Shown here piece after piece: positions 1-64,000 of a DNA stretch of 64,000 bases. Below the pieces are notes generated by a model. It saw nothing but the letters and a program-made list of their open reading frames with translations. It ran no database searches and was not told the DNA's origin. How positions within the stretch are numbered: the stretch's first letter is position 1; every line of letters begins with the position of its first letter. The translations under genes were made by a program, and so were the position numbers. Source of the DNA: Gautieria morchelliformis (lineage: Eukaryota > Basidiomycota > Agaricomycetes > Gomphales > Gomphaceae). Where the stretch lies: the NCBI GenBank assembly GCA_015179125.1, contig WHVA01000012.1, positions 186,001-250,000 on the forward strand, read 5' to 3'.

Positions 1-426
1 AGTACACATGGGTATTACATGCCCAGATAAGCCATGGAAAGTTGATTACTATGTGGTTTATGGGTTGGACTGTTTGGCTTTAAAGGGGTGCTGAGGGGAG
101 TATTGGTGTTTCGGAGGCATGATTATCCACACCCCGCCCACATAGGCATGGACAAGCTCAGGGCCTTGCCCAAAGAGCACAAGCAGAGATAGAGAACGAA
201 AGGCGAGAAGGAGAAGACATAAGATAGAAGCTGTACTTACCGTCTTACATAGGGCCTTGCCCCAAAAGACGTAAAGCTTGGATTATTTAAAAAAAATAAA
301 CTTTGAACATGGGGAGGGGAGCAGGGAACTCAAATTTAAGGAACAGGCAAGGACAAGCAGGTGAGGAAGGCAGAAGATAACAGAAGATAAAGGAAATAAG
401 ATGAACCACCAGGTTGTCCCCTGACA
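1..426 (-). repeat. Partial LTR-like end of a gypsy remnant
   Basis: The right border reads CCCCTGACA at 418-426, the same end as the gypsy B LTR, and is followed at 427-438 by a C-rich run that is a polypurine tract (AGAGGGGGTGA) on the minus strand. That is how a 3' LTR of a minus-strand Ty3/gypsy element begins. No TGTAAGGG border is visible to the left, so the LTR either starts before the window or has diverged. There is no convincing gene in this stretch. Confidence 0.35.
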
Positions 427-1004
427 TCACCCCCTCTCTATGGTACGGCGTCTCGACATACGAAACCCCTCCCATCACCATCTTTACGTAACCAGGGGAG
501 CGGAAACTTGTGGAAGGCTGTGGAAGGTCTGGAAACATGGGAACAGTCCAGAAGGCAAACCCCGACATCTAAACCCTAACATCACCCCTCTCGATGCTTG
601 TTGTCCTGACGAGCGCAGTCATCGCCTAACCCCAAACATCCCATAAGGCTTTGCTTCCATGTACACCAGAGGTGGGAACACGCCCTGCTGTCACCATGGC
701 TGCTCTTTCCCTCGTGGTATATGGGAATGACGAGCTCATTGGGATGGGATTCCGTGGGTAGCTCTGGACCCTTGAATCTCGTGCAACGCACACACTCCCC
801 TGCTGCATTGTGGAAGGGCCTCCCCACGTACCCTTCAAATGTGTAAGGTGTATCTGTATCATCGATGATGATGGGGTCGGCAAGATAGTAGGTGTTCCGT
901 TGCCTGTGTCGAGGTCTGGACCAGGCAGGCAGGGGTTGGCTGGGAGGGGTGGTCATGGCCAATCGAAGGTCCTCTGGGTCAATGGTCCATTTCGAGGGTG
1001 GCAA
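427..1004 (-). pseudogene. 3' coding remnant beside a gypsy-type LTR, function unknown
   Basis: A 140-codon open stretch lies at 582-1004 on the minus strand, starting MPPSKWTIDPEDLRLAM and containing the pair ECVRC. It ends about 155 bp before the putative LTR, where the 3' part of a retroelement would lie. I do not recognise a family; no integrase, chromodomain or reverse transcriptase motif is seen. It could be an extra ORF of a retroelement or a chance ORF. The further minus-strand reading at 287-568 overlaps the LTR and looks like a shadow. Confidence 0.25.
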
Positions 1005-1162
1005 GGCCTCATAGGGCTGGTTGTTGCCTGAGTTATTGGTGGTAGAACCAATCTTGACACCTGCATGATAGAGGAAGCATCCTGCTATAACCTGGGGATG
1101 TGTCGTGCAGAAAGCATGCCTGCAATGGCCAGTGCATCACCGCTTGCTCTGAGCAAGCTGGT

Positions 1163-2151
1163 TGTCAAGATTGGATTTGGGCGTTAATATCATGTATTAG
1201 TGAACACAGTGAATGCCCAAACGGCTTGTGCAATAAGATATGTAGTTCGGTGAATAATGTAAAGCCAATAAAGGTTTATGAGGTAAGGGGTCTACTCAAA
1301 TGGAGCTCGCCCTGTCTACAGTCGAAGCGAAATTGCCCGTGACACTGGACAATATAACATGCAAGGTTTCATGGAAAAGTCATCTCGTAGTAACAATCCT
1401 TTCGCTGGCGAAGGCACCCCTTCAGAGTCCTTCGCCAACAGCACCGACAAGGGTTTGAAGGCAAGGGTAGTGAAGATGAGATATAGAAACTCACCAGTGG
1501 TGTTTAAGCTCTACTCTGGTTAGAGGTGGTGGTCTAGAGAGGAGGGCTTAAGACAATGGTCACAGTGTAGTCGGGTTTTGCACAAGATAGATGTATGATA
1601 ATTGAACTGCAGAATATACATGCGAATGTAAGCTACTTATACCGAATGCTCATAGGATATCAGTGAATAGGAAAGAGGCCATCATGAGTCAGGGTTGGAT
1701 AGGGGTGCGCAGTTAGGATACAAATAGATGAAACACATATACAATAGAACTAAGGAGGAATGTGAACATGAAACAACAGGGAGGGAAGATGACAAAGGTA
1801 CCTATCTAAGAAAACACACCTTGGGACCTGCATACATGTTACCCTGCATGGGCTCTTGGTTTAACGGGTCGATCCTGCATGATCTACAGGTAGGACATCC
1901 TGCGAATGCATGCCGGCCATAGGAACACCCAAAGGGGGTTGAATTGGGAAGGTGATGGGGCCAGTGATGAACCATCACACCAGGTAAAGGGTGTCGATCA
2001 TGTTTGATGGCATGCCTAGTGGCGAATGATGCGAGTAATAAATGGCCACTTGGCGAATCCAATGAAGGGCGAACGGAGCAAACATAGAGGGGGGGGGGGG
2101 ATGAAAGGGAAAATGGAGACAACTTGATGCAATAATAAACAGGTCATGACA
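1163..2151 (-). repeat. Gypsy A 3' LTR, 989 bp
   Basis: Begins TGTCAAGATTGG and ends GGTCATGACA, so it has TG..CA ends and a TGTCA/TGACA terminal inversion. A closely similar sequence starts at 10378 on the far side of the gypsy A coding region, and further copies occur at 12394-16969 and 47870-49447. Immediately to its right (2152-2165) is a C-rich block that on the minus strand reads as a polypurine tract (AGGAGGGGGGTAC), which marks this copy as the 3' LTR of the minus-strand element. The 5 bases outside (ctggt) do not match the bases outside the other LTR. Confidence 0.8.
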
Positions 2152-2371
2152 GTACCCCCCTCCTAGCTTCAGAGTCCAACAACATAGAGTCCTAATGTGA
2201 GGGGAAAGGCGCAAGGACGTAATAGGTCCCCCAATGAGATATCCATGGTCTGGGCCCTACATCGCCGTGTGGTCCATGCAAGTCGTAGCCCTCTGCTTAT
2301 AAGGCCACGCAACATGGTGCTACAGGGATCATCCAAGCATTCGAGCCCTTGTGGCGACTTCCACTTTTCCA

Positions 2372-3792
2372 ATGATCCTTGAGCAAACACAGACGGCACT
2401 GAAGGTTTGGCCCGACTTTTGGGGAGACTTGCGTGAGGAGATGGAGCAGTGGGTGGCTGATGCAGCGGAAATTCAGGTGAGATTTATCCGTTCATAGGTT
2501 GTTCACTAATATTTGAGGTCTAGGCTGAGCTTCGGAGGGCACTGCGGGTCAAGGCAGTAGTTGACCCAGAATTCAAATGGCCGGCAGAAGCAGATGAGTT
2601 GGTGAAAGAGATAAAGGAAGTGAGGGTGTGGCTGGAGAGTTCAGCGTTCACAGTAGACCCAGTGTTCGTGGAAGCTGACACTAGCTCGGCCCCATGTCCC
2701 ATCTCATTGTGACACCCATCGAAGGATCCCCAATCGGGGCAAAGCACTGGGAAGTACTTGGAAGGTATGTTATCTGTGTCACTATGTGATACACCAACTA
2801 ACATGATCTTGGGCTTCAGCAAAGGTCCTATCCCTGTTTTGCAGCCACCGGCACTCCCGCAAGAATCGCCCAAGCCACAAGGTGTAGAGCTGCCTGTGCG
2901 GACGAAGCAGCGGCCCATGTTCCTTTCCTCCAATGAGGATGGCGACAATGCACTGACACCAAAGAAGGCCTGAATGGGGAATCCTCCGCAACATATCCCC
3001 AAACCTGCTCGGAGTCTTTCGATAGAAATCATACGGGCTGAACAACCTCCTGCTCCATGTTGGAAGGGCCATGCGAATGCACAGGTGGTAGAGGCAGACA
3101 AGATACCTCAGTCAGTGGTGAAGCAAGGGTATCCCGAGCATGCGTTCCTCCTTGGTTGGAAGATATTCATTGGCATGAGTAATGTGTTTTCTTCCTTCCA
3201 CAGTTGTTCACAATGCTGACAGCAGCCCTTTAAGCAGCCCGAGATCATGATGAAGCCTGCGAAGTGTGGGAGATCCCTTCACTATGGCCATACGTGTGGT
3301 GGTCAGGTGGGAAAGATGTGTGGGAGGTGCATTCGTGATCACCAGGGTTGTGTATGGCCCAAGGGTAAGTCGCACCCTTCATGAATCTGTCCTTCACCCT
3401 CCCAACGATATGGAGTCCTGGTCCTCACTAGAATACAAGGCAAAGGAGGAGAAGGATGCTTGGGACACAGAAGCGAAGGAGTGGAATAAGAAGATGAAGG
3501 CCAAGGGGAAAGGGAAGGATAAGGGGCCCCTTGCTACGACTTCATTGATCTCATTGAGAGGTATCCTTGGTGAGTCACTTCTAACCTCCTGTTTGTCTTC
3601 TTCAGCTGATTTCCAGATACCATCGAAGGCACTCAAACATCCACGCTGGTTGCTGAGGAAAGAATCAAAGAGTTGGTGGAAAGGTCAGAGGATTTGAGGA
3701 GGAATGTGTCGGTGACGTTGAATGAGTTGAATGGGAGTGTCTTAGAACTAGAGGGGATCCAGGCGATGATTAGGACATTATTAATGAAGTAG
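2372..3792 (+). pseudogene. Antisense accessory gene of gypsy A, decayed, Cys-rich with coiled coil
   Basis: Plus-strand coding traces lie between the pol end (3846) and the 3' LTR (ends 2151), antisense to the element. A first exon may start at 2372 (MILEQTQTALKVW) and ends at a GT-AG intron at 2477-2523; the next exon runs from 2524 with a good heptad-like segment. Other plausible introns end near 2819 (with ctaac before ttcag) and 3605. Around 3262-3360 the reading gives a Cys motif, C-GRSLHYGHT-C then MCGRC and GCVWP. The end is acidic and helical (EERIKELVERSEDLRR) and stops at 3790-3792. In-frame stops such as TGA near 2971 show decay. The order of Cys motif then coiled coil resembles the antisense gene of gypsy K. 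Confidence 0.5.
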
Positions 3793-5340
3793 AGTCTTTA
3801 GAATTATTGTGAACATAGAAGCATTTCTTGGGTTTCTACAAGGTCCTAAGCCTTTGGTTTCTTCAGACATTTTTTGTGAAATTTGGCGAGTCTGCGAGCC
3901 GAGTTAGTCACATTCGAAGAGGGTTCGCAAGATGTAGCCTCAGGGGTATGTTTGTATCCCTTCCACTCTAGTAAGGACTCGAGCCTCCTTTGGTGACTGT
4001 GACTATCAAGGATTTTCAAGATTTCATATTCGTCGGCGGAGTTGATTTCGATAGGGGGTGGAGGATCTGTGTGCCAACCCGGAATAGTAGATGTGGTGGT
4101 TGGTTCGAGAAGGGACACATGAAACATGGGGGTGAATCTGGCGAAGATCCAGTGGTAAGCCCAAGCGAAACACATGAGAAGATATTTTAGCTGTGATAGG
4201 GTATGAAGTTTCTTCGAGGGCCATTTTGTGCAAATATTTCGCGAGTCAAGCCATACTTTGTCTCTGACCTGAAACTCAGGAATTGGAATGCGGTGACTGG
4301 TTGTGGCTGAAGTGTACTGGGTAATTGATTTCTTTATTTGATCTCAAAGGTATTGATGAAGGTCCTTGAGATTTCGAGCTTTGGGTGGAAGCCTTTGTTG
4401 GTGAAGAAGGGTGTGACCTGTGTTGCCGATGGGCTGTGTCATTGTAGGCGAATTCGGCGAGGGGGAGGAGGTTGACCCAATCATCCAGCTGGTAGTTGAT
4501 GTAGATGTGGAGATACTGTTCTAGGATTTGGTTCACTCATTCGGTTTGTCCATCGGTTTGAGGGTGGAACACTGTGGATAGGTTGCCTTTGATGCTGAGG
4601 ATTTCGCAGAGCGAGGTCCAGAATCGTGACGTCAAGTGTTTTCCTCATTCTGAAATAATGTCGCTGGGACTACCATGTTTAGCGAATACGTGGCGAAGGA
4701 AGAGCATGGTGACGTCTCCTGAATCAATGTCCGAAAATATCGGAATGAACAGTGCCATCTTCGTAAGCTGGTCGACAATGACAAGGATCATGTCATTGCC
4801 ATCTGAGAGCGGAAGTCCTTCCATGAAGTCCATGGAGATCGAGTCCCAGGGCCATTGGCTGATGGGCAGAAAGTGAAGAGGACCAAAGGGTTTGTGATGA
4901 ATTGATTTAGCATGGCAACACTTGGAACAGGAACCGATGTAGTTGGTGACGAAGGTGGACATGTTCAGCCAATGGTACTGTCTCCAAATGTTCTTCATCG
5001 TCTTGCTGATCCCTGGGTGTCCTGCTAACTGATGGTCATGCAGCGAGTGAAGTATGTCCAAGCGAATATCATTGTGATCAGGGACATACGTTTTCTGTTT
5101 GTATAGCAGTGTTTTGCCATCCTCTCTGAGTGACCAAGGGTCTGGCTTCGCATTTGGAGGATTGATCGCCTGCTCTCTCGACTGAAGATGAGTGATGTGG
5201 GCTGAGGACAAGGGATCGGTCAACTGGCCCTGTTGGATGGATGTCAACAGTGATGCAGAGTCAAGGATGATGATGGCATGAATGAGTTGCCTGGTCTTAA
5301 ACATCAACTGGAAGTTGTGAGGATTTGCCAATGTGTAAGC
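3793..5340 (-). pseudogene. Gypsy A integrase and chromodomain, decayed
   Basis: Minus-strand fragments in several frames. At 4645-5331 an integrase zinc-binding region is visible (LHDHQLAGHPGISK, then IGSCSKCCHAK), followed by the catalytic core with FMEGLPLSDGNDMILVIVD and DIISE. At 4276-4536 the core's end reads YINYQLDDWVNLLPLAEFAY, and at 3846-4175 come the C-terminal segment (FHVSLLEP) and a chromodomain-like end (RRLESLLEWKGYKH). Known role: cDNA integration, with the chromodomain guiding the element to chromatin. Frame changes and stops between the blocks make it non-functional. It is the 3' end of pol and faces away from the LTR at 10378. Confidence 0.8.
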
Positions 5341-6522
5341 ACCATCCCCCCCTTTAGGGGTAGCCCCGACGGGTCAAAGCATCAGGCTTCGTGCCGAGTC
5401 GCCCAGCCCGATAGCAGCTGATGTAGTTGAATCCTGAGAGGTGTTCAGACCATTCTACCTGGTGTCGGGTCAGCTGCTTTGTGGTTGCGAAGTACTCAAG
5501 GTTCTTGTGGTCAGAGAGGACAAGAATGACATGGGATGCCCCTTCAAGATAGTTTCACCATTGCTTAAAAGTGCAGAAGATGGCAAGAAGCTCCTTGTTG
5601 TAGATTTCATAGTTCATCTCAGCTGGTGCCATGCCCCGTGAATAGAAGGCAATCAGATGGATATCACCATCGGAGGGGGTGATCTTGGAGATGATGGTGG
5701 TGATGGTGTAGTTGGAGGTGTCTGTTTTGATGACAATCAGATTATTGGGGTCAAAGTGGATGAGGACTGGAGCATTTGAGAATGCAGACTTGAGTGCTTC
5801 AAAGGCCCCCTGCTGCTTAGTATCCCAAGCGAACGGCATATCCTTCCTGGTCAAGCAAGTGAGTGGCAGGACAATGTCTGAGAATGAAACGATGAATCTT
5901 CTATAGAAGTTGGTGAAGCCCAGGAACGATTGGACTTCATGGAGGTTCATCGGTACAGGCCACTTTGTGATGGCAGGGTTTTCTCAATGTCCATGGAGAC
6001 ACCAGCAGGAGAGATGATAAATCTGAGGAACTCAACCCAGTCCGAATGGAAGAGGCACTTTTCTGGTTTTATGAAGAGGTTGTGTTTGCAAAGATGGGCG
6101 AGGGCCATTCGGACATGCTCCAAGTGATCCTCCTTGTTCTTGGAGAAGATAAGGATGTCGTCGAGGTAGACTACAACAAAGACATCAGCCATGTCTTGGA
6201 AGATATCATTCATGAAGTGCTGGAAAGTAGCTGGGGCATTTGTCAATCCGAACGGCATGACAAGGTATTGGAAGGACCCATATCAAGTTCAGAAGGCTGT
6301 TTTCCATTCTTGACCAGAGGCGATTCGAACATTGTTGAACCCGGCATGAAGGTTGAACTTGGTATAGATGTTCACACTTTTGAGTTGGTCAATAAGGCTC
6401 AGAATCAGTGGTATAGGGTACTTGTTCTTTCGCATGATATGGTTTAACCCTTGGTAGTCCACACACATCCTCAGTGTACCATACTTTTTCTTCGCGAGTA
6501 CCACAGGGGCACCGCCAGGCAA
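5341..6522 (-). pseudogene. Gypsy A reverse transcriptase and RNase H, decayed
   Basis: Three overlapping minus-strand pieces. 6289-6522 carries RT motifs around LAKKKYGTLRMCVDYQGLN; 5947-6258 has MPFGLTNAPATFQHFM and the catalytic VVYLDDILIFS; 5555-5950 has FLGFTNFYRRFI and the RNase H start with IKTDTSN and NYEIYNKELLAI. These are standard Ty3/gypsy signatures in the right order. The pieces change frame near 5950 and 6260, and the RNase H tail after 5555 is degraded. The YLDD motif itself is preserved. Confidence 0.85.
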
Positions 6523-7837
6523 TTGGGAGGAGCAGATGAACCCCTTCCTAGCATCTCTTCAAGGTAGTTGTGAAGCGCTTCTAATTCAGTGTTTGAAAGT
6601 GGGTATATGGGGCCATGAGGTGGGGCGCCATCATTTTCAATCTCAATGGTGTGGTTGTATGGCCAATGTGGGGGCAAGTTTTTGGCTTTAGCACGTGAGA
6701 AGATATCGAAGAAGTCATGGTACTCCTCTAGTACCACAGTTTTGAACATCTCCAGCTCATCCCTTGGCAGGGGGATTTCATGGAGGAGGGTAGTCAGAGC
6801 TGGTGCGTTGCCTACAGTGCAAAGCGAAGTGGATTCGGGGGTAGTAGGGTGCCTGTTCAACATGAAGGTCTCTTCCTCGCCGAGCTTCAGGATTAGCTTG
6901 AACGTGGCTGTGCTGATTAGGCTTATATGCGGTGTCATCCTCTTTGTAGGAGGCAGATCTGGGGGTGAAGAAGGGAAGGGAAGGTCGTCATCGATCGGTG
7001 ATCCTACATATGGTATACAGGGGTGAGGAGGACTTGGAACGGTCTCGGGCACTGTTTTTGGTTGAATAGTTTCAGTTTCTATTATGCTCTTTCCTTCAGC
7101 TGAGAATGGGGGGATAAGGGAATTGGAAAGCGATATGGAGGACTCAGAGGAGTGATTCTCGATAGGCTTGACTGAGAGAAGTAATGGGTCGCCATCCATG
7201 TCAAACCTCTGTTCATAACCAAAAGGATTCAGAATAGGAGCAGGCGAAGAAAAGACATCCAGTGGAAGGACCGGGATGTAAGAGAGTGGTCCAGTCACCG
7301 TGTTTGGGATGTAACCCAAGGATGGTGGGGACATGTTTGAACCAGGAACTGACGGTGGTGAAAGCATCAAGGCAGTGTGGAGTTCAGGAATGCTGTCGAA
7401 GATAGTTGGAGGGGAAATCATCATGCAGGCCATAGTGACCATCAGAGGTGGTAGTATGGAAGCAGTGCCAAAGGGAAAGGTGATTGAGAGAGTGCCCCAA
7501 TTGATGATGGGTTCGTAGAGCGAAGCCATCGGAGCCCAAGGACAATAGTGGCCGAAGGGTGTAATTTTGTGACAAGTATAAAAATGCCCTGCGAAGAGGA
7601 GTCGCTGAATGTGAGACTAGTATCGAGATATTCGTGAATGAAACCACCAGTAGCTGGTTTTCCATCGAAAAGGCAGAGAGCGATTGGCAAACGGAGTGAT
7701 GTACATTTGAAGTCAGGACGAGAGGAGAATGAACTGTCAATGAAATTTGAAGTGGCACCAGAGTCAATGAGAGTAGGAATGGAGTTAAAGAGACCGGGGA
7801 TGTTGGATATAACGGATATGCTTGAGTCAATCCGTAT
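6471..7837 (-). pseudogene. Gypsy A aspartic protease and linker to RT
   Basis: Around 7740-7770 (minus) the reading gives TLIDSGATSNFID, the D-S-G active site of a retroviral-type aspartic protease, followed by a conserved block ending ATIVLGLRWLR near 7540. The linker (6540-7529) is Ser/Pro-rich and then shows the entry to RT with ARAKNLPPHWPYNHTIE. The segment is open for 352 codons at 6471-7529, but the protease lies in another frame. Processing of Gag-Pol is the known role. The upstream end is cut at about 7838 by an inserted sequence. Confidence 0.75.
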
Positions 7838-8110
7838 TGTCAGTAAGTTGTATATACATGTGTGTGTGGAGACTAATCACTCGCATCTGGAGGAGACGCA
7901 GTGGAGCCAGGGCCCGGGTTACATATAGGAGTGGAGCGGTGCTAGTAAATTCTCCTCAGTGTCTGTCCACCACTGAGGAGGTACAAGTGCTGCTATCTAA
8001 TACTGTACTAGACAGCTGACCAGTCTATAGTCTGATCTTGTCTAGGTACTGAACAATATACTCTCAGTGTCTGTCCACCACTGAGGAGTCTGATCTTGTC
8101 TAGTTTGACA
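7838..8110. repeat. Putative copia-type solo LTR inside gypsy A
   Basis: The stretch interrupts the coding region between protease and gag, begins TGTCAGTAAG and ends CTAGTTTGACA, giving TG..CA ends with a TGTCA/TGACA inversion. It contains a perfect 10-bp inverted pair CTCCTCAGTG/CACTGAGGAG at 7952-7980 and a second copy near 8063-8090, a hairpin seen in the other copia LTRs of the window. Flanking 5-mers (cgtat, agtac) do not match, so the exact borders are uncertain. Confidence 0.45.
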
Positions 8111-10377
8111 AGTACCCATTTTAACTGAATCACAGCCCGTACCCACACCAAGTTGTAGCCCAAACCAACAGGGGGAGGTGTACATGGATGATGAAAGATG
8201 AGTTGGAATGGGAACCAATGGAAGCGAACAGATAAACAGATAGTTCAGAGTGAATGGGATTGGTGTTCAAAGAAATAGAGCGACCCATCGTTAACACCGC
8301 AGGGGGATCGCGAACTAGTTTTCAGCAGGAGTCTTCACTATCTTCACAGACCTCTTTGAGAGTGGCGACCTGAGGATCGCCTTCAAGGGTGAAGATAGCC
8401 CCGCCAGTAGTTGAGGCAGGATCCTGATAATGGCACCCCTTTGCATGCTGTGTAGGGGGTTCACCGCAATTGGACAAAGGCCTTTGGATTTTCATTGCTC
8501 TTTCTCAGCTTCAGTGAGACGTCCAGTAGCATTGAGGATACCAGAAAGGTCTTTCTGTTTGCCAGGCTTGGCCGCTGTAGAGGGTCTGGAGCGAGCGTTA
8601 GCACAAGGTGTGGAAGATGACTCAGAGGAGGAAGGGGGACAAATGGAACTTATAGTCTGCTTTTCACCTTGGTGTTCCCGGTAGCAATTGTCAATGCAAA
8701 GGGCCTGATGTTTGAGATCATCGAGGGTTTCGGGACATTCATAAGAGAACATGTGGTCTTTGATACGCTCGGCGAGGCTATTATAGAAAGTGTCATAAAG
8801 GGTGGCATCATTCCACTCGACGTAAGAGGACAATTCAGCAAAAGTGGTCATGTGGCGATTAACACAATGGGTGTCGAGCATCTTGAGCTTGCAGATAGCT
8901 CGCTCGGAAACCTGTATGATGTCGACCTGACCAAAAAGACGACTAAGCTCATCAACAAAGGTAAGCCAGTCACTCCGAATGGGAGGTTCCAGGAACTGAA
9001 TGAGAAAGGGTTGCCACCAGATCAAGGCAATGTCGCTGAGGTAGGATGCTGCATAGGAGACTCATTGTCACTCATACTGGAACTTTCAGGGCTTGTTGTC
9101 AAAGACCATAACACAGGTAGCAATAAATGTTCGGAGAAGGCAAGGCTCCTTTCCTGTGAATTTATCAGGTTTCACAGCATTGGAATCACCATCAGGGGTG
9201 GCCTGGGGGTAGGCGAAAGGAAAAGGATAATAAGGGTTCCAGGGGAACCCTGGTTACAGCCAAGGCCCTCCACCTCCTGGTGGAGGGGGGCCAGGAGGTC
9301 TGGGAGGCCCAATTGGAGGTACTCCAAGGTGGGGCAAGGGTGGCCCGAAGTGTGGTGGGGGTGGAGGCGCAGGCCCACCGGGTAGGGCAGGAACCTGTGC
9401 TGGAGGTTGTTGCGGGGGTGGTTGACCCATGAAGGGGTGAGGTTGCCCCGTGAATAGACGTGGGGCGCCCCCGAATTGTGGCACAGGTGCAGCATTCGGG
9501 TTGTAGTAAGGCATTCCCCCAAAAGCATGGCCAAGGTGTTGTCTGAGTGCAGGGGCAGCGTAATTCCCCTGATCCGCTAAAGGGGTGCCTGGAGAGGAAG
9601 GCCTTGTTGGGAAACAGGTCAAAGGTGGTCGCTGTGTACCAAATGATGAGGACTGCAAAGAGCCTGTTAATAGTGTGAAGAGGGATGTGAGTGATGTGAA
9701 TGAGATGAAGATTCATGCGAAGCAGGCATGTGAGCCCAAAATCCCGCTTGTACAGGGGTGGTGTGCCCAGTATTGAGAGGTGGTGTAGGACGTGAATATG
9801 GAGGATGTTGGGCATAGTGTACATCGAGAAATGGATTAGGAGTATGACTTGGTGAAGCCAGTGGCAAGTGGGGATGTGCGAAGGCTGATTGTAATCAGGA
9901 TCTTGAGGCACGACAATCTGAGGGAGCCTGGAAGGATAGGGAGGTTGAAAACTGCTAGGGTTCTGTGGTCGATCGCCAGGTGAATTAGGAGCCATTAGGT
10001 GGCGTAAAGGATCAGCACTGGGCCTGTGACTAGAGATGAGGGTGCTCACCGAAAGTGGTGATGAGGTGAGAAGTGTTGTTCGCCTGGAGTTAGTTGGCGC
10101 TGAACATCGAAATGGGGTGGTGATGTGTGTTCGGGGACCGGATGGTGTGGTGTAGGCTGAGATGTGGACATAGCGACCAAGCGGGAGAAAGGGATGATAT
10201 CTCCAGCAGGGTCTTGTGAAAGGAATGAGGCGGAAGCTGTTCACCTTGGAAGTGGTGTTGGAGTAGGAACTGGACCTGTTGAGCGAGTCCTATGAACAAC
10301 TGGTTGTTCTTGTTGCATAGATGGCATGAGAAATAGGTAAAAGGATGCTTTGACTGTAGCTGTTAGTTCAATTATAC
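8111..10377 (-). pseudogene. Gypsy A gag, decayed, Pro-rich N-terminal part
   Basis: The capsid-like region lies at 8492-9025 plus sequence just upstream; it reads IWWQPFLIQFL, then WLTFVDELSRLFGQ and YNSLAERIKDHMFSYECPETL, typical of fungal Ty3/gypsy capsids. Before it, at 9254-9658, an N-terminal part is very rich in Pro and Gly (GPPLPHLGVPPIGPPRPPG). No CCHC zinc knuckle can be read at the C-terminal side. Stops and frame changes separate the blocks, so it cannot make a full Gag. The 5' leader up to 10377 has no recognisable primer binding site. Confidence 0.65.
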
Positions 10378-10773
10378 TGTCAAGATTGGATTTGGGCATT
10401 AATATCACATATTAGTGAACACAGCGAATGCCCAAACAGCTTGTGCAATAAGATATGTAGTTCAGCGCCTAATGTAAAGCCAATAAAGGTTTATGAAGTA
10501 ATGGGTCTACTCGAATGGAGCTCGCCCTGTCTACAGTCGAAGTGAAATCACCTGTGACACTGGACGATATAACATGCAAGGTTTCACGGAAAGGGTGTCT
10601 AGTAGTAACAATCCTTTCGCTGGCGAAGGCACCCCTTGAACTGCAGAATGTACATGCGAATGTAAACTACTTATACCGAATGCTCATATGATATCAGCGA
10701 ATAGGAAAGAGGCCGTTGCGAGTCAGGGTTGTATAGGGGTGCACAGTCAGGATACAAATAGATGAAACAGATA

Positions 10774-11518
10774 CAGTCTTGTACTGCGAGTTGCAACACC
10801 AAAGTGAAATATGTGTTGCATATTTCAGGTTCATGCTTTTCCCGTAGTGTTTTTTTATAATCCAATTGGAATCAATCAAATACACAATTCCTCCAACCTA
10901 TAAGCATTTTGGTTGAGAAATAAATATTTTAGCATTGAGGTCACTTTCACTGCTCAAAATGTCACGTTTCCTACTAGATGCAACACTATGTGACTAGCAT
11001 CACAACGTCTTTCCCTTCACTCAGCTGGTTGCATACAACACAGGTAGTGCCTTGCTGAACTATCCTGATAATTAATGAGAAGAAACAGGTGTGGGAGGAT
11101 ATCGGCTTAATGAGATTGCATGCCGGTGTTGTGAGAGACACGTCTATACACCATGGGGGCCTGTCACGTGTTTTCTTATAAGTAGCCCATTTCAACAGAT
11201 TTTGCACCAAATTCTCAGACTTGCTAATGAAAGATGAAGTTTTGAGTATTGGGTATCATTTGGTCAAATCAGTGTGACTATATATGGCTAATTGGACTGA
11301 AAATACATCAGTAAAAAGTGAAGATATGGCCATATGGGTTCATTACACCTGTAAGGAATGCTGTTAAGAATTAACTACACATCCAAATTACACCAAATTT
11401 TCACTAGGGGTGGCCATTAGGTATATAATGGATTAATAAGTATTTTGTGAAAAATTGGATGAGTTTACTTAGGAGTGTGTCAACTGATAGTGGTGTTGCA
11501 ACTCGCAGTACAAGACTG
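10774..11518. mobile_element. Tc1/mariner-like MITE, 745 bp
   Basis: A perfect 28-bp terminal inverted repeat, starting CAGTCTTGTACTGCGAG, occupies 10774-10801 and 11491-11518. Both ends abut the dinucleotide TA (10772-10773, 11519-11520), and deleting the insert with one TA rejoins the gypsy A LTR. CAGT ends with a TA duplication are the signature of the Tc1/mariner superfamily. The interior is AT-rich and has no transposase-length ORF, so it is non-autonomous. Confidence 0.85.
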
Positions 11519-11622
11519 TATACAATAGAATGAAAGAGGAGTGCGAACATGAAATGGCAGTGGGGAAAGAGGATAAAGGTACCTATGTACAAAAACACGC
11601 CTTGAGACCTGCATACATGTTA

Positions 11623-12043
11623 TGTTGTAACCATAAGGTAAAGGGCCGAGGTAGCACACCCTTGTGTACATGTGAGTCGATGATCCACCACGGATCGTAC
11701 ACTGAGTCATAGAGCCGAGCCAAGGCATCACGCGCGCAACAAGGTCCGAGTACTATAGCCAAAACCGAATACACGGACTGTGGCTCATCTGTAGGGAGCC
11801 GGCTGCATATACACATCAGCCACAGTGTATTTATCTATTTAGCCTGTACCAAGACTCCTATCCACCATAGTATAAGTCGCACTCCATGTATCGTAGAATA
11901 CACATGAATCTTATCCGTCCGGCTTCGAGTCACAAGCCGTAGTCCCCTGCGCTCGAGTCAATGCGCACCACAAGTCGAGTCGAGTCTGCCTCTGCGCTCG
12001 AGTTAATGCGCATGCCCCAAGCACTTCTAACATTATAATAATA
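11623..12043. repeat. Putative copia-type solo LTR, 421 bp
   Basis: Inserted in the gypsy A LTR, with the 5-bp duplication TGTTA at 11618-11622 and 12044-12048. It begins TGTTGTAACC and ends ATTATAATAATA; the end is one change from an inverse of the start, so TG..CA ends may have decayed by one base. Direct repeats of cgagtc-type sequence lie near its right end. No coding capacity. Confidence 0.55.
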
Positions 12044-12393
12044 TGTTACCCTGCACGGACTCTTCGTCTGCTGGGTTGATCCCACACGATCTACAGGTAG
12101 GACGTCCCACGAATGCATTCCGGTCATAGGGGTGCCCAAAGGGGATCAGTCGGGAAGATGATGGGGCCAGTGATGAACCATCATGTCGGGTAAAGGATGA
12201 CGATCGTGTTTGATGGCGTGCCTACTGGCGAATGATGCGAGTAGTGAATGGTCATTCGGTGAATGCGGCAAAGAGCGAATGGGGTGAACATCGAGGAGGA
12301 GGAAGGGAGGGGTGAAGCCAAGCGAACATAGAGGAGGAGCGGTGAAATGGAGAACAGGGATAGCTGGGTACAAGAAATAAATGGGTCATGACA

Positions 12394-13427
12394 CTCTACT
12401 CTGGTTAGAGGTAGTGGTCTAGAGAGGAAGGCTTAAGACAATGGTCACAGTGTAGTCGGGTTTTGCACAAGATAGATGTAAGATAATTGAACTGCAGAAT
12501 ATACATGCAAATGTAAGCTACTTATACCAAATGCTTGTATGATATCAGCAAATAGGAAAGAGGCCATCGTGAGTCAGGGTTGGATAGGGGTGCACAGTCA
12601 GGATACAAATAGATGAAACACATATGCAATAGAACTAAGGAGGAGTGTGTTGGGTGCATTTATGCTCCTGCACCAAAATCAATCCAAATAGATTCCACCA
12701 TCCGTATTTCCTTCCAATTTGTTTTCAGATTGTTCTACTATGATCACTTTATTTTTCAGAATTTTTCCGAAAGTTTCTATCAAAGATTTGTATTTGTATT
12801 TCGATTTGTTTTTCTTCTTTTCACCACCAGCACCCTTACATAATCATTTCGACGCGCGCTGCCATGGGCGCTAAAGGGCCGGCTGGTAGTATATGCACAG
12901 TGAGACAGATTTCCCCCTCTCTCAGTGACAACCAAATTGACTGAGAGAGGCAAGTAAATTAGTCTTATTCTCCTTCGATTTATTGACCTAGAAATCCTGT
13001 AGTGAATTAATTTCTAGGTAGTGTATAATAATAATAGTGACAACCAAATTCACTGAGAGAGTGAATTAATTTCTAGTCCATTCTTTTGAGTATCAAGTCC
13101 GAACCTACTGCCTATAATTCCTGTCCTCTACAGAGTGCAAACATGAAATGACAGGGAGGGAAGAGGACAAAGGTACCTATCTAAGAAAACACGCCTTGGG
13201 ACCTGCATACATGTTACCCTGCCCAGGCTCTTGGTCTAACACGTCGATCCTGCACAATCTATGGGTAGGAGGTCCGACAAATTCATGCCAGCCATAGGAA
13301 CACCCAAAGGGGGTGGAATCGGGAAGGTGATGGGGCCAGTGATGAACCATCACACCGGGTAGAGGGTGTTGATCGTGTTTGATGGCGTGCCTACTGGCGA
13401 ATGATGCAAGTAGCAAATGGCCAAATG
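12394..13427 (-). repeat. Fragment of the gypsy A LTR family
   Basis: Sequence from ctctactctgg onward matches the middle of the LTR at 1163-2151 (from about position 1510 of that copy). It is broken at 12648-13132 by a solo LTR with its own target duplication and resumes at 13138 up to aaatggcca at 13427. The missing right end of the same family reappears at 16868-16969. The pieces in between are copia and hAT sequence. Confidence 0.7.
12648..13132 (+). repeat. Solo LTR of the copia C family, 485 bp
   Basis: Begins TGTTGGGTGC and ends CCTCTACA, flanked by the 5-bp duplication GAGTG (12643-12647, 13133-13137). A second copy of identical length lies at 17295-17779 and a reverse one spans 19125-25881. 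It contains two hairpin-forming pairs built on CTCAGTGA and its complement (12916-12950 and near 13037-13062). No internal region is left, so it arose by LTR-LTR recombination. Confidence 0.88.
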
Positions 13428-13675
13428 ATGAGGCATTCCAATTTTGTTCCCTTCAGGTAACAAAAAACTCTCTTTACAGCTTTCCAATGCAGCCTCCCAG
13501 GGTTTTGCATGAACTGTGCTAGGAAGGAGACAGTGAAGGAAATATCAGGTTGCATACCCAGTGCTGCGTACATGAGGGAACCAATGGCTTCCTGGTAAGA
13601 TACATTGTGCATGTCAACAAACTGATGAGGGGCATTGTGACAGGCAGAGTTTCTGGTGGGGGTCAAGTGGTGTGC
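13428..13675 (-). pseudogene. Copia RNase H fragment
   Basis: The minus strand reads YQEAIGSLMYAALGMQPDIS and FLAQFMQNPGRLHWKAVKRV, the conserved block between RT and RNase H of Ty1/copia elements; the same block is intact in copia E at 41919-42090. It is bounded on the left by the gypsy A LTR fragment and broken on the right by the hAT-like element at 13676. Its upstream continuation lies at 16686-16867. No 3' LTR of its own is visible. Confidence 0.8.
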
Positions 13676-13693
13676 TAAGGCTGAACACGAGTC

Positions 13694-13727
13694 CGGATCA
13701 ACTCGTGAGTACTCACGAGTTGATCCG
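13694..13727. repeat. Perfect 34-bp palindrome in the hAT subterminal region
   Basis: A centre at 13710/13711 gives two exactly complementary 17-base arms, the left starting CGGATCAACTCG. It lies 18 bp inside the left terminus of the hAT-like element and is followed by imperfect copies of the same words up to about 13810; related words recur near 16570-16670. Clustered subterminal repeats serve as transposase-binding sites in hAT elements; that role here is inference. Confidence 0.7.
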
Positions 13728-13809
13728 TGGGAATACTCACGGGTCAGATCCTATGAGTAATGGGTACCCAGGCCGAGATACTCATGCGGATCTGAGTATC
13801 GAGTTTATG

Positions 13810-14371
13810 TTTTATGCAAAAACCTGTGGGTAACCTGGATCCGCAGCAATATTATAAACTAGATAGTCACACATCCTTTTTGCCGGATAGTAGGCCGACG
13901 CCGGTTGTATTTAGACCGTACCGCTGGCTGTAAATACTTTCATGTAGTAACATGCACGCGCATTTACATCAAATGCACATTTGGGTGTGCACACCATCCA
14001 CATCCACCGGCCCAGCTCCGCATCGTGGATCGGCGCCTGCGCACATACGGTGATGCACCACCGTCCGTGACCTCCACATACAGCAGTGCAGGTTCACCAT
14101 ACGCCGCGCCTACATACAGTGTACCTGCACTGTACACGGCAGCCACTGCGTACGGTGCAGAGGGGCCGCAGTTCACAGCCTCCACATACGATGCAGGTGC
14201 ACGGTATGCCACGCTTATATACCATGCAGCCCAATATTCTGTAGCTCTCAGAACACGTCGAGTGTGTAGCATCAGGTCACCAAGTGTATGATCCCTTGGT
14301 GCAAGTGGAGATTGTTCTGCACATACGTTAGACGAAGAGCGAGGTAGACCTTGTCCTGTGGTATATTTTCT
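13810..14371. other. Interior of hAT-like element, no recognised gene
   Basis: This stretch between the left subterminal repeats and the nested MITE has open readings on both strands at 13905-14291, but they are rich in Ala, Tyr and Thr and look like overlapping shadows of GC-rich sequence with recurring cacatac and gtgcac words. No motif is recognised. It may be further captured DNA. Confidence 0.3.
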
Positions 14372-14379
14372 TCCCTCAG

Positions 14380-15042
14380 TAGTGTTGTTTACAGTTCAGC
14401 TTGAATTGATCCATACCAGTTCAGTTCCAGTTCAGTTCATTGAGCTGAACTGGTATTTGAACCGAACCTGGGACTGGCATCCTCTCCATTCCTTAGAGCG
14501 GTCTGAATCAATCATGAACCGGTTCAATACTATTATATATCTAAATGATTTATTTTTTAATTCTACTAATATTTGGCTACTTTAAGGTCATATTCATTTA
14601 TTTTTGATGTCTAACTAACTAAATTAAAAGGGGAATGACTCCTGCAAGGGCAGGAGTCGTTGTGTGAAGTGAGCAAACAGTGCGGCCTTATAAAGACCGC
14701 GCTGTTTGCAAGTCACGTGACCAGCGAATGTCGCTGTTTCGTTGTCGCAGGTCACATGACTTGCAAAGATCAACGAACAGCGCGGTCTACATAAGGCCGC
14801 GCTGTTTTCTCACTCCACACAATGACTCCTGCCCTTGCAGGAGTCATTCCCCTTTTAATTTAGTTAGTTAGACGTCAAAAATAAATGAACATGACCTTAA
14901 ATTAGCCAAATATTAGTAGAATTAAAAAATAAATCATTTAGAGTTAAACCGGTATTGAACTGGTTCAGAACTGGCTCAGGACCCAAAACCATGAACCGGT
15001 TTGTGAACTGAATTGAACTGAACTGAACTATAAACAACACTA
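14380..15042. mobile_element. hAT-type foldback MITE, 663 bp
   Basis: Ends are TAGTGTTGTTTACAGTTCAG on the left and its inverse with one change on the right, flanked by the exact 8-bp duplication TCCCTCAG (14372-14379, 15043-15050). The inverted homology continues deep into the element: the ggggaatgactcctgc block near 14630 is mirrored near 14846, and gcgcggtc/gaccgcgc words near the centre pair too, so nearly the whole element can fold. No ORF. It lies inside the Cdc6-carrying element, so it inserted later. Confidence 0.85.
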
Positions 15043-15047
15043 TCCCT

Positions 15048-15187
15048 CAGTCGTTTGCAACACGAAGCGAACACTGAGGTAAGAAACATTCCAAGTCTCG
15101 AGTTATTTCTTTACTTATCTATGCGTTGTAGTATTCTTTTTATAGGTAATAACATCAGTCGTTTACAACACGAAGCGAACACTGAGT
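15048..15187 (+). repeat. Tandem duplication upstream of captured Cdc6
   Basis: The segment cagtcgtttgcaacacgaag (15048) recurs with one change at 15157, about 109 bp downstream, each followed by cgaacactgag. It lies in what would be the promoter region of the Cdc6 fragment. Confidence 0.6.
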
Positions 15188-15362
15188 ATTCTTCGTATAG
15201 CTATAATTATTCTTACATGTCCACGGCTCTCTATTGCTTGCTCTATACACTCACGTTGTGGTGCGCAACTTTTGGGACCCATGCTCACGTGACCGGTCGC
15301 ATCCCAGACCTTCGAGTAACTTGTCTACTAACCATTACCCAGCTCCCTCAACAACAACCACC

Positions 15363-16440
15363 ATGCCGCGTCAAGTCCTGGGAAAGCAACCATGGTCCAG
15401 CTCTCGCTTGTGCTCCCTTTCTTATTCACCTTTCTGCTCACCAACTCCAGCCTACAAGACGCGTCGTATCACCCATGAACCCCCCCCGCCAGACCCCACT
15501 CCAAATCCGAAACGCGTCAAGACAAGTCCAACCGAACTCAATTATGAGGATGGCAGCAACAAGGAAAACATTCCTCCTGATCCCATTTTCGACCCTCTAA
15601 CAAGCACATCTGCTCACTCTTCTCCTTTGAATTCGACATTGGGCATGACTACCTCTGCAAGTGCCACAACCCCTAGAGCCCTATGTGCTTCCTGACGCGC
15701 GTCGGCTCAAGTTCCATGCCACACACCAGGTGAGTTGAAGCCTGCTCATCTCCATGTCTCCCCAGTTTCTCGTAGTCGTGGCACTTCTGCAAGACCCCGC
15801 AACGATGCTTCGTCTAGTCTGTCTGATACCCCCGTCTCTGTCGCACGCAGGACTGAGTTCAAAGGGAAAATTGATTAGATTACTATCTACTCGGTGAGTA
15901 CCTAGCACTACGCACCTGAATTCGAAGGGAAAATTGATAGGGTTTCCCTTCAAACTCAGACTACTATATTGGGCAACTGTGTCACGTGATCTCGCACGAG
16001 CAACAGTCTCGAGGCGGGAAGGTCAAGTTCAGTCCTCAATTGATACACCAACACGAGCCATCTCGCGTCCTGCTCTTGCTACGCCCCCGCCCACCCCGGA
16101 ATTAATGCCACCGCCCCCGCCTATTCAGGAGAACAAGCCTACTTGTCTATACACACAAGCCCGCCCCCTTCTTCATCCTCAAGCGAATGAAAATGCACGT
16201 TTAATTGGTCGCAAACAAGAAAGGACTCTTATTCTCAATTTCCTCTCACCCTTCATTTCTGACCAACCCACCTCGGACAATTTCACCAGCTTAAATGTTT
16301 CTGGCGCCCCAGGCACTGGAAAGACTGCCCTTATCAATGAGATCCTCTCTTCACCTTCATTTGTAAAAGACATGGATGCAACCAACGTGATCATGCGCAT
16401 TATCCATATAAATTGCATGGCTCTCGGCATCAATGTCCTG
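15363..16440 (+). pseudogene. Captured 5' part of a Cdc6/Orc1-type AAA+ ATPase gene
   Basis: A start at 15363 reads MPRQVLGKQPWSSSRL, followed by a low-complexity N-terminal region with KRVKTSP and GSNKENIPP, typical of Cdc6 N-termini with CDK sites. Possible GT-AG introns lie near 15730-15760 and before 15960. From about 16080 the reading gives PPPTPELMPPPPP, then LIGRKQER, NFLSPFI, the Walker A motif SGAPGTGKTAL (16300-16329) and HINCMAL. Cdc6 loads the MCM helicase at replication origins in the nucleus. The gene stops after about one third of the ATPase domain, without Walker B or the winged helix, and its flanks are transposon ends, so it is a captured fragment. Orc1 is a less likely alternative. 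Confidence 0.7.
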
Positions 16441-16685
16441 CACCTTTATCCGACCCACACGCTGCCAAAATATACATAGTATTTGTCCATAAAAGCATTC
16501 CTTTTGTGAGGTGCCATCAGGCGAACAGACAAAAAGCAAATCCGGCAATAAATTTCATGGCCGTGGCAAAAACCCACGGGTCTGATCCATGGGTTCGGAT
16601 CTACCCACGGCCAATACCTGCACAGATCCACGGATCCGAGTCCAGGTGATCCGCAGGTTGACTCATGTTCAGCCTTATGGTGTGC

Positions 16686-16867
16686 TCAACAGGTTGGCCT
16701 CCTGTAAGTTTAACCGCTTGAGCATTTTCTCAAGGTATGCACATTCCAAGAATGAAATGGTACATGACTTGCAGTCCCGTGTTAGCAGCCAGTGCAATCT
16801 CCGAGGTCCTTGATCTTGAACACAGTACGCAGTTCATCCTTGAACTTGCAGATCACTTCCTTCAAGT
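16686..16867 (-). pseudogene. Copia RT C-terminal fragment
   Basis: On the minus strand the reading includes CKFKDELRTVFKIKDLG, the block after the RT active site in Ty1/copia pol, and then the linker towards RNase H that resumes at 13675 across the hAT-like insertion. Stops occur in the linker. It ends at 16868, where gypsy A LTR sequence starts. Confidence 0.7.
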
Positions 16868-16969
16868 TATTCGGCGAGTCCAACGAAGGGCGAATGGAGC
16901 GAACATAGAGATGGGGGGATGAAAGGGAAAATGGAGACAACTTGATGCAAGAATAAACAGGTCATGACA
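16868..16969 (-). repeat. Right end of a gypsy A family LTR
   Basis: From attcggcgag to GGTCATGACA the sequence matches the last 100 bp of the LTR at 1163-2151. It completes the fragment that breaks off at 13427. It is bordered on both sides by copia sequence, which shows that these families inserted into each other repeatedly. Confidence 0.7.
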
Positions 16970-17294
16970 TATAACTCCTGAGGATGTGCCCAGATTAAAA
17001 TTAGAGCACTCGTCGAAGTTGGTGAAGGCAATTTGGCCATCATCACTTTCCTCAGAAGAGGTCTCTTCAGCAACATTCACTTTTGCTTTGCCCTTCTTCT
17101 TCTTTTTGCCTTTGGATCTTTTCTTCTGACATGGTCCTTGACCCTCTTTACCACCTCCTTTAGCCTAGCAATTTTCAATAGTATGTCCAGGCTTTTTGCA
17201 GTTGCTGCATATATGCGCCTTCTGCCCCTTTTGGTCCTTCTTAATAGATGAACTAATAAATACTTGCTCTTCTTGCAGGATATTCAGTGTTTTC
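16970..17294 (-). pseudogene. Copia C Gag C-terminal part with zinc knuckle
   Basis: The minus strand reads LQEEQVFISSS, then ICSNCKKPGHTIENC, a CX2CX4HX4C nucleocapsid zinc knuckle, then a Lys-rich run and an acidic tail (EETSSEESDDG). This is the RNA-binding end of a Ty1/copia Gag. A stop follows the knuckle. Its N-terminal continuation is at 17785-19119, with solo LTRs inserted between. The 3' side is cut by gypsy A LTR sequence at 16969. Confidence 0.75.
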
Positions 17295-17779
17295 TGTTGG
17301 GTGCATATATGCTCCTGCACCAAATCCAAGCATAATATATTCAAATCTTGGTATGGTGCTCCAATTCTTTCTCATTTTGTTCTCCTGCTATGCATCCACT
17401 TTCATGATTGTTTTTCGAAATTTTTGCACTCCTTAATTCTCTATTTCATTCTGTTATTTCTGTTTTCATAGGCGGCTCTGCCCAGTGGAGTTTGAAACGA
17501 CTTCGACGCGCAAGCCCATGGGCGCTAAAGGGCCGGCTTGAGGTATATGCGGTTTCAGACACACTTCCGCCCCTCTTTCAGTGACAACAAATTCACTGAA
17601 AGAGGCGAGTAGTTACTATTATTTTTCTACATTATGTTGACCCAAAATCATGTAGCGAATTTAATTCTAGGTATTGTATCAATATATCAGTGACAACAAA
17701 TTCACTGAAAGAGCGAATTTAATTCTAGCTTTCTAAAACCTCCAACGAACCTTCCCTGCCATAACCCTGAGTTGCTACA
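17295..17779 (+). repeat. Solo LTR of the copia C family, 485 bp
   Basis: Begins TGTTGGGTGCATATATGC and ends GTTGCTACA, flanked by the 5-bp duplication TTTTC (17290-17294, 17780-17784). Length equals that of the copy at 12648-13132. It inserted in reverse orientation in the gag of a member of its own family. Hairpin words CTTTCAGTGA/TCACTGAAAG occur near 17575-17605 and a related pair near 17690-17716. Confidence 0.88.
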
Positions 17780-17800
17780 TTTTCTTCCTGTCATACTGAG

Positions 17801-18052
17801 TGTAAGGGCGACTCTACCTGGTGCTCTACTCCCTAGAGCGGCTACCTGAGGTAGAGGAGATCCAAAGAGAACAGAGTGAGGATCTCCTTACCTCAGCGAC
17901 AAACTATATAGCTGCTACACAATGACATAAGCAAGTCACACCACCGGTGGTGGTGCGCAAAAGAAAAAGGAATACAGAAGGATGCAATGCAAGATATGTG
18001 AGGAAGAGATGCAGGGAAGGGAAATAAAAGGAGAACGGGTGGTCCCCTGACA
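17801..18052 (-). repeat. Short gypsy-type solo LTR, 252 bp
   Basis: On the plus strand it starts TGTAAGGGCGAC and ends GGTCCCCTGACA; the minus strand therefore starts TGTCAGGGGACC like the gypsy B LTR. The exact 5-bp duplication CTGAG flanks it (17796-17800, 18053-18057). The ends are shared with gypsy B but the middle differs and contains CACCGGTGGTG, so it is a related, shorter family. It interrupts copia C gag. Confidence 0.87.
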
Positions 18053-18057
18053 CTGAG

Positions 18058-19119
18058 CCTTTAGTACCCTAATAATATCATCAGGGACTCAGGGCCTCCT
18101 GCATTCTTCAAGCAAAGTAGTAAGGGCATTCATGACCGCCTCATAGGATGGTGGAAGTGAGGCAAGGATTATGTCCATAAATTCTTCTTCAGAAACGTTT
18201 GCTCCCATCTCATTAAGATGAGCATATAGGCCTTGGGCTTTGTCCAAATAATCTCTGAAGTCTCCATCCTCAGGACATCTCTGTCAGGGGACACCCTGTT
18301 TTCCAGTTCCGACACCACACCAAGCTCTGACTCCATTTCCGACTCCGCTTCCGGTTCCGCTGCCATCTCCAACTCCACTTTCGGAAATGGTTCTGCTTTG
18401 GGAAGAACTTCCACCAGTTCTGTTTGCTTTGCCAATTCCACTCCAATTTCGAACTTCCACTCTCGGAACAGTGTTGGAAGTCAAGCGACTCGCATAATAG
18501 GTGGCATCAAGGGTCGATCAAGGTCAGGGAGGTCAGGGAGATGCAGGGTTGATGGTGAGTGCCAAGTGTTGTCCCTGACTGTGGAGCATAGTATAATACG
18601 GGCTCGCTGACATTGGGGGTCCTTAGACTTTTCTCTTTGGATTTCCCCTTGTCAGTTGTGTGGTAGTGTGATCTCCACAGCCAGCTAGGGTTTCCCTTAC
18701 AATCTCATACTGCGGAGTTGTCTCTGTAGGCTGGTGAGGACCATCTTGGGCTTTTTGGTCATTTCATTGACCAATGCATCCCAAGTCTCGTTTGCTGTCT
18801 TTTGTTTCTGTAGCATCAGAGCTACAGACTCTGACACTGAGACAATTATTTGGGTCTTGGCTTGTCCTTCCCGAGCAAGGTATCTCTCCAGCCTCTCCTC
18901 GGCCTTATCTATTTGTGCTTCCTCAGCATCTGTAAGAATATGGCCTGGGGGCATGACTGGAGGATCAGGAGGTCTAGTTACTCTCCCTTCTATATGCTTG
19001 AGCCAATTTTTGGACTCAAAATAGCTGATGAGAGTTGCTCGCCACAGTGGCCAATTACTTCCATCTGTAGCAAGCTTCTCAACACCCAAAAGTTTCTCTG
19101 AAGTGTCTCCAGGGCCCAT
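18058..19119 (-). pseudogene. Copia C Gag N-terminal and central part
   Basis: A start at 19119 reads MGPGDTSEKLLGVEKLATDG then NWPLWRATLISYFES, the N-terminal signature of Agaricomycete copia Gag (UBN2-like). The reading runs to 18719, is broken by a solo LTR at 18282-18701, and resumes with DYLDKAQGLYAHLNEMG and ASLPPSYEAVMNAL, typical of the Gag helical core, with one stop near 18090. It is the 5' end of the copia whose LTR starts at 19125. Confidence 0.82.
18282..18701 (+). repeat. Solo LTR of the gypsy B family, 420 bp
   Basis: Starts TGTCAGGGGACACCC and ends TTTCCCTTACA, with the exact 5-bp duplication ATCTC at 18277-18281 and 18702-18706. It is the reverse complement counterpart of the gypsy B LTRs at 19713 and 25406 and shares their ccgacaccac and gactccatttccg repeats. 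It split copia C gag. Confidence 0.9.
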
Positions 19120-19124
19120 AACCC
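19111..19124 (-). promoter_or_regulatory. Copia C primer binding site matching initiator tRNA anticodon arm
   Basis: The plus strand reads agggcccataaccc directly beside the LTR end at 19125. GGGCCCATAACCC is the anticodon stem-loop of eukaryotic initiator tRNA-Met (established knowledge), so the minus-strand leader is complementary to it. This is the half-tRNA primer arrangement known for Drosophila copia. The same block sits beside the LTRs of copia D and, with one change, copia E. Confidence 0.75.
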
Positions 19125-19712
19125 TGTAGGAGACAGGAATTATAGGCAGTAAAAAACTTCAAAAGAAAGGACTAGAAATAAATTCACTACAGGATTGTTG
19201 GAATTATAACAAGCTGGTTATGCGTTGTTTCCGCTTATGTAATCAAAGGCTTGCGCGTACCATTGTCCAGCCCTTTGTTCTCGCTTTTCTTATTGTTCTA
19301 CCTTCCTTTTGTTCCTAAAACATTTATAAGTCTTTACACACCATGTATGTAACCATCCGTTTGCCCCAACGAGCTCACAGGACAAACACCCCATATACAC
19401 TCTTGCATCGTTCTTACTCACATCTTACTTATTCTAACAAGGATTTCTTGGTCAATAAATCAATGAAAACAAAACTAAATTACTTGCCTCTCTCAGTGAA
19501 TTTAATTGTCACTGAGAGAGGTCGAAATCGTGTCTTGCTTCGCATATACTACCACCCGGCCCTTTAGTGCCCGCTTACATAAGACAGTCAGCTGGAAAAA
19601 GAGGAAAAACAAACCAAAATAGAAGTACACATGTTTGATAGAAAATTTCTGAAAATTTCTGAAAAATAAAGTGACCATAGGAGAACAATCTGAAATGAAA
19701 TTAGAATGAAAT

Positions 19713-20125
19713 TGTAAGGGCAACACTGGCTAGTTGTGGAGATCACACTACCACACAACTGACTGACAAGGGGAAATCCAAAGTATGTATAAATGAACGA
19801 AGTATACAAGAGAGGGGATTCTCACCTGACAAGGGGAAATCCAAAGAGAAAAGTCTAAGGACCCCCAATGTCAGCGAGCCCGTATTATACTACGCTGCGC
19901 AGCCAGGGACAACACTTGGCACCCGCCATCAACCCTGCATCCTCCTGACCTGCCTGACCCTTGATCGACCCTTGATGCCACCTATTACGCGAGCCGCTTG
20001 ATTTCCGACACTGTTCCGAGAGTGGAAGTCGGAAATTGGATCGGAACTGGAAGCGGAGTCGGAAATGGAGTCGGAAATGGATGTGGTGTCGGAACTGGGA
20101 ATGGAAAACAGGGTGTCCCCTGACA
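19713..20125 (-). repeat. Gypsy B 3' LTR, 413 bp
   Basis: Plus strand TGTAAGGGCAACACTGG to GTGTCCCCTGACA. It has the same length as the LTR at 25406-25818 and differs from it at only about a dozen positions by eye. The outside bases GAAAT (19708-19712) match those after the other LTR (25819-25823). The next bases 20126-20138 are a polypurine tract on the minus strand (AGAGGGGGGTGA), confirming this as the 3' LTR. Confidence 0.93.
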
Positions 20126-22590
20126 TCACCCCCCTCTAGCGTGCTGCGTCCTCGAAGCACGGGACACGAGGGACTGAAATGCCAGTGAGCGGATTCGGCG
20201 AGGGGCACCAGGGTGTGTCCTATAGAACTGGTGGAGTTTGTCTGGAGCAGATACATCTTGCTCCGGGACCCACAAATTCTCCTCATACCCATACCCTTCC
20301 CATTTCACGAGGAATTGGAGTAGTCCTCGCACAAACCGGCTGTCCAGGATCCGTTCCACCACATAGTGCTCTTCTCCATCTACAATCTCCGGTGGAGGTG
20401 GCGGACGAGCCTTCCAACCTGGAATTGGGTCCTCAAACGTAGGGAGTAACTTCACCATGTTGAAGATGGGGTGGAGGCGGGACATGGACATCGGAAGTCG
20501 GAGGCGGTATGCATTCCGTCCAACCCTCCGCATCACTGTGAAGGGCCCAAGGTAGCCGTGGGCCAGCTTCTGCGAAGGGCTTGTGGTGCGGATGTCACTT
20601 GCATCTAGATACACCTTGTCTCCAACTTGGTACTCCGGGGCAGGAACCCGGCGTTGGTTGTAATACCTTGCCATGTCATCCTTGGCCTTCTCAAGGGCCG
20701 ACTTGGCTTCCGAAAGGGTGGTGTCCATGCGGTCTCGGAACTCATTGACCGTCTCCAGTCGAGACTCAGCCTGGCGTGGTTTGAAGCCCATCCGCGGGTG
20801 TCGTCTGGAGTCAAGCATGAAGGGAGTCTGTTGTGTGGCGGAATGTACATGGTTGTTATATTGGAATTCCGCCAGTGGAAGTAACTCATCCCAGTCATCC
20901 TGCCTCTCATTGACAAAGAGGCGGAGATATTGCTCCAACTCCTGATTGACCCGTTCCGTCTGTCCGTCACCCTGTGGATGGTATGCTGTGGTGGTAGCCA
21001 ACTTTATGCCAAGCAGGTGGTAGAGCTCTCGAGTCAGTTCCACGACAAACTGCGGACCTCGGTCGGAAACAACTTGCTTCGGGAGCCCATGCAACTTCCA
21101 GACATGTGCAAGGAACAGGCAGGCCGCTCCGAGGGCTGTGATCGTCGTGTGCGTCGGAACGAAGTGGGACACCTTGCTTACCGAGTCCACAACGTTCATG
21201 ATCGCGTCGTAGCAATGAGACTCTGGGAGTTCAACGATGAAGTCAACACTGATGGTGTCCCAGCAGGATTCGGGAATCTGGAGCGGAACAAGTTCTCCGA
21301 CGGGCGGATGTCGTTGCGCTTTGGTTCGGAGACAAAGGTCACATGTCTTCACGTACTGTCCAATGTAGCGGGACATCTGAGGCCACCAGTAATTCTGAGC
21401 CACTAACTCCAGCATCTTCCACCTGCCAGCATGCCCAGCGACCCGTGTGTCATGGTGCTGGGACACGATGCGGCGGCGGAGGTCCGCCCCACCTGGAACA
21501 TAGACCTTGCCTCTGAAGTGGAGCAGTCCATCACGTTCCGACCATTCCGCTGCCCATACAGACCATGAGTGCCCTTTCCGAAGTTCCTCCACCACCTTCA
21601 CCACCGACTCCTCCTTCTTTCCATTCTGGTACTGCCTCCGGATGTCTCGGAGCATTTCCGCTTCCACCCCAACTGCAGTCACTCCCTCTAGGGTGCGGAT
21701 TGCAAAGAGACTTGGGCGGAGCAGTGTCATATCCCCGTTGTCTCCACTTCCGCTTCCATGATCCGCACGGCGGGATAGGGCATCGGGCTTGCCCATGGTG
21801 CGGCCAGGGTGGTGGTGGAGCATGAAGTCGAACCGGGACAGGTGTAGGGACCACCGTGCTTGTCGTTGGTTCAACTTCTTAGATGTGCAGAAATACTCGA
21901 GGTTCTTGTGGTCTGTCCAGATCTCAAACGGGCATAGAGCACCCTCGAGGAAGTGTCGCCACTCCTCCAGCGCTCGGATGATTGCCAGCATCTCCTTGTC
22001 ATGGATCTCATAGTTCCGCTCGACCGGACTAAGGATTTTAGAGAAGAAGGCAATCGGATGCCATCCCCCACCATCTTCCGATGACTGTTGTGACAAGACC
22101 GCTCCGGTAGCTGCGTCAGAAGAATCCGCCTTGACTCGATAAGGGCGAGAGTCATCAGGAAAGATCAGGACCGGGGCAGAAGTGATCAGCTCTTTGAGTT
22201 TGTCAAAGGAGGCCTGTTCCAGCTCTCCCCACTGCCATCCAACCTCCTTCTTGGTGAGGTCGAAGAGGGCACAAGCATGGCAGGAGAAGTCCTTGATGAA
22301 CCGCCGGTAGAAATTGACAAACCCAATGAAGGACTGGACCTCTTTCTTGTTCCGTGGCACGGGCCAATCTGATACACTGGAAACTTTGACTGGGTCCATT
22401 TCCACATTTCCTTCCGACACAATCACCCCAAGATACTCTATCCGCGTCCGCTCAAATTTGCACTTTTCCGGCTTGAGACACAGGTTGTATTCCCGGAGCC
22501 GTTCCAGCACTCTCCGCACGACTTCCCGATGTTCCGACATTGTTTTTGTGAAGATGAGGATGTCATCGAGGTAGACGCAGACACCCCTCT
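20126..22590 (-). pseudogene. Gypsy B pol: RT C-terminal half, RNase H, integrase, chromodomain
   Basis: An 804-codon uninterrupted reading. It begins just after the RT active site and shows FIGFVNFYRRFIKDFS, the RNase H start RVKADSSDAATG with NYEIHDKEMLAI, the integrase zinc region HHDTRVAGHAGRWK and CDLCLRTKAQRH, the core with SVDFIVELPESHCYDAI, VVSDRGPQF and GDGQTERVNQELEQYL (D, D, E), then a GPFTV block and a chromodomain (FLVKWEGYGYEENLW). It ends a few codons before the polypurine tract, so there is no room for extra genes. It looks functional in itself but is separated from the RT N-terminal half by an extra T near 22590. Confidence 0.92.
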
Positions 22591-23281
22591 GCTATCATGT
22601 CACGGAAAATTTCATTCATCATCGTCTGGAATGTGGCGGGACTGTTGGTGAGGCCAAAGAACATGACCTGTGGCTCAAAGAGTCCTCGGTTGGTGTGGAA
22701 TGCGGCCTTCCACTCGTCCCCCTCCCGGATCCGAACATTATTGAAGCCCCAGCGGACATCCAGCTTAGTGAAGTACCTTGCCCCGCGGAGTTGTGTGATT
22801 AGTTCGGAAATGAGTGGAATGGGGTACCGGTTCTTGATCGTGATCGCATTCAAGGCCCGGTAATCCTGCACAAGTCTGAGCGAGCCGTCCTTCTTCTTGA
22901 TAAAGAACACCGGAGATGCCATGGGTGACTTGGAGGGGTGGATCCTCCCTGTACGGAGGTTTTCCACAAGGAATGCATCGAGCTCTACCTGCTCCTTGGG
23001 TGACAGCGGGTAGACTTTGCAGTTGGTGGGCTTTGACCCAGGCTCCAACTCGATGGCATGGTCCCACAGCTTCCGTGGAGGCAGGGCATCAAACGACTCC
23101 TTGGCAAAGACATCCTCGAACTCCCGCAAGTACTCCGCAATTTCCGCCTCCACCCTATCATGCTTCTGGCTTCAGCAAGGCGTTGTGAAATATTTCCGAC
23201 GGCGCGGATGTGTTCCGCTTCCGGTGGAAGGTTTACGTACAGCAAGCGCTCCCCTTCCGCCAGAGTGTCTTCCGGGCCGAG
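22563..23281 (-). pseudogene. Gypsy B RT N-terminal half
   Basis: Reads YLREFEDVFAKESFDALPP, then FFIKKKDGSLRLVQDYRALN and FTKLDVRWGFNNVRIREGDE and ending in FGLTNSPATFQTMM, all classic RT motifs. The reading frame is lost at about 22590 by one extra base just before VCVYLDD, and upstream near 23165 by a 4-base gap compared with gypsy H (just after the QRLAEA block). Between 23281 and 23165 the sequence stays in the protease frame after an in-frame TGA at 23282-23284. Confidence 0.85.
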
Positions 23282-24103
23282 TCAGATGACGTCGGAATCG
23301 GAATCGGAATTGGAATCGGAATTGGGAGTGGGAGCCGGTTCAAATTCCGCTTCCGAGTCTTCTTCCGCAAGCAGTGGATGGGGGCCAGAACGACATGTCT
23401 GTATGAGCCGTTCGGTCTTCCGCTGTTCCTGGTGCTCCTTCCGCACTTCCGACCGACACATGTGACACTTGGCTGGGCATCGACTCATCAGCACATTCCG
23501 AGTCTGCCAATTGATCTCCGGGTTGTGCTCCTGAAGCCAGGTAAAGCCGAGGATGATGTCTTGCTTCCCCAGACTGGTGACTGCAAAGGAAGTGCGTTCT
23601 GTGTGTCCATTGTAGCGGAGAATTCTGTCTACTATCTCCGTGATGGACCCTGACTCATTGGGGCTTCCATCCACATTGAACACTGGGATTGCACGCTGCA
23701 ACTTCTGCGTAGTCAGTCGGTTCCGTTCCACATAGTCCTGGTCCATAAACTGACCAGTGGCTCCGCAATCGACAAGGGCGGGTCCGTATTTGACTTCCAC
23801 CATATCTGTCGTCTGGATCTCCACCTTAATGACTAGTGACTTGGGGCCCGGAGTGGCAGCAACAACATAGCGCTTCGGGAGGCGTCTCTCCCAAGGGCGG
23901 ATGCGAGATAGATGGGGTGTCGGTTTTGGTTTTTGTGTGACTTTATCCGGTGGATCTGTACGAAGTGAGGAGAGTGGGGGCTTTTCATTCTCTACTTCAA
24001 GACAGGGAAACCGGTTATGTACAGGCAGCAGGGGCACACATCTCACCCGCTGTGTGTCACAAAATCGACGCATCTTCCACTTCCAATGCGCCATGTTCCA
24101 CAT
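23282..24103 (-). pseudogene. Gypsy B aspartic protease region
   Basis: Open for about 270 codons. It has PALVDCGATGQFMD (active site D-C-G-A), LPKRYVVAATPGPKS upstream, and IILGFTWLQEHNPEINW downstream, the usual order for a gypsy protease; a CX2C pair (KCHMC) follows and the end is a Ser/Asp repeat (DSNSDSDSD). It overlaps gag (24057-24103) in the +1 frame, so a frameshift would be needed to make Gag-Pol. The terminating TGA at 23282 is matched by a TGA at the same place in gypsy H. Confidence 0.85.
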
Positions 24104-25163
24104 TTTCGGAAATTCCTTCCGCAGTGGGCACTCCGCTTATGTCCGCGAGTGCGAGGAACTCTGGGAGGAGCTTGAGTTTCTCCTCTGTGGTCATAAGCCA
24201 GATGTCGAAGGCTTGGGGGCACTCGCGGGCATAGTGGCCTGGTTGTCGGCATCGGAAGCAGGTGATGGTTCCATGGCCTTTTCCACGCATGCGGTCAACA
24301 TCCATCGGGGCAGGGTCACTCTTAGAGGGAGGGGGGCTAGGGTTCCTAATAGGAGCAGGTGGAGTAACCGTCGGAAATATTTTCTGTGCGGGAATGAATG
24401 CACTTCCGGGTTTTGGCACAGGCAGAGGAGGACGAGCGGAACTGCGTGTCATGTTCCGGTTTGTCTCCATGAAGGCCTCATTTGCTTCCCTGTTTTGGGA
24501 CACCCTCTGTGCAGCTTGATACCACCCTTCCGGGTCATCGAAATCCGGAGCTCCATCCCCAAGCAGTGCGACTTGGTTCTGGAGCATTGGATCAAGCCCT
24601 CATCGGAATTTGATGACGATTGTCTTGTCGTCGTCGTATTCCGCAAGGTCGATGAGCTCCTGGAAGCGGTCGATGTAGTCATCGACTGGATCCTTGGCCT
24701 GGTACCAGCTGGTTCCCTCGAGATTCGTAAGGGCTGTGAGCTGCTCGTTTTTCGGACAGAACTGGTCGGAAAATGTTTTCTCGAAGGTGTCCCAGTCCCG
24801 GAAGTAGTTCCCCTTGCCCTTTGCTTCATGTCGGATCACCTTGTTTGCAAAACGGGCTGTGCGGTCCAACTTGAAAAAGGACAATGCCCAGTGAATCCAA
24901 GCCTGGTCGTTCAGAAAGAGGTCTCCGACAATTGCGAAGTAGATGCTGCATGTGTTGAAGAATGCGCGTCCCTTCTCCCGATCTCTGTCAAAGTCCGCCG
25001 GAGTTGCGGGTTTGACCTTTGCCAACTTCGCGGACACCTTCTCTTCTGCTAGTTCCGCTTTTCCAAAATCCGGCTCGTCCAGCATCGCATTTCCACCACC
25101 TTGGGGAATATCTAACTTAGCCAAAATTGTTTGCAAGGCTGTTTCAATCGCGTCGGTCTTCAT
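24057..25163 (-). pseudogene. Gypsy B gag with in-frame TGA
   Basis: One frame runs from MKTDAIETALQTILAKLD at 25163 to 24057, interrupted by a single TGA at 24600-24602. The capsid shows FFKLDRTARFANKVI, DWDTFEKTFSDQFCP and DDYIDRFQELIDLAEYDD; after the TGA come GLDPMLQNQVALLG and the zinc knuckle CFRCRQPGHYARECP (CX2CX4HX4C). The TGA replaces what is probably an Arg codon (CGA). Gypsy H has TGA at the same codon. A possible upstream start at 25416 lies in the LTR, so I favour 25163. Confidence 0.88.
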
Positions 25164-25405
25164 CCGGTTTTCGCATCAATTCCTCCTCCATATTCCGAAG
25201 ATGATCATCCGGATCCATGTCAGAAGGAGAAATATGGGACGGGATTTCCGGGGTTGGGAGCTTGACGTAAGAAGAGGGACTGTCGTATGCCGTGCGCGCG
25301 GAAGAGGTTGCGATCTCCGAGTCGCTGTCTCCGATTCCGAACGCACCTATGGCGAATGCAACATGCAATACGACCGCCGGTCCTCTAGGGAAGAGACTTT
25401 TCTGC
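25164..25405 (-). other. Gypsy B 5' leader
   Basis: The untranslated leader between the 5' LTR and gag. Its first bases on the minus strand (gcagaaaagtctcttccc) are shared with gypsy H at 44170, so the primer binding site is probably here, but I cannot assign the tRNA. An open frame across it would encode SDSEIATSSARTAYDSPSSY-like sequence that is also present in H, so gag may extend upstream of 25163. Confidence 0.5.
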
Positions 25406-25818
25406 TGTAAGGGCAACCCTGGCTATTGTGGAGATCACACTACCACACAACTGACTGACAAGGGGAAATTCCAAAGTATGTATAAATGAACGAAGTATAC
25501 AAGAGAGGGGATTCTCACCTGACAAGGGGAAATCCAAAGAGAAAAGTCTAAGGACCCCCAATGTCAGCGAGCCCGTATTATACTACGCTGCGCAGCCAGG
25601 GACAACACTTGGCACCCGCCATCAACCCTGCATGATCCTGACCTCCGTGACCCTTGATTGACCCTTGATGCCACCTATTATGTGAGCCTCTTGATTTCCG
25701 ACACTGTTCCGAGAGTGGAAGGTGGAAATTGGACCGGAACTGGAAGCGGAGTCGGAAATGGAGTCGGAAATGGATGTGGTGTCGGAACTGGGAATGGAAA
25801 ACAGGGTGTCCCCTGACA
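25406..25818 (-). repeat. Gypsy B 5' LTR, 413 bp
   Basis: Plus strand TGTAAGGGCAACCCTGG to GTGTCCCCTGACA, followed by GAAAT, the target duplication that also precedes the other LTR. It has the same length as the 3' LTR and very similar sequence, so gypsy B is among the youngest insertions. A tandem of gagtcggaaatg lies near its right end. Confidence 0.93.
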
Positions 25819-25881
25819 GAAATACAGATGATGGAATTTATTTGGCTTGATTTTGGTGCAGGAGCATATATGCACCCAACA

Positions 25882-26036
25882 GTCCCCTCCAAGTGTTGTT
25901 TGGCACCACGAGTCGACACTAGCATAGCTAATCTCTGACTCTTCCAGGTGACCCAGTTCGTGCCATCTCGGGCAAGTTTAGGGACGACAAAAGACTTCAT
26001 GTTTGTGGAAGACATGGTGGGCTCTGCAGGGCCCAT
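25882..26036 (-). pseudogene. Copia D Gag N-terminal fragment
   Basis: From 26036 the minus strand reads MGPAEPTMSSTN, then VPKLARDGTNWVTWKSQRLA and STRGAKQHLEGT, close to copia E Gag at 38226. It is cut at 25881 by the copia C LTR; the apparent continuation in an open frame is LTR sequence, not protein. No other copia D coding part is in the window. Confidence 0.82.
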
Positions 26037-26040
26037 AACC
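26029..26040 (-). promoter_or_regulatory. Copia D primer binding site
   Basis: gggcccataacc abuts the LTR border at 26041 and equals the anticodon stem-loop of initiator tRNA-Met, as in copia C. Confidence 0.7.
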
Positions 26041-26256
26041 TGTTGGTATTGAGTGCAGTAACTATGTAGTAAGAGCCTCAGTGAATATAGAGTTCACTGA
26101 GTGTTGGCATTGATACTGTACCTATGTAGTAAGAGCCTACATAGTGATGAGTACAAGTATACTGTCCAAGTGTGATATGCACCTTAGTGAATATATGGTT
26201 CACTGAGGTGCTGCTAACTACTTGTCCGATATATAAACCAGTATGCTCGGGGAACA
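26041..26256 (-). repeat. Copia D 5' LTR, about 216 bp
   Basis: Plus strand TGTTGGTATTGAG to CTCGGGGAACA. It holds two hairpins, 26075-26100 (cctcagtgaa/ttcactgag) and 26182-26208. A TATA-like atataaa lies near 26231. The right border is placed on the TGTT/AACA inversion and is not supported by a target duplication because the element is truncated. Confidence 0.6.
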
Positions 26257-26760
26257 GTCTTCCGATACTTTCAAAATGTACATCCGCAAACACCCCGTCG
26301 TCTTCCACGTTCTTATACACCGTCCACCCGCGATTAATCCTTCCTACAATACGTCTCCAATCAATTTTCTTGTCTGCGGTGCCTCGCTCGGCACCGGCGC
26401 CACAAATAGAGCCGCCCCTCGGGCATACCGGAATTCGCCGCCATAGATTTTGGGATCGCGCTAATCTGCCGGTACATTTAAATTCAGGTACGCGTGCACT
26501 GGTATATCAGCGTAATCTAAGTACCCGGTCTTCCAGCCGCGGCAGCGTACGTAAACACACTCGATCCACCGCTGTATATATGCAAGCTACACACAAGGTG
26601 CGTTTGCGATCCATGCTCTGTCTGCCATTCATTCAGTCACAGTTCTCAATCAGAGTAATTACAATGAATGGTGCGAAGTGCAACAAGTTTCAAGAGCAAA
26701 CTTCCCAAGGCCTTAAAAGTCCCGAACCTCTAACGACACTGTAGGAAGAATAAGTGCTAT
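26257..26760 (+). repeat. Repeated non-LTR segment, copy 1
   Basis: From cggaattcgccgccatag (about 26429) to cctctaacga (about 26735) the sequence closely matches 34857-35147. Both copies contain TATA-like gtacattt/gcatataaattcaggta words and a short start MNGAKCNKFQEQTSQG (copy 1 near 26664). It may be the promoter and first codons of a gene shared by two lost elements. No domain is recognisable. Confidence 0.45.
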
Positions 26761-27394
26761 ATTTCAGTTCCGCTTGCACTACAGCTAAATTACAGTACCG
26801 ACTTGTACTGAAATTTAGTCCCCAAAAAATAATTTCACAGAGCACTAAAAATCAGTACTATACAAGTACTGAAATTTAAGTACAGGACAAAATGCAAAGT
26901 CAAACAGTACAGTACCAATGACCAATGAATTATCTTTTCTACCTAATCATGATCAATCTCTGGGTCCACAAACACCGTCTTCGAAATACTGCAGACGGCT
27001 GCTTGTGTATGCGTCACTGCTTTTTTTCCACAAGTCTTTTGATTCTCCGCTTTAATAGCCTTCCTTCCTCAACCCCATTGCAAGCGCATACATCTGCTGC
27101 CTTGGGTGGATCAACACACCGGTGCTGAGACACGCGGAATCCGCCATCGACGCTAAACTATTCTCTGACTCTGACAGACGTCCTCGACAACTTTAGCGCG
27201 ACGCCTCGGGAGTGACGTGGATGAGGGAGGTCGATCTTGGAAGATTTGGTGGGTACATCTTTGTCCCCTTTTTGATTATTCGGGGTGTTGGGGGGCTGAC
27301 CGGCCTTTGCATTCTCCACTCGACACCCATCACTTTCTTTTCGCATCACTTTCTTTTCTCTTTCTCATACTCTACACATTCTCTTAGCTCAAAC
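26761..27394. other. Intergenic, no gene seen
   Basis: AT-rich sequence with several gtactgaaattta words near 26806 and 26862 and a cagtac/gtactg pair, which could be remains of a small MITE. Further right, 27130-27394 would be the upstream region of the xylulokinase-like exon, with pyrimidine-rich ctttctttt runs just before its ATG. Confidence 0.4.
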
Positions 27395-27547
27395 ATGCTT
27401 TCCAAGACGCCCCCAGCTGGTAAACCCACCCATTTTCTTGGTCTCGAGTTGGCAACCGAGCAGCTGTGCGCTGTTGTCGCCGACGAGCAGCTCGACCTTG
27501 TTGCCGCTGAGGCGGTCTATTTTGACACTGACTTATCAGAGTATCAG
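27395..27547 (+). pseudogene. First exon of a D-xylulokinase-like gene
   Basis: MLSKTPPAGKPTHFLGLELA followed by ATEQLCAVVADEQLDLV and EAVYFDTDLSEYQ match the start of fungal xylulokinases (FGGY family, phosphorylation of D-xylulose feeding the pentose phosphate pathway), where FLGLDLSTQQL is the phosphate-binding loop. The exon ends at a GTAAGT donor (27548). No second exon with the expected TQGG start can be read downstream, so the gene is broken here. The pyrimidine-rich leader suggests it once had its own promoter. Confidence 0.6.
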
Positions 27548-27894
27548 TAAGTAGGACACCTCTCCGGGATCGCGCGAGCGTTGACTCTATCGGATTCGTC
27601 AGAACCCACGGTTCGATCCTTATCATTCTACGCACCTTCCACGTCGTGTGTTCGCAGTGGGCGCCCCTCTGCGGTCGCTACCAAACCATCGCGTACAAAC
27701 TGTGACCTCTTATGTTTTTCTCTTCTTTCACTGATGGACATGACATCGTACTTATAATCTTCGCAGCGACTGGCTGTGACCCGCCCTATGGATGCTTCCT
27801 GTAGACGTACGGGCCATGGCCAATGAGTGGTACTTCATCTGTTCACCCCAGTGATAGCTTACTCAGCTTGCGTCCGGATTTTTGTTGTTGTTGT

Positions 27895-28470
27895 TGTTGC
27901 CGCTGTGTGTTCAGTGTCGGAGTCACCCGCGCGGGCGTCGAGCAGGTGTGTTGTCTCCCCCATCCCCTGTCATCACGGACGCTGACCCCGCGGACCGTGC
28001 CGCCGCCCAGCTCATCCAACAGGCCGACGTCGTGTTCTTCTCGTAAGCCACCGCGTCCCCCTGCGCCTGTGCCTGTGCATGTGCATCACCGTGTACTTTG
28101 TACTGACCGCCGCGCAGGAAGCCCTACGCCCACACCATTGCCCCCGCCACCTCCCCGCCCGCCTTCCTCAGCTCCATGTCTGCCCACGCCGCGCTGCACG
28201 CCCTCCTCGTCGCCGACTGGGGCACCCAGGGCGCCGCGCTCCTCAGCGTCCCCACGCGCAAGTACCTCCAGAGCTCCAGGTGGGTCGAGCCGTCCGGCCC
28301 CGCGTGGGACGCTGCCACGGGTGCGGGCACGCTCGCAAGCGTGCGGACGGGCAGCGGCTTCTGGGAGGACGGCCGCCCGCGGAGCGGCGTCACTCTCACG
28401 GGGAGCGACACATTGCAATGGACCACGGGCGCCGTGCCCACGCAGGAGGCCCCAGCGACGCCTACGCCTA
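27895..28470 (+). pseudogene. PfkB/ketohexokinase-like carbohydrate kinase fragment
   Basis: The clearest part is ADVVFFS before an intron-like gap (gtaagc to gcgcag, 28045-28118), then KPYAHTIAPATSPPAFLSSM and HALLVADWGTQGAALLSVP with SSRWVEP and GSGFWEDG. This resembles the middle of fungal PfkB-type sugar kinases. The C-terminal part with the GAGD catalytic motif is missing: at about 28470 gypsy F sequence takes over. The upstream exon boundaries (from about 27895) are uncertain. GC content is higher than in neighbouring elements, as expected for a host gene. Confidence 0.5.
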
Positions 28471-28557
28471 CGCGACAGCGGCACAGCCGAACGACGCCGA
28501 CAATCACCCAAACCACGTCTTCGTGAACGCGGATGCACATTTAGACCCGGACGGTGA
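28471..28557 (+). pseudogene. Gypsy F RNase H/linker remnant
   Basis: The reading HVFVNADAHLDPDGEL matches HVFVNADVQLDLDDEL in gypsy G (near 52180), so it is the left end of gypsy F. All of gag, protease and RT is missing. It joins the kinase fragment without visible repeats, which points to a deletion rather than simple insertion. Confidence 0.65.
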
Positions 28558-28881
28558 GTTATTCCGGAGATGCGGGGAGTTTTGACCGCTACTGGGGGAC
28601 CAGTAGCGGGATCCCTCCGCGGCAAGAGACAAAGATCCGGGGATGCAAACCATCCTCTCAGAAAAGCCCGACAGGTTTAGAACCACGTCTCCAGCCCCGC
28701 CGGGGGCCAAGCGCATCTGCGGGCGCACCCAGATATAATTCGCCTTCACAGACCGTTATCTCTGTTTTATTTTACTACCATACTTGGGCAGATACTATCC
28801 TGTAGTCTTAAGTGCACCATAAGCGCTCGCGCTTCGAGCACTATAATTGATAATCTCTCTCTCTCTCTCTCACAAACCGGT
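28558..28881. mobile_element. Unclassified ~320-bp insertion with (CT)n end
   Basis: In gypsy G the codons for DELMPTDRYMELR are contiguous; in gypsy F the same reading is broken between GEL (28557) and YVELR (28882). The insert ends with a CT microsatellite at 28852-28870. No clear terminal repeats or target duplication. It could be a SINE-like or solo LTR sequence. Confidence 0.4.
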
Positions 28882-30544
28882 ATGTCGAGTTGCGAACAGC
28901 GGTGACAAGACGCTCTAAACGCCTCGCAGAGAAGACAGAGGCGAGAGTAGCGGAAGGTGCCGCATTAAACGAGGGCTCACCAGAGCCCGCGAACGTCAGA
29001 GCCATCGCCGCAGGAAATGACAGCACACCCCTGCGCCGGGTCATCGAGCAAGGCATCGACCTGTCTAAGGTCCTACGAGATGCGTACCACAGGGACACCA
29101 TGTTCACAAAGATCATGGTGCACCCGGACGCGCACCCGAGGTTCGGGATCTGGGATGGGCTGATCTGGACTAAGAATCAGCTCAAAAGAGACGTCATTGC
29201 CGTCCCCCGCTCTTTTCTTCAAGGGGGAAGGAAGCTGATCGAAATTATCATCGATTGGGCACATCAGATAGTCGGCCACTATGGCCATCTGAAGACTTTG
29301 AACTACGTTCAAAGAGCATATTGGTGGCCGGGCATGAGCCCAGACATAGAAGCGTTCTGCACATCGTGCGTGAGGTGTCAGATGACGAAAACCGGGCCAC
29401 AACGGCCCAAAAGCCTACTACACAGCCTACCCATTCCAGATAGGCTGTGGCAGTCGATTGGCATCGACTTCATGGGGCCCCTGCCCAAATCCAATGACTG
29501 TGACTACCTGATGGTAGTCATCGCCGACTAACATCGCTCGTACACCTCGTACCAACCACGACGAGCGTGTCAGCCAAGGGAGTAGCCTGGCTGTTTCTGA
29601 AGGAGGTCATCCGACTCCACGGAGTTCCCGACTCCATCGTCTCGGACAGAGACTTGAAGTTCACGTTGATCTTCTGGCGTGAACTACAGCGACTCATGGG
29701 GACCAAGCTCCTCATGTCGACTGCCTTCCATCCCCAAACGGATGGAGCAACCGAGCGGGCAAACCGCTCGATCGGCCAGATATTGCGCACGGTCGTCAGA
29801 GATGATCAGAAGGATTGGGCATTGAAATGCCCAATGGTTGAGGTCGCCCTCAACAGCAACATCAGTGCGACCACAGGGTTCGCACCTTTCGAGCTGAACC
29901 ACGGCTATATGCCGCGGATAGACCTCCCCATAGCCGTGGACACCCCATTCAAGGGGGTAGCCCGGTTCGCACGTCAGGCAAAATGGAACCTGATGGCGGC
30001 ACACGATGCAATCATAGAGCATCGAGTGACGCAAATGTTTCACGCAAATAAGAAATGTATGGCAAGCGACAGGTACACGGCCAACGACCGCATTCACCTT
30101 TCGACACATAACCTAACTCTCCCAAAAGGAAGAGTCAGAAAACTAGTCCTGTGGTACATTGGACCGTACCGCGTCGTCAAGGCTCACAACGACGCCTCGA
30201 CAGTGACCCTCGATCTTCCCGACGAACTGAAAAGCCGTCACATTTCACCGGTCTTCCATTCCAGCCTCGTACGGCGATACGAGGCTAACAACGATGAATT
30301 GTTCCCTCGTCGTGAGGCCAAGTCATTTTATGACTTCGGAGCAAATGACGACGAGGAGTGGCTCGTCGACGGGATTATCGCACATCGATGGATAAACTCG
30401 ACAGACCTGGAGTTCCAGGTCTGTTGGACCCTAGGCGACGTGACATGGGAACCCATGTCGTCCTGCAAGGACCTTGAAGCCCTAGATAGCTATCTAGAGC
30501 TTCGGGGGGTGGGCAAGCCACGCGACCTCCCCAGACGCCGCTAG
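28882..30544 (+). pseudogene. Gypsy F integrase with chromodomain, one frameshift
   Basis: Zinc region HQIVGHYGHLKT and CTSCVRCQMTK; catalytic core GIDFMGPLPKSNDCDYLMVV, IVSDRDLKFT and TDGATERANRSIGQ (D, D, E); a basic C-terminal region and HISPVFHSSLVRRYE; chromodomain end WLVDGIIAHRWINS with FQVCWTLGDVTWEP. A stop at 29529-29531 is caused by a lost base or two, because the +1 reading continues LTSLVHLVPTTTSVSAKG without a break. The rest is open to 30544. Very close to gypsy G at 50446-52016. Confidence 0.9.
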
Positions 30545-30662
30545 ACGCATCTGTCACGTGCAGACCATGTGACGCGCCGGCCACAGCGCGGTTAAATTTT
30601 CACCTCAGATCTTTCCGAGGGCGCATCGCTTCTTGGAAGCTAACCACCATCATCCCCACAAG
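30545..30662 (+). promoter_or_regulatory. Conserved promoter-like block before gypsy F accessory gene
   Basis: Contains CACGTG (30555-30560) and a half site catgtgacg, a ttaaatttt box (30592-30600), then an imperfect hairpin cctcaga/tccgagg (30604-30621) and gggcgcatcgcttcttggaa before the ATG at 30663. Gypsy G has the same parts in the same order at 50325-50445. E-boxes, TATA-type box and leader together suggest a separate promoter for the downstream gene. Confidence 0.55.
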
Positions 30663-32442
30663 ATGATGCCCCCTAAAGATGGGATGGACGTTGATCCGTC
30701 AATGTCCACAACGTGAACAACAGCCCCGAGACAGGGGGCCGCAGACATGCTCCGTGCTCCAATAGACCAGGAGCACTGGATGATCGTGGGATGGGAGGAC
30801 GCCCTTGCCATCATCCACCCGGACGATTGCGCAACGTGCACGGACTACGCCACACACCTAAGGGCCGCGACAGGCACCCGCAAGGTCAAATTGCAGGACG
30901 AAGACATCGGCGATGCCGTCTATGCAGCCTGGGAATGGCTCCCAAGGGGCATCGCGTGTGACGCGCGAGAAGAGCCCCTCCAGGACATCCATGACCTTAA
31001 AAAAGAGGTCAAGGAGCTGGAACGCGCGCTCACAACCGAGCGCGCCAGGATCAAGGAGCTGGAGCAACAGCTGAGCGCAGCCCAGCTCCAGGTTACCCTG
31101 GCCCACGTTGCCTCAAAAAGGCCGCGACATGACCCGGCCACGGACCCAGTGGCCGGGCCATCATCACTTCGAGCGACGGTACCTCTGCCGGCGCGCGCAA
31201 CATTGGGACTGGCGTCCCGATTGTCGGCGCCAACCCCGACAACGACAACGAGGGAAGGGCATAGTGCGCCTTCCGACTCTGCGTATGGCGTCCCAGATGG
31301 ATGGGAGTCAGACTCATCCGTCTGGAAGACGTACGACCCCAAACGGGCACAGAGACTGGCAGAGCAGCCAAAGAAAAAGCGCAAGAAATTGTGTGGCTCC
31401 CCCCACACCGTCAATGGGCTAGCCATTGCGAAGGAAAGCGCGATTAGCGCTCACCTAGCAGCGTCATCGTCGCACACTGTCAATGACCCCGCCCTTCAGC
31501 GGCGGGTAGCACAGATCGAGGCCCAGTCCATCGGGCCTGGCGTGGCCCTGCCTCCGCCGGCGGGGACAGTTCACCCTCCCTACCTGGGGGAGGGGACACT
31601 CATCCCACTTGGAGATCCACCGATCTCTGAGACGGGCCTCCTACCATGGCCAGTAGGAAAGGCCCAACAGCGCCGTACTCAATGGTACGACGTCTGCCCG
31701 CTCGACGACCCACGCTTTGTCGAACTCATAGCGCGGGCAAAAGAAACGCCGCAGCTCGCGTGTATGCGCGAGATGATCAGCGTATTCAAACGCATCGAGC
31801 GCGAACAACGCGCTCGCAATCCCAAAAGGGATTGTCTCGTGATAGTGGGCGGTACCCCGCACGACATCGCGGCCATCCTGAAGGGTTGGATACACAACCC
31901 TGAGGGAATCCCATCCGCCATCCGTGACAACGCGGATGGCACCTTCAACCTAGATGACATGGACATCTGGATGTGGTTGAAGGCCCTTGTGCCCCGGGTC
32001 AAAGGGGTCGCACCACCTCTCAGGGCGAGGCTACTCGACCTATTCGGCTCGACAGACCAATGGTCGAGCCTCATCAACGCCAGGGAAGTGCTGACGCCTC
32101 AGAGCACCACCCTGCAGCTCTCAATCACGGGCCCATTCCCTGTGGAGGGCCGCGGTGCCACGACCCCTCACTCACGCTCAGCTTGACCAAGAGCTGGCGC
32201 GCTTCCGGCTCCCTCCTCAGACTGAGGGCCCAGCCGTGGAGGCCATGCTCTGCGAGGACACTGGCCCCATCACCCAAGCGGACACCGCCGCTGGTGGTGA
32301 GGCTCACCAGCCTCACCCAATCACCACTGATGACGCGGAGGTGCCCCCGGAGGAGTCACGTGCTCCACCGGCCCTGTACGACGACGACGTCATCGTATCG
32401 GCCACTCTAGAGGACTCCCTCATGGATGACCTCTATGAGTAG
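30663..32442 (+). pseudogene. Gypsy F accessory gene downstream of pol, function unknown
   Basis: Frame opens at ATG 30663, meets TGA at codon 18 (30714-30716) and continues open from MLRAPIDQEHWMIVGWEDAL (30747) to 32186. Features: a W-x-D-A-L-x-IIH-P-D-D motif with CATC; an acidic and Lys-rich coiled coil from about 30985 (HDLKKEVKELERALTTERAR) of some 12 heptads; a Pro/Ser-rich linker with VAGPSS; a conserved C-terminal domain with VALPPPAG, GDPPIS, WYDVCPLDDPRF, IVGGTPHDIAAIL and DMDIWMWLKAL. The last part (to 32442, ending MDDLYE) is in another frame, and a segment found in gypsy G is missing at the switch. I know no family; it is shared only with gypsy G here. Confidence 0.65.
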
Positions 32443-32466
32443 TAGTTGACCCCTATAGTTGTCTAT

Positions 32467-32692
32467 AGAGGGGAGGGTGTAAATAACCCGTGTATCTACA
32501 TGTACAATAGTTATTACATAATCCCAGTGGGCCCCTTAGGGACCCACTGTATAGTTCATGCGTGGGAACTGGCCAGCAGTTCCCATCGCATCTTACTCTT
32601 ACCTGTCACTACGTAGCATTCAGAATACCACTCATTGGTCAAGTTCTGCAGTGCCCTTGTGATACAAGGTCCTAAGATCGACATCCTTTACA
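32467..32692 (+). repeat. Gypsy F 3' LTR with polypurine tract
   Basis: The tract AGAGGGGAGGG is at 32467-32477. The LTR (32478-32692, 215 bp) starts TGTAAATAACCCG and ends CATCCTTTACA. It shares blocks with gypsy G LTR, including the hairpin cagtggg/cccactg near 32526-32550 followed by tatagttc. No left LTR of gypsy F is in place. Confidence 0.75.
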
Positions 32693-34575
32693 ACCTAGCT
32701 TCATTACCCGTCGTTTGACTGTAGTGGCACCTGGAATGTGCAGCGGAGTTGCACCGTGATGTGCATACTCAAGCATCGCTTTAAATTCTGGCTTTTCAAC
32801 CTCATCGAACAGTTGGTCACATGCAACCTGCCATTCAACCAAAAGCCTTTCAAACGTTCCTTGATCCCAAGGAACCTATCACCGGGTCAGTGGGAATTAG
32901 CCAAATGAGTGATCAACTGACCGCATTTTTTGCAGCCTGACGTGAGAACGCAGCTGCTAATGGTCCCTGTTGCATGTCTATTTCTGCACTGTTTTAGATT
33001 CAAGTGGCACCTTGTTGCGGCAATCTGTAGCTCCTCAAGAGTAGCACGTTGATCAGGACGGCTCTTGATGGTCTCCATGAGCTGGTGCATTTCAGGGAAG
33101 TGAGTTCGCAGATGGTTAATAAGACCTGAGTTACGAAGGGGCAGGGTTTCAGTGATCAGCTATGAGCTCATCACTCTAGTGCTTTCAAACAGCAGTATCC
33201 TTACCGTTCTGAGAACCTTTCATTTTCTTGGTCACCGTTAGGATCTTCCTCCGTCCATGATAGCATCGGTAATGTTTGTCGCCTTGTTGCCCGAGCTCGC
33301 CAATGCTATTCTTGTCAACAACCTCATAGAATGAGTAGATCGCGGGTCGTACTAGACCCGTCACTGTGGCCTGCATGTATGAAGTCATTATATAGTTCAA
33401 CTGCGCTGACCACCGTGCCAGATGTATACCTTGGGATCCAACTCAGTGCCATTCTGGCATGCATCGTCATCAAGGTCCATGTGAACTATACCTGTCCCTT
33501 GTTTCTCCGTTGATGTCCCATCCTCATTAGTCACATTCCCCCCGAGACGGTCACTGCAGTCTACGAGTCGCTTCTTTGCCTGGTGTGTCTGCTTTGGCTG
33601 TCTTTTGCGTTTCGTTTCTTCAGATTGGATAGCGGCACCTCGTGGAGCACTCCGCATCCCACCTCTATTAGTCGTCTCCGGAATAGTCTTTCATGGAAGA
33701 ATATCTGCAAGCTAATGACCCAATCAGGTAACGAGCATATGAGCGAGTCATACACATACTTCAGCATTTGGGACAAAATCCTTGGGTTCATTCTGGTCAT
33801 CTGAGTTTGTTTCGTCGTCACTGGTCTCATCTGCGTAGGCTGAATGACTCCTGGGCGAGTCAGGATTGGAATCCGATGCTTCAAACGCATCCTTATTCAA
33901 AGGAGCACCAGGACCCTCACAGACTGCCTGGTCCGACACTCGTGGTGGCTTCTGTGCGCTTGCCTTTGCTTTCACATTCGCATTCGCATCAGCGGCCTGT
34001 TCACGAAGGCGTATCAGCCGGCTTGGTTGATGAGTCCGGCGTGTTCTCCCCTGCGCAACAGTGACACTGTTTCCATCTCAAAGCTACATATCAGCCCCAG
34101 CGAGTTAGAAGCAGTGAATCTACATACCATCAATGTCCATCTCATCCCCCTTCACACCAGCAGCGGTGGCAGCCCTGCACAATGCCTCGATCCAAAGTCT
34201 CACCAGACCGACAGCCGCCTTGTCGGATTGTTTACCTATTTCCTCCAAGCACCACCGGATCAGGGCGACCGTTTTCGCGAGTCCTGTCCCGCGCTCAGTG
34301 AGTATAATGCCACTGGATTTCTCACCAAAGGCGGCATGCATCGCTTTGTTGAAGGCCGGCCACACACCCTCGTCCTGCAAAAACATGAAGTCAATGGTTG
34401 GTGGCAGTTTGGAGTTGGATGGCGTCTCTGGAAGAGTTGGAGGGAGGCGTTCGAAGAGGTGTACCATTTTGGCGCACTCATCCTGGACGAACGATGGCAT
34501 GGTGGGAAGGACCTCGGCGAGGGACGTTAGAACGGTGAACCCGATATGTATAGCATAGACTAGACCACATACCAT
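32693..34575 (-). pseudogene. BED zinc-finger hAT-transposase-like gene, N-terminal part
   Basis: Minus-strand exons can be followed from 34575: an N-terminal block with DECAKMVHLFERLPPTLPE and IILTERGTGLAKTVALIRWC, a GTATGT donor near 34127, then a basic/acidic segment with RTRRTHQPSRLIRLREQAAD and an acidic run (DETSDDETNSDDQNEP). A later block reads AIYSFYEVVDKNSIGE, HYRCYHGRRKILTVTKKMKG and, across a gap, NHLRTHFPEMHQLMETIKSR, which fits a BED-type finger of Agaricomycete hAT transposases. Stops and gaps break it, and no DDE or dimerisation domain is seen before 32693. Assignment to hAT rests on the finger only. Confidence 0.45.
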
Positions 34576-34659
34576 TATGGCCTATCGGATCGCGATCGGT
34601 GGGGTCATGGATGACCGTGTCCGAGACAATTTTAAGTTGGAGGTCTTGGTATTTTCAGC

Positions 34660-34856
34660 AGATGCATAGATACATACCTCAACCCGTACGCTGCGTAAAT
34701 ACGGCCGTATCGTGTACGGCTGCATACGGAGGTCATTACGGCCGTCACCGTCGTACGGTCAAACCTGACTCAACAGGCGTCGGTTCGGTTACGTGCCCGT
34801 AATACGGATGCCGTATGAACGGCTTGTACGGGTACGGTGCCGAGCCCGACGCCTCA
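34660..34856. repeat. TACGG/CCGTA-rich segment, possible transposon subterminal region
   Basis: At least ten copies of tacgg or ccgta on either strand occur within about 190 bp (for example tacggccgtatcgtgtacgg near 34700). Such dense short inverted words resemble the subterminal repeats of hAT elements and lie just upstream of the BED-finger gene. No terminal repeat or target duplication could be fixed. Confidence 0.4.
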
Positions 34857-35312
34857 TCGGAATTCGCCGCCATAGATTTTGGGGTCACGCCAATCGACCG
34901 GTGCATATAAATTCAGGTACGCGAGCACTGGTATATCGGCGTAATCTAAGTGCCCGGTCTTCCTGCAGTGTCTAAAGACACCGTACCTGGTAAATTTACA
35001 AGTGACCACACTCGATCCGCGCCATACATATGCAAGCTACACGCGAGCGCAGTTCTCAGTCAGAGTAATTACAATGAATGGTGCGAAGTGACAAATTTCA
35101 AGAGCAAACTTCCCAAGGCCGTAAAAGTCCCAAACCTCTAACGAGTCAACTGCTAACCAAGACCGGCCAGCTATCCAAGGAGACCAAGGAACACGTCATT
35201 CCTACTCGGACAAGCTTTTTAGGCGTGTACAGTAATATAGTAACTTATCTGGCGTGTGATGTCTGCCCTCGACTAACAGAGGATATCTACAAGGGATCAC
35301 CCGCGCTTCCGT
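34857..35312 (+). repeat. Repeated non-LTR segment, copy 2
   Basis: 34857-35147 matches 26429-26735. The short reading MNGAKxxKFQEQTSQG also occurs here, out of frame by a small deletion (near 35075), and continues openly as SQLLTKTGQLSKETKEHV to a stop at 35312. It may be a gene start common to both loci. Function unknown. Confidence 0.45.
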
Positions 35313-35577
35313 GAAATGATTGACGTCGCATCTCGGGCAAGGTGAAATCCCTTGCATCACTAGCATAGGCTAGACGAGTTCCGCATAGAATGAATGGCTG
35401 AAAGCCAACGTGATGCCATTTTTTTGACAAAAAAAGATCCCAATTAATTGCATGCATGTTGCAGATCTACGACATTGACTGCAGAAAGATGCACGCAAGA
35501 CCAATTCACATCGAAAAGAGTGTTATCGAAAAGAGTGTTATGCTCCAACGAAATTTAAGAGCAATGGGTATTTTTGT
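35313..35577. other. Short intergenic region downstream of hydrophobin
   Basis: Holds the 3' flank of the hydrophobin. A 13-bp direct repeat atcgaaaagagtgttatc-type lies at 35508-35536. No gene seen. Confidence 0.4.
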
Positions 35578-36106
35578 TTACGAGATGGGGGAGCAGCCGA
35601 TGTTGATCTACATTTATATTGAGCAAGGGTGCAGTCAGATCATAGCGAATAGGGACTCACGAGGCCATTGAAGTGGTTGTCAGTGCAACACACGGGCTGC
35701 TGGTTGCAGCTACCGCCTCTGCACATAGAATGGGTGGTTAGCAAACCAGATCAAGGCAAGAGAAGACTAACGCAATGTTGGCGCAGCCGAGGCCAACAAC
35801 GACAGAGAGGTCCTGGATGACAATACCGAGCAAGCCTAGGATGGCGCCAACACCGGGGAGAGAGTTGGCTGCTCCGACGCTGTTGCAGCACTGAGCTCCA
35901 CCTGGAATGGCTGGCAAGGTTGTCAACAGGGTGTCAAGTTATTAAAATCCACACCAAGTCTCACCAGTGTTGCACTGCGAGATGGTGGTCACAGTGGGGC
36001 CGGGAGCCGTCGCAGTGACAGTGACAGTACCCGGGCCCCAAGGGTTCGGTGCGGCGGTAGCAAGGATAGCAACGGTGGAAACGACGGCAGCCTTGAAGAA
36101 CATCAT
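35578..36106 (-). CDS. Class I hydrophobin
   Basis: Four exons, 36106-35965, 35901-35772, 35718-35661 and 35607-35578, joined by GT-AG introns of 63, 53 and 53 nt, give 119 residues. A signal peptide (MMFFKAAVVSTVAILATAAP) is followed by a Thr/Val/Pro-rich spacer and the eight cysteines in the order C, CC, C, C, CC, C: SQC, AQCCNS, GLGC, GGSC, PVCCTD and NIGC; the end FNG-LINIGCSPIS is typical of Agaricomycetes. Hydrophobins are secreted and assemble into amphipathic films on hyphae and fruit bodies. All splice sites and cysteines are intact. I chose the first of two adjacent ATGs. Intron positions follow the usual hydrophobin pattern. It stands alone among transposons. Confidence 0.95.
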
Positions 36107-36198
36107 GTTGAGAAGAGTAGGAAGAGTAGGAAGATTAGGAAGTTGTGAGTAGTTTGACTGGGTGGTTAAACTGCAGAAAATCCACGAAAGGGATCGCC

Positions 36199-36205
36199 TT
36201 TTATA
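36199..36205 (-). promoter_or_regulatory. TATA box of the hydrophobin gene
   Basis: The minus strand reads TATAAAA about 93 nt before the ATG, a normal distance for a highly expressed fungal gene. Confidence 0.65.
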
Positions 36206-36229
36206 CAGTGGACGGTCCACGCCAGATTA

Positions 36230-37901
36230 CATATTCGCTGCATCGAGTCACCCGTCGCTCCGCGGTGGTGTTCCGCACATGGTTCCGGATCGGAAAGTCA
36301 CGACTTCAACTAACATCACAATGAGTAAATTGAACCCATTCGTGGAAACTTGACAGCACAGCCAGAGAAGGGGCTGACAACATGTCCTAAGTTTATTCTG
36401 AAGGCGTATGATGTGCTTTTGATAAGGTACGCACTAGTTCTGCGAACGGATCACATCAAAAAATTGCTTGTGCGCGGGTATCGGCTAGCAAGGGTTCGAG
36501 CTTGCAACCAAGACAGGATTCGGCTTAGACAGGTAACAACCTGCAATAGCCACGACGATATGCATTGGCGCTTGACGTTGAACAAATATCCTGATTAACC
36601 ATAGGGATGTTTAAGCCAAGGACTGCCGCTGGTCACAGGAAATATGAACAGCATTAGAAGCCAAGAGAAGCACGAGCAATTTTCGTGAATGTAAAACTTG
36701 AAAAATATTGACAGCGGAAACGTGACGGCGGGCTAGACTCCTGGGTCTAAACCGGTTCCGCGTGACAGCTGTCGGGTTTACGATTTCGGAAACCGTAACA
36801 GAAATTTTCGCGCGGCAGAAGCATTGGGTGTGAGAAGAGGAATAACGCTAAAACTATGATGGAAGAATAATAACGCCAAAACAATGGTGAAAGTGTTCAG
36901 ATGCAAACTGTCATCGGCATCCGGCCGGCCAAACCACATCAAATGTTACATTTTTTTGTTTAGGAAACAGAAGGGGTAACGAACCCTGTTCTAGACTTTT
37001 TGTTTACATAAAACATCAACTTCTGTCACAGGGACTCGTAAAACGCTTCCTTGGCTAGCACTCGGCTCGATGTTCCGCGACGTTTAGAACGCGGTATTCG
37101 CTGCGAAGCTGTGGAGACAACCGCAACGACGGTGAGTCTTATAGCAGCCAGCACCGTAGGCATTAGTCGGTTAAAATCATCAGTCTGAGGATCATAGTGA
37201 TTGTGACCGTAGGCAGCGCTGAGTTTTTATTACGGTGTCGGTGCATCCCGTATTGTACTGAAGAGGCGCCAAGAAGAAACACGGATGCAACCGCACCCAA
37301 CAAGGGAGCAGCGTTTACCGTGATATATATATAGTATCCATCCTTAACGTTCCTCGTGGACGTGGTAGAACAAAGTCATGTGGCACCGGATAGTCGACAT
37401 GATCTGCTAGACCCTGTAAAATTCAAATGTCGACCATCCTGCAGTGGTTGTGTATCTCGGAAAGACGTCTCGCCGCGTTTACCGTGATATATATAGTATC
37501 TGCCGTCCAGGTACTTGGGGCTGCCTTACGTACGGTATGTGCCATAACGTTCCTCGTGTAGTGGGGGGTCGCCGCGGCAAGCAAATGATTCGAACAGACG
37601 TGATATACAAGTATATACAGGGTGGGAAGGCATGCAGGAGGGTGCATAAGAAGGTAGAAAGAAACCTGACGATGGCAAATGTGGGAAAAGGCCTATGCGC
37701 CGTGCAAGGATACGAACGAGAGAGGGAGCGAAGAAGAGCGAACTACAACATATGTTAGAGCGAGCGTGGCAAGCGAGCTAGCCAAAAAAGCGAGTGACTT
37801 TTACCGTGCATGGCCGAGCGTGATGCGCAAGAGCAAGGCGCGCCTGCTAAATAGGTTAGAATGGTCCCCCGGTTGAGACACATGAGCTTGTCTGACGTGC
37901 G
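36230..37901. other. Intergenic region without a recognised gene
   Basis: 1.7 kb upstream of the hydrophobin. It contains a partial tandem duplication: gcgtttaccgtgatatata at 37311 recurs at 37475, and aacgttcctcgtg follows each copy. Open readings are short and without known motifs. Part of it is probably hydrophobin regulatory sequence. Confidence 0.5.
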
Positions 37902-38146
37902 TATTGAGATTGGAGGACGAGCGAGGGTAAGCGGAGAACGCAGGGACGCGTCCGATGCGCGGACGCGTAGTTAGGGAGCCACGGTCATACTCGACCGTGG
38001 CAGTATATTACTCGCAGTTCAGTTAGTAGTACCTCAGTGAATTTCCCATTCACTGAGGTACGTGCCATTCGTGTATACTGAGACGTACGGTAGCTTACAC
38101 TATGTCTGTAGCTCCTTCATCTCTAGACATTGCGCTAATCACAACA
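37902..38146 (+). repeat. Copia E 5' LTR, 245 bp
   Basis: Starts TATTGAGATTGG (TA instead of TG) and ends AATCACAACA. The bases before it, GTGCG, match GTGCA after the 3' LTR in four of five positions. Both LTRs start with TA, so the change predates insertion. It contains the hairpin cctcagtgaa..ttcactgagg at 38032-38058. Confidence 0.85.
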
Positions 38147-38163
38147 GGTTCTGGGCCCCGCAG
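38147..38163 (+). promoter_or_regulatory. Copia E primer binding site
   Basis: ggttctgggccccgcag directly follows the LTR. It differs at one base (c for a) from the complement of the initiator tRNA-Met anticodon arm seen in copia C and D. Confidence 0.65.
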
Positions 38164-38225
38164 AGCCCACGATGTCTACCGCAACCTCTAAGTTGTTCGT
38201 CATCCTGTAGCTGGCCAGGGATGGC

Positions 38226-40122
38226 ATGAACTGGGTCACCTGGAAAAGCCAGACGTTAGCCACTCTGTCGGCGACCCGTGGTGCCAAACGTCACCTGGAC
38301 AGGACCGCCAGGATCCCCCCTCCGATCCCCACCTACCCTAGCGGCCACACACTAACGGAGAAGGAAGAGGAGGACCTGGACGCATTGGAAAAGCGCTGGG
38401 ATGACTACAATCAGCGGGAGGCCACGATCATGGCCCAGGTATCTACCACGGTCCCAGACAGCCTCCTCATCGAGATCAGAAACCTTCCTACAGCCAAGGA
38501 GGTGTGGGACGCCGTGTGTGCAAAGCACGAAACCAAGGCACTCACTGTTAAGGTGGATATGCGGCGCTGGATGTATGAAATGAAGTGCGAGGACGAGTCG
38601 AATGTCCGTACGCACTTGGAGGCACTCATGAGGACGCAGGAACAACTGGCAGGGATGAACGCCGCACTCACCGATGATGACCTAGTCACCGTCATCCTCG
38701 GCTCGCTCCCTAAATCGTACCGCCTGCTGATAAATGCGATCGCAATGTCCGTGGCGCATGCGAAGGCCAAGTTGGAGCCCGATCAGGTCGTCGGAACCCT
38801 GATTGATGAGTTCAAATGGTTAGCAATCGAAGAACACCAACTGAAAGCCAGTGAGAACACACTTGTGGCATCCAAAGGCCACGGGAAACCCCAGGCATGC
38901 AGCAGCTCCTCCAGCACCATGAAAACCGACGTGGAGTGCTGGAAATGCGGCAAGAAGGGACACCTGAAGGCAGACTGTCGTTCTAAAGCAAAAAAGAAGG
39001 ACAAGAAGGAGGAAGACAAGAAGGGAGGCGGATCAGCGAACGTGGCAGCGGAAAGTGAGGACTTTGCATTCACCACAACGTTCGCTGGGACCATGCTCGC
39101 ACTGGGAATGAGTGCATTGATGGGACGGGAAGTCGACGTCTATGACTCGGGCGTGTCAGGTCATATGTCACCGAGCAAACACCGCTTCCTCACCTTCAAG
39201 GAGATTGCGCCATGCGCAATCAATGCTGCAGACAAGACTGTGTTCAAAGCTATTGGCATAGGCAGCATGAGGGTCGGAATCCCGAACGGGAAGACGACGA
39301 CGCACGTTACCTTAAAGGACGTGCTGTATTGCCCTGATCTAGCATTCACGCTGATATTGCTGACACGCTGCGACACCGCGGGGTACTCGGTCCTATTAAA
39401 GGACCAAAAATGCTTGATTCGGGATAAGCGAGGGACGCTGCTTGGGCAGGTCCCGCTCTTGAATGGGCTGTACAAGGTGGAACACGAGTCCACAGCCGCG
39501 GCGACGAGTGCAGCGCGAAAAGTACTCACCCTGGACGAGCTGCACCGGCGGATGGGTCACATATCCCCGCAGGTCGCTCGGAAACTTGTTCAGGACGGCG
39601 TTATCACGGGACTGGAGCTAGATGCAGCCAGTCAGCCTGGCTTTTGCACAGCCTGTGCACAAGCCAAACCTACCAGAAAGCCGGTCCCACAGACGCGAGA
39701 GGGACCGCGGGCCGTGAAATTTGGCGAAAAGGTCCACTCGGATGTGTGGGGGCCGGCGACCCCCCAAAGCTATGATGGTAAAGAATACTTCATTAGTTTC
39801 ACTGATTATCACAGCAGGTGGACGTACCTGGTACCCATGGCAAGGAAGAGCGACACCCTCCGCTGCTACCAGCAATACGAGGTGTGGGTAGAGACCCAGC
39901 ACAGCGCGAAGCTGAAGCACCTACAAACGGATCGCGGTGGTGAATACCTCTCCAAGGAGTTCAGTGCTCACCTTAAGACCAAGGGAACGGTTCAAAGCCT
40001 GACCGTACACGACATGCCTGAAGAGAACGGTGTGTCAGAAAGACTCAACCGCATGCTGCTGGAACACGCACGCGCGATGCACCTGGCAGTCAGTTTGCCC
40101 AAATTTCTCTGGACAGAGTCGG
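38226..40122 (+). pseudogene. Copia E Gag, protease and integrase N-terminal part
   Basis: An open frame of more than 600 codons. Gag: MNWVTWKSQTLATLSATRGA, helical core to about residue 210, zinc knuckle CWKCGKKGHLKADC near residue 240 and a Lys-rich run. Protease: DVYDSGVSGHMSPS near residue 300. Integrase: the HHCC zinc region (HRRMGHIS and FCTACAQAKP), then core residues in HSDVWGPATP, LQTDRGGEYL and PEENGVSERL (D, D, E). The real N-terminus may lie upstream (MSTATSK-like reading at 38171), which has a stop before 38226. It ends at 40122 where a 201-bp insert begins; without the insert the reading continues into the next part. Confidence 0.92.
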
Positions 40123-40323
40123 TGTAAGACAGCTACGCTGTCTAGTTGCAGATAAGGAGAGATCGGAGATGCCCACAAGCACCCACAAGTGCGAACTTTA
40201 TTGTTATTCTGCCATTGTTCTCGCGTCATTGTTCTAGTTATACTACATAAATAGCTAGTGATGTCGGGTAGGTAGAGAAGAATGGGACCCCACTCTTGAC
40301 ACAGGACAGCTATGTACCTCACA
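40123..40323 (+). mobile_element. 201-bp TG..CA insertion in copia E integrase
   Basis: Starts TGTAAGACAGC and ends GTACCTCACA, flanked by TCGG on both sides (40119-40122, 40324-40327). Removing it with one TCGG restores an integrase reading from WTESV into QHAVWLKNR. It contains gacagctacgctgtc-type inverse words at both ends and a TATA-like acataaata. Size and ends suggest a very small solo LTR or TRIM-type element. It is not an intron: there is no frame-preserving GT-AG pair. Confidence 0.65.
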
Positions 40324-42581
40324 TCGGTGCAACACGCAGTCTGGTTGAAAAACCGGACATCCACGTGCGCACTGGACGGAAAAACGCCGTATGAGCTCAT
40401 GCACCGCGCAAAGCCAGATCTTACAGACTTACCGGAATGGGGCGTGAGGGTCTTTACCCTCAGAGAAGACCGCGGCAAGCTGGAAGCCAAGGCAGACGAA
40501 GGCAGGTGGGTCGGATACAGCGATGAAAGCAAGGGGCACAGAGTGTACTGGCCCGGCAAGCATCGCGTAACCGTCGAGCGCAACGTTGCGTTCGACGAGT
40601 CCATCCTGGTCATCCCAAGCGACGCGCAGACTGAGGGGGAGCTAGCCACCCAGAACAGTCAAGGTGCCGCTCACGACCACCTGCCCGCGCCACGTGCACT
40701 CCTGCCCCCAGCTGCACCACGCACTGACCCTCCCATGCCGCGAATCGATCCTCTTGAAGGATTTGAAGCGCCGGACCCCCCAGAGGAGGAGCCACAGGGC
40801 AGGGGACACAGGGCGCGCAAGCCCTCTGCCTACATAAGGGACATCGCCGACAGTGCAGGCAGCAGCACCAGTCACGCGAGTGGCCCCATGTACCCTAAGG
40901 GGCTGCCAATACCCACTGGGAATGTGGCCTTGGCAGTCCTGGAGGAACTGGAGGAGGTCTGCGTGGAGGATGAGGGGATGACACGTTGCCCCCTAGAGTT
41001 TTCGATGGCGGCGTCTATCCAGAGTGTGGGAACAGACCCGGTTAGCCTGGATGACGCGCGTTCACGCAAAGACTGGCCGGCCTGGGACACCTCCATAAGG
41101 CGCGAACTGAACCAGCACGCCGAATTGAGAACCTGGGACCTAGTGGAACCCCCAGGTGGTGTGAACATAGTGGGCAGCAAACTTGTATTCCACTACAAAC
41201 ACGATGCCAATGGCAAAATTGTGAATCGCAAGACAAGGCTCGTCGCGCAAGGCTTTTCACAAGCTGAAGGGATAGACTACAACGAGACATTCTCCCCTAC
41301 CGCCAAACTCTCCGCCATCCACATCATTGCCGCTATTGCCGTCAGGAACGATTGGGAGCTCGAGCAGACGGATATAGATGGCGCGTACCTCAACGCCCCG
41401 ATCACCGAGGTCGTTTACATGTGTCAGGCAAAGGGGTATGAGACCCCTGGGAAGGAGCGCCATGTCTGCCGCCTCAACCGCGCCATTTACGGCCTGAAGC
41501 AGTCAGGCAGAGAATGGTATAACATGTTCTGCAGGATTATGTTCAGTTTTGGGTTCACATGATGTGAGGTCGAGCACGCGGTCTTTTACAGGTATATCCG
41601 GCAGGACGCCCTCATCGTCGCTGTAGATGTCGACTATCTTACCATGGCTGGGAATTCCAGAGGTGCGATAAGCAGGTTTAAGGACGAGCTGCGCACCGTA
41701 CTCAAGCTCAAGGATCTGGGGGACTATTGGGAATCGAAGTGAAGAGAGATCGCAAGTTGCGCACGATCTCCCTATCACAGCATGCCTACATACAGAAAAT
41801 CCTCGAGAGATTCCATTTGCAGGACGCTAACCCACTCTGAACCCCACTCGACCCTCACCACAAGCTCTCTCTGTCACAATGTCCGTCCACGCCGCGCCAA
41901 TTCGAAGATATGCGCGGCGTACCTTACAGGGAAGCCATTGGCTCCCTCATGTACGCAGCGCTGGGCACCCGCCCGGACATTTCCTTCGCTGTATCGTTCC
42001 TCTCGCAGTTCATGCAAAATCCCGGAAGACCACACTGGGAAGCGGTCAAAAGAGTTTTCCGTTATCTCAAAGGGACGAAAGATGTGAGCCTCGTCATTGG
42101 GGGAACGGGGAAAGGACTGGAGGCATTCTCAGATGCGGATTGGGCATCGCAAGAACACCGTCACTCCATATCCAGATATGTCTTCACGATGGGAGGTGGC
42201 GCGGTCTCCTGGAGCTCGAAGAAACAGGCGATCGTCGCACTATTGACTACTGAGGCCGAATACATTGCGGCGACTCATGCGGCAAAGGAGGCTCTATGGA
42301 TAAGGATGTTCCTCGCTGAGATTGCGCACCCCTTGAGGAAACCTATCACCATACATCTCGACAACATCTCCGCCATTTCTATCACGAAAAACAACGAGTA
42401 TCACCCCTGTACAAAGCATATTGACATTCAGTATCATTTCATACGACACTCGGTCCAGGAGAACCTACTGAACATTGACTATGTGCCCACCGCAGACATG
42501 GCGACGGACATGTTCACGAAGGGGCTCCCACGGCACAAAGTCCTCCACATGAACCAGCTGGTTGGGCTGCGTTCTGCTTAA
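40324..42581 (+). pseudogene. Copia E integrase end, reverse transcriptase and RNase H
   Basis: Open at 40312-41562 with TPYELMHRAKPDLTDLPEWG, a Pro-rich linker and RT motifs NRKTRLVAQGFSQAEGIDYN, ELEQTDIDGAYLNAPI and CRLNRAIYGLKQSGREWY. The frame is then lost near 41562, 41740 and 41840. The expected YVDD reads DVDY near 41625, which removes a catalytic aspartate. From 41910 to 42581 the RNase H part is open (YREAIGSLMYAALGTRPDIS, FSDADWASQ, TTEAEYIAATHAAKEALW) and ends 7 bases before the 3' LTR. Confidence 0.9.
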
Positions 42582-42874
42582 GGGGGAGTATTGAGATTGG
42601 AGGACGAGCGAGGGTAAGCGGAGAACGCAGGGACACGTAGTTAGGGAGCCACGGTCATACTCGACCGTGGCAGTATATTACTCGCAGTTCAGTTAGTAGT
42701 ACCTCAGTAAATTTCCCATTCACTGAGGTACGTGCCATTCGTGTATACTGAGACGTACGGTAGCTTACACTATGTCTGTAGCTCCTTCATCTCTAGGTAT
42801 AGTAGCAATAGATGCTCAGTGAATTTCCCATTCACTGAGCTCCTTCATCTCTAGACACTGCGCTAATCACAACA
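42580..42874 (+). repeat. Copia E polypurine tract and 3' LTR, 286 bp
   Basis: AAGGGGGAG (42580-42588) precedes the LTR (42589-42874). It matches the 5' LTR but lacks about 18 bp (gcgtccgatgcgcggac) and carries an extra ~60-bp piece in which ctccttcatctctag and the CAGTGAAT..ATTCACTG hairpin are duplicated. GTGCA follows. Confidence 0.88.
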
Positions 42875-42993
42875 GTGCATGAGCGCGGACGCGTCCAAGA
42901 CAGGATTGAACATGGCTAAAATGAATAATGTCATTTCATATCACATTTTGGTTGCCAACATCGCGCGTCTGTCCTGTGCAATAGGGCTGATCA

Positions 42994-43685
42994 CAGTAGA
43001 GGATTTGGAGGGGATTTGACGGGGATTTGAGAAAGGGATTTGGAGGGCAAATCCATCCCTCAAATCACCTCCAGGAGGTGATTTGGGGTTTGTGTGTGAT
43101 TTGGATTTGGATTTCGGCCGGCGCCTTCGGGCCCTAAACTAGTCCCTCAGGATCTCCCTTTGTGCCTGCAGAAAGTAACCCAGAAAGTGAAGTACTCGCT
43201 AAAGTGACTCCATACCGCCACTACAGTCTAGTGGCCTGGTCCAAGGTCATGCCGCCAACCAGTTATGACACCTGTGCAAAGTCTTTGAGTCCAGTCAATT
43301 CAGTAAAAACTCTAAAAAATACATACTTCCATCTTTTTTTATTATTCTTCACTGTTTCTCTTCTATATTTTTAGTTAATTTTGAGTTTCTCTTGACCTAT
43401 GTTATTTGTTATTTTAAGAGGTCACCTAAAGGTAAATTAATGCTTTCACATATGTTACTTTGTATTTTTTAGGGATACATTATAGTGCAGAACCTACCTT
43501 CAGCTGACAGACCAGCGAGAGAGCCACCTTGCCGTGTCCAGCACCAGCATTCTCAAATCCTCTCAAATCCAGTTTCAAAACAGGCTAATCACAGTTAGAT
43601 CTTGAGTTCAGGGCATTGTCACGTGTTCTAAAAAAAATCGAAATCCTCCGTCAAATCCTCATCAAATCCTAGCCAAATCCTCTAC
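42994..43685. mobile_element. DNA-transposon-like TIR element with ggatttga repeats
   Basis: Left end CAGTAGAGGATTTGG and right end CCAAATCCTCTAC(TG) are exact inverses. Subterminal copies of ggatttga (left: 43003-43085; right: tcaaatcc at 43550-43575 and 43650-43670) point inward. Gypsy H LTR starts immediately at the right end, so the target duplication cannot be checked there. The interior is AT-rich and non-coding. Likely hAT-like or another TIR MITE. Confidence 0.55.
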
Positions 43686-44169
43686 TGTCAGGGGACAACC
43701 TGTAATCCAGTTCTGACACCATGCCAAGTTCTGACTCCATTTCCGACTCCACTTCCAGGTCCGCTTCAATTTCCGACTCCGCTTTCAGAAATGGTTCTGC
43801 TTTGGGGGGGACTTCCACCAGTTCCAATCACCTTGCCAATTCCACTCCACTCTCCGACTTCCACTCTTAGAACAGTGTCGGAAGTCAAGCGACTCATGTA
43901 GTAGGTGGCATCAAGGGTCGATCAAGGGTCAGGGAGGTCAGGGGGATGCAGGGTTGATGGCGAGTGCTGAGTGTTGTTCCTGGCTGTGGAGTGTCGTATA
44001 TGACATGCTCGCTGACATTGGGGGTCCTTAGACTTTTCTCTTCAGATTTCCCCTTGTCAGGTGAGAATCCCCTCTCTTGTATACTCAGTTCATTTATACA
44101 TACTTCGGATTTCCCCTTGTCAGTTGTGTGGTAGTGTGATCTCCACAGCCAACTAGGGTTGCCCTTACA
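43686..44169 (+). repeat. Gypsy H 5' LTR, 484 bp
   Basis: Starts TGTCAGGGGACAACC and ends TTGCCCTTACA. It belongs to the gypsy B LTR family, with one longer segment (gtgagaatcccctctcttg) that is also in B. Many CpG positions of B are TpG or CpA here. Confidence 0.82.
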
Positions 44170-46527
44170 GCAGAAAAGTCTCTCCACTAGAGGACCGGCG
44201 GTCGTACTGCACGTTGCATTCACCATAGGTGCATTCAGAATCGGAGATAGCGACTCAGAGATCGCAACCTCTTCCGCACACACGGCGTACGACAGCCCCT
44301 CTTCTTACGTCGAGCTCCCAACACCAGAAATCCTGTCCCATACTTCTCCTGACATGGACCCAGACAATTGCCTTTGGAATATGGAGGAGGAGTTGATGTG
44401 GAACCAGATGAAGACTGACACAGTCGAAACAGCCCTACAAATGATTTTGGCTAAGTTAGATATTCCATGAAGTGGTGGAAATGCAATGCAGGATGAGTTG
44501 TATTTTGGAAAAGTGGAAGTAGCAGAAGAGAGGATGTCTGTGAAGTTGGCAAAAGTCAAACCTGTAACTCCGGTGGACTTTGTCGGATCGGGAGAAGGGA
44601 TGTGCATTCTTCAACACATGCAGCATCTACTTCGCAATTGTCGGAGACCTCTTTCTGAACAACCAGGGTCGGATTCACTGGGCATTGTCCTTTTTCAAGT
44701 TGGACTGTGCAGCCCGTTTTGCAAACAAGGTGATCTGACATGAAGCAAAGGGCAAGGGCAACAACTACTTCCGGGACTGGGACGCCTTCAAAAAGACCTT
44801 TTCCAACCTGTTCTGCCTGAAAAACAAGCAACTCACAGCCCTTACAAAGCTTGAGGGGACCGGCTGGTACCAAGCCAAGGATCCAGTTGATGACTACATT
44901 GATCGCTTCCAGGAGCTCATCGACCTTGCAGAGTACAATGATGACAAGACAATTGTCATCAAATTCCGATGAGGACTTGATCCGACTCTCCAGAACCAAG
45001 TCACACTGCTTGGGGATGGAGCTCCAGATTTTGATGACCCGGAAGGGTGGTACCAAGCTGCGCAAAGGGTGTCCCGAAACAGGGAAGCAAACAAGGCCTT
45101 TGTGGAGACAAACCAGAACATGACACACAGTTCTGCTCGTCCTACTCCACCTGTGCCAAAACCTGGAGCAGTATTCATTCTGACACGGAAGATATTTCCG
45201 ATGGTCGCTCCACCTGCCCCTGCTAGGAACCCTAGCCCCCCTCCTTCGAAGGGTGGCCCTGCCCCAATGGATGTTGACTGCACGCGCGGAAAAGGTAACA
45301 CAACCATCACCTGCTTCTGATGCCAGCAGCCAGGCCACTATGCCTGCAAGTGTCCCCAAGCTTTTGACATCTGGCTTATGACCACAGAGGAGAAACTTGA
45401 GCTCCTTCTAGAGTTCCTTGCGCTGGCAGACACAAGCAGAGTACCCACTGCGGAAGAAATTTCCGAAAATGCGGAACGTGGGACGTCGGATTTTGTGACG
45501 CACAGCGGGTGAGATGTGTGGCCCTGCTACCTGTACATAACCAGTTTTCCTGTCTTGAAGTAGAGAATGAGAAACCCCCACTCCCCTCACCTCCTGCAGA
45601 CCCACTGGATACAGTCACACAAAAGCCAAGTCTGATGTCCCTCCGCCTCTGCCCTTGGGAGAGATGCCTCCCGAAGTGCTATGTTGTTGCTGCCACCCCT
45701 GGCCCCAAGTCACTGGTCATCAAGGTTGAGATCCAGACAACTGACACAGCAGAAGTCAAATCCGGACCCGCACTTGTTGATTGCGGGGCCACTGGTCAGT
45801 TTATGGACCAGGACTATGTGGAACGGAATCGACTGACCACACGGAAGTTGCAACGTGCAATCCTGGTGTTCAATGTGGATGGAAGCCCTAATGAGGTGGG
45901 GCCAATCATGGAAATAGTAGACACAATTCTCCGCTACAATGGACACATGGAATGCACTTCCTTTGCAGTCACCAGCCTGGGGAAGCAAGACATCATCCTT
46001 GGGTTTACCTGGCTGCAGGAGCACAACCCGGAGATCAACTGGCAGACTCAGAAGGTACTGATGAGTTGATGCCCAACCAAGTGTCACATGTGCAGGTCGG
46101 AGGTGCGGAAGGAGCATCAGGAGCAGCGGAAGACTGAACGGCTGACACAGACATGTCGTTCTGGCCCTCCCCCATTGCTTGTGGAAGAGGATTCGGAAGT
46201 GGAATTTGAACCAGCCCCCACTCCCGATTCCGATTCCGACTCCGACATCATCTGACTTGACCCAGAAGACACTTTGGCAGAAGGGGAGTGCTGGCTGTAT
46301 GTAAACCTTCTGCCAGAAGCAGAACACATCTGCGCCACTGGAAACATTTTGCAACGCCTAGCAGAAGCCTCCAGGAAGCATGATAAAGTGGAGGTGGAGA
46401 TTCCAGAGTACCTGTGGGAGTTTGAGGATGTCTTTGCCAAGGAGTCATTTGATGCCCTGCCCCCATGGAAGCTGTGGGACCATGCCATTGAGTTGGAGCC
46501 TGGGTCAAAGCCCACCAACTGTAAGGT
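44170..46527 (+). pseudogene. Gypsy H gag, protease and RT start, heavily mutated
   Basis: Plus-strand homologue of gypsy B. Gag traces start near 44399 (QMKTDTVETALQMILAKLDI), with TGA codons at 44468, 44970 and inside the zinc knuckle (CF-stop-CQQPGHYACKC, 45318). Protease is open at 45509-46069 with PALVDCGATGQFMD and IILGFTWLQEHNPEINW. After TGA 46253-46255 the reading continues to the RT start (VEIPEYLWEFEDVFAKESFD) and stops at 46527, where gypsy G LTR begins. Differences from B are mostly C to T and G to A at CpG. It is not functional. Confidence 0.88.
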
Positions 46528-46759
46528 TGTAAGATGTTTGGCTTATTACTTGTGTTATCACAAGGCAGTAGAGCTTGACCAAACTATAGTGATTCTAATA
46601 TGACATAGTGACGGTTACAGGTAAAGTTAAGCTGGGGAATCCCGGTGGATTCCCATGCAAGAACTATACAGTGGGTCCGTGAGGACCCACTGGCGCTATG
46701 TAAGCTACCAGCTATTATGTGTTGCCTCGCGGCAACACAGGTAAATATCTATATTTACA
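46528..46759 (-). repeat. Gypsy G 3' LTR, 232 bp
   Basis: Plus strand TGTAAGATGTTTGG to ATCTATATTTACA. To its right, 46760-46768 is a polypurine tract on the minus strand (GGGGGAGGG). It interrupts gypsy H RT. It contains the perfect hairpin cagtgggtcc/ggacccactg near 46669-46692 and a second one, gttgcctcgcggcaac. Confidence 0.82.
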
Positions 46760-46771
46760 CCCTCCCCCACT

Positions 46772-49700
46772 ATAGAGAACGCTAGTCTCCATAGATGTCG
46801 TCATCGAGGTCTTTGTCCTCAGCTGAGGGAGCGTCGTCCATGGGGATGTCCTCGTATGGAGCCAGCAGGGGCCGGGGGTCCACGTGCATCGTATCCACAT
46901 GAGCGGATGTGGATGGGTGGGGTCCGGCTCGGGGTTGATACGGACCCCTTTCAAGGGATGGATTGATTCCCATCTCCTGGATGAAGGTGGCCTCTGTGGC
47001 CAGATCAGGTTGCGGATCTGGGGGGCAGGACGCGAGAAGCTCCTTGTTGAGCTGTTCCAAAGTGCTTGTGGGCGCACTGGGACAACTTCAGTCCCTGTTT
47101 ATGCCGCTGCTGCCCCGTGCGTGCAGCGGTATTCGTGACTTCCTTGTCTTGAAGTCGCTGGAAGTATCCCTCGATCCAAGGGATACGTTCATGGTTTATG
47201 CCGGCATGAAGGGCTAGCCATGACGCGAGCTCCTTCAGCGGGATCTCGTGTGCGAGTCTGCTCCGGAGCGGGAACGTCCCGGTGATCGAGGCCCACAGGG
47301 TGTCTGTGGCGGGCGATGGGATCGTGATGTTGGTCACGAGGTCACACCACTGGCCTGGCGTACCAAACGAGTCGCTTAAACACAACTTGAGAGGGGATTG
47401 TGGCTTGCCCTTGGGGGCCAGGATCCATACCCACATCCAGATATCGATATCTACATCATCGTGGATGGTGGGAGGGACTCCTTCGGCGTTGGGCCGCCAC
47501 GTGTTAAGCACCGTGATGATATCGTCAGGTGTACCATCCAAAATGTTTATATAGTTTGGATGGGGTTTACGGTGGCCCTCCTCGCGGAGGCGCCAGAATG
47601 CCGTGTTCATTTCCAGCATCCGCTGGTCGACCGGAGTGTCCCTGGCGAGCGCAAGGAGGTCTAAAAACCTCTGCTTGCTGATCGGGCAGATGTGGTACCA
47701 CTCGGGGACCAATCTGCCTAGGGGCTGCGGCAAGCGGCCCATCACGGAGATTGGTGGATCTCCGTGTCTCAACGGCTCCCCTTCCCCCGGGTAGTGTTGC
47801 ACAACTCCCGATCCAGGCGGCGGTAGCACAACGTGAGGCCCAAAGTACTGGGCCTGCACTGTGGCTAGTTGTCAATATTGGATTTTTGGGCGTTAATATC
47901 GCATGTTAGTGGCGAATGCCCGAATAGCATGTGCGATCTAGCGAATCGCCCAGCGAACAGTACCGAAGAGGTAAGGGTTAAGAAGTAAGAGGGTTACTCG
48001 AAAGGAATTCACCCTGATCTACAGTCATAGCGAAATAGCCCGTGGCACTTGACGATGTAATGTGCAAGGTGTCACGGAAAGGTTGTCTAAGTAGCGACAA
48101 TCCTTTCGCTGGCAAAGGCACTCCTTCGGAGCCCTTCGCTGACAGCACAGAAAATAACTCGAAGGCTAAGGTAACAAAGATGAATTATGAGAACTCACCA
48201 GTGATGCCTAAGTCCTCTTCTGGTCGAAGATAGAAATCTACAGGAGAAGGCTCAAGACGATGGTCACAGCGAGGTCAAGTTTGCACAAGATGGACGTATG
48301 ATAATTAAACTGGAGAATATACATGCGAATATAGACTACTTATACCGAATGCTCATATGGTGGTAGCGAATAGGAAAGAGGCCGTCTGGAGTCAGGGTTG
48401 GATAGGGGTGTGCGGTCAGGATACATAATAGATGAAATAGACATACAATAGAATGGAAGAGGGGTGCGAACATGAAACGACAAAGAGGAAAGAGGGCGAA
48501 GGCCCCTATGTATGAAAACACGCCTTGGGACCTGCATATACACCACCCTGCATGGACTCTTCGTCTGCTGGGTTGATCCCACATGACCTATGGGTAGGAT
48601 GCCCCGCGAATGCATTCTGGCCATAGGAACACCCAAAGGGGGTTGAGTTGAGAAGATGATGGGACCAGTGATGAACCATCAATCCGGGTAAAGGATGTTG
48701 ATCATGTTTGATGGCGTGCCTGCTGGCGAATGATACGAGTAGCGAATGGTCATATGGCGAATGTGGCGAATAGCGAATGGAGCGAAGCGAGCAAACATGG
48801 AAGAGTGGTGAAAGGGAACACAGGGATAGCTGGGTACAAGAAATAAACAAGTCATGACAGCCTGCACCTCCTTGCAATTCATGATAGGACCAGTGATGAA
48901 CCATCAATCCAGGTAAAGGATGTCGATCATGTTTGATGGCATGGCTACTGGCGAATGATGCGAGTAGCAAGTGGTCCTTTGGCAAATGTGGCGAATAGTG
49001 AATGGAGCAAGGATTGAATGGAGCCAAGCCGAGTGAACATGGAAGAGTGGTGGTGAAAGGGAAAACAGGGATAGCTGGGTACAAGAAATGAATGAGTCAT
49101 GACAACTGTATAGTGAAAACTTCAGCAAAGCTAATTCGTCCTGCCCTACAGTGGTACGAGTCCCATTGAGTCCAACCTGCATGGAGGCTGCAACTGACAC
49201 TATCCGAATGCATCCTGAGCATGTGGGTCTGTCATGGAGTGGGAGTTTAACAGATGATGGGTTCTATGATGGATGAGGGCCCCAACACCTGGCGTCCTGG
49301 CAGGAATGATGCGAATAGTGAATGTGAAAGCAGTATGGTGACAAATATTTTGGCAAGATATTCGCTGGTTCGGGAAGCCGTTCGCTGGTTCAGGAGGTCA
49401 TTTGCTGTGTGCTGTGAAATGATTCGCAGAATAAATGAATCATGACACTAGTGCCTGTTGTAGCCGGGGGTCGTCGATGCCGTGCACCAATGACTCTGCT
49501 AGATACGTGTTCTAGTTCATCTGCCAGTCCATTTTCCATGACTGGCGGTGGGAGATACTTTCTGTGTTTCCGTTTGGAAATGCGTTCAGGCTGATCTGGA
49601 TCATAATTGACCCAGATTGACATGTCGTACTGCCACCCGTCCGGAATGTTGGCGTCGTACGACTCAAACGGCACCGTTGCAGTTGACAGTGTGGTGACTG

Positions 49701-50324
49701 TCGCTGTCCTGGACACTGCTCGGGCATCCGCAACACACTCGGCTCCGTGATGCGGTTGGCCAGCGCCGGACCTGTTGAGAGGGGCACGGCCCCTGGGGCT
49801 AGTGTTGCCCCTCTTTCGCGCGATGGCAATGGAGCCATCGGGTGGGAGGATGGACCGGCCACAGGCTGAGCCTTTGGCTGCGGCAGGGCAGGGCGCGTCC
49901 GCCTGGCTCCTTTGAGTTGTTGTTTCAACTCATGGATTTTATCGTCCTGGAATGAGACTCGCTCACGCTCGGAAATCAGCTCCCGCTTGAGGCGCTCAAT
50001 TTCTGCTTGAGCATCCTCGACTGCCATCCGCCTGGCCCCTTTGGTGATCCAGGCCCAGGTGTCCTCAATGGCGTAGGTGATGTCATCGTCTAGCATCCAA
50101 ATCTTACTGGAGTTTGATGACTCCACTAGGTGAGTTGCGCATGACTCGCAACATTTGCATTTATCTGAGTGGATAATGGTGAGGCTGTCGTTCCACGATG
50201 CTATCTCCCAGTTTTCGGGAGCTAGCTTTTTCGAAAAGCTTGTGGTGGCCCCCTTCTTTGGGGCCGCTGGTCATGGCGTGGACATTGATGGCTCAAGGTC
50301 CAGGACTTCTTTGATGCCATCCAT
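46772..50324 (-). pseudogene. Gypsy G accessory gene downstream of pol, split by an LTR
   Basis: Starts at 50324 (MDGIKEVLDLEPSMSTP), meets TGA at codon 18 (50271-50273) and continues with PENWEIASWNDSLTIIH, CKCCESCATHL, then a coiled coil (EIERLKRELISERERVSFQD) and a VAGPSSHP linker. A 1.6-kb A-family LTR (47870-49447) splits it. The C-terminal domain follows at 47005-47859: YFGPHVVLPPPGSGVV, GDPPISVMG, WYHICPISKQRFLDLL, ILDGTPDDIITVL and DVDIDIWMWVWIL. The last part (46782-47060, ending DDDIYGD) is in another frame. The order of motifs equals gypsy F, so this is a real conserved gene, now broken in this copy. Confidence 0.65.
47870..49447 (+). repeat. Expanded solo LTR of the gypsy A family, 1578 bp
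   Basis: Starts TGTCAATATTGG and ends AATCATGACA, with the exact 5-bp duplication CTAGT (47865-47869, 49448-49452). The first ~990 bp match the canonical LTR and reach a TCATGACA at about 48860. Beyond that the terminal part is repeated: the block accagtgatgaaccatcaat occurs at about 48663 and 48891, and another TCATGACA lies near 49103. So the 3' end was tandemly duplicated before or after insertion. Confidence 0.8.
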
Positions 50325-50445
50325 CTTCGTTAGAAGATGGTGGTGGTTGCTTCTTAAGAAGTGAAGCGCCCTCGGAGAGATCCGAGGTGAAAATTTATAG
50401 CGCCACGGCTTGGCGCATCACGTGATCACACGTGACTGATGCATC
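50325..50445 (-). promoter_or_regulatory. Conserved promoter-like block before gypsy G accessory gene
   Basis: Two CACGTG boxes 10 bp apart (50419-50424, 50429-50434), a TATAAATTT box (50391-50399), and a perfect hairpin cctcgga-gaga-tccgagg (50370-50387), then gggcgcttcacttcttaaga and the ATG at 50324. The whole block lies between the integrase stop and the accessory gene and matches gypsy F 30545-30662. Confidence 0.6.
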
Positions 50446-52016
50446 CTAATGCTGTTTAGGCAGGTTGCCCAGTTTGGCCACGCCTTGAAGCTCTAGATAG
50501 GTATCTAGGGCCGCGAGGTCCCACGATGACATGGGCTCCCATGTCACGTCTCCTAGAGTCCATCTGACTTGGAACTCTAGGTCCTTCGAGTTTGTCCATC
50601 GATGGGATAAGATCTCGTCGATGAGCCACTCTTCCTTGTTGTTCGCTCCAAAGTCATAAAATGACTTTGCTTCCCAACGAGGGAACAGATCATTGTTGTT
50701 CACCTCATACCTTCATATGAGGCTGGTATGAAACGTCAGCGTGATGCACCAGTTCGTCAATTCCTCCGGTAACTTGAGGGTTACCGTTGAGGTGTCATTG
50801 TGGGCTTCTTTCACGCGATATGGTCCTATATATCGTGGTATTAGCTTCCTGGCCCTCCCTTTCGGTAGGGTCAGGTTTTGGTCGACAGGTATACACGGTC
50901 TCCCACCGCATACATGTCCCCTTCGTGACGTTTCTTGTTAGCTTGAAACGTCTGCGTCACGCGATGCTCTATGATGGCATCGTGGGCTGCCATCAGGTTC
51001 CATCAAGCCTGATGTGCAAATTTCGTCACTCCCTTAAAGGGAGTGTCCGTGGCCATTGGTAGGTCGATCCGCGGCATATATCTGTGGTTCAGCTCGAAGG
51101 GCGCAAACCCTGTCGTCGAGCTGACGTTGCTGTTTAAAGCAACTTCGACCATCGGGCACTTGCTGGCCCAGTCCTTCTGGTCATCTTTGATGACTGATCG
51201 AAGGACCTGGCCTATTGAACGGTTTGCCCGTTCGGTCACGCCATCTGTTTGAGGATGGAACACGGCGGACATGAGGAGTTTTGTCCCCATGAGTCGTTGG
51301 AGCTCATGCCAGAATATGGACGTGAACTTCGAGTCTCGATCCGAGACTATGGAGTCCGGGAATCCATGAAGTCTTACGACCTCCTTCAGGAATAGCCAGG
51401 CTATTCCTTTAGCTGTCACACTCGTCGTTGTTGGGACGAGGTGTACCTGAGACGTGAATCTATCTTTGATTACCATGAGGTAATCACAGTCATTCGACTT
51501 GGGCAATGGGCCCATGAAGTCGATCCCGATAGATTGCCATGGTCTCTTGGGTATGGGCAGGCTATGTAGTAGCCCTGCAGGCCGCTGCATGCCTGTCTTG
51601 GTAGTCTGACACTTCGCGCATGAAGTGCAGAATGCCTCGATGTCCAAGGCCATACTGGGCCACCAGTATGTTCTTCGAATGTAATTTGAAGTTTTCAGTT
51701 GACCGTAATGGCCAATTGTCTGGTGGGCATGAACGATTATGATCTCGATCAGCCTCCTTCCCCCTTGAAATATGTTCCAAGGGATGGCTATAACATCCCT
51801 CTTGAGCTGATTCTTCGTCCAAATTAGCCCATTCTGGATGCCAAATCTTGGATGCGCATCTGGGTTCTCCATGATCTTCGCGAACATGGGCTCCTCATGG
51901 TAGGAGTTGTGTAGGACCTGTGGCAGGTCCATGTTCTCTTCCACACTTATGCGTAGGGAGGTTCCATCATTGCCTGCCGCGATGACGCGGATGTTGTTGT
52001 CATCGTTGTCTGGCAA
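50446..52016 (-). pseudogene. Gypsy G integrase with chromodomain
   Basis: Open from 52016 to 51003: zinc region HQTIGHYGQLKT and CTSCAKCQTTK; core GIDFMGPLPKSNDCDYLMVI, IVSDRDSKFT and TDGVTERANRSIGQ (D, D, E). Between 51002 and 50704 the reading is degraded. The chromodomain end is open at 50446-50703 (WLIDEILSHRWTNSKD, FQVRWTLGDVTWEP). Closely similar to gypsy F. Confidence 0.9.
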
Positions 52017-53022
52017 TGACGTGGCGAGGCGCCTTAGCGGAGCTTTCGTTCATAACTGCAGCCTCTATTGTTCGCGGTTCAGTTTTCTCTGCGATGTGAG
52101 TCGATCACCTTGTAGCTGCTGTACGCAACTCCATGTATCGGTCGGTGGGCATTAGCTCATCATCCAGGTCTAGTTGCACATCTGCGTTGACAAAGACGTG
52201 GTCCAGGTGCTTCTCGTCACCGGTATCGCTCTCATAGTAGTGCGATAAGCAGTCCACTACTTTGTTTTCAACACCGTCGACGTGCGGTGTTGTAATTGAA
52301 GCGGGATAGGAACTCCCACCACCGGACCTGTCTATCAGGCAGGTTCTTTTGTCGAGACCCTTGTGGTCCGTGACTGGGGTGAACTTTTGCCCTAGGAGTT
52401 TGTCCTCCCACTTCATGAGGGCTTCGAGCATGGCAATAGTTTCGTGCTCATGTGTTCTATAGTGTTGCTGCGCCACACTGAAATTCTTTGACAAGAAGCC
52501 AGCTGGCCGACAGGGTCTCCAGTCTGGTCCCTGGCCGCAGACGGCACTGACACCAGACTTTGAACCGTCGGTGATGACCCATATCAGGTCCGCGTTCCGT
52601 GTGTCAATGGGGCGCAGGATTGGGGCCTTGCAGGGCAGCGCCCTTATGCTGTGGAAGCATTTGTCCAACAACGGCATCCATTCAAATGGACGGTTGTTGC
52701 ACACACATCCTGATAAGGGCGTGGTGTATGCACTGATGTCTGGCATGTGGTGTGCCAGGTATTGGACGAGGCCGAGGAATCTCTGCACGTCGGTAAATGT
52801 GCGAGGCCTCCTCCACTTGCGGATGCATTGCATTTTGTCTCCATCCGCATGAACCCCTTGGCCATCTATGATATGGCCAAGGCACTCCATTCTTTCTGAA
52901 TAGAGGTCAACCTTCTTTTTACTTAAGAAGAGATGGCTGCTCCGTAGTCTGTCGAAGACTATGTGGAGATGTTCCTCATGCTCTTGTATCGAGTGCGAGA
53001 AAATGAAAATATCATCCATGTA
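52017..53022 (-). pseudogene. Gypsy G RT C-terminal part and RNase H
   Basis: From the active-site codons (MDDIFIFSH) through HEEHLHIVFDRLRSSHLFLS, FLGLVQYLAHHMPDISAYT, the RNase H start LIWVITDGSKSGVSAV and HEHETIAMLEALMKWEDKLL to HVFVNADVQLDLDDEL. Open for about 300 codons; a TGA follows AATR (52103-52105). The Tyr-Met-Asp-Asp motif is split by the mariner-like element at 53023, so the RT is dead. Confidence 0.9.
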
Positions 53023-53991
53023 CAGTTGCGGACACTCAAAGCCTGCCTATTTGGCAGCAGGTGGAGAAAGATTTTGGCCCAAAACTGAGCTCAGAATCGA
53101 ACTCGCAACCCTAAAAAGCCTCAAAAAACAGCCTTACCTTAATTTTCCCATGGGTTTTAGGTACTGGCCAAATTTTTGGGCCAAACTTTGACTCTATATA
53201 GGTTCTGAGCACTATTAATACATTGATTTACCCTTCGCCTGTGCTTCGAGTGCCTTCATTGCACTCTCCAGTGACACTGATCTATGACTTTTCTGCCTGC
53301 ACACAACCCATGCTGCAGCCTCCCCTTTCAAGCCTTTTTGGTAAGCATCTATGAATCTCCATGACCAATTAATAAATCTCCAAATGAGATCTGCAGGGCA
53401 AGAACTTCCGGTGTGCATGCTTTAGCCTCTGAAAAGTTGCATCCTCCAGCTCCTCCCCATCACCTTGGCAAGTCTCTTTATGTGCAAAGTTCGTTTTCAG
53501 AGAATCAAATTGAATTAAATGAACCAGATCCTCATCATCCTCCTCTAGGACATCCTATCAGGGCTTGGTGCTTGATATCAGGGTGGAATGGGCTGAGGGG
53601 TTGACTCAAAGAATCAATGGGGTGTTGGGATTGATTTTTGAGGCCAGAGGTGTTGTCGGTCAACCTCTGGCCATGGGTGCAAGGTGAGACTTTGGAATTT
53701 TTTTCCGCAGTCCCAGTTGTATTTACCGACCTTGTTTCAACATGCGCGAGCACAGTACATCAAATGCTATTGAATCATGTTTTCTTCGTCATTTATGGTG
53801 CTAAAAAGGGGGTACAGCCAAAATTTTGGGTGGTTAAAACTTATTTTGTCAATTTTTGATAATTGGCTCATGCAAATATTCTCATAATGATCTAGACTAT
53901 TGTATATGAGTGTTTAGAAACAGTCTGGGCCATTGTGGCTGTCCTAAAAAATCGTCAACCAAAATAGGCAGGCTTTGAGTATCCGCAACTG
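53023..53991. mobile_element. Tc1/mariner-like element in gypsy G RT, 969 bp
   Basis: Ends CAGTTGCGGACACTCAAAGC and its inverse with one change, over more than 30 bp of near-perfect inversion, flanked by TA on both sides (53021-53022, 53992-53993). It inserted in the Tyr codon of the RT YMDD motif. No transposase is readable. The interior at 53215-53418 (minus) encodes FIDAYQKGLKGEAAAWVV, a short reading reminiscent of other fungal repeats but unassigned. Confidence 0.85.
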
Positions 53992-54341
53992 TAGACATGG
54001 ATGAAGCGACCTATGCAGTTGTGGAATATTGACATCATGAGATGTTAAAACGTCGATGGGGTGTTGCAGTCCTCCATCTGTATCACTTGGCTCCTAAATG
54101 TTCCAAAGATTGTCACAAAAGCTGTCTTTGGGACGTCTTCAGGACGAATATGGATTTGCTCATATGCCTCTGACATATCGAGTTTTGTCCTGTATTTACA
54201 GCGAGCTACATCGCTCCTGATAACATCCTGATCCGGGAAGGGCGTCACGTCCTTCACTGTATTCTCGTTCTGCTGTCGCAGGTCGAAGACGGTACGTAAC
54301 TTCCCCCTTTTTCTTTGGCACACTGTAGACGCAGATCGCGT
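53992..54341 (-). pseudogene. Gypsy G RT N-terminal part
   Basis: The minus strand reads NAICVYSVPKKKGKLRTVFD, then TPFPDQDVIRSDVARCKYRT and KLDMSEAYEQIHIRPEDVPK and FATIFGTF-like words, which precede the active site. A frameshift occurs near 54060. It starts abruptly at 54341, where LTR J begins; gag and protease of G are missing from the window. Confidence 0.82.
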
Positions 54342-54611
54342 TGACTAGAAAGAGATATGATCATAGATCACGCGAATAATAGTGAGATAACGCGAGCGCG
54401 GCTACAAGTATGTAGGTCAAGACAGAGAATGATCTGCTACGCTCAGTGTCGTCTCTGCTACTGTACAGCTCCTCAGATAGGGAATCCTCTATCCTCAACT
54501 ACAGTGTGCTGCTGTGGGTGCGCTGGTGCTAGATGCTGGGATGTGTGGGAGCTCATCCTGGCATCTACACTCCCCCCTAAGAAAAGAGAACTAATTTCGA
54601 GATAGGGTGTC
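54342..54611 (-). repeat. Copia-type LTR J with polypurine tract
   Basis: On the minus strand CTTAGGGGGGAG (54570-54580) is followed by TGTAGATGCC, and the LTR ends TTTCTAGTCA at 54342 (228 bp). Tract and TG..CA ends mark a 3' LTR of a minus-strand copia. Its internal part is almost absent, because plus-strand copia I starts about 40 bp to the right; an inversion or deletion is implied. Confidence 0.6.
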
Positions 54612-56322
54612 TAACTGATAAGGGCAACATGGCCACATTTACAGGCACCGGCATCGAATTCAAAACACGCGCCAGAGTTATTTTTGCACAGGGACAGAAG
54701 TGAGGAAGGCTATTCTGTATGAAGGCACGGGTCACTCGATCAGTCGAGGCACGCGATTTTGCCGCAGCGGCAAAGGAACGGTCATGGGACAAATGGCACA
54801 GGATACTCGGGCACGTCAACATAAACTCTATTAAATTGTTGAAATCTAACGACCTAGTTACTGGACTTGAGATCGACGAGTCAAAAGAGCCAAGTCAGTG
54901 TAAAGCTTGCATACAAGGCAAACGGCATGTGGAGCCGCTCCCCAAGAGAGCCGAGGACACTGTTGATCAGGTCGGTGACCTAACAGTATCTGATGTATGG
55001 GGGCCTGCCCAGACCGAGGGGCCGTCACGTGAAAAGTATTTTTATTCTTTCACAGATATCAAATCCAGATACATGGTCATTTATTTCGGGAGCGCCAAAG
55101 ATGAAGCGCTCAAGCACTTCGAAACATACAAAGCATTCCTCGAGACCCAAACAGGTCAGAAACTGAAGAAGCTTCGCTCGGAAAATGGAGGGGAATATGT
55201 CAATAAAAATTTCAAACAATTTTGTGCAAGACATGGCATTATTATGGAGACCACAGCTCCATACTCCCCAGCCCAGAATGGAATTGCAGAACAACTCAAC
55301 TGGACGTTACTCGAGCACGCACGGGCGATGATATTCGCCAAGAACCTGCCAAAAATACTCTGGCCCAAGGCCGTGGCTTATGCGTGTTATATCAAAAACC
55401 GATCACCCATGCGAGCGCTTGGAGATGACCCAATGCCATTCCAGGCACTATTCGGCAAGAAGCCGAACATAGCACGTCTAGAGATATTTGGGACAAACTG
55501 CTGGGTTATGGTACCGGATCAGCGTCGAGCTAAACTTGATCCAAAAGCAGAAGAACACATATTCGACAGAGTAGCTGAACATGCAAAAGCCTGGAGGTAT
55601 TATAATAAAGCCTCAAAGCACGTTCAAATCTCAAGAAATATTACATTCGACGAAAATGACAATAAACTCTATCCTATCCCGGATAACGACGATGATGACA
55701 CTACTACGGCACCGCTCAAGGGGGAGCACTCACCACGCGAGCATGTGCCAGACCCGATCCCATCTACCCCGCAGATGTCATCACCCCAGACGACGCCCGT
55801 CCCTGATCCACCTGAACAAGCACCAGCTCCACAGATTCAACGGAGCGCGCGTATCACACAAAGACCGGATTACCAGAAACTGAATGATTCAGGACGCACT
55901 GAGCAGGCTTACATAACAAGAGAAATCGTCACTGAACCCGAGAATTACAGAGCAGCGGTATCACGTGAGGATGCACCAATCTGGGAGAAAGCGATGGAAA
56001 TTGAAATGGACCAACATAAGACGCTAGGAACATGGGAATTAATAGAACTACCACCTGGACGAGTAGCTATCGGTTGCCGATGGGTATACACTGTCAAAAT
56101 GCAACCGGATGGACAATTCAATAAAGCTAAAGCAAGGGTTGTGGCTCAAGGATTCACACAGAGGCCAGGGATGGATTATTATGAAATAACTTCACCTGTG
56201 GTCAAGTTCGATTCACTACGTGTTCTATTAGCCATCGCAAACACACTCGATTGGGAAATCGAAATGATGGATATCAAAGGCACCTATCTCAATTCAACTA
56301 TAGATGAGGAGATCTACATGTG
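54612..56322 (+). pseudogene. Copia I integrase and RT part, truncated at both ends
   Basis: The frame reads from ATFTGTGIEFKTRARVIFAQ (with a stop) into an open region from 54719. Integrase: zinc region WHRILGHVNINSIKLL and CKACIQGKRH, core VSDVWGPAQTEG, KLRSENGGEYV (Glu in place of the second catalytic Asp) and QNGIAEQLNWTLLEHARAM. RT: WELIELPPGRVAIGCRWVY, ARVVAQGFTQRPGMDYYEIT, MMDIKGTYLNSTIDEEIYM. At 56322 gypsy K LTR begins, so everything read after that in the same frame is LTR. Confidence 0.9.
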
Positions 56323-56976
56323 TGTTCCGACCGTTCATTTCCGACTTCCGACCTTCAGTTCCACAACACTTTCCGCCCCTCCGATATTTCCAACATCCCG
56401 CCCCTTGTTCATTTCCCTTGTTCTTTCGACTCTATTACTCGGACCCACCGGACCCACCTCACCGTTCATCAAGACCATATGTCCGGCCCTCCTTGTGTTT
56501 CGTTGTCAGACATGTTTTCCCGACCCCTTGTCCTTTGCCATTGTTCTACCTTACCCTGAACCCCCCTTGTAGTCCCATTGCTCCCAATTAGTTAGTTCCC
56601 ACGCATTGTCTACTCGACTTCCGCTTCCCCCGGAATTTGCTTAGTACCATATCATTACCTGTTCTCTCAACTCTTTGTATAAAAGCCTGTCATGTATGTC
56701 TCTTATTCTGCAATCAGATAATCACCTTCGATACTTGATTTCCTTCGCTCCATCTCTTGTTCTTAGCACAGCGAGTCTAGCAAGACCTCAGTCTCTCCGC
56801 CTTCCGTCTTCCGCCTCAATTCCGCCTCAAGTTCCGACCAAACCTTGGTTCAGTACTTTCCGCCTTCCGACTCAATTCCGAAATACTTAGGATGATAGTT
56901 CATTGGGGGCGCAACCTATAAGTTGAAGCCGCTGTCCTTTCCAGTTCCGACTTAGCGGAAATCTCGATACGTAACA
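56323..56976 (+). repeat. Gypsy K 5' LTR, 654 bp
   Basis: Starts TGTTCCGACCG and ends GATACGTAACA. The 3' LTR start, TGTTACGACCG, is the exact inverse of this end, so the 5' start has one mutation. It contains many ttccgac words and a tgtataaaag TATA-like box near 56675. It lies in copia I. Confidence 0.9.
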
Positions 56977-57008
56977 GTATTATCTGATTCCCACCCGATA
57001 ACTATCAC

Positions 57009-59164
57009 TATGCCTCCTCGTACCACAGCTACTTCAGCTCGAGCAGGAGCTGTCGAAGCTCTCTCTTATTTTGGCAGTCTTAGATCCGCAGCACCAAGGC
57101 ACGCGGAACCCTCCGGCAGCTCTTGTGCTGACGATGAGCTCTCCGATGCTATTCCGCAGTGATTCGAAGAAGTTCCCAAGGCTAATCCCGACGACAATCC
57201 ACGACTATGACAGAAACTCGACGAGTAGCAGCGGCGAACAAACAGCAGCGTCATTCTGACGCCCAGCTCCACCACCAGGACCACATCCAGGCGGCCCTCA
57301 TGGTGGCCCACCCGGCGGTCCCCCAGGCGGTCCTCCACCTCCAATTCCACCTCAGATTCCCGCCAACCCAGTTCCGCCCGCGCCAGTTCCGGATCTTGCA
57401 CAAGCCATCGCCATGCTAGCCGGACAACTTCAGCGCCCGGCCCAAGCACCACCACGCCCCAAGACAAAGGTCCGCGATCCAGATCAGTTCGACGGTTCCG
57501 ACCCCAAGAAGCTCCAGCCATTTCTGGTCCAGCTTCAACTCAATTTCCGTGATCGCCCCGACACCTTTCCTGACGACGAACGGAAGGTCAATTATGCCCT
57601 TTCCTATCTCCGAGGCACGGCTCTTGACTACTTCGAACCCGCCCTCATGGATCCGTTCGCTCTCGTCGACTGGGCCGACGATTACCACAACTTCGTTTCC
57701 GAACTCCGCAGCAACTTTGGACCATTTGATATGGAAGCCGATGCGGAAAATGAACTCGATAAGCTTCGCATGAAAGACACTCATAAGATAGCTAAATATA
57801 TCGTCACGTTCCAGCAGCTCGCTCCTTGAGTCCAATGGGGAGAAGCCGCACTCCGACGCCAGTTTTACATGGGCCTGCCATCCCGGATCAAGGATGAAAT
57901 TGCCCGCGTCGGAAAACCCGCCACCCTTACCGACCTCCGCAACCTCGCCCAATCCATCGATTCGCGCTACTGGGAAAGACACTCCAAGATTGCTCGTGAA
58001 ACATACACCCAGAGCAAGAACGACAAGTCTTCCGACAAGAAGTCTGACAAAGACAAGAAGAAGACCAATTCCGGAAACAACAACTCTGGAAACAACAACT
58101 CCGGAAACAACAACTCCGGAAACAACAACTCCGGAAACAACAACTCCGGAAACAACAACTCCGGAAACAACAACTCCGGAAACAACAACTCCGGAAACAA
58201 CAACTCCGGAAACAACAACTCCGGAAACAACAACTCCGGAAACAACAACTCCGGAAACAACAACTCCGGAAACAACAACAACAACAACAGTTCCGGATCC
58301 AACTCCGGCAGCCGGAACAACAACAACACCCCTCGTAACAACCAGGCCTCTGGTTCCAACACCAACGCCCGAAAGAGCACTCCGGACCTTTCCGACAAAC
58401 TTGGGAAGGACGGAAAACTAACCCCTGTAGAACGCCAGCGTCGCATGGACAACAACCTTTGCCTTTTCTGCGGCAAAGGAGGTCACGTCGCTCGCGCTTC
58501 CGCCTCCGCTGCTAAGGCCAAGGGCCGCGCAGCAAAGATGGAAGAGAAATCCGAAGCGGCTCCCGCTGCAGATTCAAAAAAAATAGTCAGCAGTCCTCCG
58601 GCCTCCGCACGAGCTGAGGGCTGTGTTGACCCCATTCGTGCGACAAATGAGGTTAAACTCAACGCATCTGCTCTTTCGTCCTCCGACTCCCTCTCTGTTC
58701 CGCTTACTTCCGACACAATTTCCGCACCCCCGTTCACAGCACTGGTCGACTCCGGTTTGACTCATTGTTTCCTCGATTCCGACTTTGTTTTGAAACATAA
58801 ACTTCCGACCCGCAACATTCCGACAATTCCGCTCCGCCTTTTCGATGGATCTTCCAACACGGCAATTTCTCAAGTTGTGGATCTGTCTATCCGTTTCGCT
58901 ACTGGGGACAACCATGAAGTTACGTTTTACGTTACTCCACTAGATGCTAGCTGTTCCGTTGTACTAGGACACAATTGGCTCACCCGATATAATCCGTCGA
59001 TTAACTGGGCATTGGGTCAAATACAGTTCCGTACACCGGATCAACTTCCGTCTATTCCGACGTTGTCCGCAAAGATGGCTCAGGCCTCTTCTGCAACTCC
59101 GCTCGTGGATTCAGTTCCGCACTCCGGTCCCGCTTTAGCACCTCCGACCCTCGAAGCTCCTTGA
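57009..59164 (+). pseudogene. Gypsy K gag and protease with in-frame TGA codons
   Basis: An N-terminal start is probable at 57009 (MPPRTTATSARAGAVEALS). The capsid is open at 57413-57829 (FDGSDPKKLQPFLVQLQLNF, LSYLRGTALDYFEPAL) up to TGA 57827-57829, then in the same frame from VQWGEAALRRQFYMGLPSRI. Next come the NSGNN repeat, the knuckle LCLFCGKGGHVARAS (fourth Cys lost), and the protease TALVDSGLTHCFLDSDF with VVLGHNWLTRYNPSINW. TGA at 59162-59164 ends it, but the frame continues directly into RT. The Pro/Gly-rich part at 57240-57410 is in another frame. Confidence 0.85.
58066..58275 (+). repeat. 15-bp minisatellite in gypsy K gag, 14 copies
   Basis: The unit aactccggaaacaac (with one aactctgg and one aattccgg variant) is repeated 14 times without indels and encodes Asn-Ser-Gly-Asn-Asn. 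The frame is kept. It separates capsid and zinc knuckle and gives a low-complexity hydrophilic linker. Confidence 0.95.
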
Positions 59165-60520
59165 ATTGCGCTCGTTTCCGCCACCGCTTTCCGCGTATTG
59201 CAACGGCAAGAGGATACGACCGTTTATCAGCTTCACCTTTCCGATTCAGCTTCAGTCAAGGCTCGTTCCGCCTCGACTTCCGCTCCGGTCGACATGAGCT
59301 CAGTTCCGGAAGAATATTGTGACTTCCCGGACGTGTTCAATAAGGCCAAAGCCGACAAACCTGCTGAACATCGACCTTATGATTTGAAGATAGATTTGGA
59401 AGAAGGAGCATCTCCGCCCCTTGGACCGATCTACTCCCTTTCGCAAAGTGAACTCCAGACTCTCCGCAAGTTCGTCGATGAACATCTCAACATGGGCTTC
59501 ATCCGCCCTTCGCTGTCTCCGCACGGCGCTCCGGTCCTTTTCATCAAGAAGAAGGATGGATCTCTCCGCCTCTGCGTCGATTTCCGCGGACTCAATGCCC
59601 TCACTAAAAAGGACAAATATCCGCTTCCACGTATTTCCGACCTACTCGACACTCCCCGCAGGGCGAAGATCTACACCAAAATCGACCTCCAGCACGCTTA
59701 TCACCTTGTCCGCATCCGGGAAGGTGACGAGTGGAAAACCACCTTCCGCACCCGCTACGGTGCTTTTGAGTGGGTTGTCATGCCTTTTGGTCTAACCAAT
59801 GCTCCCGCCGCTTTTCAGCGATTCATGAACGACGTATTTTCCGACATCCTCGACGTATGCATTCTAGTCTACATTGACAACATCCTCATCTATTCTGACA
59901 CACCGGAAAGACATGGGAACATGTCCACGAAGTACTCCGCCGTCTACGCAAACATCATCTCTACGCAAAAGCAGAGAAATGCGAATGGCATCGCGACACG
60001 GTCGAATACCTCAGCTACATCCTCTCTCCAACAGGTCTTACCATGGCAGAGGACAAAGTCAAGGCAATTCAAGAATGGCCGGAACCCCGATGTGTTAAGG
60101 ATGTGCAGTCCTTCCTTGGCTTCGCCAACTTTTACCGGTGTTTCATTTATAATTTTTCTGACATTACTGTTCCGCTCACGCGTCTCACCAGGAAGGGTCC
60201 CCATGGAATTTTACTCCGGAATGCCGTCCGCATTTGAAGCCCTCAAATCGGCCTTCACTACGGCTCCCATACTCGGTTTCTGGATTCCTGATGCCCAACT
60301 TGTACTCGAAACCGACGCTTCCGACTACGTGCTAGCCGCCATTCTTTCCATCATTTCCCCTGATGACGGAGAAATTCATCTGATCGCATTTCATTCCCGC
60401 ACCTTTTCCGCCCTGGAACTCAACTACGACGTCCACGATAAGAACTACTTGCGATTTTCGAAGCCTTCAAAATTTGGAGACACTACCTCGAAGGTCCAAC
60501 CTATCCGATCGATGTTGTAA
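59165..60520 (+). pseudogene. Gypsy K reverse transcriptase and RNase H start
   Basis: Motifs in order: FIKKKDGSLRLCVDFRGLNA, YTKIDLQHAYHLVRIREGDE, MPFGLTNAPAAFQRFMNDVF and VYIDNILIYS, where the second catalytic Asp is Asn (GAC to AAC). A frameshift near 59915 moves the reading to VKDVQSFLGFANFYRCFI and a second near 60200 to FEALKSAFTTAPILGFW and LVLETDASDYVLAA (RNase H). The element is therefore dead for reverse transcription. Confidence 0.9.
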
Positions 60521-61256
60521 CGGATCTAAGAACCTTGAGTATTTTGCAACTACTAAGATTTTGACTCGCCGTCAAGTCCGCTGGTCTGAATACCTCTCAC
60601 AGTTCAACATGGTGATCCGCTTCCGCCCCGGAAAGCTCGGAGCCAAACCCGACGCACTCACTAGACGTTGGGACGTCTACCCAAAAGAGGGAAGTAGCGA
60701 CTATGCCAGCGTTAATCCGCACAATTTCCGCCCAGTATTCTCTACTGAGCAACTGGCATCGTCCCTGTGTGCCACAGCATTGCAGTTTCCGCTACTCCGC
60801 GCCTCAATCATTATGGACACCGAGTCTCTCCATTCCGACATCCGTTCCGCACTTCGTTCCGACCCCATCTCCGCAACCCACCTGATGACCCCACCAGTCC
60901 TGGATGGTCCCTCGATTCCGACGGATTTCTCCGGTACAAGTCCCGGATTTACGTTCCGGATACCAATGATCTATGACTTGCGTGCTCCAGCAAAGCCACG
61001 ATCATCCGCTCTCAGGACACCAAGGCCAGAACAAAACCCTCGACATAATCCGACGTACCTATACTTGGCCCTCCTCTGCACGATGGTCCAAGACTACTGC
61101 AAGTCATGCACCACCTGTATGCGAGCCAAGCCTCAACGTCACAAACCCTACGGCCTCCTGAAGCAACTTCCGATCCTGGAACAACCGTGGAATTCGATAT
61201 CCATGGATTTCATTGAGAAACTTCCTAAGTCATCTGGCTATGATACCATTCTATGA
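60474..61256 (+). pseudogene. Gypsy K RNase H end and integrase zinc region
   Basis: Reads [20 protein letters not shown] and [17 protein letters not shown], typical of the RNase H end, then after a frame change around 60990-61080 the integrase start with YCKSCTTCMRAKPQRHKPYG and SISMDFIEKLPKSSGYDTIL. The His pair of the zinc region (HDHPLSGHQG) is in a neighbouring frame near 60985, showing a small indel. Confidence 0.85.
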
Positions 61257-62281
61257 TCGTTGACCGCCTCACAAAGCAGTCCATCTTTATTCCGACCTAC
61301 GACACCATAACTTCCGCCCAGCTCGCACAGCTCTTCGTGCTTCACGTCTTGTCCAAGCACGGAATCCCTTCGCATGTCACTTCCGACCGTGGTTCCGAAT
61401 TCGTGTCATCCTTTTTCCGCACACTGGGCAAGGCTCTCGACATGAAGCTCCACTTCACTTCCGGTTATCATCCCGAAGGAGATGGACAAACAGAACGTAC
61501 TAATCAGACCCTTGAGCAGTATCTCTGCGTCTATTGCAACTACCAACATAGCAATTGGTCCGACCTTCTTCCACTCGCGGAATTTGCCTACAACAATGCG
61601 CCTTCCGCGACCACCGGAATTTCACCCTTTTACGCCAACAAGGGCTACCACCCGAATCTCGCCATCCACCCTGAACACGACCTCGCCTCTGCAAGAGCCC
61701 GAGATTTCGTTGTGGAACTTGACGACCTTCACCAACACCTCCGAGAGAACATTTCCGCCGCCCAGAAGAGATACCAGACTTCCGCCGATCAGAAACGACT
61801 TCCACAACCGGCATTCGAGATAGGCGACAAAGTCTTTGTCAAAGCTGAAAACTTCCGCACCACTCGCCCCTCGAAGAAGCTCTCTGAGAAATACCTTGGT
61901 CCTTACGAGATCATCGCTAAGGCCGGCAGTCGTTCTTTCACTCTCAGACTTCCTGACAATATGCGCGCAGTACACCCCGTATTCCATGTCTCCATGCTTG
62001 AGCCCGCAGTTCCGAATACAATTCCGAATCAAGAACAGCCTCCGCCTCCGCCAGTCGTCATCGACGGAGAACCGGAATATAAAATCTCGGAAATTCTCAA
62101 GTCCAAGCTCGACAGACGATACCGCTGCCAACTCCAATACCTAGTCAAGTGGGCAGGCTATGAAAACACCGATGAAGAGACCTCGTGGATTTCCGCCACG
62201 GAACTAGACCACGCCTCTGACCTCGTCTCTGATTTCCACAAGTCATATCCTGATAAGCCTGGCCCCATTTCCGCGCCCTAG
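61253..62281 (+). CDS. Gypsy K integrase core and chromodomain
   Basis: Open for 342 codons: MIVDRLTKQSIFIPTYDTIT, VTSDRGSEFVSSFFR, GDGQTERTNQTLEQYLCVY (second Asp and Glu of the DDE triad), LPLAEFAYNNAPSATTGISP, KLSEKYLGPYEIIAK and HPVFHVSMLEP, then a chromodomain CQLQYLVKWAGYENTDEETSW. The first catalytic Asp lies just upstream, and one lost base near 61250 separates it. Otherwise this is the best preserved part of the element. Confidence 0.88.
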   Translation: MIVDRLTKQSIFIPTYDTITSAQLAQLFVLHVLSKHGIPSHVTSDRGSEFVSSFFRTLGKALDMKLHFTSGYHPEGDGQTERTNQTLEQYLCVYCNYQHSNWSDLLPLAEFAYNNAPSATTGISPFYANKGYHPNLAIHPEHDLASARARDFVVELDDLHQHLRENISAAQKRYQTSADQKRLPQPAFEIGDKVFVKAENFRTTRPSKKLSEKYLGPYEIIAKAGSRSFTLRLPDNMRAVHPVFHVSMLEPAVPNTIPNQEQPPPPPVVIDGEPEYKISEILKSKLDRRYRCQLQYLVKWAGYENTDEETSWISATELDHASDLVSDFHKSYPDKPGPISAP

Positions 62282-62476
62282 TCATTTCCGCCCTCATTTC
62301 CGACACCATTGCTTTCTTACAAATTCTCAAGTCATTGTTAAAATCCGATTATTATTCTGATACGCTAATTTCCAACACTTCAAGAAAATTATTACAAGTC
62401 ACCCCGACACCCTACTCCTCCCTCATCGTTTCCGCCTCTTCCTCGTTCTTCTTTTCCACACCCTCTTCCGCATTCA

Positions 62477-63647
62477 CTATCTCCACACTGACCAACTCGG
62501 TCCCCACCCTTGTATCCACCACCTGACTCGGACCCGCTTCCCCCCATTCTCCTCCTGCATCCGCAAGTCCATCATTTCCCGGACCATGTCATTCCGCCAC
62601 CGGTACTCCCACTTGAACTGCTCCAAGACCGCCGACATGACGGTCATCTGGTTCTGGAAGGACAACAACTGCTGTTGTTGAACTTCCGCCATCTCCTCCA
62701 GAGTGCTCCGGATCCCCCGCTGGGATCTCCGGATACCCCTCAATGACCTCGCGATGTCGAACAATGGTGACACCATGGAGAAGCGGTTGAGCACCGCAGT
62801 CTCCGAGGTTCCGGTCACCGGAAACCCCTCTGGCTTCTTTCCGCTCGGTCCCGGTTTCGACTTGGGGGTTTCAGGCCCCTCGGTCTCAACCCTGCGCCGT
62901 TTCCGCTCCACCCTCACGGCACACCCATCCACCACACAACGACACTTCTTGTCCCGGCACCGTTCGCAGGCCGTCTCCCGCGGATTTTCCGACCACACAC
63001 ACTCCAGGCCCTTGACCTCGCATGTGTCGCAAGGAGCCTTCTCCTCCTCGCCGTCCCTGGTTTTCCTTTTCCGGGTCGTGGGATTTTCCGGCCCCAGCTC
63101 TTGCAACTCCAGTATCCGGGCCATCTTCTCTTTCCGAGCCTGCTGGAACTCGTCCGCCCTCCGTTTCCGCTCCGCAACGATGTTTGGCATGGGAGCACCT
63201 TCTTTCTGCTTCCCCTTGCCCTCTGGAGTCAGCGTGCTTTCCGCACTACTTTCCGCTTCCGACTCCCCCTCGGATTCTACGACTCTCTGGCAGTTTTTCT
63301 GTGAGCTCCGGAACACCCCACACAACATTTCCGACTCACCCGGGATTTCCCTGCCTTTTCCGCCGCGGCCTTGTCTTCCGCAGCCTTTTTGGCCGCGTCC
63401 TGTTTCTGCTGTTCTTCGCGGACACGCGACTCCTCCTTGCGACGTCTACGGTCACGATCCTCCTTCTCCTTCTGCTCCTGTTCCCGACGCTCCAGTTCCT
63501 TGCGCTCCTCCTCCAGACGTTCCCTCTCTTTCCGCACGGCTTCCTCGGCCTCGCGCTTTTCGGCCAGTTCCTTCTGGCAAGCATGTCAGCAAAATGCTGC
63601 TTCATCTCGGCACTGGACATTTTGGAGAAGTCGACTGGAGTACTCAT
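62477..63647 (-). pseudogene. Antisense accessory gene of gypsy K, Cys-rich with coiled coils
   Basis: Minus-strand gene between pol end and 3' LTR. Start at 63647 (MSTPVDFSKMSSAEMKQHFA); one lost base near 63580 shifts the frame into a long charged coiled coil (KERERLEEERKELERREQEQ). A 41-nt GT-AG intron (63299-63339, GTGAGT to CACAG) joins the two reading frames in phase 0. Exon 2 has an acidic Glu/Ser part, VAERKRRADEFQQARKEKM, the Cys motif CDTCEVKGLECVW and CERCRDKKCRC, a basic RKRRR stretch and a C-terminal coiled coil (EEMAEVQQQQLLSFQNQMTV), ending at 62477. It resembles a zinc-cluster-type DNA-binding or chromatin protein; the function is unknown. Gypsy A has a comparable gene in the same place. 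Confidence 0.65.
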
Positions 63648-63756
63648 GGTGGATCAAAATGAAGACGTGTCTTGTTTCCCGCCTATCTTTCGAACTCCGA
63701 CGCATTTGTTCACAGGTCACGTGATTCCGACTTGTGGTCTTGCGGGGCTCGACCTT

Positions 63757-64000
63757 AGAAGGGAGATACTGTTACGACCGTTCATTTCCGACTTCCGACC
63801 CTCAGTTCCACCACACCTTCCGCCCCCCGATATTTCCGACATTCTGCCCCTTGTACATTTCCCTTGTTCTTTCGACTCTATTACTTGGACCCACCGGACC
63901 CACCTTACCGATCATCAAGACCATATGTCCGACCCTCCTTGTGTTTCGTTGTCAGATATGTTTTCCCGACCCCTTGTTCTTTGCCATTGTTCTACCTTAC
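63757..64000 (+). repeat. Gypsy K polypurine tract and start of 3' LTR
   Basis: AGAAGGGAGATAC (63757-63769) precedes TGTTACGACCG at 63770. The LTR matches the one at 56323 with few changes and runs off the window. Confidence 0.9.

Follow-up and report, generated by a model that had tools for sequence, protein, structure and literature searches.

The window analysed here is a stretch of 64,000 nucleotides, positions 186001-250000 of contig C138 in a 122-Mb genome. It contains the remnant of a Ty3/gypsy element, denoted F, in which a sense gene, denoted ORF3, lies between the integrase and the 3' LTR. This placement, and the start of the gene at an ATG at 30663, agree with the initial annotation of the locus; the tail ends at 32442 and is followed by a polypurine tract and an LTR. 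The features of F are as follows.

28854-30544, plus strand: pol remnant of an element that lacks its 5' portion
28854-29531, plus strand: integrase H2C2 zinc domain (Pfam PF17921, 7.1e-17)
29504-30544, plus strand: integrase core and Tf2-1-like SH3 domain (Pfam PF24626, 2.5e-8)
30350-30541, plus strand: divergent chromodomain-like integrase tail
30663-32442, plus strand: ORF3, F copy (broken), sense gene from integrase to 3' LTR; homologues open from start to end have 653-660 codons
30714-30716, plus strand: in-frame TGA in ORF3 (codon 18)
32467-32477, plus strand: polypurine tract, AGAGGGGAGGG
32478-32692, plus strand: 3' LTR, TGTAAA...TTTACA, 215 bp; the identical LTR type is found at both ends of the LTR-bounded copies on contigs C494 and C420

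The integrase frame of F stops at 30544 and is followed by a 118-base spacer and by ATG ATG from 30663, where ORF3 starts in a frame that differs from that of the integrase. The part of ORF3 that is open in F spans 30717-32186 (489 codons), with the tail in another frame (32095-32442); about 182 bp present in other copies are deleted near 32145-32152. F is also truncated at the 5' side: homology to other copies begins near 28499, and only the 3' LTR is present in the window. At the opposite end, homology to the other copies stops at 32692-32696 in 36 of 40 loci, several of these places being held by more than one locus. Because homology among copies runs on to the end of the LTR, ORF3 is located inside the element. 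A gag frame at 24600-25175 was rejected as part of F, being inside the neighbouring element E. The direct repeats at 26429 and 34858 were likewise rejected as the LTRs of F, whose own LTR is at 32478-32692; this repeat pair (26429-26736 and 34858-35144, about 8.4 kb apart) brackets the remnant, which may be nested in another element.

The integrase of F had been described as a chromodomain integrase. The tail is only a weak chromodomain match: in isolation it matched PF00385 with E=0.0024 and 18.2 bits, below the cut-off of 25.1, and in the whole integrase ORF with E=0.12. In another copy, L042, the whole ORF gave no chromodomain match with E of 0.1 or lower, and the isolated tail reached 0.0073. 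A PDB sequence search with the F tail produced four matches, cpSRP43 and chromobox 3, with E of 0.23-0.91.

Two further gypsy elements, E and H, share the window with F, which provides a natural comparison of the contents of one site.

19713-25818, minus strand: element E, gypsy with both LTRs, target-site duplication GAAAT, gag-pol only
57869-62281 and beyond: element H, gypsy, with a clear chromodomain; integrase stop at 62281
62477-63653, minus strand: antisense frame of H, in pieces, within the approximately 1.5 kb from integrase to 3' LTR

Element E, with LTRs of 413 bp (96.6% identical), encodes RT, RNase H and integrase with a clear chromodomain (Pfam), and its pol is 28-39% identical to that of F. 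The integrase stop of E abuts the LTR, so that there is no ORF at the site of ORF3. The antisense frame of H combines a charged, helix-like stretch with a Cys-rich stretch that resembles the fungal Zn(2)-Cys(6) cluster below cut-off (PF00172, E=0.03), and a tandem array of 15-base units (58001-58330) is present inside the gag-protease frame of the same element. KDZ transposase domains, which are typical of basidiomycetes, yielded 91 matches in this genome and none in any of 14 control genomes, which is compatible with the basidiomycete origin supposed in the initial annotation.

The window contains a second copy of ORF3, in element G on the minus strand.

51003-53046, minus strand: G pol pieces (RT/RNase H 52105-53046, integrase 51003-52049), 73-83% amino acid identity to the F-type pol pieces
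49512-50270, minus strand: ORF3, G copy, N-terminal domain and coiled coil
47005-47871, minus strand: ORF3, G copy, C-terminal domain
46782-47087, minus strand: ORF3, G copy, acidic tail, in another frame

G shares the ORF3 architecture of F, including all the motifs named in the initial annotation, which had described two gypsy copies carrying the gene. Both indeed contain it, but both are broken. In G, ORF3 is frameshifted and split by about 1.5 kb (roughly 47872-49425, delimited by eye from the frames), within which a 128-base stretch is duplicated. A search with the G-type query gave 136 rows. By our count, the G-type rows number 48, at 61-100% identity, with two contigs contributing two rows that may represent a single copy; the other 88 have 41-46% identity, the level at which F-type copies match.

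All the ORF3 copies compared come from the same genome as the window. A protein search of this genome detected at least 89 ORF3 matches, that is, all of the 89 that were scored among 2160 first-look candidates. By our own count of the 89 listed matches, with the window copy among them, the matched part is free of stops in 54; this part excludes the first codons of ORF3 and everything behind the deletion in F. Among 32 fetched F-type copies other than that in the window, five are uninterrupted between the common start and the common end and have 653-660 codons, so that the 560-590 codons originally estimated are too few. In four more, the frame runs open to its end only once codon 18 has been passed (642-644 codons), and the remaining 23 fail both tests of openness. 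Among the 31 copies readable at codon 18, nine, including F, have TGA, 16 have CGA, four CGG and two CAG. With five of 32 copies fully open and this TGA in 9 of 31, most copies are either dead or tolerant of a shorter start. Codons 18, 102, 504 and 568 are stops in 9, 5, 5 and 4 of 33 copies, respectively. These shared stops suggest recurrent C-to-T change, through methylated CpG or a RIP-like process, given that the commonest alternative at codon 18 is CGA.

LTR-bounded relatives, from which the gene could have been missing, contain it. Two such copies were delineated.

C420:68686-79148: LTRs identical at 207/214 positions; target-site duplication TAACA
C494, about 79106-89849: LTRs identical at 212/213 positions; target-site duplication AGGAA

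Both have the TG...CA pair and the 5-bp target duplication of Ty3/gypsy LTRs. In C494, the open ORF3 frame has 660 codons; in C420, it has 643, behind the TGA at codon 18. In Pfam searches, which bore out the Ty3/gypsy order of gag-CCHC and then RT-RNase H-integrase, gag with a CCHC knuckle was found in frame in C494 and RT-RNase H-H2C2 in frame in C420, that is, in two different copies; the integrase of C494 is interrupted by about 1.5 kb. In a sample selected by integrase (eight of 40 listed matches, none already among the ORF3 loci, with the next 300 bases compared), all eight copies continue into the spacer and the first approximately 60 codons of ORF3. C494 also has a 437-aa frame rich in charged residues (L044:423-1733), situated after the 5' LTR and ahead of the Retrotrans_gag frame, for which Pfam gave no match with E of 0.1 or lower. 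An 831-aa open frame adjoining the C494 copy (L040:7407-9899, minus strand) resembles, on visual inspection, a helicase of Helitron or PIF1-like type.

To assess selection, the copies ranked by the searches as most similar to F, with the window copy included, were compared codon by codon; in each column, the most frequent codon served to polarise the changes, and the counts leave out columns in which under 15 rows were readable as well as codons carrying more than one change. Across 33 F-type copies, variants present in at least four copies comprise 96 nonsynonymous, 155 synonymous and 4 stop changes, 0.22 of the expected ratio, and variants confined to a single copy comprise 268, 138 and 7, respectively, a ratio of 0.68 (Fisher's test for shared versus single variants, 5e-12). 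With transitions weighted, the ratios are 0.27 and 0.84. The ratio for shared variants is thus 0.22-0.27, as opposed to a value near 1. The corresponding ratio for the integrase, in 30 rows, is 0.17 (0.23 weighted). When the same shared variants were read in other frames, both remaining sense frames and two antisense frames gave 1.3-2.2; the third antisense frame gave 0.36, which we attribute to the coincidence of its third positions with those of the sense frame.

The ORF3 proteins of F and G are 40-41% identical, with dN of about 0.57 and dS of about 1.6, compared with 73-83% identity, dN of 0.11-0.17 and dS of 1.5-2.2 for the pol pieces, the ratio between F and G being rough because dS is near saturation. 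Divergence of ORF3 and divergence of integrase are correlated across 24 copies (r 0.39; none of 2000 permutations as high). As the sequences show, ORF3 is under purifying selection, is common to two lineages and moves with the element. The earlier suggestion that the shared motifs imply selection is thus borne out, by an in-frame ratio far below 1 and by the two diverged lineages. ORF3 is constrained and yet changes several times faster than pol, three to five times at the protein level.

The following parts can be distinguished in the ORF3 product, with positions given for the F copy.

30816-30857, plus strand: H-x3-C-x2-C-x5-H motif, putatively zinc-binding
30969-31115, plus strand: long helix or coiled coil (AF2 helix 75-123; block pLDDT 83-94 over residues 81-120)
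31368-31388, plus strand: basic patch PKKKRKK, NLS-like; an equivalent patch is found at the same place in G-type frames
31611-32152, plus strand: C-terminal domain with GDPPIS, WYxxCP, GTPxDI and DIWMW, truncated in F by the deletion
32145-32442, plus strand: acidic tail, out of frame in F, with the approximately 182-bp deletion at its left edge

The H, C, C and H of the first motif are kept in 33, 32, 33 and 33 of the 33 F-type rows, and the motif is present in 13 of 20 G-type loci, with seven lacking a visible one. Six of the seven positions of PKKKRKK are kept in 31-33 of 33 rows, and the R in 27 of 33. The basic patch and the HCCH motif are short, and such motifs can occur without an import or zinc function. 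F and G have in common a VAGPSS linker and a W-x-SD-x-S-[IV]-W-x-x-Y motif, followed by the basic patch, and their C-terminal domains are 42% identical over 272 codons. In the open copy L040, the last 100 amino acids include 6 K/R and 22 D/E; the acidic tail ends in LxDDxY, which is conserved in F and G.

Searches of Pfam, PHROGs, NCBIfam and PDB sequences with ORF3 produced nothing above a curated cut-off or with a convincing E-value, in accord with the failure of the initial annotation to recognise the family; the weak matches fall mostly over the coiled coil. A viral_contigs scan detected no relative. Two AF2 models of sequences from the window have mean pLDDT of 42 and 36 and are confident in the coil only. 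By hydropathy, examined in one open copy (L040), there is no transmembrane or signal peptide-like stretch: the highest 19-residue value is 1.0, the N-terminal 11-residue maximum is 0.43, and the pI is 5.5. A splice acceptor ahead of ORF3 was considered and dropped: F has an acceptor-like AG at 30607-30608, which is kept in 4 of 28 other aligned copies and replaced by GG in 24, and no conserved acceptor was found in this alignment.

From the comparison of copies, we conclude that a high-copy Ty3/gypsy element has a genuine third gene in ORF3, an additional ORF in sense orientation located between pol and the 3' LTR. Its product could well be a nuclear accessory protein, a reading that we favour tentatively and rate at slightly under even probability. 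Such a protein would oligomerise via the coiled coil and would have a basic import signal, a small HCCH zinc-binding domain at the N-terminus, a domain for partner binding at the C-terminus and an acidic tail. Within the cycle, it would be active in the nuclear phase, aiding entry of the integrase-cDNA complex or its targeting to chromatin; alternatively, it might shield the element's chromatin from silencing. The proposed nuclear location, zinc binding, oligomerisation and roles in integration or anti-silencing derive from the motifs and from the analogy with nuclear additional ORFs of plants, which are antisense. The rapid change of ORF3 under constraint is in keeping with a protein whose host partner itself changes. 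Against a nuclear or DNA-binding role, there is no fold or family in its support, and the predicted models are poor.

Alternatively, ORF3 might encode a structural protein that joins Gag in the virus-like particle, itself Gag-like or a scaffold and made separately, in which the coiled coil and a helical C-terminal domain would assemble and the basic patch would bind RNA. The helical predictions (of low confidence outside the coil), the placement of ORF3 as a separate frame and its fast evolution relative to pol, which would also suit a Gag-like protein, are compatible with this possibility. We nevertheless regard it as unlikely, because the element already has a Gag bearing Retrotrans_gag and a CCHC knuckle, and hhalign comparison of the ORF3 profile with the gag alignment gave a probability of 0.1%, albeit with shallow alignments of 11 and 3 rows. 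Somewhat less probable still is the capture of a host gene, with ORF3 either a passenger or recruited and the original gene remaining in the host. Such an origin would be in line with the lack of Pfam matches above cut-off to retroelement families or any others; but the presence of ORF3 in both F and G and the selection on it argue against a recent passenger, and there is no host homologue among the 89 scored of 2160 candidates, a set saturated by element copies.

That ORF3 is an envelope-like or export protein, the latter among the roles initially proposed, is very improbable: the site from pol to the 3' LTR is the env position, and sense additional ORFs of plants are often called env-like in the account of PMC7264820, but the open copy examined has no signal peptide-like stretch and none of transmembrane strength, on which ground an envelope gene was rejected, the low hydropathy maximum and the pI point the same way, and the good acceptor AG of F is not conserved. 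Finally, the frame might be open by composition only, with no protein made, given the GC-rich sequence and a 208-aa antisense frame that is also open inside ORF3 in four of four 10-kb copies listed; this explanation is close to negligible and was rejected for the family as a whole by the frame controls (0.27 in the sense frame versus 1.3-2.2 in two sense and two antisense frames), so that the in-frame constraint, along with the presence of ORF3 in LTR-bounded copies, indicates that the frame is not a chance one.

Retroelements are usually pictured as gag and pol, to which ORF3 adds a third gene under selection. Being selected, fast-changing and without a family match in our searches, it is a candidate host-interaction factor, and the many open and broken copies in this genome make its role approachable through the parts that stay intact. 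A more far-reaching proposal, to which we assign a low probability, is that ORF3 represents a new family of nuclear counter-defence or targeting proteins of fungal gypsy elements, engaged in an arms race with host silencing and responsible for the large copy number.

Additional ORFs at this site are of a known kind; for the ORF3 family and its non-envelope make-up, we found no description in the literature searched. Plant LTR retrotransposons also have additional ORFs between pol and the 3' LTR; those in sense orientation are denoted aORF-3S and are often called env-like (PMC7264820). ORF3 resembles them in place, strand and the lack of an assigned function and, in most of the family copies examined, is likewise a same-strand ORF between the pol stop and the 3' LTR. 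It differs in having no transmembrane stretch and no conserved splice acceptor and in belonging to a fungal element; the two are set apart by their descriptions. A nuclear product, shown or proposed, of an accessory gene between pol and the 3' LTR is described for gene23 of maize Grande, which is nuclear, and TRP28 of Retand, which is proposed to bind DNA (PMC11963269, PMC7264820). Both are on the opposite strand, unlike ORF3, and the likeness is one of description only. LTR retrotransposons of bdelloid rotifers have family-specific ORF3s that include the non-envelope types GDSL, DEDDy and CC, according to PMC5408684; the gene described here has no GDSL, exonuclease or membrane domain above the Pfam cut-off, but is, like them, an extra ORF3 beyond gag and pol. 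In fungi, PMC2864245 mentions unspecified 'add. ORF's in gypsy elements, and these and ORF3, likened by description only, are alike unidentified extra ORFs of fungal gypsy elements.
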